Source of the DNA: Zygnema cylindricum
Taxonomy: Eukaryota; Streptophyta; Zygnematophyceae; Zygnematales; Zygnemataceae
Length of the DNA: 64,000 bases
Direction of reading: 5' to 3'
Assembly (NCBI GenBank): GCA_037447655.1
Contig: JBBHKE010000790.1
Coordinates: 126,001-190,000, forward strand
Numbering within the stretch: position 1 is the first letter of the stretch; each line of letters begins with the position of its first letter. The position numbers were made by a program, and so were the translations under genes. The notes below the pieces were generated by a model. That model worked only from the letters and a program-made list of their open reading frames with translations. It had not been told where the DNA came from and ran no database searches. Positions 1 to 64,000 of this stretch are shown here, piece after piece.

Positions 1-1240
1 AACTCTATATCCTTTAACATCCTCATCATATCCTAATAAGTATTCCGGTTTTCCTTTATGATCTAGCTTCCAATTGGACCGATCAGTATCTAGACAAAAT
101 ACTTGACTGTCGAAACCTTTAAGTGAGATATGTCTGGTTTCCGGCCTGTCCATCTCTCATAAGGTGTTTGATCTTTTATAGCTGAAGTAAGAACTCTATT
201 TCTTGAGGTAATTAGCACAGTTCATTGCTTCTGCCCAAAACTTTTTTCCTATCTTTCTATCTGACAACATACTTCTAGCACTATCACTTGGTGTTCTATT
301 TAATCTCTCAGCTACCCCATTCTGTTCCGGATTTTCTAGAATTGTCTTTTGGTGTTGAACCCCATCTTCCCTCAGAAAATCCTCAAACTGGTTAGAAGTA
401 TAGTCTCCACCATTGTCACTCCTTACTCTCTTGATTGGAGTTTCATGGAGTTTTTCGCTCCACGCTTTATATTGTCTAAAACAATCCTGAGCTTCTGACT
501 TGTTTTTCAAAAAATACACCCGGGAATCCCGAGACTAATCATCAGTTATAGTCATCGTAAATCTCTTCCCCCCTGGTGAGGGCACTTTAGCCGGTCCCCA
601 AATATCTGTGTGTACTAGATCTAAATTTTTTCTCCCTTATAAGTAACTTATTTAGGAAAGGGTAATCTGTGTGCTTTACCTTGAGCACATCCACTACAAT
701 CACTTATATCATCACTCTCACTGAACTGAATCCCTTCCACCACTCCCATCTTTTTTATCTCTCTTAACTTATCTAGATTCACATGCCTAAGCCTCTTATG
801 CCACATCATAATATCATGAACACCAGCATAATAAAGTTTCTTCGTTTCATTACTTAAAATCAGCCTAAACATCCCATGGCTACCTTTCTCAGCAATAAAA
901 TAGACATCCTCCACAAAACTAGCAGTAAAAACTACTTCCCTAGTGCTAGTAAAAAAACCCTTATCATCTTATATTGATGTAGAGATAAGATTTTTGTTCA
1001 GCTCCGGAATAAACAATACATCGGAGGATGTTAATATGGATGTCTTTCCTTCTACTAACACTTTCAAATCTACCGATCCTACAAGAGTAGTGGTGACTAT
1101 CCTCCCATCCCTTAACTCTATCTCTACGATGGGAATCTTTCTTATCTTAGTGAACAGGTGCCTATCCTTACACATGTGCATGGAGGCACCTGAATCTATG
1201 ATCTAGCCTGCTTCACCTTTCAATCCACCGTAAGCACATT
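1..1240 (-). pseudogene. Copia A protease and integrase, decayed
   Basis: This is the pol part that cleaves the polyprotein and integrates cDNA. The protease signature DSGAS-MHMC is at about 1180-1205, directly after an in-frame TAG where family members have Trp. The integrase zinc domain follows at 648-914: the WHKRLRH and CSGCAQGK segments give the HHCC pattern. The catalytic core at 196-519 shows RSDNGGDYTS and PEQNGVAERLNR, covering the second Asp and the Glu. The reading frame is split by several stops and shifts, for example around 540-640. Copia Pol is normally one frame fused to gag, so this copy cannot make it. Assignment is by close similarity to C and F in this window. Confidence 0.85.
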
Positions 1241-2344
1241 TCTGCCTTCGTGGAATTTTGACCTCATTTTTCGCCTCCAACTCCTCATCCAAGAGGAGCT
1301 CATCGTCCTCGTCCTCGGATTCCGCCTCAAGTACCTGTGTGACAAGGGCCTTTTTCTTTCCTCTCGGGGTACTACCGGTCTGCCCCTCCTTTAGTCGAAG
1401 CTCGGTTAGCTTAGTGCACTCTGCCATATAGTGCCCCGGTTTCTTACAAAAATGACATAAACCTTTGGGAGCCCTTGGTTCGAACTCGTCGGCCTGTTTT
1501 TTCTGCTCCCTACCCCTATAGTTTCCGACCGCTTTTCGGGAATCCCTGTTCCTCCAATCAGTCGCTGTTGCCAAGGCTTGGCCACTCTTTCCTCCCCTTC
1601 GGATCTCAATTGTATTCTCTTGAACGAGAATCATCCCTACCACTGAGTTCCATATCCACCTTGAGTCAGGCAAGTCCTGCACACGGTAAACTATGTTCAC
1701 GAACTCATCAGGTAACTTCATCAGTAAACAGTTAACCTTTTCTTTTTCACTAAAATCTTTTCCCGCACTCTGTAGCTCCATGAAGAGTGTAGCAAGCTCA
1801 TTGCAAAAATCCAACATGTTTCCCCCTTTGTATACATACTCCTTAACTTTCTGATCAGCCAACTGTTGTTGCTGAATCGTACCACTTCGGTATTGCTGAA
1901 TCTTTCCTGGTGAATCTGGTTCCTCCAAAACCCTGGAGGAATTCGAAGACTTGATGGACGGCGTAGGATGAAGTGCTTTGCCGTCATATTGTTGAAGTCC
2001 CAGGTTTCAGTATCATTCTCCTTGTTCCTCGGAATAGGTGACATGAATGTCGAACCAGTTGCTATTGGTGTGGTCGTCTCTTTCTCCTTTCTTTTGTCCA
2101 CCACCTCTCCTTCTTTTGTTTCCTCCGTTGAAGGTGGATCCTCTTTCCTGGTGAATCTGGTTCCTCCAAACCCTGGAGGAATTCGAAGACTTGATGGACG
2201 CCCCAACTGTCCACTCACTATCCCCCTAAACCTTTTTTCGCATAGAGCTCCTATCATCATACTTTCCCAGTATATGAAGCCAGTTCCATTAAAGATTGGT
2301 ACCCTAGCGGGTGGGCCCATAACCTGAAACTCTGAGACCTCCAT
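1241..2344 (-). pseudogene. Copia A gag with an internal patch duplication
   Basis: This encodes the capsid/nucleocapsid precursor. The frame opens at 2344 inside the LTR, crosses the primer site, and reaches the family motif VPIFNGTGFIYWES. A CCHC zinc knuckle (CHFCKKPGHYMAEC) lies near 1410-1455 and an acidic linker (SEDEDDELLLDEEL) follows. A segment of about 56 bases is present twice, at about 1905-1961 and 2140-2196. The second copy replaces the stretch that family members use for the middle of capsid, and the frame is lost there. This is consistent with template switching during reverse transcription. Non-functional. Confidence 0.85.
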
Positions 2345-3383
2345 AAGTCATCAGAGTAGACAACTTCCAAGAAGCCTCTAGGATAATCTTGACCATTTTG
2401 TGTTTTAGCAAAAATAACTGCCACCCTGGTAGACAAAAACCCTGAACACTTGTACTTTTGTGAAGGCAAGACTCCCTTGAGTCGATAGCATAAAGAATCT
2501 CTGAATTTGCTCCCCTGAGAAGTAAGTTATGGAGGGTCAAAGTTGACCTTTTGTACAGAAGCTCTCTGGGAGAGAGGGTCCTATCTCCTAACTTTTCTAA
2601 GTCCTATCTCTCTCACAGACTCTATCTACTGATGTACGGAACCAATCATAATACAGTTCCGTATGCAAAAGTACAGTTGCCGGTGTACTTTAGGTACGTA
2701 CATTGTACGACATGGCCTAAATGTCGACACATGTCATATCCGGATTCGGTGTCATGATCTCCGGAGATTCCACGATCCAATGTAATTTCGCCACGTGTCA
2801 TCCGATGTGGCGATGGCCACAAACCGCCGAAATCTTCTTCCGCGATCTTGGCGCTAATTCCGGCCGTCCGATTAAATCAGGATTTAATCGTAGCCGTAAT
2901 AAATACTTGCGCGGCATTCGTTTCAATTAAGAAATAAATGCGCGGTATTGATTTTCTGTCCGTACCGTAATCCGTACTTTACACATTACGGGATCTATGT
3001 ATCCCGTAATAAATTACAGCTAAATGAATAATCCTACGCATACATGTTAAAATAAATATCAAACTATATACTACGTAACACTAGTCATAGACTTAACGGC
3101 TAAGGCTACCGGCTATCTGCTGTCTGCCGGCCGGTAGGTACAGGGATCAAATCTTGCGGCCAACACATATATTTTAGATAAATTATCCCTTTAACTAATA
3201 TAAATTTCCCGTAAACCTCTGGATAGCCTAGGTAGCCATGGCTCTAGCTCCCTCTCCAATTTCTCAGTGACTGCGACAAGTTTGAGAGTTTGGAGAGAGA
3301 AGTTAGAGGTAGACTGCCTTGGCTTCTTTCTATATTTCTATTTAGACCTAGAAAATACTAAAAATGTACCATTAATTTCTACA
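2325..3383 (-). repeat. 5' LTR of Copia A
   Basis: This 1,059-bp LTR has TG/CA ends on the minus strand (TGTAGAAATT at 3383, ending TTTCA at 2325). The primer site GGTTATGGGCCCAC abuts it at 2311-2324. It contains a CACGTG G-box near 2791 and an antisense tRNA-like module near 3088-3164. It aligns by eye over its length with the 1,047-bp LTRs of Copia F. Confidence 0.9.
3088..3164 (+). other. tRNA-like module in LTR A (antisense to the element)
   Basis: The plus strand shows a box A/D-arm-like run ACTTAACGGCTAAGGC, then about 50 bases later a box B/T-arm-like GGGATCAAATCTTG. The LTR is transcribed from the minus strand, so the module is antisense. Equivalent modules occur at matching places in all LTR families here except G. 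It is not a functional tRNA gene: there is no convincing acceptor stem. Confidence 0.55.
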
Positions 3384-3805
3384 TACTGCCTCAACCAAAC
3401 ATTTGCCGTCTCGTCTAATAAATCGATCTGGAAAGGGGTTCTTTTGTAGATGCCAACGTCGGTGTGTAACCAAGAGAACACCTATTTGTTCTCCTCCAAC
3501 ACGTTGGAGAGTCGGTCCTTTTGCTGAGGGTTTAACTGGTCCCTTAAGGTCTAATCCATCTTCCCGGGTTCCACCGCTGCCCATGCCTCCGAAGGTCTAC
3601 CCTAGCGGGAGATATCAAATTTCAACCCTACCTTTGGGTATACTTTCCCTCCTCTTTTCAAAATGCTGCTGCTAACAATTTCCGCTAAGCTGTGCCTTTT
3701 CGAGCCTCCGCTCCCCCCCACTAAGGAAATCCTTGAATTGGGTGAAATGTTGGGACTGGAAAATTTTGATAACAAAATTTGTCTCCTTGCCTCCCTCCCC
3801 CCCTC
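3384..3805 (-). pseudogene. R: segment after the methyltransferase, unrecognised
   Basis: This is minus-strand sequence continuing R past methyltransferase motif X up to the Copia A insertion. A 70-residue open stretch (3372-3584) has a Gly/Arg-rich start and a Pro/Lys-rich middle. I see no RT, RNase H or integrase motif. It may be the linker towards RT. Frame assignment is uncertain. Confidence 0.35.
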
Positions 3806-4990
3806 AAACTACAAGTTCGCCTGTACTGCTAACAACTGTGGAGCTTCAAGGTAGCTAGCCCTTGACTGAGGAGTGTGTAGGCCAAAAAAGGCAAGAGAAT
3901 GTTTAAACACCCATGTGATTGCATTGATATCCATGCTCTGTCCGAGTAAGCTGCACCTCTGGAGGTCTGAAATACTTGGTGCTGCCGTGGTGGCACATTG
4001 GAATCCCATTGGTTTTTCTCATTCTTCTACCGTTGGTGTTGTCCAAAATCCACTCTTGATGTCGAATATCATTCCGGCTGCTCCCTTCTGATACGCATGG
4101 CTATTGGGGAAGGAAACTAAGGTTGGCAATGCTTGTCGTGGTGCTCTTGGTTTGTTGCACCGCAAGAACGAAAGATGATCAACCTTGGTCACTGGAGTGG
4201 CCATCCGCCCTGGCCCTAGAAATTGTTGCAGAGTAATATGGGGATATGTTTTGTGGTTTTGTAAGAGCTGATTTAGGACTGACAGAGGTATCTGATTGGT
4301 CCAGTAAGCCCGAACTCTATGAGCCCTGGATCCGAGTTGCGCTGCATCGAAAACGAGTGAAGCCCCTAGAATCTGCTTAACTTGATTCTAGCTATTGGCG
4401 ACCTGTTTTCTTTTATCATCTCCAGGGTAAACATTTTCCAAAACGTACCCCATTGGTGTGTCTTGGGACAACTGGAGCCATGAAATCACTTTGATCATCT
4501 AGAAGAAGGTTCGACTTCGGCTATCCTGATGCCCCTCGCCTTTCCCTGCTAGAGAGTATCCTTGACACAGCCATCCTGCTATTACCAGTTCTACTCGCTC
4601 CAGCATAGCTCAATGGGGTTCTATGATATTGTCTACATTTTGAGGAAGGCTTCAGTGAGATTTGCAAATGGCAGATATGGGAATTTGTAGGGGAGACATT
4701 TGGTGAAGCTTTTGTAGTCGGTGTTCGCTGACTGCCCGAACATTGGGGGAGATTTTTACACCCACATAAGATTCCACTTTATACCCTGCTTTCAATACAA
4801 CTTCAAGGTTCGAGCTAATTCCAGAGAATAGTGATAGTATCCAGAGTCTTGAATCCGGAATTGATAATGACACCACTTGTCGATGGAATTTTTGATTCTC
4901 GGGTGGAACCTCTGAAGATTTTTGACCGAAGCTTTTTCTCCTTGGCAAAAGTAGCAACAAAAGACTGGTCCACTTCCCGCCGAAGTGTGG
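3806..4990 (-). pseudogene. R: C5 cytosine DNA methyltransferase, broken by in-frame stops
   Basis: The family methylates carbon 5 of cytosine in DNA using S-adenosylmethionine. One minus-strand frame carries the motifs in order. Motif I (LSLFSGIS) is at about 4817-4840, followed by an AGYKVESYVG stretch. Motif IV (WLCQGYSLAGKGEG) is at about 4535-4575, with the catalytic Cys codon at 4565-4567; the Pro before Cys is Leu here. Motif VI (ENV) is near 4430-4438 and motif VIII (QLGSRAHRVRAYW) near 4300-4341. A variable region and a C-terminal block follow (PTVEE, MGFQ, SLLGQSMDI; about 3890-4045), typical of motifs IX-X. Five in-frame stops (near 4652, 4610, 4504, 4394 and 4020) break it. At least the one before EKPMGF looks like CGA to TGA. 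It lies directly downstream of a retropepsin in the same element, so it is element-borne rather than a host gene fragment. Confidence 0.85.
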
Positions 4991-5067
4991 CTACCTATGA
5001 TAATCTACTCTGGTATCCCTCTTCCCACCGCTTGGAAATAGGGAATTGCTATATCACGTCTGCGATG

Positions 5068-5692
5068 TCAATAGCAATGGCAAGCAGTTATGATGGAGTG
5101 TAGGTGGCATAAACAGGAAAAGCATCCGGCTACGGGAGCATTAGTTTTCCTGCGATTCCATAAATCCAAGGGTACCACCACCTTGACCCCCTCCGGATCC
5201 TCAAGGTCGCGAACACTAAACTGCTCCTTCCACACACTTAAACCCATATTCAACCTCGTCTAGGTGGCCATCCCCAGTAGAATTTCAAACTGCTTACCTT
5301 CCACCACCAAGAAAGGAAGCTCAATTCGGACTTTTTGACCCGCGTCATCGAAGAACTCGATTAACATGGCTTTGATAATTAAGTGAACCGGCTGGTTCCC
5401 ACTGCTAACCATGCTCAGGTAGATGTTATTGGGGCAAATTTCTGGTTTGAGTTCCTTGGGCATTTGCTGCAGAGCCGAAATAGTAATTAGGTTTGGGAGT
5501 GCTCTGGTGTCGACTACTACATCCTGGTATTCGCCGTATCTGTTGAGTTTTAAATTTCCCGTCCGGTTGAGGATTAGAGCCACAGATAACGTCTTATAAT
5601 CCCTATCCATCATAGGGGTCTTTGGGTCTGATGACCAAAAGATTGACTTGGGCTGATCTGCTTGGTCTCTTTCCTCCCCTTTTGAGTGAATC
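5068..5692 (-). pseudogene. R: retropepsin-like aspartic protease and following linker
   Basis: This is the protease that would process R's polyprotein. The frame is open from the Copia B junction (5692) through 5260. The active-site region reads VVVDTRALPNLI, where retropepsins have D-[ST]-G-A; the Gly is Arg here (one G-to-A change). A later ILLGM matches the usual C-terminal hydrophobic-G motif. A stop at about 5258-5260 is followed by a stretch (5068-5253) with GLSVWKEQFSVRD, which plausibly links protease to methyltransferase. The altered catalytic triad and the stop make it inactive. Upstream the frame continues across the B insertion into 9760 onward. Confidence 0.75.
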
Positions 5693-6592
5693 TGTTGAAA
5701 AGAAGTAATTAATATTCACTAATTAATTTAGACTGTAGAGTGAAGAGAGAGAGATAGTCACCATGGCTGCGGCCATAGTCAGAAAGAAATAGGGAAACAG
5801 ACTGTCAGATTGATAGATTACCAAAATGCTGCCTTTAGCAGCATTTGAACCTGGGTTTACGAATTTCTATGTAGACGTATGCCTTATCCACTTAGGCGTT
5901 AGCGAAGCGATGCACATATATGGTTAGGTAATTAGTTAAAGTGTTATAGAAACGTCACTTTGACTTAAACATACCAAAATTGACGAAACGACATCTATAG
6001 TCAAACGGCGCTCGCAAACGCGAATTTAACCGTGTGAAATATATGATCGGACGGCCGTCGTCGCCCCCTCCAAACCCAAATGAATCTTCTGTGGATTCCA
6101 GATAGCACAGTGCGCTTTTCCACGTGGCAACACATCATTGGACGCCAGGAAAGATGGGAGGAGGAACGATGGCTCCTAAGTTGACAAAGGTCAACCACAA
6201 GACCATGTTGTACAATGGCGGTACAAGAAGTACAATCAGCCACTCTAGCTTCTTGTACTATAAAATATTTTGATTGGCCTAGGGTAGAGTAGTAGGTAGT
6301 TGTGAGTAGGAGTTAAGGGACTTAGCGTATTTGAGGCACCTCTCTACAGGTGACCTTTTGTGTTTTTACGCCTTCTTTGGCCAACCAAAACTTACTGCTC
6401 AGGGGAGCAAATTCAGTGATTCTTTTTGCGTTTGACTCAGGGGAGTCTTCCCCTCATAGGGGTGAGGATGGTCGGAATTTATGTGTGCCTGGGCGGCACT
6501 TATTGAGTGAGAAAGTGAAAGGGGAAAATAATATCCTAGAGTCTTTATATAGGCTGCTAATTTTGTGGGTTAATGGAGACCACAGAATTTCA
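5693..6592 (+). repeat. 5' LTR of Copia B
   Basis: This 900-bp LTR begins TGTTGAAAAG and ends TTTCA; the primer site (CGTTATGGGCCCACC, one mismatch to the family) starts at 6593. It holds an antisense tRNA-like module (5838-5905), a CCACGTGG G-box (6120-6127), a CCAAT-like TGATTGGCC (6272-6280), and a leader hairpin array with AGGG loops (about 6398-6505). The gag ATG (6573) lies inside the LTR. Confidence 0.9.
5838..5905 (-). other. tRNA-like module in LTR B (antisense)
   Basis: On the minus strand a D-arm-like GCCTAAGTGGATAAGGC (5881-5897) is followed 46 bases later by CCAGGTTCAAATGC, a box B-like T-arm. The D-arm resembles eukaryotic tRNA-Arg (CTAATGGATAAGGC). The copy in the 3' LTR is at about 9031-9097. 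Confidence 0.6.
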
Positions 6593-8070
6593 CGTTATGG
6601 GCCCACCCTCTAGGGTGCCCATATTTAATGGATCTGAATTTCTTTATTGGGAAATGATGATGGAGGGAGAACGTTTTGAGAAGCACCTACGGGGCATAGT
6701 GTCCGGGCAAATTCGATGTCCACCTCCACCTGGATTTGGAGGAACACGGTTTTTTTGGCGCCTCCACCACCACAGTCACCATCACAAACGATGACAAGGA
6801 AAGGGAGGAGATAATCATGGAAGGAGAAAAGGGATGAGGTACTTCTCGAGGGACTCCATTGTCAACGACGATATTGGCAACAGCACAAACAGCAATGGTG
6901 ATAAAGAGTCAGAGCGAATGGTCAGAATATGAAAAATGGAACTATAAGGACAAGTAAGCTACTAATTCTCAAAAGTGTAGTGAAAGGTATTGCCATTCCG
7001 TTTATGCATGTTAAATGTTCCTCTCAGATTTGGGTATCTCTTGTAAAGAAATATAAGAGTGGGTCATTGCAGCAACAACAGCTGGCAAAAAACAAGATTT
7101 CAACGTATATTTACAAAAGAGGAAGTATGAATGATTATTGCAATGATTTAGGAGCATTACTTGGAGAACTAGAGAGTGCAGGTAACTCATGGTCAAGGAG
7201 ACAAAGAGTTTAATAAATTGATAATGAAACTACCAGAAGAGTATGAGAATATCATTAATCGGTTGCAGGATCTAGGTGATAGCAATTGGAATTGGGATGA
7301 TACAATGGGGATGATTATAGTGAAAGAGAGTACCATAGAACTTAGGAGAGGAAGTCCGAGTGTTCAAGCATTGGCTGCAACATCTGATAGGCGAAAGCGT
7401 GATGTGGAAAAGGGAAAGGATCCCTATCAAAACTTTAGAGGAAGAGGACAAGGAGGTGGCAAATTTGATCGACAAGGGAGAGGAGCTCCTCGAGGTGGAC
7501 TATGTCACTTCTGCAAGAAACTAGGACATTATATGGCAGAGTGTCTGAAGCTTGCACAACTCCGACTGAAAGATGAACAAGGTTCCTTAAGAGATGGAGG
7601 AAAGAAATAGGCTTTTCTAACTCAAGTTCATGACAAGGAACAAGATGAAGTAACGGAACCGGAAGAGGAGCTTGAGGAGCTTCTTCTTAAATCAAAAACC
7701 ACTAAGAAGCATGCAGACATTCTACGGAGACAAAAGTGTGCTTTTGGAGCTAGTGGTGACTAGCGGAAGCATGATGAGAGTAAGAAAGAAAAAGATATTC
7801 CTTATCGGAATTTTGGTGGAAAGAGAGGAAGAGGAAAAAAAAGAGGTGATTCGAAAGGAGGGGTTTGCTTCTTTTGTAGGGAACTGGGTCACTATATGGC
7901 GGAATATCCTTGTTTGGAAGAAATTAGAAGTTGGAATGTGAATGAAGAGGAAGAAAGGGAAGAAGAGAAACAGGATGAAGATATTTTGGAGCTTCTCTAT
8001 ATCGGTAGTATGGAGAAGAGAGAAAAGCACATAGAAATTCCACAAAAGCAACAGTGTGCTTTTGGAGGAT
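6573..8070 (+). pseudogene. Copia B gag with a duplicated zinc-knuckle module
   Basis: Gag starts at the ATG in the LTR (6573), runs through the primer site (VMGPPSRVPIFNG) and stops early near 6790; capsid-like sequence resumes at 6929-7213 and 7176-7610 in shifted frames. The first CCHC knuckle (CHFCKKLGHYMAEC) is at 7503-7544. After an acidic linker and the family hallmark RRQKCAFG (about 7728) the module repeats: a second knuckle (CFFCRELGHYMAEY, last Cys replaced by Tyr) is at 7866-7907, followed by another acidic stretch and PQKQQCAFGG (about 8040-8070). Related elements here have a single module. Charged residues are very enriched in 7896-8340. Confidence 0.75.
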
Positions 8071-8369
8071 TAAGGGAGGTAAAGAGAAAACAGGTACTTG
8101 AAAAAGGTAAAAATAATGAGGATATTTTCATAGATATTCTGGTGACAGAAAACTGGTTGAAAGAGGAGACTTCAACGGATTCTATAGAAAGGGGAGAAGG
8201 AAATCTAGAAGGAGCTTCAAAGTATAGGGGAGAAGAAGAATATCTAATGAAAGGTTTATGGGAGGAGAATATTTTTTTGGGAATCAAAATTGAAAGTGAA
8301 AGTGGAAAGAATTCCATGGGAGAGAGTGAGGGAAGTTCAAAAAATGAGGTGATTATCATGTACAAATAT

Positions 8370-8740
8370 AAGATTACGAAAGATGTAGATTTTATGAGGA
8401 ACTTAGTGGGGACTCGTGATTTAAAGATAAATTTGGGGGGTAATGGATTTGACATCACTAATGGGAGTGATGCCATTTATGAAGGTATGCTTGTAAAAGG
8501 GTTAATATGTGGGTATGTGTTGTAAGTCTGGGATGGGACTGGCTTTTTGAAATGCAAGTGGCAATTTGGATTTTGCTCGGATGAAAAAGGAATGAGGTGG
8601 ATAAAATCCTTGCTCCAAAAGTCCAGATTTATGAAAAATGGCATGCAAAATAAAATGTGTGATGCAATTATTATTTCCGTTCATCTGATACACTGTTTCA
8701 AATACACAGGTATTCACTTAAGGTTTTATGAGGGGAAAAG
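8370..8740 (+). pseudogene. Copia B RNase H remnant
   Basis: The 3' part of the open stretch 7896-8525 ends with a degenerate RNase H start (NLVGTRDLKINLGG, then SDAIYEG). The following segment (8540-8740) holds WIKSLLQKSRFMKNGMQ, equivalent to the C-terminal RNase H region of C and F. Key acidic residues around the DEDD core are missing or shifted. Everything between gag and this point has been deleted relative to a full Copia element. Confidence 0.65.
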
Positions 8741-8885
8741 GAAAAAAAGAAAAAGGAAAAAGAAAAAAATATATATAACTGTGTTTTGTTATTAAGTGTG
8801 AGTTGAAAGAAAAGTAGACTAGAAGATAAAGGGAGTGTTAAAATGTGTGGACTTAAATTAAAAGTTGACTAAGAATTAAGGGGAG

Positions 8886-9754
8886 TGTTTAAAAGAAATA
8901 ATTAATATTCACTTATTAATTTAGACTCTAGAGTGAAGAGAGAGAGAGAGTCACCATGGCTACCGCCATAGTCAAAAAGAAATAGGGAAACAGACATACA
9001 GATTGATAGATTACCAAAATGCTGCCTTTAGCAGCATTTGAACATGGGTCTACGGATTTCTATGTAGACGTATGCCTTATCCACTTAGGCGTTAACGAAA
9101 CGATACACGTATATGGTTTGGTAATTAATTTAAGTGTTATACAAACGTCACTTTGACTTAAACAGACAAAAATTCGCAGACGCAAATCTAACCGTGTAAA
9201 ATATATGATCAAAAAGCCGTCGTCGCCCCCGCCAAACCCGAATGAATATTCGGAGGCTTTCAGACAGCGCGGCGCGCTTTGCCACGTGGCGACACATCAT
9301 TGGACGCTAACAAAGATGGGAGGAGGAACGATGGCTCCCAAGTTGACAAGTGTCAACCAGAAGGCCATGATGTACAATGGCCGTACAAGAAGTACAATCG
9401 GCCACTATAGCTTCTTGTACTATACACTCTTTTGATTGGCCTAGGGTAAAGTAAAATATAGTTCTGAGTATGAGTTAAGGGACTTAGCGTATTTGAGGCG
9501 CCTCTCTCCAGGTCACCTTTTGTTTTTATAGGCCATCTTTGGCCAACCATAACTAACTACTCAGGGGAGCAAATTCAGTGAATCTTTTTGCGTTTAACTC
9601 AGGGGAGTCTTGTCCTCACAGGGGTGAGGGTTGTCATAATATTTGTGTGCTTAGGCAGCACTTATTGAGTGAGAAAGTGAAAGGGGCAAATATTATCCTT
9701 TTGGCATTACATAGGCTGCTAACTTTGTGGGTTAATGGAGACCATAGATTTTCA
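8886..9754 (+). repeat. 3' LTR of Copia B
   Basis: This 869-bp copy of the 5' LTR begins TGTTTAAAAG and ends TTTTCA, followed by target duplication GAATC (9755-9759). Several per cent divergence from the 5' LTR is visible by eye, so the insertion is not recent. A tRNA-like module is at about 9031-9097. Confidence 0.9.
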
Positions 9755-11188
9755 GAATCTCCTGTTCGAGGGCTTGTATGAGAATTTTTTCTAGCAAGTC
9801 ATGGTAAGAGGCCAGTGTTTTCACGTGAGTGAGGGCGTAGGGTATGAGATTCCTTACTAACATCACTGTCGGTTTGGAGGAAGGAGGTTGAGTTTTTAGC
9901 GACAAAATAGGGGAACCTGGTTACTCCGTTTTTTCTTGCTCCCCCCACCCTTGCTTCCTCACTTTCATTGTCGAATTCCGGCTCAAGGGGCGTTTTTGGT
10001 GTGTTATCCTATAGGCGTTAAGCCAAATATTGTTCAAACCAGTCTTGATTTATTCGTTTTTCCTCCTCTTCCGCCTGCTTTTCCATCTCCCTTTGCTTAG
10101 TTGTCTTCTAATTCTCTAATCTGGAAGGCAATTTCTTTACAGCCAGTGGAGGTAGAATTCTGGGCTTGAATCCAAGACCTGTTTTGTCGTTCAGAATAAC
10201 TACCCTGGGGGTGACTAACAACGGTCTAGTGGCCTTCTTGTTGTGATCTCCTTGAGCCAGTCTTTGCTTGTCTCTCCTTTGCTTCAATGTTGAGTTACGT
10301 AGTTGTCTGCGACTCTCTCCCACGCCGACATTCCAAGCTCCACAAAGGAAAGTTCGTGCGTGATGCGCTTTAGGAGGTTCCATATCCCACCCCATCACAT
10401 TCTTGTCTTCGCTTGCCGCGGATTCCTATTCAAACTCTGCCAGCTTCTGTAGTAGTTCTTGTTTTCTCCGGTGGAGTTTTTTAGCGGTTATCAAAGTAGG
10501 AGTCCGAGAGGGCAATCTTAAACGGAAGGCTGCCAATTCTCCAGCCATTGCGGCCAGTTGTTGGCTCTGTTGTTGGATAATAATCTCCGGGGTGAGTCTT
10601 CCTTGACCTAGTGTATGTCGTTTTGGTTCTTCCGTGGTGCGATGTCCCCAAAGGTAAAGAAGCTGGAGAGGGAGAGGGTTTACTCTAGTTTTACCTTCGC
10701 TGGTAAACAATGCATATTGCATCATCTCCTTCGCGACCCCATTCTTTTGAAAACAATGTCCCTCCTTGTAACCCATGAAACAGCAAGCCTCACACGTAGA
10801 GCCCTTGGTGGTGTATTTAACCCTTAATTCATTGGAGATTTGCGCATCATCGAATTTTGGAAGTTTGATTTGTCGGCTTGTAAAATTTTTGCAGTTTCGA
10901 ACAGAAAGTCGGACGGTAAATGTCTTTGTTCCCTAGTGTTTTGTTTTCCGATCCCCCTCATTGTTTCCTTTCATGCTGCTTGTAGGTCCTTTTTGCTCTC
11001 TCCTTTTCCCATCCTTTTTGCTTGAGGGCCGATTCTGGTTTGAGCTTTCGGGGGCACCGCTTCCATCCATGACATGTTTGTTGACGCTTCAAACAGTTAT
11101 ATAAGAAGACGCGGTCATTGATCCCCATGGAGGGTTTGGATCCGCTATCCACCACTTATTTCTCCTTAAGCTTGCGCAAAGCTAGAAG
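9755..11188 (-). pseudogene. R: Cys-rich and coiled-coil gag segment upstream of the protease
   Basis: This minus-strand block of R lies between the solo LTR and Copia B. From its 5' end: a basic stretch with two Cys (CLKRQQTCHGWKRC, within 10958-11155); a Cys/His-rich segment (CEACCFMGYKEGHC, about 10750-10795); a Gln/Leu-rich, probably coiled-coil part (IIIQQQSQQLAAM, LHRRKQELLQKLAEFE; 10426-10620); a basic region (10108-10398); and an EEEEKR stretch near 10060. It then runs into the protease frame at 5692 across Copia B. A nucleic-acid-binding gag role is inferred from composition and position only; the Cys pattern is not a canonical CCHC knuckle. Stops at about 10426 and 10108 interrupt it. 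Confidence 0.5.
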
Positions 11189-11290
11189 TCTTAAAAAACG
11201 TTATTTTCAAGGTCTAAATTTATTCTATGTGTTTGCTAGATGGTCTTTAAAAGTCATCCATACTTATCTTAGTCACTGGAAGACAGAGAT

Positions 11291-12452
11291 TGTTGAAAAG
11301 TGATATATTATATTCTATCTTTTTTTTTAAAGGATCCTGTAGCTCTCCCTTGTCGTAGTCAGTGAGAATCGATGGGCAACCATGGCTACCTCGACACATG
11401 AGACGATGAGAATTGACGGGCAATCATGGCTGCCTCAGGCAGATGAGACGATGGGCAAAAGACAAGGCTCATGCAAAAGATACGTTACCCATACAGAGTT
11501 TGATCTTGTAACCTCCGGGAGAAGGTCGTACAAATTGTTTAACGCCTTATCCGTTAGGTATTGATGAAACGTTACACGCAATGTATTTGGTAAGTATTTA
11601 AAATATAACAGAGCGACATATTCCTTGTAACGACTTACGTAACAAAACGAAACATGAAACGTGTGGTACCGCACGAAATGCAGTACCGCACGAAATAAAT
11701 GAAACAAATATTTGATTTCGACGGACGAAATTAAATGTCGCGATCGACGGCTCGCAAAGGAAGAAGGAATTTCAAACGGTCAACACGGAATGTTGACCGT
11801 CGAAATTCAACGGTCAACATTTATTCGGCGCGCCGTGATTTTCAACGGTCAACATTTGTTCGGCGCGTCGTCAGATCGAACTCGTGAAATTGATCGTCGG
11901 AAAAGAATGGATGGCACGCGTGAGTGCTGGTATGCCGGAACAATTATCTGGGTGGAGTTCGGCGAAATGGGAGGAAATGACACGTGGTATCATCTTATAG
12001 GATGCCGGAAGAGAAAAGGGACAGAATGACGTTGACCTATTAGCCACGTGGCAGAACGTGAGTGGTGCCGAATATGTTCGTACATAAAGTACGGCGGATA
12101 GTGTACTATGTATGTACAAAAATTAGAGTACTTTATTTTGATTGGTTCAGAGTAGCTATTAGTGAGGTTTTCAGGACTTAGACAAATTTTTAAAAAGTCC
12201 TCTCTCTCAGAGGCCATCTATATAAATATGTTGTTTTTGAACAGCCATAACTTAATGCTCGGGTGAGCAAATTCAGTGATTCTTTTTGCTGCGCACTCAA
12301 GGGAGTCCAGGCTACACAGGGGTATAGCCGGTCAGAGTTTTGGCGTGCCAGGGTGGCACTTATTCACTTCCAAAGTCAAAACTGCAGATATTATCTTAGA
12401 GGCTTCATATAAGCTGGACATTTTGTGGACCAATGGAGGTCACATAATTTTA
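11291..12452 (+). repeat. 5' LTR of Copia C
   Basis: This LTR begins TGTTGAAAAG and ends TTTTA (expected CA; the 3' copy keeps CA). The primer site GGTTATAGGCCCACC starts at 12453 with one change from the family sequence. A tRNA-like module is at about 11493-11562 (minus), G-boxes are near 11980 and 12043, a TATA-like CTATATAAATA is near 12218, and the leader hairpin array is at about 12258-12360. Confidence 0.93.
11776..11862 (+). promoter_or_regulatory. Clustered W-box-like repeats in LTR C
   Basis: The 11-mer AACGGTCAACA and its inverse (GTTGACCGT) recur at least four times, alternately oriented, interleaved with CGGCGCG motifs. TTGAC is the core of the plant WRKY-binding W-box. The 3' LTR (17318-17400) has a rearranged version of the cluster. 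A regulatory role is inferred, not shown. Confidence 0.45.
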
Positions 12453-12474
12453 GGTTATAGGCCCACCCTCTAGG

Positions 12475-13467
12475 GTGCCCATTTTTAATGGAACAAGGTT
12501 CATTTATTGGGAAACCATGATAAGGGGTGCACTGGTTGAAAAACGACTATGGGGCATTGTGAGTGGTCGTGTGCATCGGCCATCCGCAAAATTGGGAGTT
12601 CCACCAGGATTTGAAGGATCTCGATTCACAGAAGGATCTGCGAGGGCAGAGGTAGAAGAGGATGTTGGAGAAAGCATCGTGTCGGACATAGGGAAGGAGA
12701 AGGGGAAGGAGAAACTCACACCGATGCCTACTGTATCAGTTTTAGCAGCGGATGCTCAGAAAACCGAGGCTAATGATAGTGTAATCTGAGATTTCAACAA
12801 TACCGTGGCGACTCATTTTATTCTCGGGCGTCTCACCCAAGCAGTGGCTACACCTCATCTTCATGTGGACAAGGCGAACGAGTTGTGGGAGGCTCTTGTC
12901 AGCATTTACAAGAGTGGTACGATTCAAGAGCAGAAGCTAGTAGGTCAAAAGGTCCAAGCATATGTGTACAAAGGGGGAAAGATGCTAGATTTTTGTAATG
13001 ACTTTGCCGGGTTATTTATGGAGTTGGAGAGTGTAGGGAAAAGGGAGACCGAGAAAGAGAAGGTGAATACTTTGTTGATGAAACTCCCAGATGATTATGA
13101 AAACATTGTTAACAGGGTTCAGGACTTGCCAGATCATCGATGGATTTGGAACTCCGTTGTGGGAATGATTTTGGTTCGGGAAAACACAATTGAAATTCGG
13201 AGAGGAGGAAAGAGTGTTCAAGCGTTGGCTGTAGGAACTAACTGGGGAGATAAGGATTCCAAGAAACCTTATGGAAACTTTGGTGGAGGAGGAAGAGGAA
13301 ATCAATTGGAAAGATGTGGATCGAGGCCTCCGAAGGGACTTTGTCACTTTTGTAAGAAGCCGGGACATTACATGGCGGAGTGTACTAAACTGACAGAGCT
13401 GAGATTGAAGGAGGAACATGCCGGAAAACTAGCCACAAAGAAAAAGAAGGCATTTGTGGCAACATAA
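12475..13467 (+). pseudogene. Copia C gag
   Basis: This encodes the structural precursor. Family homology starts in the LTR at the ATG of ATGGAGGTC (12434), but an in-frame TAA and TAG follow before the primer site, so translation could only start at 12475 (MPIFNGTRFIYWE). Capsid-like sequence continues to 12789 (TGA in place of the conserved Trp of TWDFNN), then 12805-13467. Conserved blocks are YKGGKMLDFCNDFAGLFMEL and KLPDDYENIVNRVQDLP. The CCHC knuckle (CHFCKKPGHYMAEC) is at 13342-13383. A TAA at 13465 sits where relatives have Gln. The frame is otherwise intact. Confidence 0.85.
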
Positions 13468-15190
13468 GTCATCGGAGAGGACTCCGATGAGGACAATGGA
13501 GAACTCCTCCTCAACAAGGAGCTGGAGGTGAAAGGTGAGTCAGAGATTCCAAAGAGGCAAAAGTGTGCTTTCGGTGGAGTAAGAGAAGCTCCAAAAGGAG
13601 GATGGATTATTGATTCAGGAGCCTCTATGCATATGTGTAGAGAAAAACCATTGTTTACCAAAATGAGAAAGATCCCTACTGTAGAGATAGAGTACGGGGA
13701 TGGGAGAATAGTCACCACTAATTTAGTGGGATTTGTGGATCTGAGAGTCTTAGTTGATGGAAAGGCATCCATATTCACTTTCTCTGATGTTCTTTTTATC
13801 TTAGAGTTGAACAAGAATCTTATCTCTACGTCAGTCTTAGATGATAAGGGTTTTGAGACTAGTACTAAAAAGGGAGTCTTTGTTGCTAGCTATGAGGATG
13901 AAGTGTACTTCACAGCTAAAAAGGGTAGCCAAGGAATGTTTAGGTTGAATTTGAGTAATGGAAAGACGGGAGTTTACTATGCTGGTGTAAGTGATTTGAT
14001 GATGTGGCATAAAAGATTGAGACATGTGCATCTAGATAGATTGAAGGAAATGAAGAAAATGGGTGTAGTTGAGGGCATACATTTTGGAGATAATGAGACT
14101 TTGGATGATTGTAGTGGGTGTGCTCAAGGAAAAGCTCGCAGATTGCCTTTTTCAAAAGCCGCATCATATAAGGGTGAAAAGGTTTTAGATTTGGTCCACA
14201 CTGACATATGGGGACCGGCCAAAGTTCCATCAGTTGGAGGGAAAAGATTTATGCTTACTATCACTGATGATTGGTCTACATACTCTAGAGTATACTTCTT
14301 GAAAAACAAATCTGAGGCTTCGGCTTATTATAAGGAGTATAAAGCTTGGAGTGAAAAGCTTCATGAGACACCTATAAAGAGAGTGAGAAGTGATAATGGG
14401 GGGGAATTCACTTCTAATGAGTTTGAGGATTAGTTGAAAGAGGAAGGGGTTCAACACCAAAAGACTATCCCAAAGAATCCAGAACAAAATGGTGTAGCCG
14501 AGAGACTAAATCGGACATTAAGTGATAGTGTTCGTAGTATGTTGACAGATAAAAAGATAAGGAAAAGTTTTTGGGCAGAGGCTATAAATTCTGCTAACTA
14601 TCTCAAAAATAGAGTCCTTACCTCGGCCGTAAAAGGCCAAACACCTTATGAAAGATGGACCGGGAGAAAACCTCATATTTCACTCTTAAAGGTGTTTGGA
14701 AATCAAGTGTTTAGTCTAAACACAGAAAAATCTGATTGGAAGTTAGATGCTAGAGGAAAACCGGGATACTTGCTTGGGTATGATGAAAATGTAAAGGGGT
14801 ATAAAGTTTATGATCTCGGAAGAGAAGACATAATTCTAGTGAAACACTTGGTAGTTATGGACGAAGGAAAGTCCATAGATCCCTTTAAGTACACTAAACC
14901 GGTCAAAATTAGAATTGAATCAGAAATTGAGTTAGATTTAGATTCTTCTAACCGAACTCAGGTTCAGCCTGACCTTGCAGAGGAAGAGAAAAATCTGATC
15001 GAGAGTGATCCTCTCTTAGAGACACTACTTCCAATTCAACCCGAGGAAAGACAAGAAACAGATGATGAAAGACCGGAGATGGATTCCACGAATAGGGGAG
15101 AAGATGAAGTCGTTCGGAGAAATCCGAGATTACCCTCCATCCCAGCATCAGAGTTTGAGAGAGGAAGGAGAAGTAGCAAGAGACTTCAAG
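13468..15190 (+). pseudogene. Copia C protease and integrase
   Basis: After the gag stop the frame resumes at about 13471. An acidic linker and RRQ/KRQKCAFGG lead into the protease site IIDSGASMHMC (about 13606-13640). The integrase zinc domain has WHKRLRH (His pair) and CSGCAQGK (Cys pair). The catalytic core keeps HTDIWGP (first Asp, about 14200), RSDNGGEF (second Asp, about 14391-14412) and PEQNGVAERLNR (Glu, about 14480-14515). A TAG at 14431 falls between the second Asp and the Glu. The C-terminal part includes GYDENVKGYKVYDL and an acidic, variable stretch up to about 15150. Catalytic residues appear intact despite the stop. Confidence 0.88.
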
Positions 15191-16821
15191 AGAGGCAAGT
15201 GAACAACAAGGTAACTAAGATGTCACATTTTAGCGAACCCCAGACTTACTCACAGGCAATTAATAGTCCGGAAAGTAGTAGATGGTTGACAGCCATTAAT
15301 GATGAGATGGCTTCCATTATGGAATCAAACACATGGGAGTTGGTGGATTGTCCTCGGGACACAAAGCAGATAGGATGTTAGTGGGTTTTTAAGTTGAAAC
15401 TCAATCTCGATAACACCATTGAGCGATACAAAGCCAGATTAGTGGCAAAGGGGTTCACACAGAAGGAGGATATCAATTATGAGGAGACCTTCGCTCCGCT
15501 TGTTAGATTTCCCTCCGTCCGGATTCTACTTAGTTTAGCGGCAGCGGAAGACATGGAAGTGCACCAGATGGACATCAAAACCGATTTCTTACACGGGGAA
15601 TTAGAAGAAGAGATCTTCATGCAACAGCCGGAAGGATTTGTTGAAAAGGGAGAAGAAAGTAAGGTGTGCAGATTGATAAAGTCTCTTTGTGGACTAAAGC
15701 AAGCTCCACGTCAATGGAACAAGAAGTTGGACGAGTTTTTGACGAGTTTGGGATATATCCAAATAAGTTCTGATCATTCCATCTATCTATTTGAGGATGA
15801 GGAAGGTATAATTTTCATTGCTATCTATGTGGATGATTTGCTTGTTTTGAGTAAATCAATGGTGAAAATTAAAAGGGTGAAAAAGGATCTAAAGAGTAGA
15901 TTTGAAATGAAGGACTTGGGAGAGGCAAAGTACATTTTGGGAATTCAGATGGAAAGAGATAGAGAGAAGAGAACAATTAGACTAACTCAAAAGGAAGAAA
16001 TAGGGAATATGCTTGAAAAATTTCAGAGAGATAAAGCAAATAGTTGCACGACTCCCATGGACTTAAAGAAGGGTAATGAGGGGAGCTCAGAAGAGGGAGT
16101 CTTGATCTTGGATAATGAGATAGGACCTGAGGAAAGCAAGTTCATGCAAACTATTCCGTACAAACATGTTGTCGATAGTTTGATCTATTTTATGAACTAT
16201 ACTCGTTTTGATATTGCAGCAGCTGTGGGAGTATTAAGTAGGAGTCTGAATGATCCTAGGAAAAAAGATTGGGAAGCGGCCAAAAGGGTCATGCGGTACT
16301 TGATAGGAACAAAAGATTTGTGGTTGCATTTGGGAGGGGATAATACTGACATCACCACTTGGAGTGATGTCAGTTATGGGGATGCTCCGATGAGAAGGTG
16401 TACTTCTGGGTATGTGTTGTATGTTGGGAATGGGGCTTGCTGTTCGAGCAGCAAGCAACAAAAGGTGATTACTCAGTCCACCATGGAGGCTGAGTATATA
16501 GCCTCTTGTTCGGCTGTGAAAGTATTGATGTGGGTGAAATCTTTGCTTCAAGAACTAGGATACATGAAGAATGGAGTGCAAAAGATAGTTTGTGAGAATC
16601 AAGCTGCGATTGCAATTGCAGCAAATCCTAAGCATCACTTTAAAGCAAAGCATATGGATATTCGTTTGAGCTTTGTTAGAGAGAAAGTTGAGAATAAAAT
16701 AATTAGTTTGGAATATAGACCGGATGGAGAGATGGTAGCAGATATGATGACTAAGCCAGTTCCTTCTCCCAAATTAACATTTTGTAGGGAGAAGTGTGGA
16801 CTGAAGAAAAAGATAGACTAG
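15191..16821 (+). pseudogene. Copia C reverse transcriptase and RNase H
   Basis: RT begins near PQTYSQAINSPE and the TWELVD block; a TAG at 15379 sits where relatives have Lys (CKW). From 15394 to 16821 the frame is open for 475 codons. It shows the Copia RT motifs RYKARLVAKGFTQ, METHQMDIK-type MEVHQMDIKTDFLHGELEE, GLKQAPRQW and the catalytic IYVDDLLVLSKS (about 15820-15855). RNase H shows TWSDVSYGDA, QSTMEAEYIAS and KHMDIRLSFVREK; the usual CDNQ is CENQ, an Asp-to-Glu change in the catalytic set. It ends at TAG 16819 just before the purine tract. Pol III or host origin is excluded by motif order. Confidence 0.9.
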
Positions 16822-16834
16822 AAAATAAGGGGAG

Positions 16835-17996
16835 TGTTGAAAAGTGATATTTTATATTCTATCTTTTTTTTTAAAGGATCCTGTAGCTCTCACTTGTCGT
16901 AGTCAGTGAGAATCAATGGGCAACCATGGCTACCTAAGGCACATGAGACGATGAGAATTGACGGGCAATCATGGCTGCCTCAGGCAGATGAGACGATGGG
17001 CAAAAAACAAGGCTCATGCAAAAGATACGTTACCCATACAGAGTTTGATCCTGTAACCTCTGGGAGAAGGTCGTACAAATTGATTAACGCCTTATCCGTT
17101 AGGTATTGATGAAACGTTACACGCAATGTATTTGGTATGTATCTAAAATATAACAGAGCGACATATTCCTTGTAACGACTTACGTAACAAAACGAAAAAT
17201 GAAACGTGTGGTACCGCACGAAATGCAGTACCGCACGAAATAAATGAAACAAATATTTGATTTCGACATACGAAATTAAATGTCGCGATCGATAGCTTGC
17301 CATAGAAGAAGGAATTTCAAACGGTCAACACGGAATGTTGACCGTCGAAATTCAACGGTCAATACGGAATATTGACCGGTGATTTTCAACGGTCAACATT
17401 TGTTCGGCGCGTCGTCAAATCGAACGACGTGAAATTGATCGTCGGAAAAGAACGGATGGCACGCGTGAGTGCTGGTATGCCGGAACAATTATCTGGGTGC
17501 AGTTCGGCGAAATGGGAGGAAATGACACGTGGCATCATCTTATAGGATGCCGGAAGAGAAAAGGGACAGAATGACGTTGACCTATTAGCCACGTGGCAGA
17601 ACGTGAGTGGTGCCGAATATATTCGTACATAAAGTACGGCGGATAGTGTACTATGTATGTACAAAAATTAGAGTACTTTATTTTGATTGGTTCAGAGTAG
17701 CTATTAGTGAGGTTTTCAGGACTTAGACAAATTTTTAAAAAGTCCTCTCTTCAGAGGCCATCTGTATAAATATGTTGTCCTTGAACAGCCATAACTTAAT
17801 GCTCGGGTGAGCAAATTCAGTGATTCTTTTTGCTGCGGACTCAGAGGAGTCCAAGCTACACAGGGGTGTAGCCAGTCAGAGTTTTTGCGTGCCAAGGTGG
17901 CACTTATTCATTTTCAAAGTCAAAACTGCAAATATTATCCTAGAGGCTTCATATAAGCTGGACATTTTGTGGACCAATAGTGGTCACAAAATTTCA
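16835..17996 (+). repeat. 3' LTR of Copia C
   Basis: This 1,162-bp LTR is equal in length to the 5' copy and ends TTTCA followed by GAGAT. A tRNA-like module is at 17037-17106 (minus). The leader hairpin array at about 17802-17910 includes GCTC-GGGT-GAGC, GACTC-AGAG-GAGTC, GGCTACAC-AGGG-GTGTAGCC and GTGCC-AAGG-TGGCAC. Confidence 0.93.
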
Positions 17997-18045
17997 GAGA
18001 TAGCCATGGCTGCCGCCATAGTTTGAAAGAAATATGAACAAAATA

Positions 18046-18272
18046 TTCAACCTAGGTCTCTCACTGTATAATCCGTGCTGACAGCGTGCACCTTATCCCT
18101 TAGGTCTCATTGAAACGTTGGACTTACGTGGTCCGATTATTAATTAAATAGTTACAATATAACACTAAAATATAATAACAGAAGGCTTTTAACCAAAATG
18201 GTGGCATTGGGCGGATTTGAACCAGGGTCTGCAATTGCTGCATAGACTTAGGTCTTATCCACTAAGGCGATA
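18046..18272 (-). other. Two tandem tRNA-like modules in the R-family solo LTR (antisense)
   Basis: On the minus strand, one module (18201-18272) has CCTTAGTGGATAAGACC and then CCTGGTTCAAATCCGCC, a near-consensus box B. The second (18046-18112) has ACCTAAGGGATAAGGTGC and then ACCTAGGTTGAATA. The matching pair in R's own LTR is on the plus strand at about 22763-22826 and 22927-23000. Confidence 0.6.
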
Positions 18273-19087
18273 ATGAAACAATATACATTGGGATTAAAAC
18301 GTATTCAATCGTGGTACTAATCTACATACAAAATATATACGGATTACGAAACAAAACGACATTAGATTTAAACAGATGTAATCAAATGTCGACTTCGCGA
18401 TAGACGGCTCGCGGAGGAGCAAAAATTTCGGAGTAGTTTTTTAGTGGTTTGCTCAGTGTATGTTGGCACATGACACATGGTGAGAGGTGAATAGACAGGG
18501 TGTATTGCGCAGGGAGCAGCTTCGGCTCAGGAACTGACATGCGTCAGCGGAGTGGCCATGCCGAACTATGGCCGTACAAAAAGTACAGCGGTACGTGCCC
18601 CTTCTTGTACCTTACAGTCTTTTGATTAGATGGGTACACTTGTAGTAGGCTTAGAGAGGTAGATTAAGACTTATAATGTTTTTGGGTTTCAACCCCAATC
18701 CCAAAGAGCATTTGTACAAATAGGTCATCTTCGACCATTGATAACTTTATGCTCAATTTAGAAATTTCAATGATTCATTTTGCTACAGACTCAGGGAGTC
18801 CAGGCTACACAGGGGTGTAGTCGGTCATAGTTTTTGCCTGAGATGTTGGCTGCATTTCTAAGGAAATGTCAAAGTGAGGAATGTTATCCAAAACTCATAT
18901 TCTAACTTTGCATTCTGTGGAGGAAATCAGCACACTGAAATCTTATTTAACAGGGGTGAAGTTGTAATGGATTCTGATTATTAAGGGGTCAATCATTTGG
19001 GTTTATAAAAACTTGGAGACAACACTATCTAGATTAGCTTCTTTGGATCCGCGATTTCAATGTGGCAATAGAGCCCATAGAATTTCA

Positions 19088-19610
19088 TGAAATTCTGCCG
19101 ACTCTTCATTGTCAGGTGGCATTTCTCCTGCAAATCGTGCAAAGTTTCCGCTGGTTTTGCCTGTTACCACTTTTTCCCTGGCTTCACTATGAACAAAGTG
19201 GTCGTAAAGTTTCATAGCGACCAACGAAATTTCCTTAGCAGATGGATTGATATCATGGATGGCCTGGCTTGCAATCCAAATGTCGAGTGCAGTGTGCCCC
19301 GTGAGCCCAAAGGAAATCCAGACTGCGATAAAATATTTGGCTCCTCTAGATCCAGGAGCGTGTTGTTCGTCCCTTAGAACTGTCTCCACTGATGGGATAT
19401 AGAGTCGAGGTCTGGTCAAAGTCCTTTGTGGAATTGACGGTGGCGGGACGGAGACGGAGACTGCTGGGGCCTAGTAGGGAAAGGCGTCTGTCTCCTGGTT
19501 CGCCTCGTAGATGTCTCGTGAGGTAGAGTTCCGGCGCTAGAAGAGGGAGAACGTCAGTGTGGAGGTGAGTAGGCAGGGACGTTGTATTTGTATGGTAAAA
19601 CAAGTGGGTC
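19088..19610 (-). pseudogene. R: capsid-like gag segment
   Basis: The minus-strand frame 19057-19419 (120 residues) is mostly helical by composition: SVETVLRDEQHAPGSRGAKY, TALDIWIASQAIHDI, EISLVAMKLYDHFV. Upstream, 19420-19603 contains a Ser/Pro/Leu-rich stretch in another frame. Its place, between a basic disordered region and the Cys-rich gag segment, suggests the capsid part of R's gag. I do not recognise a named family from the sequence. Its C-terminal codons run into the solo LTR insertion, which truncates it. Confidence 0.45.
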
Positions 19611-21111
19611 CGGGGACCCCCGGACTACTGCAACGAAGATAAGGATGGCGAAGGAGAGGGGGTGAGAGGTGGTGATGGTGGATGGGAAGAAAAATAGAGA
19701 AGATCAGGGGATGGATTTGGAGGGGATGGTGGAGAGGAGGCTGATCTCAACGAAATGTGTATCCTCTCGTCCGGTCGCAATTCAACCAACGCTTATGCTA
19801 TGGACGAGGTCTCTACAAAGACCAAGGTGGGCGCGCCTCAGGGAGAGGCAGCAAGTTCAGGCCTAAACCCTTCCTATTAGGTCCTCTAGTTTCCCCCCCA
19901 TCCTGCTGAAGAGGAGTATCCCGCTAAGTTGTTGAAGGAGGCATCCCCAAAGGCGCCATTTAGATAGGGAGGAGTCCTTGAACTAGTGCTTTGGGGTGTG
20001 TTTTCGTCTCAAGAATAGGGGTTGTCAGCGCACTGAGAAGCCCACTAGCCCTACGCTGCCCTTCCCTAATAAGGTTCATCTCTTGTTCCCATTAATTTCT
20101 ACTTTTTGCCTCCAATGATTCCTACTCTACGGTGACGAGTCCGGCCCCCGCCGTAACCTTTCCTTGTGATGCTAAAACATTTACCATTTCTTAAGCCTTG
20201 CTGACCACCGTGGTCAAATCTGTTAATCTCAGGCCTAGATCCTCTGGATCAATAGCTCTTTTTTGCCACAATCTTGCGAAAGTTGCAATGTCGAGGCAGC
20301 TTTAGGGGGCTCTTTAGGGGCTGCCGTCACGGGCCGAGGGAACGTCTCTTCTTTCACCACCGGGGTGAACCTGTCTTTACCGTCACGGTGATCAAATCTT
20401 TTCCCTCTCTTGGTCTCTTGGGAGCTTTGCCTGCTAGTGCCTACTTAGGGATGAGAGGCGGCTCGGCCGCAAGATGGTTTACTGGTGGACGTGTCTTGCG
20501 ATTGAGCAGCTTTAGAAGAGGGAGCTGGTTCCCTCCAATGTCGCTTTGGTACGGACCGAGAGGAAGTGCTCTCGGAAGAGCTACTCAAAATCTCAACTAG
20601 CCCTCCTATCGGCCTGACTGTCGAGACATTGTCGGTGCGGGCTACCCTCTAATCAAACTCTTTCTTCTCCTTCAACTCGTGTAGATTATGAATGGCCAAC
20701 AACTCTTTACGACCCGGCCGACGAGGATCTGCTAAAATCTCGGGATCTATGGGGATCTCCGCCTTGGGAACCTTAGACCTAGTATGGAACCCAATTTCCG
20801 GAAAATATCCGTCAGATGTTTCCTTATGGGCTAGACCCTTCCGGCGCGCAGTAGGCGACAACTTCTTCATTTCCTTGGCTTGGGCCCTAAGAGTTTTGGC
20901 TATGACGGGAACTACTCATGGGTTAAGCTCGGTGAAGGGGCAGGGAAAGGCGTCCACTCGGTTCCTTTGCCGAAGAATCGAAAACAGATGCCATTGGGAC
21001 AGATTTTGCGGACAGTTGAGGCTCGGGTTCTGGTGCCAGTAACTCGCGTCTATCCTGCCCAACCGATTCGTTATCCAAAGCCCCTTTCTTTTGAACCTCT
21101 CCCCCTCCCAT
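19611..21111 (-). pseudogene. R: basic, low-complexity N-terminal gag region
   Basis: On the minus strand, 20923-21111 and 20649-20870 are open (MGGGEVQKKGALDNES; MKKLSPTARRKGLAHKETSD), followed after one TAG by a Ser/Arg/Lys/Pro-rich stretch to about 20250. The composition fits a disordered matrix-like or linker region. Several stops and at least one frameshift (near 20245) occur; 19620-20240 shows no long frame. Plus-strand open frames over the same bases (for example 20274-20600, 20692-21042) look like shadows. Function unassigned. Confidence 0.4.
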
Positions 21112-21954
21112 GGTGCAATGGATGACCGAAATGAAGGTCTAAATTACAACCTTAACTCCTCCAAAAAAGATGAGGTTCTCTAAACTAAAACTCTTATCCC
21201 CTCTAAGCCGAAGGAGACAGGTTGCTGTTTTAGTACTGTGCTGCTCCGTTGGAAGTCTAACAAATATTCCCTCAAAACCGACTATTCTGGTCCAAAATAT
21301 TTTAGTAGTTAACCTCGGCTGAAAGGCAACCGAAGCCCATAAATAGACTTCCAAAGAGAGAACAGAGACACTCCCACACAGAATAACGAAAAAATAATAC
21401 AATTATAAGCTATTTCAAAATTAGAAACATCACCTTGCCCTAGAAAAATAGAGATAAAGATAGGATTCAGAATAATACCAAGCGAGCTTAACATACCCCC
21501 AAAAGAAACGTTAACAACAAGAAGAGACGCAATATCTCTCGAAGACACGGAAACAGATAATGTACTCCTTAACTCCTCAATTTCCGCAACCCGTAACCGG
21601 CAAGACCCCTCTCGGTATTAAAAGCAACAAGTCCCCAAATCGCCCAAAAAAGAGAGATAGTGCCAACTACCCAACCGAACTACGATTCCCACAAAGGACA
21701 AAGACAAACCAAGATGGTAGTAGGGTCGGAATAACATAACAAACAAAGGTTCTCCAAAAGAAGATTTGATGGAATTTCTAAAGCTTTTATCACGAGATAG
21801 GACTGAAACAACAACCTGTCTCTTTCGGCCCGAAGTGCCTTATACAACATAGTTTGTCAAGTTTCAGATCCAAAAGGTCAACGAAATTCAAAGAGCCAAT
21901 GAGAGGAGAGCAATTGCTATTTAACTCACATAGGTTGAAAAAAGTCGTACCACA
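21112..21954 (-). other. R: leader region after the 5' LTR
   Basis: This minus-strand sequence follows the LTR end at 21955. A possible primer site TGGTACGAC lies 2-3 bases inside the boundary, unlike the initiator-Met half-tRNA site of the Copia elements; the tRNA is not identified. Two open stretches are present, 21790-22029 (crossing from the LTR) and 21309-21548. The second is strikingly hydrophobic (SLLVVNVSFGGMLSSLGIIL, CIIFSLFCVGVSLFSLW). No known family recognised. Confidence 0.4.
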
Positions 21955-23214
21955 CGACATTCTATGAGCTCCATTGCCACACAGAATTTGCAGGTCCAAA
22001 GAAGCTAATCTACATAGCGCCGACTCCAAGTTTATATAAACCCAAATGATTGACCATTTGACAAGCAGAACCCCAATACATCTTCATCCCTGTGAAATAA
22101 GACTTTGTGTATGCTCAGTTTCACCAGAGAATGTAAAGTTATAATATGAGTTTTGGATAACATTCCCCACTTTCACTTTACCTTAGGAATGCAACCACCT
22201 TCGCAGCCAAACACTCTGACTAACTACACTCTGGTGTAGAACAGACTCCTGTGATTCCGCAGCAAAAAGAATCATTGAAATTGCTCACCCAAGCATTAAG
22301 TTTTCAATGGTCAAAGATGACCTATTTGTACAGATGCTCTCTGGGAGAGAGGCTGAAACCCAAAAATATTCTAAGTCTTAACTACTTCTCTAAGCTATTA
22401 GTATAACAATCCTATCAAAAGACTGTAAGGTACAAGAAGGTACAGGTATCGCTGTACTTCTTGTACGGCCATAGTACGGCATGGCTGCTCCGCTCATGCG
22501 TGCTAGTTCGTGAGCCGAAGTTGCTCCCTCGGCGATACCCACAGTCCAATCACCACTCGCCACGTGTCCTCTGCTAATATATGCTGAGTAAACCGCTAAA
22601 TGTCCACTCCGATGCGTCGGCTCCATCGTGAGCCGTCGGATCTTGAAACTGCATCTAATCGCGTCCGTTAAATCCAATGTAGTTTCGTTTCGTATATATT
22701 GAGAATGTAGATTAGTTCTCAGATTGAATACGTTTTGATCTCAGTGAATACATTTTTTCGTCAACGCCTAAGTGGATAAGACACTACGACTAATTAGCGG
22801 TTGCAAACCCTAGTTGAAATCCGCCCATTGGCAGTATTTTGATAAAAAAGCCTTCTGTTATTATATCTAAGTGTGTATCTTAACTAGCTCATTCATTACT
22901 GGACCACGTAAGTTCAACGTTTTAATGAGACCCAAGCGATAAGGCGCACGACTTTCTTTACGGCTTGTATAGTGAGAGACCTTGGTTTAAATTTGGTTAA
23001 GTTCAATATTTTATTCATCTTTCTTTCTGACTATGGCTGCACCTTGGTTTAAATCCGGTGAAGTTCAATATTTTATTCATCTTTCTTTCTGACTATGGCG
23101 GCAGCCAAGGCTATCTCTGTTTTCCAGTAACTACAACAAGTATGGATAACTTTTGAAGACCATTTAGCAAACACATAAAATAAATCCAGACCTATAAAAT
23201 ACCCAATTTTAACA
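21955..23214 (-). repeat. 5' LTR of element R
   Basis: This 1,260-bp LTR starts TGTTAAAATTGGG (from 23214 leftward) and ends near GAATGTCG. It is about 70 bp longer than the solo copy because of a 62-bp tandem duplication (22979-23040 and 23041-23102). It contains two antisense tRNA-like modules, a CCACGTGT G-box near 22561, and the leader segment with GTGTAG-type hairpins near 22230-22300. Confidence 0.75.
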
Positions 23215-23693
23215 CCACACTCAGGGAAAAATGTTCTACGTGAGAATCCTGCTAAATCCAAAACTGAGAGTCCCAATCTAAACTAATAAACTACTAAAAA
23301 TCCTGAACTGGCGTGGGAACACCACACTTTGACCTAGGGTAATTAATGGACATAAAGTTAGATGAACCTGAATTGGCGTTTTACCGACAGCTAACAACAA
23401 AATCTAAATGAAAATCCAAAAATTTACGTGGCCATCCACAATGTACCCCCCACGAGGGCCAATGTAAACAGGTCCTATGTAACGGAATCACAATCTGTGA
23501 GACGGAATAACTTTGTCGTCCGGCTTCTTTTAGGCGCGAAATAAAGTGTGTTCTACTCCGTTTAGAAAATATGGGAATTCCGTCCGGCTGAGTACACTCC
23601 TTCCTCTGTACTCCGATGATCGTACAGGGGAGAAAGGGCCCATAAATCCTTGGTGAGATAAACAAGTGTGTGTAAAGCACAAGAGCTTGACAC
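23215..23693. other. Orphan segment between R and the truncated LTR of E
   Basis: These 479 bp match neither the LTR of R nor the missing part of E's 3' LTR. A 100-codon minus-strand open stretch (23381-23680) has no recognisable motif. A short near-repeat (CCTGAACTGGCG / CCTGAATTGGCG) occurs at 23312 and 23369. It may be a remnant of another insertion that removed the U5 half of E's LTR. Confidence 0.4.
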
Positions 23694-24160
23694 TCTTCTC
23701 CGTAATTTCGGCGCTAGTGCGAATCGTCGATCGCGAAACAACATTTAATTTCGTCCGTTTAAATTCGATGTTATTTCGTGTATTTTGTACGATACTTTGT
23801 TTCGTGCGGTCTAGTACGTTTATTGTTCACTTCGCCCCGTAATATGTTAAATGAATTATGACGCCGCGTCACACGCTAAATATTTATTAAACCTGATTAT
23901 ATTCACCAATTCACTAAGATCTAATGGATAAGGTCAACGGCTACGCTGTACAACAATTATATGATAGGTCATATGTTTAATTCATATCCTTCGCATTTTT
24001 ATTTTGCAAGGGGCTATGTCTCCTACTTCCTATGTTTGTCTCCTTCTTTGCCTGAGACATCCATGGCTGCCTGCCAATCCACAGTGACTACAACAAGTAT
24101 GAGGACTGTAGTAAGCTCATAGACCATGAGATATAGAATATGGTATACCATTTTTCAACA
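23694..24160 (-). repeat. 3' LTR of Copia E, truncated
   Basis: Only the first 467 bp (U3 side) remain. They align with 41615 downward in the 5' LTR, including the tRNA-like module at about 23918-23995 (CTAATGGATAAGG, then ATGTTTAATTCAT on the plus strand). Identity to the 5' LTR stops abruptly at 23694. A purine tract lies just outside at 24161-24175 (minus strand). Confidence 0.8.
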
Positions 24161-24173
24161 CTTCCCTTATTTT

Positions 24174-25799
24174 CTAGTCTATCTTTAGCTTTAGTCCACA
24201 GTTCTCCCTACAAAATATCAATTTGGGGAAAGAAACCGGCTTAGTCATCATATCTGCGACTATTTCTATATCCGGTCTATATTCCAAACTATTAATTTTA
24301 TTCTCAACCTTCTCTATAACAAAGCTCCAACGAATATCCATATGCTTTGCTTTAAATTGATGCTTGGGGTTTGTTGCAATTGCAATCGCAGGTGTATTAT
24401 CACAAAATATCTTTTGCACTCTATTCTTTGTATATCCAAGTTTTTGAAGCAAGGATTTCACCCACATTAATTATTTCACAGCCGAACAAGAGGCCATATA
24501 CTCATCCTCCATGGTGGAGTGAGAAATCACCTTTTGTTGCTTGCTGCTCCAATAGCAAGCCCATTCCTAACATACAACACATACCTAGAAGTACACCTCC
24601 TCCTCGGAGCATCCCCATAACTGGCATCACTCCAAGTGGTGATGTCAGTATAGTCCCCTCCGACATGCAACCACAAATTTGTCGTTCCTATCAAAAAACG
24701 CATGACACTTTTGGCCGCTTCCGAATCTTTCTTCCTAGGATCATTCATTCTCCTACTTAATATCCCTACAGTTGTTGCTATATCAGGACGAATACAGTTC
24801 ATAATATAGATGAAACTACCGACAACCTGTCTGTACATAATAGTTTACATAAACTCGTTTTCCTCTGGTCCTAACTCGTTATCTATGATCCATACTCCCC
24901 CTTGTGAGCTCCCCTCATTTCCATTCTTTAAATCCATAGGAGTCGTACAACTATTTGCTTTATCCATTTGATATTTTTCAAGCATATTTCCTATCGCTTC
25001 CTTTAGTGTTAGCCTAATTGTTCTATTTTCTCTATCCCTTTCCATTTGGATTCCCAAAATTTAATTTACCTCTCCCAAGTCTTTCATTTCAATTTTACTC
25101 TTTAGATCCTTTTTCAATCCATTAATCTTTTTCATTGATTTACTCAAAACAAGCAAAATATCAACATAGATGGCAATGAAAATTATACCTTCCTTATCCT
25201 CAAATAGATAAATGGAATGATCTGAACTGATTCATATATATCCCAAAATTATCGAAAACTCGTCCAACTTCTTGTTTCATTGGCGCAGAGCTTACTTTAG
25301 TCCATATAGAGACTTTATCAATCTGCATACCTTACTTTCTTCTCCTTTCTCCACAAATCCTTCCAGCTACAGCATGAAGATCACTTCTTCTAATTCTCCT
25401 TCTAAGAAAGTGGTTTTGATGTCCATCTGATGCACTTCCATCTCTTCCGCTGCCGCTAAACTAAGTAGAATCCGGACGGAGGGAAATCTAACAACCGGAG
25501 CGAATGTCTTCTCATAATCGATTCCCTCTTTGTGTGAATCCCTTTGCCACTACCCTTGCCATGTATTACTCGATGGTGTTTTCCGGATTGAGTTTCAACT
25601 TACATACCCACTTGCATCCTATCGGCTTTCTGTCAAGAGGAAAATCCATTAGCTCCCATGGGTTTGCTTCCATAATGGAAGCCATCTCATCATTAATGGT
25701 TGTCATCAATGTACTCTTTTTTGACTATTAATTGCTTCCGGGTAAGTCTGGGGTTCGCTTAAATGTGACAACTTATTTACCTTGTTGTTCACTTGTTTT
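24174..25799 (-). pseudogene. Copia E RT (3' part) and RNase H
   Basis: This is the minus-strand continuation of the frame interrupted at 31522 by Copia G. From 25799: a remnant of the pre-RT linker (VNNKV), TWELV-like block (about 25660), RT motifs including MDIK and HGELE (about 25390-25430), YVD near 25165, then MGIQMERDRENRTIRLT (24845-25057). RNase H follows in 24527-24838 (TWSDASYGDA) and 24174-24467 (FCDNTPAIAIA, KHMDIRWSFV). At least three stops or shifts separate these pieces. The open plus-strand frame 24371-24760 is a shadow. Confidence 0.82.
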
Positions 25800-26559
25800 T
25801 GTTGTTCTACAACCACCGGTGCAGGTGGAGGAGCAGCACTAGTAGTAGAAGTAGACATGATACACTCTCAGAAGCTATCAAGAATCCTACCAAACAGCTG
25901 TTCTTAAGTGCTCACCAATTCTTATACAAGCATCCAAATCTCACAAAACTCTATCAGAATATAGAGTAGCATAAACACTGATAACTCCCAAAGTTATAGC
26001 ACAATTGACTTGACAACACTCAAGATATAATACTCAGAAGTTTCCCAAAAACTGTCTGCAGTTTTACTACTTATAAGTCTGGATACATAATATGTTATGA
26101 GTCCTAAGTCTTATACCTTTGTTGAACTGGCAACACCAGTGTACTTGAAAGGTACATCAAACCACCAAGCTACCACTAATCTATCAAGCTACCATTGAGC
26201 TATCACTAAGCTACCACTGAGCTATCACTAAGCTAACTAGAATCGTATCTATCGCAGTTGCTCTATCCTGTACAGAATCACATTAAAAATATCAGACGTT
26301 GCGTTGTCCTGTCTGTGTTGCGGCTTCGCTGCTGCGCTGCTCTGTTGCTGCGCTACTTTGCTGCTGCGCTGCACTGCTGTATAGCAACTGCACTGCTGTA
26401 TAGCAGCTGCGCTGCTGTATAGCAGCTGCGCTGCTGTATAACAGCTGCGCTGCTCTGTTGTATAGCAGCTGTACTGCTCTGTCTGAATAGCAGCTGCGCT
26501 GCTTTGTCTGTAAAGCAGCTGCGCTGCTCTGAGACTGAAAGCTTTCCAAAAAGACAACA
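25800..26559 (-). repeat. 3' LTR of Copia G
   Basis: This 760-bp LTR matches 30826-31521 (696 bp). The length difference lies in a minisatellite of about 19-24 bp units (core GCTGCTGTATAGCAGC) at about 26325-26535. The purine tract AAAGCTTTAGGGGAGTG precedes it on the minus strand (26560-26576). The gag start codon is contained in the LTR. Confidence 0.92.
26325..26535. repeat. Hairpin-forming minisatellite in LTR G
   Basis: The unit is about 19 bp (GCGCTGCTGTATAGCAGCT) with variants, tandemly repeated; each unit can fold as GCTGCT-GTAT-AGCAGC. The copy in the 5' LTR (31340-31490) has fewer units. Translations give runs like QLLYSSAAAIQQ, which are artefacts. Confidence 0.85.
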
Positions 26560-26759
26560 CTCCCCTAAAGCTTTAGACTCAGTATCCCGGCGCAGCTGCG
26601 GTGATAAACTAGCGCAGCATCGCAGCATAGCAGTATAGCAATTAGCAAGTCACCCAGTCCCATTACCTCACAATAGTGGAATTATCGCAGAGTGACAATA
26701 TAGCAGTGCAGCAATTCAACTATTCACTTAATCCCACTGCGTCCCTATAATACTTCAAC

Positions 26760-28340
26760 ATAGGAGCAGGAAGGGCTTTAGTGAGCATATCAGCAATCAT
26801 TTTTGCATCTAGCAAATAACATAATTTAATCACTCTAGAGAACACCTTTTCTCTTACAAGGTGTAATCGTACATCCATGTGCTTGCTTTTGAAGTGATGA
26901 CTCAGTTAGATGCAATGGCAATGGGAGCTTGGTTATCACATCAAATCACCTGTGGACCAACTTGCTTGTATCCTAGTTCTTGTAATATGGATTTTACCCA
27001 CAAGAGTTCTTTGAGGCCCGAGCTTGCTGCCATATATTCTGACTCCATTGTCGACTGTGCTGTAACCTTTTGAAGTTTGATGCTCCAACAGCAAGTACCG
27101 TTCCCAATTTGTAGAACGAATCCCGTGGTGGATTTCCGGCTTGGCATGTCGCCATAGCTTGCATCACTCCATGTTTGCAGCTTGACTTCTCCTCCGCCTA
27201 GAGTGAGTTTGAGATCTTTAGTTTCTGCCAAATATCTTAAGACTCTCCTTGCTGCATCAAGATCAGATTTTCTCGGATTTTCTAGACTCTTGCTCAGTAC
27301 CCCGAGTGCTGCAACAATGTCAAGACGGGTACAGTTCATAAAATATATTAAGCTTCCCACTATCTGTCTATAAGGTATTATTGTCATAGGATCATTCTCC
27401 CCTGACTCTAAATACTCGCTAACAATGACACCTGGTTCTGTCTCTTCTCCCTCTAACTTCTACCGAAACTCCATTGGAGTTAGACATCCTTTTGCCCCCC
27501 GCATTCCGTACTCATCCAACATGTTTTCAATAGCCTCTTTTTGAGTCAATGTTATTATTTTCCTATTTCTGTCCCTCTCTACCTGGATACCCAAAATATA
27601 TTTTGCCTCACCCAGGTCTTTCATCTCGAACCGTGAGTTTAGAGCGGTTTTGATTTTGTTAATTTTAGCCATTGATTTGCTAATTAATAGCAAATCATCT
27701 ACGTAAACTGCTATATACACTATCCCATTTTCACCCTTTAAAACGTAGACAGAGTGATCAGAACTTATCTTTTGAAATCCTAGACTAGTCAAGAATTCAT
27801 CAAGCTTTATATTCCACTGTCTGGGGGCTTGTTTTAGGCCGTACAAAGATTTTAGCAACTTGCATACTAAGTGCTCTTTTCCTGGTTCCACATACTTTTC
27901 AGGCTGCTGCATGTAAATGGTCTCTTCTAGTTCTCCATGCAAAAAGGTCGTTTTTACATCCATCTGATGAATTTCCATATCTTCTATAGCAGCTATGGAC
28001 AGCAAAATCCTAACTGTTGGAAATCTTACAACCGGAGAAAATGTTTCTTCAAAATCGATTCCTTCCTTTTGATTGTACCCCTTCGCCACAAGTCTGGCCT
28101 TATAGCGTTCAATGGTGTTATCAGGATTTAACTTCACCTTGAATACCCATTTGCTGCCGATCGCTTTTCGGTCTAGAGGAAGGTCCACGAGCTCCCATGT
28201 TTGATCCTCCATGATCGACTTCATTTCGTCGTTTGCCGCCTCAATCCAGTGATTCCGCTCTGGTGATGAGAAGGCCTCTTGGATGGTCAAGGGCTCACCT
28301 GAGTCTGCCGAGTAGGCAAAGTGAGAGATTGCTTGCAGGC
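26760..28340 (-). pseudogene. Copia G reverse transcriptase and RNase H
   Basis: RT is open from 28290 to 27460 (276 codons). It has TWELVDLPLDRKAIGSKWVF, RYKARLVAKGYNQKEG, MDVKTTFLHGELEE, GLKQAPRQW and the catalytic VYVDDLLLISKS (about 27660-27700). A stop at 27460 precedes a short spacer; RNase H continues 27387-26941 with TIIPYRQIVGSLIYFMNCTR, TWSDASYGD and QSTMESEYMAAS. An in-frame TGA near 26941 cuts the CDNQA motif region, after which the remainder to about 26760 is degenerate. Motif order is standard for Copia. Confidence 0.88.
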
Positions 28341-28347
28341 GGATGCT

Positions 28348-29967
28348 TCATCTTCTTCCCCCCGGAAATTCTGAGGCTGAGATCGTCGGATGCCGCGCAT
28401 TGCGCTGATTGCGCTGATTGGGCTGGTTGCAATCCGTGTGTATTGACTGCTCTTGGTCCATCTGGACCCGAAGTTGGTGAGGAATTTGGAGAGAGGCTGA
28501 CTCCGGAGTCATTACCGGAGTGTGTGGAATCTGCGCGACAATTTCCTGCATGTAATCTAAGATGACATACTCCTGTACTTTTTGTTGCTTTTGCTTCTCT
28601 GTCATTTGAAATAAATCTATGGAGTCTAGTTCATCTTTAACAATGATGTTTCTAGCTACAACGATTTTCTGCCTTTCAAACACAAAGACTCTATAACCTT
28701 TTGAGTGATCATCATATCCTAACAGAATACCCGGTAATCCCTTCGGTTCCATTTTCCATCTATCTTTAGACGTATCCAATATAAAGCATTGACTACCAAA
28801 GACCTTGAAATGGCTAACATCTGGTTTGGTACCTGTCGAGATTTCGTAAGGAGTTGTTTCTACCGATCTTGATCCTATCCTATTTTTAATATAAACTGCA
28901 CAATTTAGAGCCTCAGCCCAGAATTTCGGATCCACATTTTTATCTGCGAGCATAGACCTAGAGCTTTCCGTGAGAGTTCTATTCAGTCTTTCCAACACCC
29001 CATTTTGTTCCGGTGAATATGGAACAGTCAATAGATGACTAATGCCTTCCTCGAGTAAAAAGGTTTCAAATGCTTTCGATGTATATTCACCAACATTGTC
29101 CGATCTGAGCTGTAAAATAGATGAATTATGAAGTTTTTCAGCCCATGCTTTATAGTGTTTGAAGTGACCAAACACTTCACTCTTCTCCTTCATGAAGTAA
29201 ACTTTTGTAAACCTGGAGAAATCATCTGTAAATGTGACCATATATTTCATCCCCCTGGTAGATGGAACCTTCGCCGGACCAAAGACATCCGAATGAATTT
29301 GTTGTAAAAGTTTCGTTGACCGATGCTCAGACTCCTCAGGAAATGGCAATCTGTGGATTTTGCCTAAAGCGCAACCATCGCAAGTTTTGACCGGCCCATC
29401 TGTGATTGATACACCCTCTATTTTTCCAGCAATGACCATTTTCCTTAAACTATCATAATTTACATGGCCTAATATTTTATGCCACAACTCATCTGAGTGC
29501 AAAACATAGGAGTACAAAACATCATTCTCCTTTGTATTAGCCATATCCATGCGATACATCTTGCTACTATCTCTAGTACCTGTAACTGCAACCTTGCCAT
29601 TTTTGCTAACAACTTGCCGACCATTTTTCAAATTAACCTCAAAACCTTTGCTCTCTACTAACGACGTAGAAAACAGATTTTTCTTAAAGTCAGGAACAAA
29701 TAAGACATTGTGAAGAGTCCATTCAAGTGCTTTTCCCTCGACATCAACTAGTAAGGACACATCACCCACAGCACGAGTTTGGACACTCATTCCACAAGCA
29801 TAATAAATATTTTTCTCCGGCGTTGCTTTCAAATTTTTGAAGATGGCCTTGTTCCAGCACATGTGGGCTGACGCTCCTGTATCCATTATCCATCCGGGGT
29901 CCTTCGCGCCCTCCATTGCAGCCGCCATAGCGAATAGATCCGTATCATCCTTCGTAGAAACCGTCAA
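28348..29967 (-). pseudogene. Copia G protease and integrase
   Basis: This is a 539-codon open stretch. The protease site is WIMDTGASAHMC (about 29860-29890), a canonical DTG. The integrase zinc domain has WHKILGH and CDGCALGK. The catalytic core keeps HSDVFGP (first Asp), RSDNVGEYTS (second Asp) and PEQNGVLERLNR (Glu). The C-terminal part has GYDDHSKGYRVFVF and an acidic, Gln-rich tail. No internal stop occurs, so this region is potentially coding, but the stops in gag and after RT make the complete polyprotein unavailable. It is the most intact integrase in the window. Confidence 0.9.
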
Positions 29968-30893
29968 AGTCTCGTCTTGGAGCGACGAAGAAGCCGAAAA
30001 TAGTGCATTTCCACAAGGTGTAGTCCCCGTGAAGCCTTGGTAAAACTAGCTTTGTTGCCATCCCGGCCGGTATAAACCTGTATCGTTAGCTTTTTTAAGC
30101 TTAGGACAAAATTTGTATCCATGACCTCTCCCACTACAATAAAAGCATGCATTGTTGGATTGTCTATTTCCACCTTGATTAAAATGTCTGACTGATGAAA
30201 ATGATTCCTTTGCTGATTAAACTGTCCTATTCTCTCAAAGTATGAATTAAAAGCCTCTACTTGCTCAACATTGAGAATATTAGATGTAGCTTCCTCCTCT
30301 AGTAAAATATTGATGGCTAACTGTAAAGTCCAACTAGCTTTATCTTTTTATTTGAGCATGTCAGATGCTCCTTTCATACTACGAGGGAGACCCCTCATGA
30401 GCAATGCTGCCTGTTGAAAAGGAGGACACACCCCACCTGCACAAGCATGTGCATCTACAAGGATACGAAATTTGTTAGAATATTCAGCCATTGTACCGCC
30501 AGTGTACTTATAGTCCCAAATTTTTTCAGCTAGTAGAAGCTCTTCTTGGACATTGGCCTTTTCATAATCACTTTTAAGAGATTTCCAGATATCAATTGCT
30601 TTTTTCATATTTATCCAAGACATAGCTAATTTTTCAGATATACAAAACTTCAAAATAGAACGAGCTTGCGTATTTTTCTTAGACCATGATGGATCAGATT
30701 CATCCAGTGAACCATCCAATATATCCAAAAGATTGACATTTTCAAAATGTGTCTCCACCATATCCGCCCAGTAAACATACTTATCCCCGGAAAAGATAGG
30801 AATTCTTGATGACAGGCCCATAACCTGTTGTTCTACAACCACCGGTGCAGGTGGAGGAGCAGCATTAGTAGTAGAAGTAGACATGATACACAC
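29968..30893 (-). pseudogene. Copia G gag
   Basis: Gag opens in the LTR (ATG at about 30882: MSTSTTNAAPPPAPVVVEQQ), crosses the primer site as VMGLSSRIPIFSG, and continues through KYVYWADMVE and a capsid-like helical region to a stop at about 30348 (TAA). The frame resumes beyond it to a canonical CX2CX4HX4C knuckle (CFYCSGRGHGYKFC, about 30104-30150) and then joins the protease frame. Length and order match Copia gag. The single stop is the only clear lesion. The Ala/Pro-rich N-terminus is encoded by LTR sequence. Confidence 0.85.
30815..30825 (-). other. Primer binding site of Copia G
   Basis: On the minus strand GGTTATGGGCC directly follows the LTR end (AACAACA). It complements the anticodon arm of initiator tRNA-Met, the half-tRNA priming used by Drosophila copia. 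It is read in frame by gag as V-M-G. Confidence 0.8.
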
Positions 30894-31521
30894 TCAGAAG
30901 CTATCAAGAATCCTACCAAACAACTGTTTTTAAGCGCTCACCAATTCTTATACAAGCATCCAAACCTCACAAAACTCTATGAGAATATAGAGTAGCATAA
31001 ACACTGATAACTCCCAAAGTTATAGCACAATTGACCTGACAACACTCAAGATATAATACTCAGAAGTTTCCCAAAAACTGTTTGCAGTTTACTACTTGGA
31101 AGTCTGGATACATAATATGTTATGAGTCCTAAGTCTTATACTTGTGTTGAATTGGCAACACCAGTGTACTTGAGAGGTACATCAAACCACCAAGCTACCA
31201 CTAATTTGTCAAGCTACCATTGAGCTATCACTAAGCTACCACTACTAAGCTAACTAGAATCGTATCTATCGCAATTGCTCTATCCTGTACAGAATCACAT
31301 TAAGAATATCAGACGTTGGGTTGTCCTGTCTGTGTTGCGGCTTCGCTGCTGCGCTGCTCTGCTGCTGCGGTGCTCTGCTGTATAGCAGCTGCACTGTTGT
31401 ATAGCAGCTGCGCTGCTCTGTTGTATAGCAGCTGCGCTGCTCTGTCTGTATAGCAGCTGTGCTGCTTTGTCTGTAAAGTGTTGCGTTGCTCTGAGACTGA
31501 AATCTTTCCAAAAAGACAACG
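30826..31521 (-). repeat. 5' LTR of Copia G
   Basis: This 696-bp LTR is near-identical by eye to the 3' LTR apart from the shorter minisatellite (31340-31490) and a few substitutions. Target duplication GTTTT is at 31522-31526. Confidence 0.92.
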
Positions 31522-33198
31522 GTTTTTCTTGATGTCTCTTGCTGCTTCTCCTTCCTCTTTCAAACTTCGATGGTGGGATGGAGGGTAATCTCGGATTTCT
31601 CCGAACGACTTCATCTTCTCCCTTATCTGTGGAGTCCATCTCCAGAAGTTAATCATCCATTTTCGGTCTTTCCTCGATTTCTTCCTCGGTTTGAATCGGA
31701 TGCTCTGACTTCAAGAGAGGTTCACTCTCAGTCAATTTTTTCTCTTCCTCTGCAAGGGTAGGCTGAACCAAAGTTTGGTTAGAAGAATGTGAATCCAACT
31801 CATTTTCGGATTCAATTCTTATTTTAACTGGTTTAATGTATTTAAAGGTGTCTATGGACTTTCTTTCATCCATGACTACCAAGTGTTTTACTAGAATGAT
31901 TTCTTCTCTTCCGAGATCATAAACTCTATATCCCTTTACATTTTCATCATACCCAAGTAGGTATCCCGGCTTTCCCCTTGCATCTAACTTCCAATCAGAT
32001 TTTTTTGTGTTTAGAATAAACACTTGACTACCAAACACCTTTAAAAGTGAAATATTAGGTTTTCTCTCGGTTTATCTTTTAGAAGGTGTTTGTCCTTTTA
32101 CCGTTGAGGTAATGACTCTATTTTTGAGATAGTTAGGAAAATTCGTAGCTTCTGCCCAAAAAAAATTCCTTATCTTTTATCCGACAACATACTATGTGCA
32201 CTATTACTTAATGTCCGATCTAGTCTCTCGGCTTCACCGTTTTGTTCAGGATTTTTTGGAACGGTCTTTAGGTGTTGAACACCTTCCTCCTTCAAAAAAT
32301 CCTCAAACTCATTAGAGGTGTATTCCCTCCCATTATCACTCCTCACTCTCATTATAGGTGTCTCATGAAGCTTCTCGCTCCATGTTTTATACTCTTTTAA
32401 AAAGGCGAAGCCTCATATTTGTTTTTCATTAAATATACTCTAGAGTATCTTGACCAATCATTAATGATAGTTAGCATAAATCTTTTCCCTCCAACTGATG
32501 GCACTTTGGCCGGTCCCCATATGTCAGTATGTATCAAATCTAAGACCTTTTCACCCTTATGTTGTGGTTTTTGGGAAAGGCAATCTGTGGGATTTGCCTT
32601 GAGCACATCCACTACAATCATCCAAGGTCTCATTATCTCCAAAATGCATTCCCTCAACTACACCCATTTTCTTCATTTCTTTCAATCTATTTAGATACAC
32701 ATGTCCCAATCTTTTATGCCACATCATTAAGTCACTTACACCGGCATATTAAACTCCGGTCTTCCCATTTCTCAAATTCAGCGTAAACATTCTTTGGCTA
32801 CCCCTTTCAGCTGTGAAGTACACTTTATTCTCATAGCTAGCAACAAAAACTCGTTTCTTAGTACTAGTCTCAAAACCCTTATCATCTAAGACCGACGTAG
32901 AGAAAAGATTCTTGTTGAACTCTGGAATAAAAAAAACATCCGAGAAAGTGACTATGGATGTCTTACCATCAACTAAGACTCTCAAATCCACAGATCCCAC
33001 TAAATTAGTGGTTACTATTCTCCCATCCCTATACTCTATCTCTACAGTAGGAATCTTTCTCATTTTGGTAAACAATGGTTTTTCTCTACACAAATGCATA
33101 GAGGCTCCTGAATCAATAATCCACCATTCTTCAAGAGCTTCTTTTACTCCACTGAAAGCATACTTTTGCCTCCTTGGAATCCTCGGCTCACCTTTCAC
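31522..33198 (-). pseudogene. Copia E protease, integrase and linker
   Basis: From 33198: RRQKYAFSGVKEA, the protease site WIIDSGASMHLC (about 33080-33115), then integrase with a degenerate zinc domain (32600-32740, CSGCAQGK-like codons shifted out of frame near 32610). HTDIWGPAKVPSVGGKRFML follows (32440-32560), then RVRSDNGREYTS and PEQNGEAERLDRT (32170-32352; Gly-to-Glu and Asn-to-Asp changes near the catalytic Glu). The C-terminal GYDENVKGYRVYDL is in 31649-32038, with an acidic linker up to the Copia G junction. At least four frameshifts or stops split it. Confidence 0.82.
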
Positions 33199-34254
33199 CT
33201 CCAGCTCCTCGTCAAGGAGAAGTTCTCTATCATCCTCATCGGAATCCTCTCCATTAGTTGTGTTGCCACAAATGCCTTTTTTTTTCTTGCGGTTGATTTT
33301 CCGCTCTGCCCCTCTTTCAGTCTCAACTCTATTAGTTTAGTATTCTCCCAGCTTCTTACAAAAGCGACAGAGCCCCTTCGGAGGCCTTAATCCAGATTCG
33401 TTCGATTAGTTTCTTCTTCCTCCTCCACCAAAATTTCCATAAGGTTTCTTGGAATCCTTATCCCCCCAGCTAGTTCTAGCAGCTAATGCTTGAACACTTT
33501 TTCCTCCTTTCTGAATCTAAATTGTGCTTTGCCAAACCAAAATCATCCCCACAACGGAGTTCTATATCCATCGATGATCTGGAAAGTCCTGAACCCTATT
33601 AACAATATTTCCATAATCATTTGGGAGTTTCATCAACAAAGTATTCACCTTCTCTTTCTCGGTCTCCCTTTTCCTTGCACTCTCCAACTCTATTAATAAA
33701 CCGACCAAGTCATTACAAAAGTCCAACATCTTTCTCCCTTTGTACACATATGCCTATACCTTCTGATCAGCCAACTTTTGCTGCTAAATCATACCACTCT
33801 TGTAAATGTTGAAAAGAGCCTCCCACAACTTGTTCGCCGTATCCACATGAAAATGTAGCCACTGCTTGAGTGAGACGGCCGAGAATAAAATGAGTCGACA
33901 CTCTGTTATTGAAATCCCATTTTTCGGATGTCATTTGCCTCGGTTTTCAAAACATTTGCTGCAAGAATTGATGCAGTAGCCATTGGAGAGAGTTTCTCTT
34001 TCCCCTACTTTTTCGTTATGTCCAACAACATGCTTTCTCCAACATCCTCTACCACCTCTGCCTTCAGAGATCACCCTGTGAATCGCGATCCTCCAAACCT
34101 TGGTGAAACTCCCAAGTTTGTAGTTGGTCGACATACACAACCACTCACAATGCCCCATAGCCGTTTTTCAAACAATGCACCCTTCATTATGGTTTCCAAG
34201 TATATAAACCCTATTCCATTGAAATGGGCACCCTAGAAGGTGGTCCCATAACCT
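33199..34254 (-). pseudogene. Copia E gag
   Basis: On the minus strand, gag follows primer site 34240-34254 with PFQWNRVYILGNHNEG-type family sequence, in several frames. Capsid blocks include MYKGRKMLDFCNDLVGLLIE (33562-33747) and KLPNDYGNIVNRVQDFP. The zinc knuckle region near 33340-33390 is mutated (CHFC part lost; LCRFCKKLGEY-like). Plus-strand open frames 33928-34236, 32912-33340 and 33490-33696 are shadows. More decayed than C or F, as expected for the oldest host element. Confidence 0.75.
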
Positions 34255-34439
34255 ATAATTCTGTGACCTCCATTGGTCCATAGAATGTCCGGCATATATG
34301 AATTCTCTAGGATAATATTGGCACTTTTGACTCTGGCAATGAATAAGTGCCACCCAGGCACGCAAAAACTCTGATTGACTACACCCCTGTGTATCATGGA
34401 CTCCTTTGAGTCCGCATCATAAAAAATCACTGAAATTGG

Positions 34440-35486
34440 TGTAGAAATTAATGGTTTTTAAGTATTTTCTAGGTCTGAATAGAAATAAAGAAGCCAAGGC
34501 AGTCTACCTCTAACTTCTCTCTCCAACTCTCAAACTTGTCGCAGTCACTAAGAAATTGGAGAGGAAGCTAGAGCCATGGCTACCTAGGCTATCCTCAGGT
34601 TTACGGGAAATTTATATTAGTCTAGGGATTAATTACTAAAAGATATGTGCCGGCGACAGGATTTGATCCTGGTACCTGCCGGCAGTCAGAGAGTACATAG
34701 CCGGTAGCCTTAGCCGTTAAGTCTATAAGTAGTGTTACGCAGTATATAGTACGATAATTATTTAAACATTTACACGTAGGATAAGTCATTTAACTATAAC
34801 TGTTAACGCGATACATAGATATGGTAGTGTAAAAGTACGAATTGCGGTACGGATAAGAAATCAATACCGCGCATTGATTTCGTAAGCGAAACAAATACCG
34901 CGCATGTATTTATTACGGCTACGATCAAATGCAAGTTTAATCGGACGGCCGAAATTAACGTCAGATCGCGGAAGGAGAATTCGGCGGTTTGTGGGCATCG
35001 CCACATCGGATGACACGTGGCGAAGTTACATTAGAGCGCGGCATCTCTGAGAATTAAAGGAGCGAATCCAGACATACCACGTGTCGACATTTTAGGCATG
35101 TCGTACAGTGTCCATACATAAAGTACACCGGCAGCTGTACTTTTGCGTACGGAACTGTAATCTGATTGGTTGTGTACATCAGTAGATAGAGTCTATGAGA
35201 GAGATAGGACTTAGAAAAATTTGAAGATAGGACCCTCTCTCCTAGAGAGCTTCTGTACAAAAGGTCAACTTTGACCCTCCATAACTTACTGTTCAGGGGA
35301 GCAAATTCAGAGATTCTTTTTGCTATCGACTCAAGGGAGTCTTGCCTTCATAAGAGTAAAGGTGGTCAGAGTTTTTGTTTGCCAAGTTGGCAGTTATTTT
35401 TGCTTAAACACAAAGGGGTCAGGATTATCCTAGAGGCTTCGTGGAAGCTGTCCACTCTGAGGACTTATGGAGGTCTCAGAGTTTTA
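34440..35486 (+). repeat. 5' LTR of Copia F
   Basis: This LTR starts TGTAGAAATT and ends TTTTA (the 3' copy ends TTTCA). An antisense tRNA-like module is at 34648-34723, with a complete T-stem-loop CAGGATCAAATCCTG (minus strand). Two G-boxes (about 35016 and 35079) and the leader hairpin array (35290-35394) follow. Confidence 0.93.
34648..34723 (-). other. tRNA-like module in LTR F (antisense)
   Basis: The minus strand reads ACTTAACGGCTAAGGC (box A/D-arm-like), then about 50 bases later CAGGATCAAATCCTG, a perfect 5-bp T-stem with loop. GCCGGC segments flank it on both sides. The 3' LTR copy is at 40043-40119. Confidence 0.6.
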
Positions 35487-35501
35487 GGTTATGGGCCCAC
35501 C
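35487..35501 (+). other. Half-tRNA primer binding site of Copia F
   Basis: GGTTATGGGCCCACC abuts the LTR. It is the complement of GGTGGGCCCATAACC, the anticodon arm of plant-type initiator tRNA-Met. The same bases code for V-M-G-P-P in gag. Equivalent sites: A 2310-2324, B 6593-6607 (one mismatch), C 12453-12467 (one mismatch), E 34240-34254 (one mismatch). Confidence 0.85.
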
Positions 35502-36573
35502 CTCTAGGGTACCAATCTTTAATGGAATTGGCTTCATATACTGGGAAAGTATGATGATAAGAGCTCTATGCGAAAAAAGGTTTTGGGGGATAGTGAGTGG
35601 ACGATTGGGGCGTCCATCAAGTCTTGGAATTCCTCCAGGGTTTAAAGGAAGCAGATTCACCAAAAAAGAGGATTCACCTTCAACGGAGGAAACAAAAGAA
35701 GGAGAGGCGGTGGACAAAGGAAAGGAGAAGGAGGCGACCACACCAATAGCAACTGGTTTAGCATTCATGTCACCTATTCCGAGGAACGAGGAGAATGATA
35801 CTGAAACCTGGGACTTCAACAATATGGCGGCAAAGCACTTCATCTTACGCCATCTCACTCAAGGACTCGCATGTCCTCATGTGCAGGTAGAGAGGGCATT
35901 CGATCTTTGGATGGCTCTCATAGAGATGTACCGAAGTGGTACGATTCAGCAACAATAGTTGGCTGATCAGAAAGTTAAGGAGTATGTATACAAAGGGGGA
36001 AACATGTTGGATTTTTGCAATGAGCTTGCTACACTCTTCATGGAGCTAGAGAGTGCGGGAAAAGTTTTTAGTGAAAAAGGAAAGGTTAACTCTTTACTGA
36101 TGAAGTTACCTGATGAGTTCGAGAACATAGTCAACCGTGTGCAGGACTTGCCGAACTCAAGGTGGATATGGAACTCAGTGGTAGGGATGATTCTCGTTCG
36201 AGAGAATACGATTGAGATCCGAGGGGGAGGAAAGAGAGGCCAAGCCTTGGCAACAGCGACCGATTGGAGGAACAAGGATTCCTGGAAACCAGTCGGAAAC
36301 TATGGGGGTAGGGAGCAGAAAAAACAGGTTGACGAGTTCGGACCAAGGGCTCCCAAAGGTTTATGTCATTTTTGTAAGAAACCGGGGCACTATATGGCAG
36401 AGTGCACTAAGCTAACCGAGCTTCAGTTAAAGGAGGGGCACACCGGTGGTACCCCGAGAGGAAAGAAAAAGGCCCTTCTCACACAGGTACTTGAGGCGGA
36501 ATCCGAGGACGAGGACGATGAGCTCTTTTTGGATGAGGAGTTGCAGGAGAAAACTAAGGTTGAAATTCCATGA
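35491..36573 (+). pseudogene. Copia F gag
   Basis: The family start codon is in the LTR (ATGGAGGTC, about 35466), but TAG at the LTR/primer junction blocks it; the next ATG is 35491 within the primer site (MGPPSRVPIFNGIGFIYWES). Capsid-like sequence runs to TAG at 35956 (after a Gln run), then 35959-36573 with YKGGNMLDFCNELATLFMEL and the CCHC knuckle (CHFCKKPGHYMAEC) at 36364-36405. An acidic linker (SEDEDDELFLDEEL) ends at TGA 36571, where relatives have Arg. Three nonsense codons, no shift. Confidence 0.87.
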
Positions 36574-38240
36574 AGGCAGAAATGTGCTTACGGTGGATTA
36601 AAAGGTGAAGCAGGCTTGATTATAGATTCAGGTGCCTCAATGCACATGTGTAAAGATAGACAGTTTTTCACTAAGATAAGAAAGATTCCCACCGTAGAGA
36701 TAGAGTACGGGGATGGGAGGATAGTCACCACTACTCTTGTAGGATCGGTAGATCTGAAAGTGTTAGTAGAAGGAAAGACATCCATATTAACATTCTCCAA
36801 TGTATTGTTTATTCCGGAGCTGAACAAAAACCTTATCTCTACATCTGTATTAGATGATAAGGGTTTTTTTACTAGCACTAGGGAAGGAGTCTTTACTGCT
36901 AGTTTTGAGAAGGATGTCTATTTCATTGCTGAGAAAGGTAGCCATGGGATGTTTAGCCTAATCTTAAGTAATGAAACGAAAAAACTTTATTATGCTGGTG
37001 TTCATGATATTATGATGTGGCATAAGAGGCTTGGGCATGTGAATCTAGATAAGTTAAGAGAGATGAAAAAGATGGGAGTGGTGGAAGGGATTCAGTTCAG
37101 TGAGAGTGATGATATAAGTGATTGTAGTGGGTGTGCTCAAGGTAAAGCACACAGATTACCCTTTCCTAAAACAGCCACCTACAAGGGGGAAAAACTTCTA
37201 GATCTAGTACACACACATATTTGGGGACCGTCTAGAGTGCCCTCACCGAAGGGAAGAGATTTATGATGACTATAACTGATGATTGGTCTCGGTATTCCCG
37301 GGTGTATTTTTTGAAAAACAAGTCAGAAGCTGAGGATTGTTTTAGACAATATAAAGCATGGAGTGAAAAACTCCATGAAACTCCAATCAAGAGAGTAAGG
37401 AGTGACAATTGTGGAGAGTATACTTCTAACCAGTTTGAGGATTTTTTTAGGGAAGATAGGGTTCAACACCAAAAGACAGTTCCAGAAAATCCGGAACAGT
37501 ATGGGGTAGCTGAAAGGTTAAATAGAACACTAAGTGATAGTGCTAGAAGTATGTTGTCGGATAAAAAGATAGGAAAAAGGTTTTGGGTAGAAGCAATGAA
37601 CTGTGCTAATTACCTCAAAAATATAATTCTTACTTCACCTATAAAAGATCAAACACCTTATGAGAGATGGACAGGCCGGAAACCAGACTTATCTCATTTA
37701 AAGGTTTTCGGCAGTCAAGTATTCAGTCTAGATACAGATCGGTCTAATTGGAAGCTAGATCCTAAAAGAAAACCGAGATACTTATTAGGATATGATGAGG
37801 ATGTTAAAGGATATAGAGTTTATGATCTAAAATATGAAGATATAATCTTAGTAAAGCATCTAGTAGTTATGGATGAAGGAAAGTCTGTGGATCCCTTCAA
37901 ATATACAAAGTCAATAAAAATCAGATTTGAGTCAGAAAATTCTGATGACTTTGAGCTTCCTAACTACCCAGGTTTTCGAGACGATGACATTCTTGCAGGT
38001 ACAAATAAGAATGAAAAGGACTCGGCTGTGGAAGCTTCACTGACAACTCTACCCGAAGCGGAAGACAAGGTGGAAATTGATTCGGAATCAAGGGATAGGG
38101 GAGAAACCGAGTTTGTTCGAAAGAATCCACGAGAACCATCTATTCCGGCCTCAGATTTTGAAGGGGGAAGGAGAAGTAGTAAAAGACTACAAGAAAAACA
38201 GTTTAATAACAAGGTAACAAAACTATCTCATCAAGATGAA
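36574..38240 (+). pseudogene. Copia F protease and integrase
   Basis: The protease site LIIDSGASMHMC is at about 36619-36650. The integrase zinc domain is intact (WHKRLGH, CSGCAQGK). The first catalytic Asp is His here (HTHIWGP instead of HTDIWGP, about 37212-37230). A one-base loss near 37245-37262 shifts the frame before MMTITDDWSRYSRVYFLK (37263 on). The second Asp (RSDNCGEYTS) and Glu (PEQYGVAERLNR) remain. GYDEDVKGYRVYDL and an acidic variable tail (EDKVEIDSESRDRGETEF) lead to the RT boundary. Loss of a catalytic Asp makes this integrase inactive independent of the stops. Confidence 0.88.
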
Positions 38241-39821
38241 CCTCAAACTTATGGAGAGGCGATGACTTGTCCAGAAAGAAATCGGTGGAAGACAGCCATC
38301 AATGAGGAGATGGCTTCAATCATGACAGTCGATACTTGGGAGCTGGTGGATTGTCCACCTAACCGAAAACCAATCGGTTGTAAGTGGGTTTTAAAATAAA
38401 AACTTAACCCAGATAACACAATCGAGCGCTACAAGGCCAGACTAGTGGCAAAGGGATTTACACAAAAGGAGGGAATTGACTACGAGGATACCTTTGCCCC
38501 AGTGGTCAGATTTCCCTCCGTCCGCATACTTCTCAATTTAGCAGCAGCGGAAGACATGGAAGTGCACCTGATGGACATCAAAACAGCCTTTTTGCATGGA
38601 GAATTGGAACAGGGGATCTTCATGCGACAACCCGAAGGGTTTGTGGAAGAAAGAGAGGAGAGTAAGGTATGCCGGCTGATTAAATCTCTTTATTGTTTGA
38701 AACAGGCGCCTCGACAGTGGAATAAGAAGCTTGATGAGTTTCTTACCGGTCTGGGATATATCCGGATCAGCTCACATCACTCAATCTATGTTTTCGAAGA
38801 TGAGGAAGGTTTTATATTTATTGCAATTTATGTTGATGATTTGCTTGTTTTAAGTAAATCAATGGAAAAAATTAATAAATTGAAAACCGATCTTAAGGGG
38901 AGATTTGAAATGAAGGATATGGGGGAAGCAAAATATATTTTGGGAATTCAACTAGAGAGAGACCGAAAAAGAAAAATTATAAGATTGACTCAAAAGGAAG
39001 CAATAGGGAACATGCTTGAAAAATTTCAAATGGATAAAGCTAATAGTTGTACAACTCCAATGGAATTGAAGAACGGAAGTGAGGGGAGTGAGGAAGGAGT
39101 CATAGTCTTAGACGAGGAATTATCTCCTGAAGAACAGAAGTTCATGCAGACTATTCCTTACAGGCAAGTAGTGGGAAGTCTAATCTATTTTATGAATTGT
39201 ACCCGGTCGGATTTAGCTGCAGCCGTAAGAGTGCTGAGTAGAAGTCTAAATGCTCCCACTAAGAAGGATTGGGAGGCAGCTAAGAGAGTTCTTAGATACT
39301 TGATAGGAAATAGGGATCTATGGTTGCATTTGGGTGGGGAGAATACTGACATCACTACTTGGAGTGATGCTAGTTATGGTGATGCTCCGATGAGGAGATG
39401 CACTTCTGGATATGTATTATATGTGGGTGATGGGGCTTGCTGTTGGAGTAGCAAACAGCAAAAGGTTATTGCTCAGTCCACCATGGAGGCTGAGTATATG
39501 GCCTCTTGCTCTGCTGTAAAAGAATTGATGTGGGTCAAATCTTTACTTGGTGAACTTGGTCATCTTAAGAGTGGTGTGCAGAAAATATTTTGTGATAATC
39601 AAGCAGCAATCGCTATTTCTGCCAATCCTAAACATCATTTTAAAGCTAAACACATGGACATTAGACTCAACTTTGTTAGAAAGAAAGTAGAAAATAAAAT
39701 AATCAGTTTAGAGTACCGACCACATAGTGAGATGGTAACACATATGATGACCAAACCTGTGCCTTCCCCTAAGCAAATTTTCTGTAGGGAGAAGTGTGGT
39801 CTGAAATTAAAGATTGACTAG
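38241..39821 (+). pseudogene. Copia F reverse transcriptase and RNase H
   Basis: The pre-RT block TWELVDCPPNRKPIGCKW ends at a TAA near 38397. From 38400 the frame reopens through RYKARLVAKGFTQKEG, MEVHLMDIKTAFLHGELE, CLKQAPRQW and the catalytic IYVDDLLVLSKS (about 38823-38860), then TIPYRQVVGSLIYFMNCTR. RNase H shows TWSDASYGDA, QSTMEAEYMASC, FCDNQAAIAISANP and KHMDIRLNFV. It ends at TAG 39819, followed by the purine tract AAAATAAGGGGAGTG. Catalytic residues of both domains appear intact. Confidence 0.9.
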
Positions 39822-39834
39822 AAAATAAGGGGAG

Positions 39835-40881
39835 TGTAGAAATTAATGGTTTTTAAGTATTTTCTAGGTCTGAATAGAAATAAAGAAGCCGAAGCAGTCT
39901 ACCTCTAACTTCTCTCTCCAACTCTCAAACTTGTCGCAGTCACTGAGAAATTGGAGAGGAAGCTAGAGCCATGGCTACCTAGGCTATCCTCAAGTTTACG
40001 AGAAATTTGTATTAGTCTAGGGATTAATTACTAAAAGATATGTGCCGGCGACAGGATTTGATCCTGGTACCTGCCGGCAGTCAGAGAGTACATAGCCGGT
40101 AGCCTTAGCCGTTAAGTCTATAAGTAGTGTTACGCATTATATAGTACGATAATTATTTAAACATTTACACGTAGGATAAGTCATTTAACTATAACTGTTA
40201 ACGCGATACATAGATATGGTAGTGTAAAAGTACGAATTGCGGTACGGATAAGAAATCAATACCGCGCATTGATTTCGTAAGCGAAACAAATACCGCGCAT
40301 GTATTTATTACGGCTACGATCAAATGCAAGTTTAATCGGACGGCCGGAATTAGTGTCAGATCGCTGAAGGAGAATTCGGCGGTTTGTGGGCATCGCCACA
40401 TCGGATGACACGTGGCGAAGTTACATTAGAGCGCGGCATCTCTGAGAATTAAAGGAGCGAATCCAGACATACCACGTGTCGACATTTTAGGCATGTCGTA
40501 CAGTGTCCGTACATAAAGTACACCGGCAGCTGTACTTTTGCGTACGGAACTGTAATCTGATTGGTTCTGTACATCAGTAGATAGAGTCTGTGAGAGAGAT
40601 AGGAATTCGAAAAATTAGAAGATAGGACCCTCTCTCCTAGAGAGCTTCTGTACAAAAGGTCAACTTTGACCCTCCATAACTTACTGCTCAGGGGAGCAAA
40701 TTCAGAGATTCTTTTTGCTATCGACTCAGGGGAGTCTTGCCTTCACAGGGGTGAAGGTGGTCAGATTTTTTGTCTGCCAGGGTGGCAGTTATTTTTGCTT
40801 TAACACAAAAGGGTCAGGATTATCCTAGAGGCTTCTTGGAAGCTGTCCACTCTGAGGACTTATGGAGGTCTCAAAGTTTCA
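39835..40881 (+). repeat. 3' LTR of Copia F
   Basis: This 1,047-bp LTR is nearly identical to the 5' LTR and ends TTTCA then ATTGG. The leader hairpin array at 40685-40789 is the cleanest in the window: GCTC-AGGG-GAGC, GACTC-AGGG-GAGTC, CCTTCAC-AGGG-GTGAAGG and TGCC-AGGG-TGGCA. Confidence 0.93.
40685..40789 (+). other. Leader hairpin array with AGGG loops
   Basis: Four successive perfect or near-perfect stems, each closed by an AGGG loop, lie in the transcribed leader downstream of the probable promoter. Stem sequences differ between families while pairing is kept (CCTTCAC/GTGAAGG in F, GGCTACAC/GTGTAGCC in C, CCTCAT/GTGAGG in B). Likely an RNA structure of the genomic transcript; a packaging role is inferred. 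Confidence 0.65.
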
Positions 40882-41615
40882 ATTGGTTAGTTCAGTTTTA
40901 AATTATGGTTGGCCAAAGGAGGCCTATAAATACAGATACACTTTGGAGAGAGGCGGAAACCTAAATTTTCCTAAGTCCTAATCCCTCTCTCTGAACCTAC
41001 TAATAGTGAACCTTATTGAATAAAAAGACTGTAAGGTACAAGAAGGTACATGTAATGCTGTACTTCTTGTACATCCATAGTACGGCAAGGCCGCTCCGTT
41101 GACGCGTGTTAGTTCTCGAGCCGTAATTGCTAACTTTGTAATATCCATTGTCTAATCCTAGCTTGCCACGTGTTGTCCGTTGACATTTGATTACAAATAG
41201 CCAAATGACTTCTCCGTAATTTTGGTGCCAGTGCGAGCCGTCGATAGCGAACAACATTTAATTTCGTCCGTTGAAATTCGATGTTGTTTTGTTTTTTTCG
41301 TGCAATACTATTTTTTGTGCGGTTCAGTACGTTTTATGTTCACTTTGCCTTGTAATATGACTAAACCCGATTATATTCAACAATTCACCAAGATCTAATG
41401 GATAAGGTCAATGGCTACGTCGTACGACAATTATCCGATAGGACATGGCATCTATATATTGTAAGGGGCTATGTCTCCTACTTCTTATGCTTGTCTCCTT
41501 CTCTGCCTCAAAAAGCCATGGCTACGTGCCAGTCCTCAGTAACTACGACAAGTATGAGGACTGTAGTAAGCTCATAGACCATAAGAGATAGAATATAAAA
41601 TACCATTTTTCAACA

Positions 41616-42751
41616 GTTCACATTTACGCTCGCATGAAATTCACTAAATGGGTGTCACCATGTATCAAAGTTTGACTTTCTACTTTCGTTTTCTCCCAAA
41701 ATTTAGTCTCCAAAGATAAGTTATTTTGCCGTACGGAAAATCACTTTTACCACATTACTTTTCTCATAGTAGAATGAACGTCAATTCAATAATTTGAATG
41801 TACTCTATGTTTGTTGTCTTTTGCAATCATTTTGGCGTTTTCCTCTATTTTACCCCTAGGCAAGAGAATCTAGCTCTTCACAAATTTTTATCAACAATCA
41901 CCTCACGAGGTGATTTTAGTTAAAATATCACCCAAACAACAAATGACAAACGTTTCACGCAAGTTTAAGACGAGGGAGACTACTTGTTATTTTTCTCTAT
42001 ACTCGTCACACGCATGTACTAAAAAAATTTGCAGGGGTCTCGAACATCCAATTTTATTCATGGGTCCTTTGAATTTTTACACACCTTCATCGCCTCTCCT
42101 GTCCCCTTGTCACACTATCGCTTTATCTCACACTTTTTAGAATAAGGCAGAACAATAGTAGTCTGAAATGAAAGATATTTGAAAATAATTATTTTGACTA
42201 CCTTTAAGTATATTTTTACCGCACGGCAAGTGAGTAAAGTCGAAAAACATGGAGGATAGTTCTTAACGTTACTTAGTGAAAGGTAAATTTTTATTGGTTA
42301 GAAAATGCTACGTAGTTAGTCAAAGATTTCGTATACATTTACATTGATCAGTCGAAGTCGCAGCTGATCAATGATTCACCTACGTGAAAACCTGTTCAAC
42401 GGAGCGTTAACTCTAGCCTAGCTGGTTCAGGGCGAGAATGGGTAAATTGCGAAGTCGAAAAGAAGGGAAGCAATTTTTTTCCTTAGAAATGTTTCTCGAA
42501 ATTCGTGATTAAAATTGGCCCTGAGCAAATAATGCCAAAATGGGGTAATGGCTTATTTGCATTGAACTCTCTAACTAACTATTAGTGTTTCAATTGTTAG
42601 GAGTGGGGATTACTTAAGAGAGAAGTGTAGTGGAAAGAGACTTTAAAAGAAGGGTTCAGTCAAGAGGGCAAGAGACCAAGCTAAATGTTACGTGGACAAA
42701 AGCTTCTTCTTAATAAAAGCTGATTTTTTATGTGGGTGTTTTTAATGAGAA
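41616..42751. other. Stretch without recognised genes or repeats
   Basis: AT-rich sequence right of Copia E. The longest open stretch (41910-42140, plus) has no recognisable motif. A short hairpin (TTGATCAG...CTGATCAA) is at about 42342-42370. It may be the pre-insertion host DNA. Confidence 0.5.
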
Positions 42752-43200
42752 TGTGTGTTTTCTAATTGATAGGATGTATGGTTAAGAGCGACGGCAGTAA
42801 TGGGATTTTCTAAAAGGCAGGGAATCGTATTACATATGGTATCAAAGTTTTGATTAGAAGCCAATGAGAAGCTTTCTCACGCAAAAATTGACAACCGTAA
42901 CTGGTGAGAGTTTCGTGACCGATGAGGGTGCTCTAACCCGTGTAGGTGGAACTACAATGTGAAGTGGTAGGGGATTGGAGGGAGACTAAGTGGTCACATC
43001 GCCAATGGCCGCCGATGAGATGGGGGGCTTAGGTCGTAAGGACTCAGGCAGGGTGGGTCGTGTAGCCACCGTTGAATCTCACTCCAATTTCCTAAAGGCC
43101 AGACAAACATGCCTTCATGTGTGTTTTTCAATTGATAGAATGTATAGTTGAGAGTGAATGCACTAATGGGATTTTCTGAGAAGCAGGTAATCTTGTTACA
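42752..43200 (+). mobile_element. TRIM-like short LTR element (candidate)
   Basis: Two ~83-bp direct repeats (42752-42834 and 43118-43200) start TGTGTG and end TTACA, about 80% alike by eye. Directly after the first, with a TA spacer, comes TGGTATCAAAG (42837-42847), the usual plant initiator-tRNA primer site. The 283-bp interior has no coding capacity. No matching target duplication was seen (GAGAA versus TAAAG), so this remains a candidate. Confidence 0.5.
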
Positions 43201-43275
43201 TAAAGTACATACTTAAAAAAGTTAAATTTTAATAAGTTTTTATAAATTATAAATTTCGTCCATCATAACAGTTAC

Positions 43276-44309
43276 TGTAACTCTGAGACCTCCATAGGTC
43301 CTCAGAGTAGGCAGCTCACACGAAGCCTCTAGGATAAACTTGATCTCATTGTGTTTCAGCAAGAATAACTACCACCCTGGCAAAAAGAAACTCTAACCAC
43401 CTTCAACTTTGTGAAGGCAAGACTCCCTTGAATGGATAGCAAAAAGAATCTTTGAATTTGCTCCTTTGAGCAGTAAGTTATGAAGGGTCAAAGTTGACAT
43501 TTTGTATAGAAGCTCTCTAGGAGAGAGGGTCCAATCTATGAAATTTTTCTAAGTCCTATCTCTCTCTAAAACTCTATCGACTAAAGTACGGCACCAATCA
43601 TAATACTGTATCGTACTGAAAGGTACAAGTGCCAATGTACTTTCTGTACGGCCATTGTACAACATGGCCAACAAGTCGACACATGTCATTTTTGGATTTG
43701 TACGTGTAATCCCCAGAGATGCCGTATTCTAATATGGTTATGCCACGTGTCATTCGATGTGACGTTGACACCAAACCGCCAAAAGAATATTCCACGGTCT
43801 TAGCATGCTTCGCGGCCGTCCGTTTAAAACGGATTTCAATCGTAGCCGTCATAAAAACTTGCGCAATAATTGTTTCGCCTTTGAAACAAATTCTGCGGTA
43901 TCGGTTTCAAATATTCCATAAGCCGTACATTACAAACTATTTCTATGTCCAAATATCCTGTAAATAAAATAGCCTACGTGTATAGATTTATCTAATTATC
44001 AAACCTTCTATCGTATAACCTTTATTCTAGTCTAATTCGCTAAGGATACAGACTACAGGCAACTTTGACGGACATAAGGTACCAGGTTCAAATCTCGGGT
44101 CTGTCAAAAACTATTTTGGTAAATCTACCAATCGAAAGCCTATCCCTATCTTGATAGCATAGGGCGCCATGGTTTTATCTCCCTCTCCAACTTTCATTGA
44201 CTACGATAAGTGTGGAAGTTGGAGTGAGGAGTTAGAGGCTGACTACCTTTGCATCTTTTGTACATTTTACAAAACCTAGAAAATACTAAAATAGCCTTTA
44301 ATTTCTACA
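43276..44309 (-). repeat. K left LTR
   Basis: This 1,034-bp LTR reads TGTAGAAATT from 44309 leftward and ends near GAGTTACA at 43276. It is clearly related to F and A but diverged. A tRNA-like module on the plus strand at 44031-44106 has box B-like GGTTCAAATCTC. By eye roughly a fifth of positions differ from the right LTR, far more than in the coding arms. Confidence 0.88.
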
Positions 44310-47300
44310 CTCCCCTTATTTTCTAGTCACTCTTTGTTTTAGGACCACACTTCTCCCGGCATAAAATTTGTTTAGGAGAAGGCACAGGTTTGGTCATCAT
44401 ATCTGCTACCATTTCACTATCTGGTTTATACTCCAAACTGATTATCTTGATTTCTACTTTCTCCCTAACAAAGCTAATTCTAATGTCCATGTGTTTGGCT
44501 TTAAAGTCATGTTTAGGATTAGCAGAAATGGTAATGTGAGCCTGATTATCACAAAACACTTTTTGCACACCACTCTTAAGATGACCAAGCTCACCAAGCA
44601 AAGACTTGACCCACATTAGTTCTATTACGGTTAAGCAAGAAGCCATGTACTCAGCCTCCATGGTGGACTGAGCAATGACCTTTTGCTGCTTTCAACTTCA
44701 GCAGCAAGCTCCATCACCCACATTCTATACACATCCAGATGTGCATCTCCTCATAGGAGCATCCCCATAGCTGGCATCACTTCAAGTGGTGATGTCAGTA
44801 TTGTTCCCACCCAAATGGAACCATAGATCTCTAGTCCCTATGAGATATATAAGGACTCTTTTAGCTGCCTCCCAATCTTTCTCAGTGGGAGCATTAAGAC
44901 TCCTACTTAGTACTCCTACAGCTGCGGCTATGTCTGGACGGGTACAATTCATGAAATATATTAGGCTACCCACTACTTGTCTATAAAGGATGGTCTGAAT
45001 AAATCTTTTCTCTTCCGAGCCTACCTCATCATCTAAGATTATAACTCCCTCTTCCACACTCCCCTCACTTCCCTTCTTTAATTCCATAAGAGTGGTACAA
45101 CTATTAGCCTTATCCATTTGGAATATTTTTAGCATGTTTCCAATGGCCTCTAGTCTGATTATTTTTCTATCTCTGTCTCTCTTTACCTGAATTCCCAAAA
45201 TATTCCTTGCTTCTCCCTTATCTTTCATCTTAAATCTTTATTTTAGATCATTTTTCAACTTTTTTATTTTATCCATAGATTTACTTAAAACAAGCAAATC
45301 ATCAACATACATTGCAATAAAATAATTCCTTCCTCATCCTCAAACAAATAAATTGAGTGATCTGAGCTGATCCGAATATATCCCAAACCTGTAAAAAACT
45401 CATCGAGCTTCTTGTTCCATTGCCGGGGCGCCTGTTTCAGCACATACAAAGATTTTATCAATCGACATACCTTGCTTTCCTCCCCTTGCTCCACAAATCC
45501 CTCGGGTTGTCACATAAATATTTCCTCTTCTAACTCTCCATGTAGGAAGGCCGTCATGATGTCCCTCTGATGCACTTCCATGTCTTCTGCTGCCGCCATA
45601 CTGAGAAGTATCCGAACCGAAGGAAACATGACGACCGGAGCAAAAGTCTCCTCGTATTCAATTCCCTCTGTCTGGGTAAATCCCTTCGTCACTAACAAAG
45701 CCTTGTAGCGCTCAATGGTGCTATCCGGGTTAAGTTTCGACTTAAATACCCACTAACACCCAATTGGCTTCAAATTAGGAGGACAATCCATCAATTCCCA
45801 TGTATCAGCCGCCATAATTGAGGCCATCTCCTCATTAATGGCTGTCTTCCACCGGTTTCTCTCATTAAAAGTCATTGTCTTATTGTAAGTTTGAGGTTCA
45901 TCGGGGTGAGACATTTTGGTTACCTTATTGTTAACTTGCCTCTTTTGCAGTCTTTTGCTGCTTTTTCTTCCTCCCTCAAACTCGATTGCCGAAATAGATG
46001 GCATTCTTGATTTCTTCCGAAAAGTTTCTACTTCTCCCCCCTCCCTTGCTTCCGGGTCGATTTCCACCACGTATTCCGCTTCGGTTGGGGTTGATACTAC
46101 GGGTTCCACGTTTGGGTCCTTCTCGATCTTATCTGTACATGCAAGATCATCATCTTCTTGAAATCTTGGATAGTTAGGAAGCTCAAAGTCATTAGAATTT
46201 TCTGACTCAAATCTGATTCTGACTCTCTTTGTATGCGTAAAGGGATTTATAGATTTCCCTTCATCCATAACCACTAGATGCTTAACTAGGATAACATCCT
46301 CTCTTTTGAGAACATAGACTCTATATTCTTTTACATGTTCATCATATCCTAGTAGATATCCTAGTTTTCCTTTAGGATCTAACTTCCAATTTAACCGATC
46401 TGTGTCTAAAATGAACACTTGACTAAACATCAGGTATCCGGCCTGTCCATCTCTCATACGGTGTTTGGCCTTTTACTGCTGAAGTAAGAACTCTATTCTT
46501 GAGATTTTTTGCACAGTTCATTGCTTCAGCCCAAAACTTCTTTCCTATCTTCATATCTAACAGCATACTCTTAGCACTATCACTCAGTGTTCTATTTAAT
46601 CTTTCAGCTACACCACTATGCTCAGGATTTTTAGGAACTATCTTTTGGTGTTACACTCCATCTTCTCTCAGAAAATCCTCAAACCGGTTAGAGGTATACT
46701 CTCCACCATTGTCACTCCTTACTCTCTTGATTGAGTTTTCATGGAGTTTTTCACTCCATGCTTTATATTGTCTAAAACATTCCTAAGCCGCTGACTTTTT
46801 TTTCAAAAAATACACCCTAGAATATCGAGACCAATCATCGGTGATAGTCATCATAAATCTCTTCCCCCCGGATGATGGCACTCTGGCGCCTCCGAAATAT
46901 CTGTGTGTACCAAATCTAGAAATCTTTTCTCCTTTATAGGTAGCAGTTTCTGGGAAGGGTAACCTGTGTGCTTTACCTTGAGCACATCCACTACAATCAC
47001 TTAGATTCTCACTTTAACCAAACTGAATCCCTTCCACTACTCCCATCTTTTTCATCTCTCTTAACTTATCTAGATTGACATGCCCAAGCCTCTTATGCCA
47101 CAACATTATATCATAAACACCAACATAATAAAGTTTTTTTTCATTGCTTAAAATCAGCCTAAACATCCCTTGGGTACCTTTTTCAGCAGTAAAATAAACT
47201 TACTCCTCAAAACTAGCAGTAAAGACTCCTTTCCTAGTGCTAGCATCAAAACCCTTATCATCTAATACAGATGTAGTGATGAGGTTTTTGTTCAGCTCCG

Positions 47301-47590
47301 GAATAAACAATACATCAGAGAATGTAACTATGGATGTCTTTCCTTCTACTAACACTTTTAGATTTACCTATCCTACAAGAGTAGTACTGACTATCCTCCC
47401 ATCCCCGTACTCTATCTCTACGGTGGGAATCTTTCTTTTCTTAGTGAAAAGGTGTTTATCTTTACACAGGTGCATGGATGCATCTGAGTCTACAATCCAG
47501 CCTGCTTCACCTTTTAATCCACCGAAAGCACATTTTAGCTTTTGTGGAATTTTGGACCTCGTTTTTTGCTTCCAACTCCTTATTCAATAG
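44310..47590 (-). pseudogene. K left arm: protease, integrase, RT and RNase H
   Basis: From 47590 leftward: acidic linker, a protease site with DSDASMH (Gly replaced by Asp), a degenerate zinc domain near 46970-47110, and an integrase core with RSDNGGEYTS and a changed PEHSGVAERLNR (46560-46700). Then GYDEHVKEYRVYVL and the linker (45753-46457), RT with LHGELEEEIFM (45510-45698) and LKQAPRQW (45285-45494) ending in a frameshift at the YVDD codons. RTase/RNase H join 44782-45228 and RNase H 44323-44661 (ESTMEAEYMASC-type, CDNQAHITIS). Multiple lesions, many shared with the right arm. Confidence 0.85.
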
Positions 47591-47747
47591 TCGTTAATAT
47601 CCAGTTCCTATTAGTGTGACCGTCTCCTTCTTCTTTCCTTTGTCTACCACCTCCCATTCCTTTGTCTCCTTTGTTAAAGATGGATTTGCATCTCTAGTGA
47701 ATTTGCCTCTTGTAAACCCCGGAGGAATCCCAAGACTTGATGAACTC
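47591..47747 (-). pseudogene. K spacer: internal gag fragment
   Basis: The minus strand encodes SLGIPPGFTRGKF and TKETKEWEVVDKGKKKE, matching the gag stretch of A and F after the VSGRLGRP segment. It joins the left arm at the acidic linker, so most of gag (including the zinc knuckle) is deleted. It marks the centre of the palindrome. Confidence 0.8.
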
Positions 47748-50700
47748 CTATTGGATAAGGAGTTGGAAGCAAAAAACGAGGTCGAAATTCCACAAAAGCT
47801 AAAATTTGCTTTCGGTGGATTAAAAGGTGAAGCAGGCTGGATTGTAGACTCAGATGCATCCATGCACCTGTGTAAAGATAAACACCTTTTCACTAAGAAA
47901 AGAAAGATTCCCACCGTAGAGATAGAGTACGGGGATGGGAGGATAGTCAGTACTACTCTTGTAGGATAGGTAAATCTAAAAGTGTTAGTAGAAGGAAAGA
48001 CATCCATAGTTACATTCTCTGATGTATTGTTTATTCCGGGGCTGAACAAAAACCTCATCACTACATCTGTATTAGATGATAAGGGTTTTGATGCTAGCAC
48101 TAGGAAAGGAGTCTTTACTGCTAGTTTTGAGGAGTAAGTTTATTTTACTGCTGAAAAAGGTACCCAAGGGATGTTTAGGCTGATTTTAAGCAATGAAAAA
48201 AAACTTTATTATGTTGGTGTTTATGATATAATGTTGTGGCATAAGAGGCTTGGGCATGTCAATCTAGATAAGTTAAGAGAGATGAAAAAGATGGGAGTAG
48301 TGGAAGGGATTCAGTTTGGTTAAAGTGAGAATCTAAGTGATTGTAGTGGATGTGCTCAAGGTAAAGCACACAGGTTACCCTTCCCAGAAACTGCTACCTA
48401 TAAAGGAGAAAAGATTTCTAGATTTGGTACACACAGATATTTCGGAGGCGCCAGAGTGCCATCATCCGGGGGGAACAGATTTATGATGACTATCACCGAT
48501 GATTGGTCTCGATATTCTAGGGTGTATTTTTTGAAAAAAAAGTCAGCGGCTTAGGAATGTTTTAGACAATATAAAGCATGGAGTGAAAAACTCCATGAAA
48601 ACTCAATCAAGAGAGTAAGGAGTGACAATGGTGGAGAGTATACCTCTAACCGGTTTGAGGATTTTCTGAGAGAAGATGGAGTGCAACACCAAAAGATAGT
48701 TCCTAAAAATCCTGAGCATAGTGGTGTAGCTGAAAGATTAAATAGAACATTGAGTGATAGTGCTAAGAGTATGCTGTTAGATATGAAGATAGGAAAGAAG
48801 TTTTGGGCTGAAGCAATGAACTGTGCAAAAAATCTCAAGAATAGAGTTCTTACTTCAGCAGTAAAAGGCCAAAAACCGTATGAGAGATGGACAGGCTGGA
48901 TACCTGATGTTTCACACAAAGGTTTTTGGGTAGTCAAGTGTTCATTTTAGACACAGATCGGTTAAAGTGGAAGTTAGATCCTAAAGGAAAACTAGGATAT
49001 CTACTAGGATATGATGAACATGTAAAAGAATATAGAGTCTATGTTCTCAAAAGAGAGGATGTTATCCTAGTTAAGCATCTAGTGGTTATGGATGAAGGGA
49101 AATCTATAAATCCCTTTACGCATACAAAGAGAGTCAGAATCAGATTTGAGTCAGAAAATTCTAATGACTTTGAGCTTCCTAACTATCCAAGATTTCAAGA
49201 AGATGATGATCTTGCAAGTACAGATAAGATCGAGAAGGACCCAAACGTTGAACCCGTAGTATCAACCCCAACCGAAGCGGAATACGTGGTGGAAATCGAC
49301 CCGGAAGCAAGGGAGGGGAGAGAAGTAGAAACTTTTCGGAAAGAAATCAAGAATGCCATCTATTTCGACAATCGAGTTTGAGGGAGGAAGAAAAAGCAGC
49401 AAAAGACTGCAAGAGAGGCAAGTTAACAATAAGGTAACCAAAATGTCTCACCCCGATGAACCTCAAACTTACAATGAGACAATGACTTTTCATGAGAGAA
49501 ACCGGTGGAAGACAGCCATTAATGAGGAGATGGCCTCAATTATGGCGGCTGATACATGAGAATTGATGGATTGTCATCCTAATTTGAAGCTAATTGGGTG
49601 TTAGTGGGTATTTAAGTTGAAACTTAACCCGGATAGCACCATTGAGCGCTACAAGGCTTTGTTAGTGACGAAGGGATTTACCCAGACAGAGGGAATTGAA
49701 TACGAGGAGACTTTTGCTCCGGTCGTCAGGTTTCCTTCGGTTCGGATACTTCTCAGTATGGCGGCAGCAGAAGACATGGAAGTGCATCAGATGGACATCA
49801 TGACGGCCTTCCTACATGGAGAGTTAGAAGAGGAAATATTTTTGTGACAACCCGAGGGATTTGTGGAGAAAGGGGAGGAAAGCAAGGTATGTCGATTGAT
49901 AAAATCTTTGTATGTGCTGAAACAGGCGCCCCGGCAATGGAACAAGAAGCTCGATGAGTTTTTTACAGGTTTGGGATATATTCGGATCAGCTCAGATCAC
50001 TCAATTTATTTGTTTGAGGATGAGGAAGGAATTATTTTATTGCAATGTATGTTGATGATTTGCTTGTTTTAAGTAAATCTATGGATAAAATAAAAAAGTT
50101 GAAAAATGATCTAAAATAAAGATTTAAAATGAAGGATAAGGGAGAAGCAAGGAATATTTTGGGAATTCAGGTAAAGAGAGACAGAGATAGAAAAATAATC
50201 AGACTAGAGGCCATTGGAAACATGCTAAAAATATTCCAAATGGATAAGGCTAATAGTTGTACCACTCTTATGGAATTAAAGAAGGGAAGTGAGGGGAGTG
50301 TGGAAGAGGGAGTTATAATCTTAGATGATGAGGTAGGCTCGGAAGAGAAAAGATTTATTCAGACCATCCTTTATAGACAAGTAGTGGGTAGCCTAATATA
50401 TTTCATGAATTGTACCCGTCCAGACATAGCCGCAGCTGTAGGAGTACTAAGTAGGAGTCTTAATGCTCCCACTGAGAAAGATTGGGAGGCAGCTAAAAGA
50501 GTCCTTATATATCTCATAGGGACTAGAGATCTTTGGTTCCATTTGGGTGGGAACAATACTGACATCACCACTTGAAGTGATGCCAGCTATGGGGATGCTC
50601 CTATAAGGAGATGCACATCTGGATGTGTATAGAATGTGGGTGATGGAGCTTGCTGCTGAAGTTGAAAGCAGCAAAAGGTCATTGCTCAGTCCACCATGGA

Positions 50701-51046
50701 GGCTGAGTACATGGCTTCTTGCTTAACCGTAATAGAACTAATGTGGGTCAAGTCTTTGCTTGGTGAGCTTGGTCATCTTAAGAGTGGTTTTGCAAAAAGT
50801 GTTTTTGTTATAATCAGGCTAACATTACCATTTCTGCTAATCCTAAACATTACTTTAAAGCCAAACACATGGACATTAGACTTAGCTTTGTAACGGAGAA
50901 AGTAGAAAACAAGATAATCAGTTTGGAGTATAAACCAGATAGTGAAATGGTACTAGATATGATGACCAAACCTGTGCCTTCCCCTATACAAATTTTCTGC
51001 ACGAAGAAGTGTGGTCTTAAAATAAAGAGTGACTAGAAAATAAGGG
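47748..51046 (+). pseudogene. K right arm: protease, integrase, RT and RNase H
   Basis: This is an inverted copy of the left arm. The protease site reads VDSDASMHLC (47830-47870), again with Asp for the catalytic-loop Gly. Integrase core 48551-48950 with PEHSGVAERLNR; linker 48926-49381; RT 49617-49847 and 49863-50072, the latter running out of frame at the YVDD codons exactly as in the left arm. Frame 50129-50575 is identical in all 148 residues to its left-arm partner. Beyond 50760 the two arms differ increasingly (extra one-base changes in RNase H). A purine tract precedes the LTR. Confidence 0.88.
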
Positions 51047-51049
51047 GAG

Positions 51050-52084
51050 TGTAGAAATAAAAGGTTATATTAGTATTTTATAGGTTATGTAAAATACACA
51101 AAAGAAGCATAGGTTGTCTGCCTCTAACTCCTCTCTCCAGCTCCCACACTTGACGCAGTTACTACAAGTTGGAGAGGGAGATACAGCCATGGCCGCGTAT
51201 GCTATCCAGACGGGGACAGACATTAGATTTGTAGATTTACCAAAACAAATATTGATAGACCCGAGATTTGAGCCTGGTACGTGCTGTCCATCACAGCCGG
51301 AGGTAGCCGATAGCCTTAGCGAATTAGTCGAAGATCATGGTTTTATGATATAGGGTTTGATAATTATATAAATATTGACACGTAGGCTATTTCATTTAAC
51401 GGGATATTTGGATATAGATACAGTTTGTGTTGTAGGGCGTATGGAACATCAGAAACAAATACCACGCACTTTGTTTCGAAGGCAAAACAAATATCGCGCA
51501 AGTATTTATGACGGCTACGATTGAAATCCCATTTAATCGAAAAGCAGCAAAGCATGCCAAGATCGCGGAATAGGGTTTCGGCGGTTTGCGGTCGGCGTCA
51601 CATCGATTCACACATGGCACAACCATATTGGATTACGGCATCTCCGGAGATTACAAGAACGAATCCAAAAATGACATGTGTCGACTTGTTCGCCATGTCC
51701 TACAATGGTCGTACAAAAAGTACACCGGCACCTGTTCCTTTCTGTACAACACAGTATTATTATTGGTGCCCTACTTTAGTTGATATATTCTTAGAGAGAG
51801 ATAGGACTTAGAATAATTTGATAGATTCAACCCTCTCTCCCAGAGAGCTTGTGTACAAAAGGTCAACTTTGACCCTCCATGGCTTTCTGCTCATGGGAGC
51901 GAATTTAGAGATTGTTTTTGCTATAGACTCAGGGGAGTCTTGCCTTCACGGGGTTGAAGGTTGTTAGAGTTTTTGTTTGCCAGGGTGGCAGTTATTCTCG
52001 GTGAAACACAAAGGGGTCAGGGCTATCCTAGAGGCTTCGTGTGAGCTGCCTACTCTGAGGACCTATGGAGGTCTCAGAGTTGCA
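51050..52084 (+). repeat. K right LTR
   Basis: This 1,035-bp LTR runs from TGTAGAAATAAAAGG to GAGTTGCA. A tRNA-like module is at 51259-51331 (minus). The leader hairpins are partly eroded (GACTC-AGGG-GAGTC kept at 51927-51940). Confidence 0.88.
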
Positions 52085-53908
52085 GTGCTCAAATCTTAAA
52101 AGTGTGCCTCGCAGATTACGTTTCATCTTTCGGCCTTACAAGCAAGACCAAGGATGAATACCACAAACGTTTCCAATAAAAATAGTTAATTGTATAAAAA
52201 TTATTGTCTTAAAATTGAGTGGGGTTGTTATTTTGTAGTCCATTTTTGGGCACTATTTTTGGTTCAATAAAGTTTTTTCATTCAACAATTTCACAAAATA
52301 GAATCAAGTAACATGATTCATGATTTCCCAAGAGTTACGGACTTAGGTGCTCCGTTATTCGTCAAAGTACGGGTTTCTTTCTATCTTTGTCCCCATAAAA
52401 TTTGCGCCGTATCGATAAAACATATAGACGTACAAATAAAGAGACTAAAATTGAAGAATATTATGCATCATGCACAAACTTAGAATGCAATACATGTTGT
52501 TGTCTTGTGTTTTTTGACCCACGGCCACGTCATGCCACGTCTTTTCCAAATTTTAGCTTATAACACATCGGAGAGGTGTTATACACTAACTTTTCAACGA
52601 ACCACAAATTAGAAAATACCTTCGTACGTTTCAGAGAATTTCCAAAGTTTTTGATGAGGAGAAGTACATGATTTTTTTCTTTTTTTACCATTTGCATCTA
52701 GCATTGATTTTTATTTTACAACGATCTCAAAAAATTATGTCATTTTAAGAAAACGTGAAGAATCTATGAGGCCGCCACTCCAACTCGCCTAATTGCAAAT
52801 GCATCTTCTTCAACCATAAACAACACAAGATTGAAAGTAGTACGTCTACTATGTCAAGCAAAGACATGCAACGTCACAAGCAATTTCAAAAAAACCACTA
52901 TGACAACACAAATTTATAGACTTTTACAGCCGTCACAGACATTGTCGGCTTTACAATTGTCACAAACTTAAGCAACGATTTTGTTTTTTTGCATTGAGAA
53001 ACAATAAAAACGTATGCGGAAAATATTCTCTAAACACAAAATAAGTTTATTACATTGCGATTATATACGGACGGTGTAGATCGTGTCATTACTCTCCATG
53101 TTGTTTTATGTACGACGAACTAAAGACACATGCATTTTTTCTGGTAAACCACCATTTAGGTTGCTTTTGATGCGTTGGTTAAAATGTAGCACGAAAAAGA
53201 CAAGTAGATCATCGTTTATAGACATCGTTGCAAGGAAATAAATAAAAAGACAACAAACTTTCTTAGGTGTAGACAAAGTCAAATATTACATTTGTATCCT
53301 ACTTTTTATTCTGTAAAGCAACTTAAAATAAAACAACAATATGTTCAAAGGTTGTTTTATTACGATTAGTTTTATTTTTCCCTCTAAATTAAAATAAAAA
53401 AACAACTTGTCCAAGTGTACCCCATTTGTGTTATTTGTCGTTGATTTTGACAGACATGGCTTTAAGTACTCCCCAAATCGAAAACTAAACCCAAGATCTC
53501 ACTTACATTAATGGTCTAAACATGGACAATTTCTTTTAAGAATGCACCCTAATTTGCAAGATTGAACACATACTATTTACTTTTTGAAAACATTGTACTT
53601 TACATGCATACAATACAATAAAATACTCACCAATATACATATTGACATGAAAATCAAACACGAAAGCTAAACGAGATAAAAAGGTTTACAATTTTCAAAA
53701 CAAACGATGCACCTTTTAAACAAGTATGTTAAGGGACAAATGGCACACTACACTATTTATCGCTATTTTTGTTGATAACCCCATTTTTTTCATGACTTTT
53801 TATAGACCAAAATCATAAGTTAGTATGATTAACAATAAAATAGAATTAAAGTTAATATATAAAGTTTTTTGTTTAATCTTAACCACTTTATATTATGTTC
53901 GTGAAAAT
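52085..53908. other. AT-rich stretch without recognised features
   Basis: No open frame longer than about 60 codons and no repeat of the window's families was seen. Homopolymer runs and A/T-rich words dominate. Confidence 0.5.
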
Positions 53909-54833
53909 TGTAATTTTGTGACCTCCATTTGCCCACATAATGTCCAGCTTATATGAAGCCTCTAAGAAAATAATTTTCCCGGTTGACTTTCTGATTGAGT
54001 AAGTGTCACCGCACAAAAATATTTTGACCACCTTAACCCCTGTGAAGGCGAGACTACCTTGAGTAGAAAGCAAAACGAATCACTGAATTTGCTCCCTTGA
54101 GCATTAAGTTATGGCTGGCCAAAGATGGCCTATAAATACAAAAGGTCTCTCAGAGAGAGGTGTCTCAAAAATTGTCAAAGTCCTAAATCCCTCTCTGAAC
54201 CTCCTACTACTACTCTACCTAACCAATCACAAGAGTGTTAGGTAGAAGAAGGTATAGGTGCCGCTATACTTTTTGTACGGACATAGTACGGCATGGCTGT
54301 CCCGCTGACGCTTGTCTGTTCCTAAGCCACTGTCGCTCTCCCCGCTATGTCTGCCCTCCACTCATGCCTTACCACGTGTCATGTGCTGACATTAGCTCAC
54401 AAACCGCCAAATGTCCTCTCCAGTGCGTCGGCCCCGCTATGAGCCGTCCGATCGGAAACCGACAATAAATCGTGTCCGTTCAAATTGAATGTCGTTTCGT
54501 TTCGTAACCCGTTTAATGAAGTGTGGTAGCTGTTTTTATCTTTTAATAATAATACGCCACAACTATGTAACGCTTCATGACGACTTAATGGATAAGGCAC
54601 ATTGCTAGTCTGTACGTCGGTTACCTTGTAGGTCTCAAGATCAAATTTTGGTATCGGTCTTAAATTTGAGTAAATAGCTATGCCTCTTACTCCCTTCTTA
54701 GTCTGTCTCCCTCACAGCTTAAGGCAGCCATGGCTGTCTTTGAGTTCTCGGTGACTACGTCAAGTGTGAGGACTTAAAAACCTTCATAGACAAACTGACA
54801 AAAGACAGAAAGTAAAAAATAGCTTTTTCAACA
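53909..54833 (-). repeat. Solo LTR L, Copia E/C-like
   Basis: This 925-bp LTR starts TGTTGAAAAAGC (54833 leftward) and ends GTCACAAAATTACA (53909). The target duplication AAAAT is exact (53904-53908, 54834-54838). There is no internal region, so it arose by LTR-LTR recombination. It contains a TATA-like CTATAAATA (54130-54138), a CCACGTGT G-box (54372), a tRNA-like module (54580-54656, plus strand, CTTAATGGATAAGGC) and leader hairpins. Confidence 0.93.
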
Positions 54834-55800
54834 AAAATTAGCGTCATGTAACACAAATTTGTTTTCGTACAAAAAGTCTACGTGACATCTCATTTTTACA
54901 ACCTTAAGTATGTTTTTGATAAGTTTAAATGAACAAAAATATCACTTAATAGAAAACATAAATAGCGTAAACTAACCAAAAACATTGCTAAAATTGACTC
55001 TAATTTATATGTTTCGTATATTTCCAAACCCCATAAGTCCGTAATTCATGAAATTTTGTCACGGTACACCGTCAATCGTCATTAATGTAAATTTTTTTTT
55101 GGAGTAAAGAATAAAGTTTTTTTATTAACTCTATTTGGGGTTCAATGGCCTTACGCCAACAAAGTTTAACACTAATTTATACATCTTACATTAATTTGGA
55201 TACAAATTCCCACATTGTAGTTGATATAGCTTATGTTTTCACTCTCGAAATATAAACACATGAGAACATTCTCGTAGATTTTTTTTTGCGTCAGTATTAC
55301 CGAGAGTATAATTTGCATGCTATTTCGAATTTTGACAAACTCACTTTCGCATATTAACACCGTTATTTAACATTTTTTCTGTACGCATGTACAAAACAAC
55401 GAGCAATTCTAGTAAGGGCTGACATATTTTTTACACTATACTTTTTAAAAACATTCCAAATAATAGTAATTGACATTGGATTTTCCTACTTGATTTTCTA
55501 ATAGACATGTATAATAGAGTAACATAAATTCTTTTACCCAATATTATAATAGAGAAAGATAAGCATGTCAAAAGAAGAGACAATAATAGAATATTTTTTT
55601 ATTTTAACTGGTGATAATAGCAACTAATGTATTTCGTTAAAACTTTTATGTGACACTTTAGTGACTTTTTTTGGTACTTAAATGATGTTTTTTAACGTTT
55701 GTACAACTCTCGTGCGACTTAGGGTTTTTTATACTTTACGGTAATTGAGTTTTTATCATTGACATCGTTGCATTTTCTTCCTAAGTATTCCTCAACGTCA
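54834..55800. other. AT-rich stretch without recognised features
   Basis: No convincing coding frame. The 62-codon minus-strand open stretch at 55172-55360 has no recognisable motif. T-runs near 55092 and 55280. Confidence 0.5.
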
Positions 55801-55909
55801 CTTGTTACCTTCCCGAGAGTAAAACCATTGTGATATGGAAAATGCCTATATGGCTTCCTCGCCTAATAAAACCTTGAATCGATATCTTCCGAAATTTGTA
55901 AACAACGTT

Positions 55910-56092
55910 AGTTCAACCCGTTTTATGCACCTACGATCCCAAGGTACTAATAGAAAGAATGAGGAAAGCATTGATTGCGGAAAAACTATGCAAACTCGGA
56001 GAAAAGGAAAACGAACTATGCAAACTCGGAGAAAAGGAAAACGATTTGTACCTGTTCATGAAAGGGGTTGAGGAGATGAGGATATTGAAGGG
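55910..56092 (+). CDS. Short coiled-coil-like open stretch with a 30-bp tandem duplication (uncertain)
   Basis: One plus-strand frame without a clear start reads VLIERMRKALIAEKLCKLGE, then ENELCKLGEKENDLYLFMKG, ending at TAA 56090-56092. Charged and Leu residues fall in a heptad-like pattern. A 30-bp unit (AACTATGCAAACTCGGAG...) is duplicated at 55984-56013 and 56014-56043, in phase in all frames. An alternative frame (55835-56071) gives a basic peptide with TMQTRRKGKR twice. I do not recognise the protein. It may be an exon fragment, a transposon gag remnant, or chance. Confidence 0.25.
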
Positions 56093-56269
56093 CAAAAATT
56101 AATTTTTCAATATCTCGGATGCGTTCTTTTGTTGGGTTGAAACCCGAGCCGACTCCTTTTGTCTGAACACGGAAGAGGCTAGACGAAAGGCTTTTCACGG
56201 TATCAAAAAGACGATTTTACTAGTAGATCGACACTATATATGCTACAAATGAGAATTTGGAAGGTAATT

Positions 56270-56935
56270 CTAGCTTATAACATTGTTTTGTCCTTAAAAA
56301 TTATTTGTTATTACGGTTATACTTTTCATTATATTAAGTGTGTAATATTGAAGTTTTAGTTTCTAACATTATTGGTGTGTGTTAATATGATTTCAATTTT
56401 TGGAATAATTAGTGTGCACTATTACAGTTTTCGTTTTTAAGTAAGATTAGTGTTAATAATTACAATTTTCAGTTTTTGGTATAATTAGTGTGCGCTTTAT
56501 GGTTTTATCTTTTAGTATAATTAGTGTGTATTATTTTAATTATAGTATAAGTAGAGTACACTATTTGTAGCTCTCAATATGATTAGTGTGGAGTATTACA
56601 ATTTTGGGTCTTTAGTATAATAAGTTTGCATTATTACATTTTTTCATTTTTAGTGTTATTTGTGCACTATTTTAGTTCATAGTATTATTAGGTTGCACTA
56701 TTATAATTTTTAGTATAATTAACGTGTATTACTACAATTTTTAGATTTTTTATATAATTAGTGTGTCTTGTTTTTGTTTTTAGTTCAAGTATAGTTACTG
56801 TGCACTATTTCAATTTTTCAATTTGAAGTGTATTTAGTGTGCGCCATTTTAGTTTTTAGTATAGTTAGTGTGCACTATGAGAGTTTTCGGGTTTTAATAA
56901 TATTGGCGTGCATTATTTCAAATTTCGTATTGTGA
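56270..56935. repeat. Degenerate tandem repeat, unit about 45 bp
   Basis: The motif TATAATTAGTGTGCACTATT with a following T-rich tail (TACAATTTTTAGTTTTT) recurs roughly every 35-55 bp, at least a dozen times, with many substitutions. No coding potential. Confidence 0.75.
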
Positions 56936-58257
56936 GAAATTTTAGGGGGCTTCCCCGTGTAATCAATACTTTGAAGAAATACTTAGGATTTTAGAGAAGA
57001 TTCTGCGTACTACTTTGAAGAGCGTTACAATGTGCAAAAATGATATCGTAACTTTAAAATGTGACGGTTTTAAAGGTGGTTACGACTTGTGACGATTGGG
57101 GACGACGAGGAAACATAAAACAATTGGTGACGTCTACAAAAACAACCCCGATTGGAGACGTTTAGTTTTTTAAGACATTGTAGATGTTTAAGGTTTTGCA
57201 CCATTCTGACGCCATGCTTACTTGTGACAGCAATACGAATTATGCCATTATGTTGTAAACGCAAATTCCTTTCCGCGAAGGAAATGAATCGTCGCAGAGG
57301 CAAAGATTTTTCGTCGCTTCTGGTTGATTTGAATACACCCTGTACGAAGGCGCATGGCTTTTGCCAAATGTTAGGTTGTAATCGCTCGTACGTCATGTAT
57401 CATATCTTTTGTTTCCCAAGTCCACCAATAGACACGTCTAGTGTGTGGTTAGTCTATTCCTAGGGATAGTTGAGGACAATGTCCAAACACTGGACCAAAT
57501 AAGTGTTTGCTTCGAAAGCTTGAAATAGGACGGTCGAAATTTTTGCCCAAAAGTTTGGAGAATCTTACCGAGTTACTAGCAAACGTGTTCTATAAAAAAA
57601 AGAAAAAAAACATTACAACTTAGTACGTTAAGGTGCGCCTTCTAGTAAACAACCACACTTTTTGCTTGGTAGAGACCCATTGTAAGGTAGCAACGCCCCA
57701 AGTGACACTCATGCAATCGCCAATATGTAATCGTGTTAGTGGAATTCAAAGGTCGAAAATAATTATTAAATCGTGTCGTTCAAAACTTTATCGAAGTCAG
57801 GATACGGAAATTTGTTTTGAGTACCTCTTGCGTTGTAGCCTTTGTACAAATGCATTTTGGTGGGAGGCCGTACTGTTTGCTTTTTTTTTTTTACATGTTT
57901 ACTGGAGATTCGACCAGATTATCCAAACTTTTGGGCGACAACGTCGACTATCATATTTGGTGTTTTTGAAGCAAACGCTCATTATATCTAATATCTGGCG
58001 AAAAGAGGGAGACTAAACCGTGTATCGCTATTAGTGTTAGTATTTTTTTTGCCACTTAAAACATACTCGCTCCGTACACACTTGTCCAATTTTCAATTTG
58101 AGACATTCAATCACAAGCTGAGAAAGTTACTTTTCAATCGATACCGTCAAATCCACAATCCTGCATGTGTGCACGAAGAAAAGATTTTTTAAGTGAAAAA
58201 ATAAACAATAACACTAAGAGCTATACACGTTGTACAACCGCCAAACAGTGAACGTGA
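56936..58257. other. Stretch with unrecognised open frames
   Basis: Overlapping open frames on both strands at 57070-57463 (103-108 codons) and a 127-codon plus frame at 57633-58016 show no motif I know. Overlap on opposite strands argues that at most one is real. No hallmark of a transposase or host family. Confidence 0.35.
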
Positions 58258-58265
58258 AAAATTTG

Positions 58266-58736
58266 TAGTGTTGTGTATCGACAAGAGTTTTATTGCGATA
58301 ACACCGATTCCGATACTTATCGGTTATTGAACAGTCAAGGGTTTTGATATATCGCACAAAGACTAACAAATTCTTTATTGGCAATAACTGAAAAAAAATA
58401 TAGTACGCTCTATAATAGTACTTTATTATATACTATATTATATTTTTCATTGTTTATAGCGTGGCATGCCACATGTAGCAATCTGTTTCGTACTCTATGT
58501 AACGCAATAACGGCGGTCTAGTTTGACGGAATAAATCGTACAATTGTACGGTACTAACCGTACAATTATCGCCGATAGTTATTGGTACTGGTGTTATCAC
58601 GATAAAAAACCGATATTATTGGTTTCTTATCAGTGATAAAACCTGTTTGATGTATCGTGCCAATATATCGATTATCGGCAAGCCAAAAAAAGGTACATAT
58701 CGATTATCGGCAAAACCTTACAGATACACAACACTA
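58266..58736 (+). mobile_element. hAT-like MITE, copy 1
   Basis: This 471-bp element has inverted ends TAGTGTTGTGTATC...GATACACAACACTA and an exact 8-bp target duplication AAAATTTG (58258-58265, 58737-58744). The interior is AT-rich with repeated TATCG(A)TTATCGG words and no transposase. Terminal TAGTG and 8-bp duplication fit the hAT superfamily. Confidence 0.85.
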
Positions 58737-58953
58737 AAAATTTGTACACTTTGGAAATAAAAGATATGATGCACGGCGAGCGATCCATGACCAACCTAAC
58801 ATGGCGATCCATGTGCCTTTGGTAGGTTCAAATTCACTGACACTAACGAGATAATCTAATCAGAGGATCCACGACGGATTTTACAAGGTCGATTCAAATC
58901 CACCAAAACCAACGAAAAAGTCCTTGCGAGGATATCGTTTGACGCTATTTTTG

Positions 58954-59907
58954 TAGTGTTGTGTATCGGCAAGAAATTTATCGCAATAACACTGATACTG
59001 ATAGCTATCGATTATTGAACGGTCAGGGATCTTGATATATCACTCCGAGACCAACAAATTCCTTATCGACGAAGAGTACAAAAAACATAGTACGCTATGT
59101 AATATTAATTTATAATATACAGTATTATATTTTTCACTCTATATAGCGTGGCGTGCCATGTGTAGCCATCTGTTCCGTACTCTTTGTAACGACATAACGG
59201 CAGTTCATTACGACGGAAAAAACCGTAAAATTGTACGGTATGAACAAACAATTATCGCCGATAAAAATCGGTACCGGTGTTATAGCGATAAAGAACCGAT
59301 AATATCAAATTTTTTAATGGTTATAACACTAGTTTCTACATATCGTGCCCATATATCGATTATTGGCCAGAGGTCGCAAAAGTCAAAATTTTAGATAACC
59401 GAAACCGACCGTTGTTTTTTTTCAAAATTTGAGTACCCAATTCCCAACCGGGTTATTCCACCCTCCTAAATTGTTAACCTTTATCGGAAACGCGTTTACG
59501 AAAAGAAATGTTAGCCAAAACTCGATTTCTCGCGATTACCCGTACTCGCCCGTACCCTAATAAGTACAAAAATTTAAAGAAAAAAAGTAATCATGATGTC
59601 ACGTACTTCCACGATACCAAGAGTACAAAGTACAATAATGTTAGATTGTATGGACAATACAAATTTTTCATTTTTTTTTCGTTTTTTGCTTACGCGACCG
59701 TAACCGATTTATTTTTTTTCTATGAATCGACCGCCCGAATCTTCCCGGCCCCCCGAATTTGGCACAAAAATCCGTTCCGCATCCGACAAGGGCGGTCGGT
59801 TAACGGTCGGTCACAGTTTCTGTTGACCGTTTGCGACCTCTGTCATAGGCAAGCCAAAAAAAGTTAAATATCGATTATCGACAAAACCTTGCCAATATAC
59901 AACACTA
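58954..59907 (+). mobile_element. hAT-like MITE, copy 2, carrying a nested insertion
   Basis: The same family as copy 1, with ends TAGTGTTGTGTATCGG and CAACACTA, interrupted at 59368-59842. The flanking 8-mers TATTTTTG (58946-58953) and AATTATTG (59907-59914) agree at 6 of 8 positions. Copy 3 starts directly after, apparently sharing the duplication. Confidence 0.75.
59368..59842 (+). mobile_element. Nested hAT-like MITE of a second family
   Basis: This 475-bp insertion has inverted ends CAGAGGTCGCAAA...TTTGCGACCTCTG and flanking 8-mers TTATTGGC (59360-59367) and TCATAGGC (59843-59850), 6 of 8 matching. The uninterrupted sequence is restored relative to copy 1. CAGRGGTCGC-type ends are common in hAT elements. 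The internal open frame 59508-59867 is not transposase-like. Confidence 0.75.
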
Positions 59908-59914
59908 ATTATTG

Positions 59915-60838
59915 TAGTGTTGTGTATCGGTAAAATATTTATCGCGATAACACCAATACCGATAGTTATCGATTATCAAACGGTCCGAGGTCCTGATATA
60001 TCGGTCTGAGACCAACAAATTCCATATCAGCAATAACTTAAAAAAAATATAGTATGTATATAAAAGAACTTTATAACATATTGTATTATATTGTTAAACT
60101 TATATAGCGTGGCATGCCACGCATAAGAATCTGTTCTGTCTCTACTTAACTGCGATTTATTACGGACTGCGCAGCACATAAACATTGGCCGGTTACCTGA
60201 ACAGAAATTTTACGGCAACTTACGAAATTGAACCAACAAACTTGTGAACATGGAAAGGTAAAAGGACCGCAGACACATATTACAACGGACGCAAAATAAC
60301 ATTCTTTGCGCCACCGGAATCAAATGGACGACTTGGAATGAGAAAAGACGAGCGAAGGCAAGCGTGAGCAACGGCATCCCGGAATGGCTCTTTTGGCAGC
60401 TTATGCCAAAATAGCCAACAGATTGACACGTGGTAGGTCCCTTGTGGATCTCAAGGAAGAAAGGGACAAAGCCATGGCGTCGGATGTGAAAGCTACATCG
60501 TTTTTAATGGATCCATACCAAAACCGTACAGATCTCTACTGTACTTTATGTGCTTGTACAACTGTACAATACAGTGATCTGATTGGCAAACACCTTAGTA
60601 GATAGGGGTTGTGAGTAGGGCGCGTCTAGGGAAAACCACGTACAGTTGAGTATACTGGCCGTACATTTATCTATACGGTCCGTATAGATATCGCCAATAA
60701 AAACCGATAAATATCGGCTATTTATTGGCAATAACACCGATAACGTTATATCGTACCAATTTATCGATTATTGGCTACCCGAAAAAAGGCCCATATCGGT
60801 TATCGGCAAATATCGGCAAATACTGATACAAAACACTA
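59915..60838 (+). mobile_element. hAT-like MITE, copy 3, with replaced middle
   Basis: Ends TAGTGTTGTGTATCGG and CAAAACACTA, with 8-mers AATTATTG (59907-59914) and AATTTTTG (60839-60846), 7 of 8 matching. About 450 bp in the middle (roughly 60175-60640) are foreign to copies 1 and 2. That part has an LTR-promoter flavour (ACACGTGG, GATTGGC, TTGTGAGTAGGG) similar in layout to LTR B. Confidence 0.7.
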
Positions 60839-61154
60839 AATTTTTGACATCCATTGACTTTAGCGTACTTAGCGCACTTTGAACACTGATAAAGTATGTA
60901 CGAACTTACCTAAAAAATTATTAATTTTACCCAAATCTTCAATTTTGTTAGTCCTTACAAATACGACGGTCAAATTTTCCTGCATTTTGAATCAAGGACT
61001 ATTCTCGTTGTCTGAAAAGGAACCTACGTGGCTCCAATCGAATTAAAGCACGTACGCGATGGTTGACTCGCTGGCACGAGCAGTTGCAGAAAGATTGGCG
61101 GGTAACGTTTGCGTACGATTACTGGCGACACCTAATGGAGGAGAGTCCTAAATA

Positions 61155-61325
61155 CTAGTGTTGGGTATTGAGGACCTTTTGCCGATATTCGATATATATC
61201 GAATTTCAGGTACCCGATAATCGACATATCGCTTAGATATATCCAAAAGCAAAATATCGCAATATATCGCCAATATATCGCCTATATATTGTATCGCCGA
61301 GGCATGAAAAAAAAAAAAAAAAATC
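61155..61325 (+). repeat. Fragment related to the hAT-like MITEs, ending in an A-run
   Basis: It begins TAGTGTTGGGTATTGAGG and contains several ATATCG words like the MITE interiors, then ends in about 17 A's (61306-61322). No matching right end or target duplication found. The 315 bp before it (60847-61154) show nothing recognisable. Confidence 0.35.
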
Positions 61326-61528
61326 ACAGGTCTCTAAAGTCACGTGGCTCGGACAAGGTGACCGTAATTTTTTTGCTGAAAAGAAATACAGTTTTTTCTT
61401 GAAAGTCAGCAGAGTGAAGGAGATTTCTGGGGTACATTGATTCGGTACAGTACACTTGCGAAGTACACCTACGTAATGTGCAAGTACGGATTTCCATACG
61501 AAAATGGTCGGTTTTCAAATCCTTGAGT

Positions 61529-62070
61529 ATAGTTCAAAAGTAGGCGTTTTTATGGTAGGCCTTTTGTAGGCGCACAAAACTTGGCACAAAACTTGCGTAG
61601 CGTAGGCATACTGTATGTGTGTGCGTTGTGCACACCCCTGTACGAGCGTACGAATCTGACGTATGATGATAGCACAGCCCACGTCGCCGAACGGAATTTT
61701 TTAGCGAACTGACACGGCGTAGGATGACATTCCGCGGGAAAAATAACCCGGAAAAAAAAATAAAAACGCGGACGTAATTCCTATCGTAAGTTGTGTTATG
61801 GGCTTTTCGTGTGATCTTCTTAGATCGCTACTTTGATCAACGACCGTCAAATTGTCCGAATTTGACGGTTTACAAGTCGCTCAAAAGTCACAGAAAAAAA
61901 CTTTTTTGTCCGATTGACGTTTAATTCTCTATTGATCCATGTGCAACTCAACCGTGTTACTATTTTATTTCATTTTGCGACCAATACAATATGGGTCTTA
62001 AGGGTATATTGTATTTTTTACGTACAATAGGCATATTGTATGGGTGTACTTGCACCTACTTTTGAACTAT
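61529..62070. mobile_element. Inverted-repeat element (candidate MITE)
   Basis: Perfect 16-bp inverted ends ATAGTTCAAAAGTAGG (61529-61544) and CCTACTTTTGAACTAT (62055-62070) bound 542 bp without coding capacity. No target duplication could be assigned. Confidence 0.5.
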
Positions 62071-62284
62071 GTCTTTGACTATTTTAGAGATTTGATCGTC
62101 AACTTACAAAGAACCACTCAGATCAAAACACGTACTTATTTACAGAATATACGTGATGTTAACCGAGGCCTAAATTTTGATGTCCGTACTATTATAGAGA
62201 CCTCCTCATGGAACCATACCCCAAATAAGTAATTATATGAAGGGGATTGCTAATCGCAGAGACGATTTTTGCTGCGCGCAGATA

Positions 62285-62497
62285 CACCGCCAATCGTTAT
62301 TAGCGTTGTGTACGCTAATTCCGTCCCGCTTTTTTTTATTTATTCTCAAATAGAATTATCCACACTATATAAAAAAACCCTAATTCCTAATTAGAATAGA
62401 CGATTTCTTCGAAAATTTTCAAATTCCCAATTAGCGTAAACCACGCTAATTATTCGTATACGCTAAAAAACTTACACGCTAATAACGATTGGCGGTG
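62285..62497. mobile_element. CACCGCC-ended MITE M1
   Basis: This 213-bp element has ends CACCGCCAATCGTTATTAGCG and its inverse, flanked by TA on both sides (62283-62284, 62498-62499), the pattern of Tc1/mariner-type MITEs. GCTAAT words recur inside. Confidence 0.8.
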
Positions 62498-62741
62498 TAG
62501 TTTATTACTTCACGTTAGCCGCAAAAATGAAATCAACTCGTTGTCACGTCCACCGTGGACGTGACGACGTGTCATTTTAGTTTCATCGATTTTTATACGC
62601 GGGTAGTCGGGTAAGCATTTTTATTTTGTACGAAGTTTATTTGGTTTCGTGCGAGTTTACACATGTTGTACTTCGTCCTTTAATGCATGTCCAAGTTCAA
62701 TGTAACGGTTCGCGAGTTGATTTCAATTTTGCAGTAAACTA

Positions 62742-63376
62742 CACCGCCAATCGTTATTAGCGTGTAAGTTTTTTTAGCGTATAAAAATAATTACCGTGGT
62801 GTACGCTATTTAAGAATTTGAAAATTTCGGAAAAAATCATACATTCTAATTGTTTGGTTATGGTAATTTATGTGAGTTTAATTAGCGTAACAAAATTGTA
62901 ATATAGGTTCGTTTTAAATAGTGTGGAGTACGGACGACTTTCGACCGTGCAAAATTGTACTTTTTAAGTAAAAAGGTACAAATAATGACTTAATACAATC
63001 GCGCTCGCACGTGAAATCGCACTAAACGAAAAATCAATCACATCGAAAAAAAGCCGTTCGCATAACTCTCGTCCGTCGACAGCATCGTCGTCAGTGTGAA
63101 CATTAACTGACATTCAGCGCGACAAATAATACTAGCGTCATAATGACGTCAAAACTATACGGACTGACAGGTTTTGTACGTCTTCATTATTTAGTGTTTA
63201 TAATTTCAGCGCGGATATTTATTGCCGACATAACCCAATATAGAGTACTTAAATAAATTAGAGTAAACTTCGACTGTAAAAAAGTTCTATCACATAAACT
63301 AGAGTTCATTACTCTAATTGTTTTTTTTTGTTTTTTTACTCTAATTTTTTCATTACTCTAATTACGATTCGCGGTG
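62742..63376. mobile_element. CACCGCC-ended MITE M2
   Basis: This 635-bp element starts CACCGCCAATCGTTATTAGC and ends TAATTACGATTCGCGGTG (one mismatch), flanked by TA (62740-62741, 63377-63378). The middle is unrelated to M1 and M3. The open frame at 63328-63564 is not recognisable. Confidence 0.7.
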
Positions 63377-63623
63377 TACTGTACCTGCGCGCAGCCATTT
63401 TATTTATATGTGGCTGCCGCAGTTTGGTTACAGTAAACCTGCGCCGGCCGTGTGATTTTTTTTTTTTTTATGACGGTCGACGTTTGCCAGCGCGACACTT
63501 TTTTAACCGCCGGTACAATATTCCGCCAGTCAAAGTTTTTCGACGGATTGACCGTCAGATCTAAAATTAAAGGTACGTAGCTTGTACGAAATTGTAATTC
63601 AAATGTACAATTTCTGACAACTA

Positions 63624-63821
63624 CACCGCCAATCGCTATTAGAGTTTATAACGCCAATTCAGTGCCCTTTTTTCAAAAAAATTAAACCTGAAATACAATT
63701 AATGACGCTATTTAAGTAGGTGGACCATAATCTGCCACGTCTTTGGTACTAAATTAGAATCAATAACGCTAATTTTTTTTTGACGCTATTTAATCCTTGA
63801 CTCTAATAGCGATTGGCGGTG
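63624..63821. mobile_element. CACCGCC-ended MITE M3
   Basis: This 198-bp element has ends CACCGCCAATCGCTATTAGAG and its inverse, flanked by TA (63622-63623, 63822-63823). It directly abuts the right terminal repeat of the composite element. Confidence 0.8.
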
Positions 63822-63872
63822 TATCTGCGCGCAGCAAAAATAGTCTCTGCGATTAGCAATTCCCTTATATGA

Positions 63873-64000
63873 ATTACAGAATTTGTACTTTTTCGTCGGT
63901 TACATTTTGCGCCGTCTACATTTAGGTCACGGAACGAAAATCACGTCGTACGTGGCGTATCAGACAATTTGTATTTTTCGCTAAAATAACATATTATATT
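63873..64000. other. Right end of window, no recognised feature
   Basis: AT-rich sequence with no frame or repeat identified. Confidence 0.4.

Follow-up and report, generated by a model that had tools for sequence, protein, structure and literature searches.

A dead Ty3/Gypsy-type retrotransposon with a DNMT3-type methyltransferase in Zygnema cylindricum and its relatives with split direct repeats

The methyltransferase-bearing element and its insertions

The window, a stretch of 64,000 nucleotides on contig C584 of the Zygnema cylindricum genome, carries on its minus strand the remains of a retrotransposon, here called R, in which a retropepsin is followed by a cytosine-5 DNA methyltransferase. 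The minus frame 4990-3605, with stops read as X, matches the profile PF00145 (E 1.2e-5, 25.4 bits, cut-off 22), a check proposed in the preliminary description, and contains four motifs named there: LSLFSGIS, WLCQGYSLAGKG, ENV and SRAHRVRAYW. A Pfam scan of the two longest open pieces of this methyltransferase alone (122 and 151 aa) returned no family. In tblastn, the protein of a relative from the same genome (L012) matches window 4909-3383 with 57.5% identity over 525 aligned residues (hit group E 8.7e-166), and the L012 protease frame matches 5697-5233 (minus), the active-site half of a retropepsin, with 70.3% identity; these identities rule out a chance match as the source of the methyltransferase and protease signals. 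The retropepsin adjoins the methyltransferase, as first described, but it does not start at 5692: its first part lies at 9866-9756, separated from the rest by an insertion at about 5693-9754.

The relatives of R have split direct repeats: a repeat A opens the element (A1), a repeat B follows the internal region (B1), and A and B recur together at the end (A2, B2). By comparison with them, R extends from window position 23692 (TGTCAAGC) past the left edge of the window, by about 8.4 kb, to C584:117619 (Table 1). Its 3' repeats occupy C584:117619-119014; A2 lies past Copia sequence, at window coordinates -6986 to about -8107, and B2 ends in GCACGACA at -8381. Compared in two pieces, the A repeats of its 5' and 3' ends are 83.8% and 86.5% identical, a difference of 14-16%, and the flanks, AGAG and AGAC, are one base short of an exact 4-bp duplication. 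Positions 21955-23214, formerly read as marking the LTRs of R, proved to bound an insertion that splits the 5' repeat of R into halves at 23692-23214 and 21955 to about 21239. A search for the reverse transcriptase (RT) and integrase left of the window had been suggested; sequences of the L012 type for RT, RNase H, integrase and PHD finger (L012 residues 567-1525) gave no match in C584:118001-190000 at E 1e-4. Of the protein and repeat set seen in KnitGypsy-Dnmt3-type elements, R has the protease, the methyltransferase and the repeats, and its RT-to-PHD part was not found in C584:118001-190000. The single integrase-like match in that region, on the plus strand at 14101-14673, was rejected as the integrase of R: it sits in a Copia element.

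R is an old, broken and dead Ty3/Gypsy-type element, split by nested insertions. Five stops interrupt its methyltransferase, motif IV has LC in place of the PC of relatives, and the protease has DTR where L012 has DTG. Because its frame is broken, active-site residues are changed and RT and integrase were not found, R itself can hardly act.

Elsewhere in the window, positions 43274-47590 and 47748-52086 hold one element in two copies, arranged head to head and 94.3% alike.

Table 1. Features of R and of the insertions within it (window coordinates)
Feature	Position	Strand	Basis
5' repeat A1, first part, starting TGTCAAGC at 23692	23214..23692	-	A1/A2 of relative C112; 3' repeat of R, 83.8%
Insertion within A1	21956..23213		3' repeat of R matches to both edges without insert
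5' repeat A1, second part	21239 (about)..21955	-	86.5% to 3' repeat of R
5' coding region, gag position (putative gag)	19754..20501	-	tblastn, first ORF of L012, 38-43%
5' coding region, continuation	19081..19338	-	62.8% to L012 ORF 2089-2856
Insert including Copia element, repeats 11288-12450 and 16832-17994 (94.9%)	11185..19092		gap in C112 match; self-comparison
Coding region, gag position to protease	9988..11184	-	tblastn and blastn to L012, C112
Start of protease region	9756..9866	-	73% to L012 protease frame residues 33-69
Insert in protease; ends 5693-6592 and 8886-9754 85% alike	5693..9754		self-comparison; L012 match
Retropepsin	5233..5697	-	70.3% to L012 protease frame; DTR for DTG
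DNMT3-type methyltransferase	3890..4846	-	PF00145 E 1.2e-5; tblastn; five stops; LC for PC
Linker from methyltransferase to RT start	3384..3889	-	L012 match stops at 3383
Copia sequence terminating R, extending left of the window	1..3383		self-comparison, repeat 2324-3383; L029

Relatives of R and the kind of methyltransferase

When the genome (352.8 Mb, 2689 contigs) was searched with PF00145, at least 123 matches came out: 123 of 782 candidate places were scored, all above the cut-off. Twenty loci were fetched at 10 kb; they do not represent all copies, since they were chosen mostly for long open frames. Two families, A and B, are distinguished, with methyltransferases about 42% identical to each other. 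In family A, a single 2395-aa frame of locus L009 encodes a PF00145 domain (E 2e-11), RVT_1, RNase H, an integrase and a PHD finger (E 1.5e-9). The zinc knuckle and protease matches of L009 stay below their cut-offs, with 16.6 of 20.8 and 16.7 of 24.3 bits. R belongs to family B, of which L011 (frame of 1520 aa) and L012 (1525 aa) present the order DNMT-RT-RNase H-integrase-PHD, with PHD scores of 17.5 and 21.5 bits, under the Pfam cut-off of 24; the protease of L012 lies in the preceding frame. The overall domain order in relatives is protease-DNMT3-RT-RNase H-integrase-PHD finger. A Gypsy-type RT, RNase H and DDE integrase share one frame with a Dnmt3-type domain in L009, L011 and L012, as in KnitGypsy-Dnmt3, and the nearest relative of the RT is Ty3 (E 3.1e-77). 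The other loci read are mostly broken into several frames. L013 (C544:147300-157299) has two family-B methyltransferase copies on the same strand within 10 kb, 66 to 72% alike to L012.

The search for intact copies suggested at the outset led to relatives with long open frames, up to 2395 aa, in the same genome. These bear out the earlier view of R as a degraded member of a DNMT-bearing retrotransposon lineage, and they place the methyltransferase where the capture had been placed, inside Pol and behind the protease. No methyltransferase standing as a host gene independent of the repeats was seen among the 123 scored of the 782 candidate places and the 20 chosen 10-kb loci.

The methyltransferase is DNMT3-type by kinship. 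Its nearest solved structures are DNMT3A chains (E 4.9e-13 for L012, 1.8e-10 for L009), and the catalytic Cys, ENV and AHR.R are conserved. For L012 the next structures are M.HhaI (2.3e-5) and DRM2 (0.002); for L009 the next family is HaeIII (0.005), with DRM2 absent from the list. DNMT1, CMT and DRM were rejected as nearest kin, DNMT3A being nearer and chains named DNMT1 or CMT being absent from the structures listed at E up to 1. In motif IV, family B has PCQ where family A has ECQ, with 27 matches in 28 loci (15 P, 12 E), counts that are not independent because some loci overlap. In the family-A loci L009, L014-L019 and L025-L027, Glu replaces the Pro that usually precedes the catalytic Cys, and both forms occur among metagenomic relatives.

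With the L012 methyltransferase as query, 29 proteins were found. Two of those with organism names are from Marchantia polymorpha; the other names are Klebsormidium nitens and Closterium sp. NIES-53, and the Closterium match covers 30% of the query only. Nine aligned domains as query gave 230 proteins, and among the 120 listed are Dunaliella salina, Chlamydomonas eustigma and Scenedesmus sp. All organism names among the matches listed are of green algae or a liverwort, most rows being nameless. Pol occurs in two layouts: DNMT before RT (layout 1, 15 rows, eight from this genome) and DNMT behind RT-RNase H (layout 2, 23 rows), with 119 rows unclassifiable by domain position; a PHD finger stands behind the integrase in both. 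The methyltransferase tree (39 rows) has a 19-row clade (96/99) of all 13 layout-2 rows and six unclassified ones, and in the tree of RT-RNase H, which has 22 rows, a clade (99/98) unites the ten with layout 2. Since the same bipartition appears in both trees, enzyme and element have travelled together since before the split of the layouts. Among named rows, C. eustigma has layout 2, Dunaliella falls within the layout-2 clade and K. nitens has layout 1. Monophyly of layout 1 is neither resolved nor rejected (AU p 0.17). A single capture of the methyltransferase is likely, in trees with many deep forks open and both outgroups on long branches.

For the methyltransferase, 10 of 45 family-A pairs were usable, with a median dN/dS of 0.36, and 15 of 36 family-B pairs, with a median of 0.25; pairs too alike, saturated or too short were dropped, and the 25 of 81 usable pairs are mostly young. 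At dS 0.02-0.2, the family-A medians are 0.37 (methyltransferase), 0.33 (RT) and 0.38 (integrase), and those of family B are 0.25, 0.31 and 0.26 in the same order. The methyltransferase codons are under constraint, with purifying selection expressed in medians that do not fall below the 0.2 given in PMC5890265. Comparisons of R with L013 and L028 gave 0.18 and 0.19, from which it follows that the R lineage was constrained for most of its history. That the enzyme is a functionless passenger is very improbable: most copies read are broken to some degree, as a passenger might be, but the catalytic CQ is kept (27 motif matches of 28 loci), dN/dS is well under 1, and the methyltransferase is retained with RT across a deep tree.

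Several single proteins depart from the common plan. In the metagenomic P0024, a PHD finger (E 3.9e-9) and then a chromodomain (3.5e-12) follow the integrase of a DNMT-bearing Pol, at residues 1923-2043. The metagenomic P0026 (longest contig 495,863 bases) has a weak PF02086 match behind its PHD finger, at residues 1738-1770 (E 0.0028, below cut-off), and may, from its sequence, combine N6-adenine and cytosine DNA methyltransferases in one polyprotein. P0030 of Closterium sp. NIES-53 joins a Copia-type RT to gag, protease and a methyltransferase stretch; it is perhaps a gene model spanning two nested elements. On viral contigs, 80 loci found via the catalytic motif were kept (24 to 41% identity) and set aside as presumed ordinary viral methyltransferases.

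Split direct repeats and their junction

In C1344 the two copies of repeat A (931 bp) are 100% identical and those of repeat B (243 bp) 99.6%, in the arrangement A1-internal-B1-GC-A2-B2. The same order, with GC between B1 and A2, is found in all five family-A copies that are complete at both ends. TG..CA ends are likewise present in all five (start TGTCATGC, end GCACGACA), and four are flanked by exact 4-bp target duplications (TTGG, AAGG, CCCT and CCCC); the fifth copy, which has the most diverged repeats, has the flanks AAAG/AAGG. The junction pattern B-NN-A, with any two spacer bases, occurs at 230 places for family A and 199 for family B, and the reversed patterns used as controls occur at 0 and 0 places. 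Among the 100 of 230 family-A places listed, spacers counted by hand were GC 63, GT 16, AC 14, AT 2 and other 5; GT, AC and AT are transitions of GC.

In family B, C2216 shows B1-A2-B2 with spacer AC, and C1042 likewise with spacer GC. The copy at C1374:16400-34399 (L030, L011 and L031) stops after B1, without A2 and B2, between unlike flanks; it may have arisen when copies of B1 and B2 recombined. A whole family-B copy with both ends and a duplication was not seen among the copies read.

In all five complete family-A copies a run of G ends at most 2 bases from B1. A TGG primer-binding start directly behind A1 is absent from the same five (L009+L032 included), so that standard tRNA priming is unsupported. 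Handling as in DIRS, PAT and Ngaro elements, with otherwise-primed cDNA circularized on a B1-A2 splint and a Gypsy-type integrase replacing the tyrosine recombinase, is an unlikely though serious possibility. It would agree with the missing TGG and with a repeat order equal to that of PAT, Ngaro elements and VIPER (PMC6681497), and it would likewise end in an integrase-cut junction, but the poly-G within 2 bases of B1 in all five copies resembles the polypurine tract of LTR elements.

Proposed mechanism and comparison with known systems

We propose that the cDNA is made much as in LTR elements and that the poly-G tract before B1 is the polypurine tract, from which B-A would be the LTR in the replicative sense. 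Because the inserted ends lack the GC of the internal junction, this junction must be rebuilt each cycle. The cDNA would end up carrying the B-GC-A junction twice, in a 2-LTR circle or some other joined form. The integrase would then open one junction by cutting both strands at CA^GC, which would leave recessed, already processed CA ends with 2-nt overhangs, and would insert A1...B2. The cut would also restore the 2-nt GC that is absent from the inserted ends. Retroviral 3' processing leaves recessed CA ends with 2-nt overhangs as well. It is improbable that a linear cDNA spanning the whole of A1 through B2 is inserted directly, with the junction only a template-switch site that is never cut. 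Inserted copies running from TG to CA with a 4-bp duplication are what any linear precursor would give, yet the GC spacer (five of five copies, 63 of the 100 listed junctions that were counted) would go unexplained.

After integrase opening of the joined or circular cDNA at a B-NN-A-type junction, the methyltransferase from the same polyprotein would act on the cDNA or the fresh insertion, and the PHD finger would read a histone tail and steer the complex on chromatin, much as the chromodomain of chromoviruses does. The closest counterparts of the L009 PHD finger are those of PHF12, BAZ2B, Lid, WSTF and PHF21A, several of which read unmodified H3; its role as a chromatin reader is a guess. Alternatively, the methyltransferase might mainly silence or mark the chromatin round the insertion, to the benefit of both host and element, rather than protect the cDNA. 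Recruitment to nucleosomes by the PHD finger of the same polyprotein could serve such marking, and self-restraint is discussed in PMC5890265; by sequence analysis, however, marking is indistinguishable from cDNA methylation, and as the main function we regard it as distinctly unlikely. The joint account, in which R is a dead Ty3/Gypsy-type copy with DNMT3 and PHD in its Pol and the replication, integration, methylation and PHD steps run as proposed, we hold to be quite probable. More tentative, and to our judgement somewhat short of an even chance, is the wider idea that these elements, from chlorophytes to a liverwort, are built around a circle junction, a near-palindromic B-GC-A within the repeat that is cut by integrase, carried in the provirus and copied each cycle, and that they combine it with a DNMT3 writer and a PHD reader in one polyprotein. 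The split direct repeats would then represent a circle with two such junctions, opened at one.

Dnmt3-bearing Gypsy elements with DIRS-like repeats, KnitGypsy-Dnmt3, were described in Klebsormidium nitens (de Mendoza et al. 2018, PMC5890265), as a single streptophyte case, and DNMT3 in retrotransposons of streptophytes and dinoflagellates is mentioned in a 2025 survey (PMC12344493). The former proposes that the retrotransposon enzyme methylates its own cDNA; CG methylation is shown there for Symbiodinium enzymes, and the K. nitens enzyme had no activity in yeast, a test that the authors call inconclusive. KnitGypsy-Dnmt3 shares with the Zygnema elements a Dnmt3-type enzyme in Pol, an intronless Gypsy element, DIRS-like repeats and purifying selection, and the K. 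nitens protein P0022 shares the order DNMT-RT-RNase H-integrase. The PHD finger is a difference, the K. nitens protein being partial and ending before that place. As the defining features compared are present, the family is of the known KnitGypsy-Dnmt3 kind. Added to this kind are relatives in Marchantia, Closterium, Dunaliella and Chlamydomonas eustigma and two Pol layouts, which the DNMT and RT trees both separate. Further additions are the C-terminal PHD finger and the split direct repeats with TG..CA ends and 4-bp duplications. Some of these additions may already be contained in PMC5890265. The available text of that paper does not mention a target duplication or a GC junction, and its main text contains neither the word PHD nor the name Marchantia. 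Among the literature titles and abstract openings covered, none describes split-repeat Gypsy elements with an integrase, Marchantia DNMT elements or PHD in Gypsy.

SymbioDIRS-Dnmt3 of Symbiodinium also has a Dnmt3-type enzyme in one frame with RT (PMC5890265), but belongs to another element class with a tyrosine recombinase, whereas the Zygnema elements have a DDE integrase. Of the features of the DIRS order, the split direct repeats are present (all five complete family-A copies, and B1-A2-B2 in two family-B copies); in place of a tyrosine recombinase and no target duplication there are an rve integrase in three of three proteins and 4-bp duplications in four of five copies. Retroviral integration from a circle junction was claimed in 1984 and abandoned for a linear DNA precursor (PMC11054761), and cleavage of 2-LTR junctions has been reported for spumavirus integrase (PMC1180852). 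Common to both and to our proposal is an integrase acting on a palindromic two-end junction. In retroviruses, however, the linear form is the precursor, while the Zygnema junction is internal to the provirus, which has the same ends as the junction. This anatomy offers a sharp test of whether a DDE integrase works from a joined or circular precursor. Chromoviruses, which are Ty3/Gypsy elements with a chromodomain, likewise have a chromatin-reading module behind the integrase; in Zygnema elements this module is a PHD finger, and P0024 has PHD and chromodomain together.

In the usual arms race it is the host that methylates the parasite; a retroelement that carries a DNMT reverses these roles. 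With relatives in this genome, in a liverwort and in several green algae, the association looks old and durable. Gene catalogues may be distorted as well by element-borne PHD fingers: for Zygnema cf. cylindricum, a PHD class at least nine times larger than in relatives is reported (PMC9915684), an expansion that such elements could explain.
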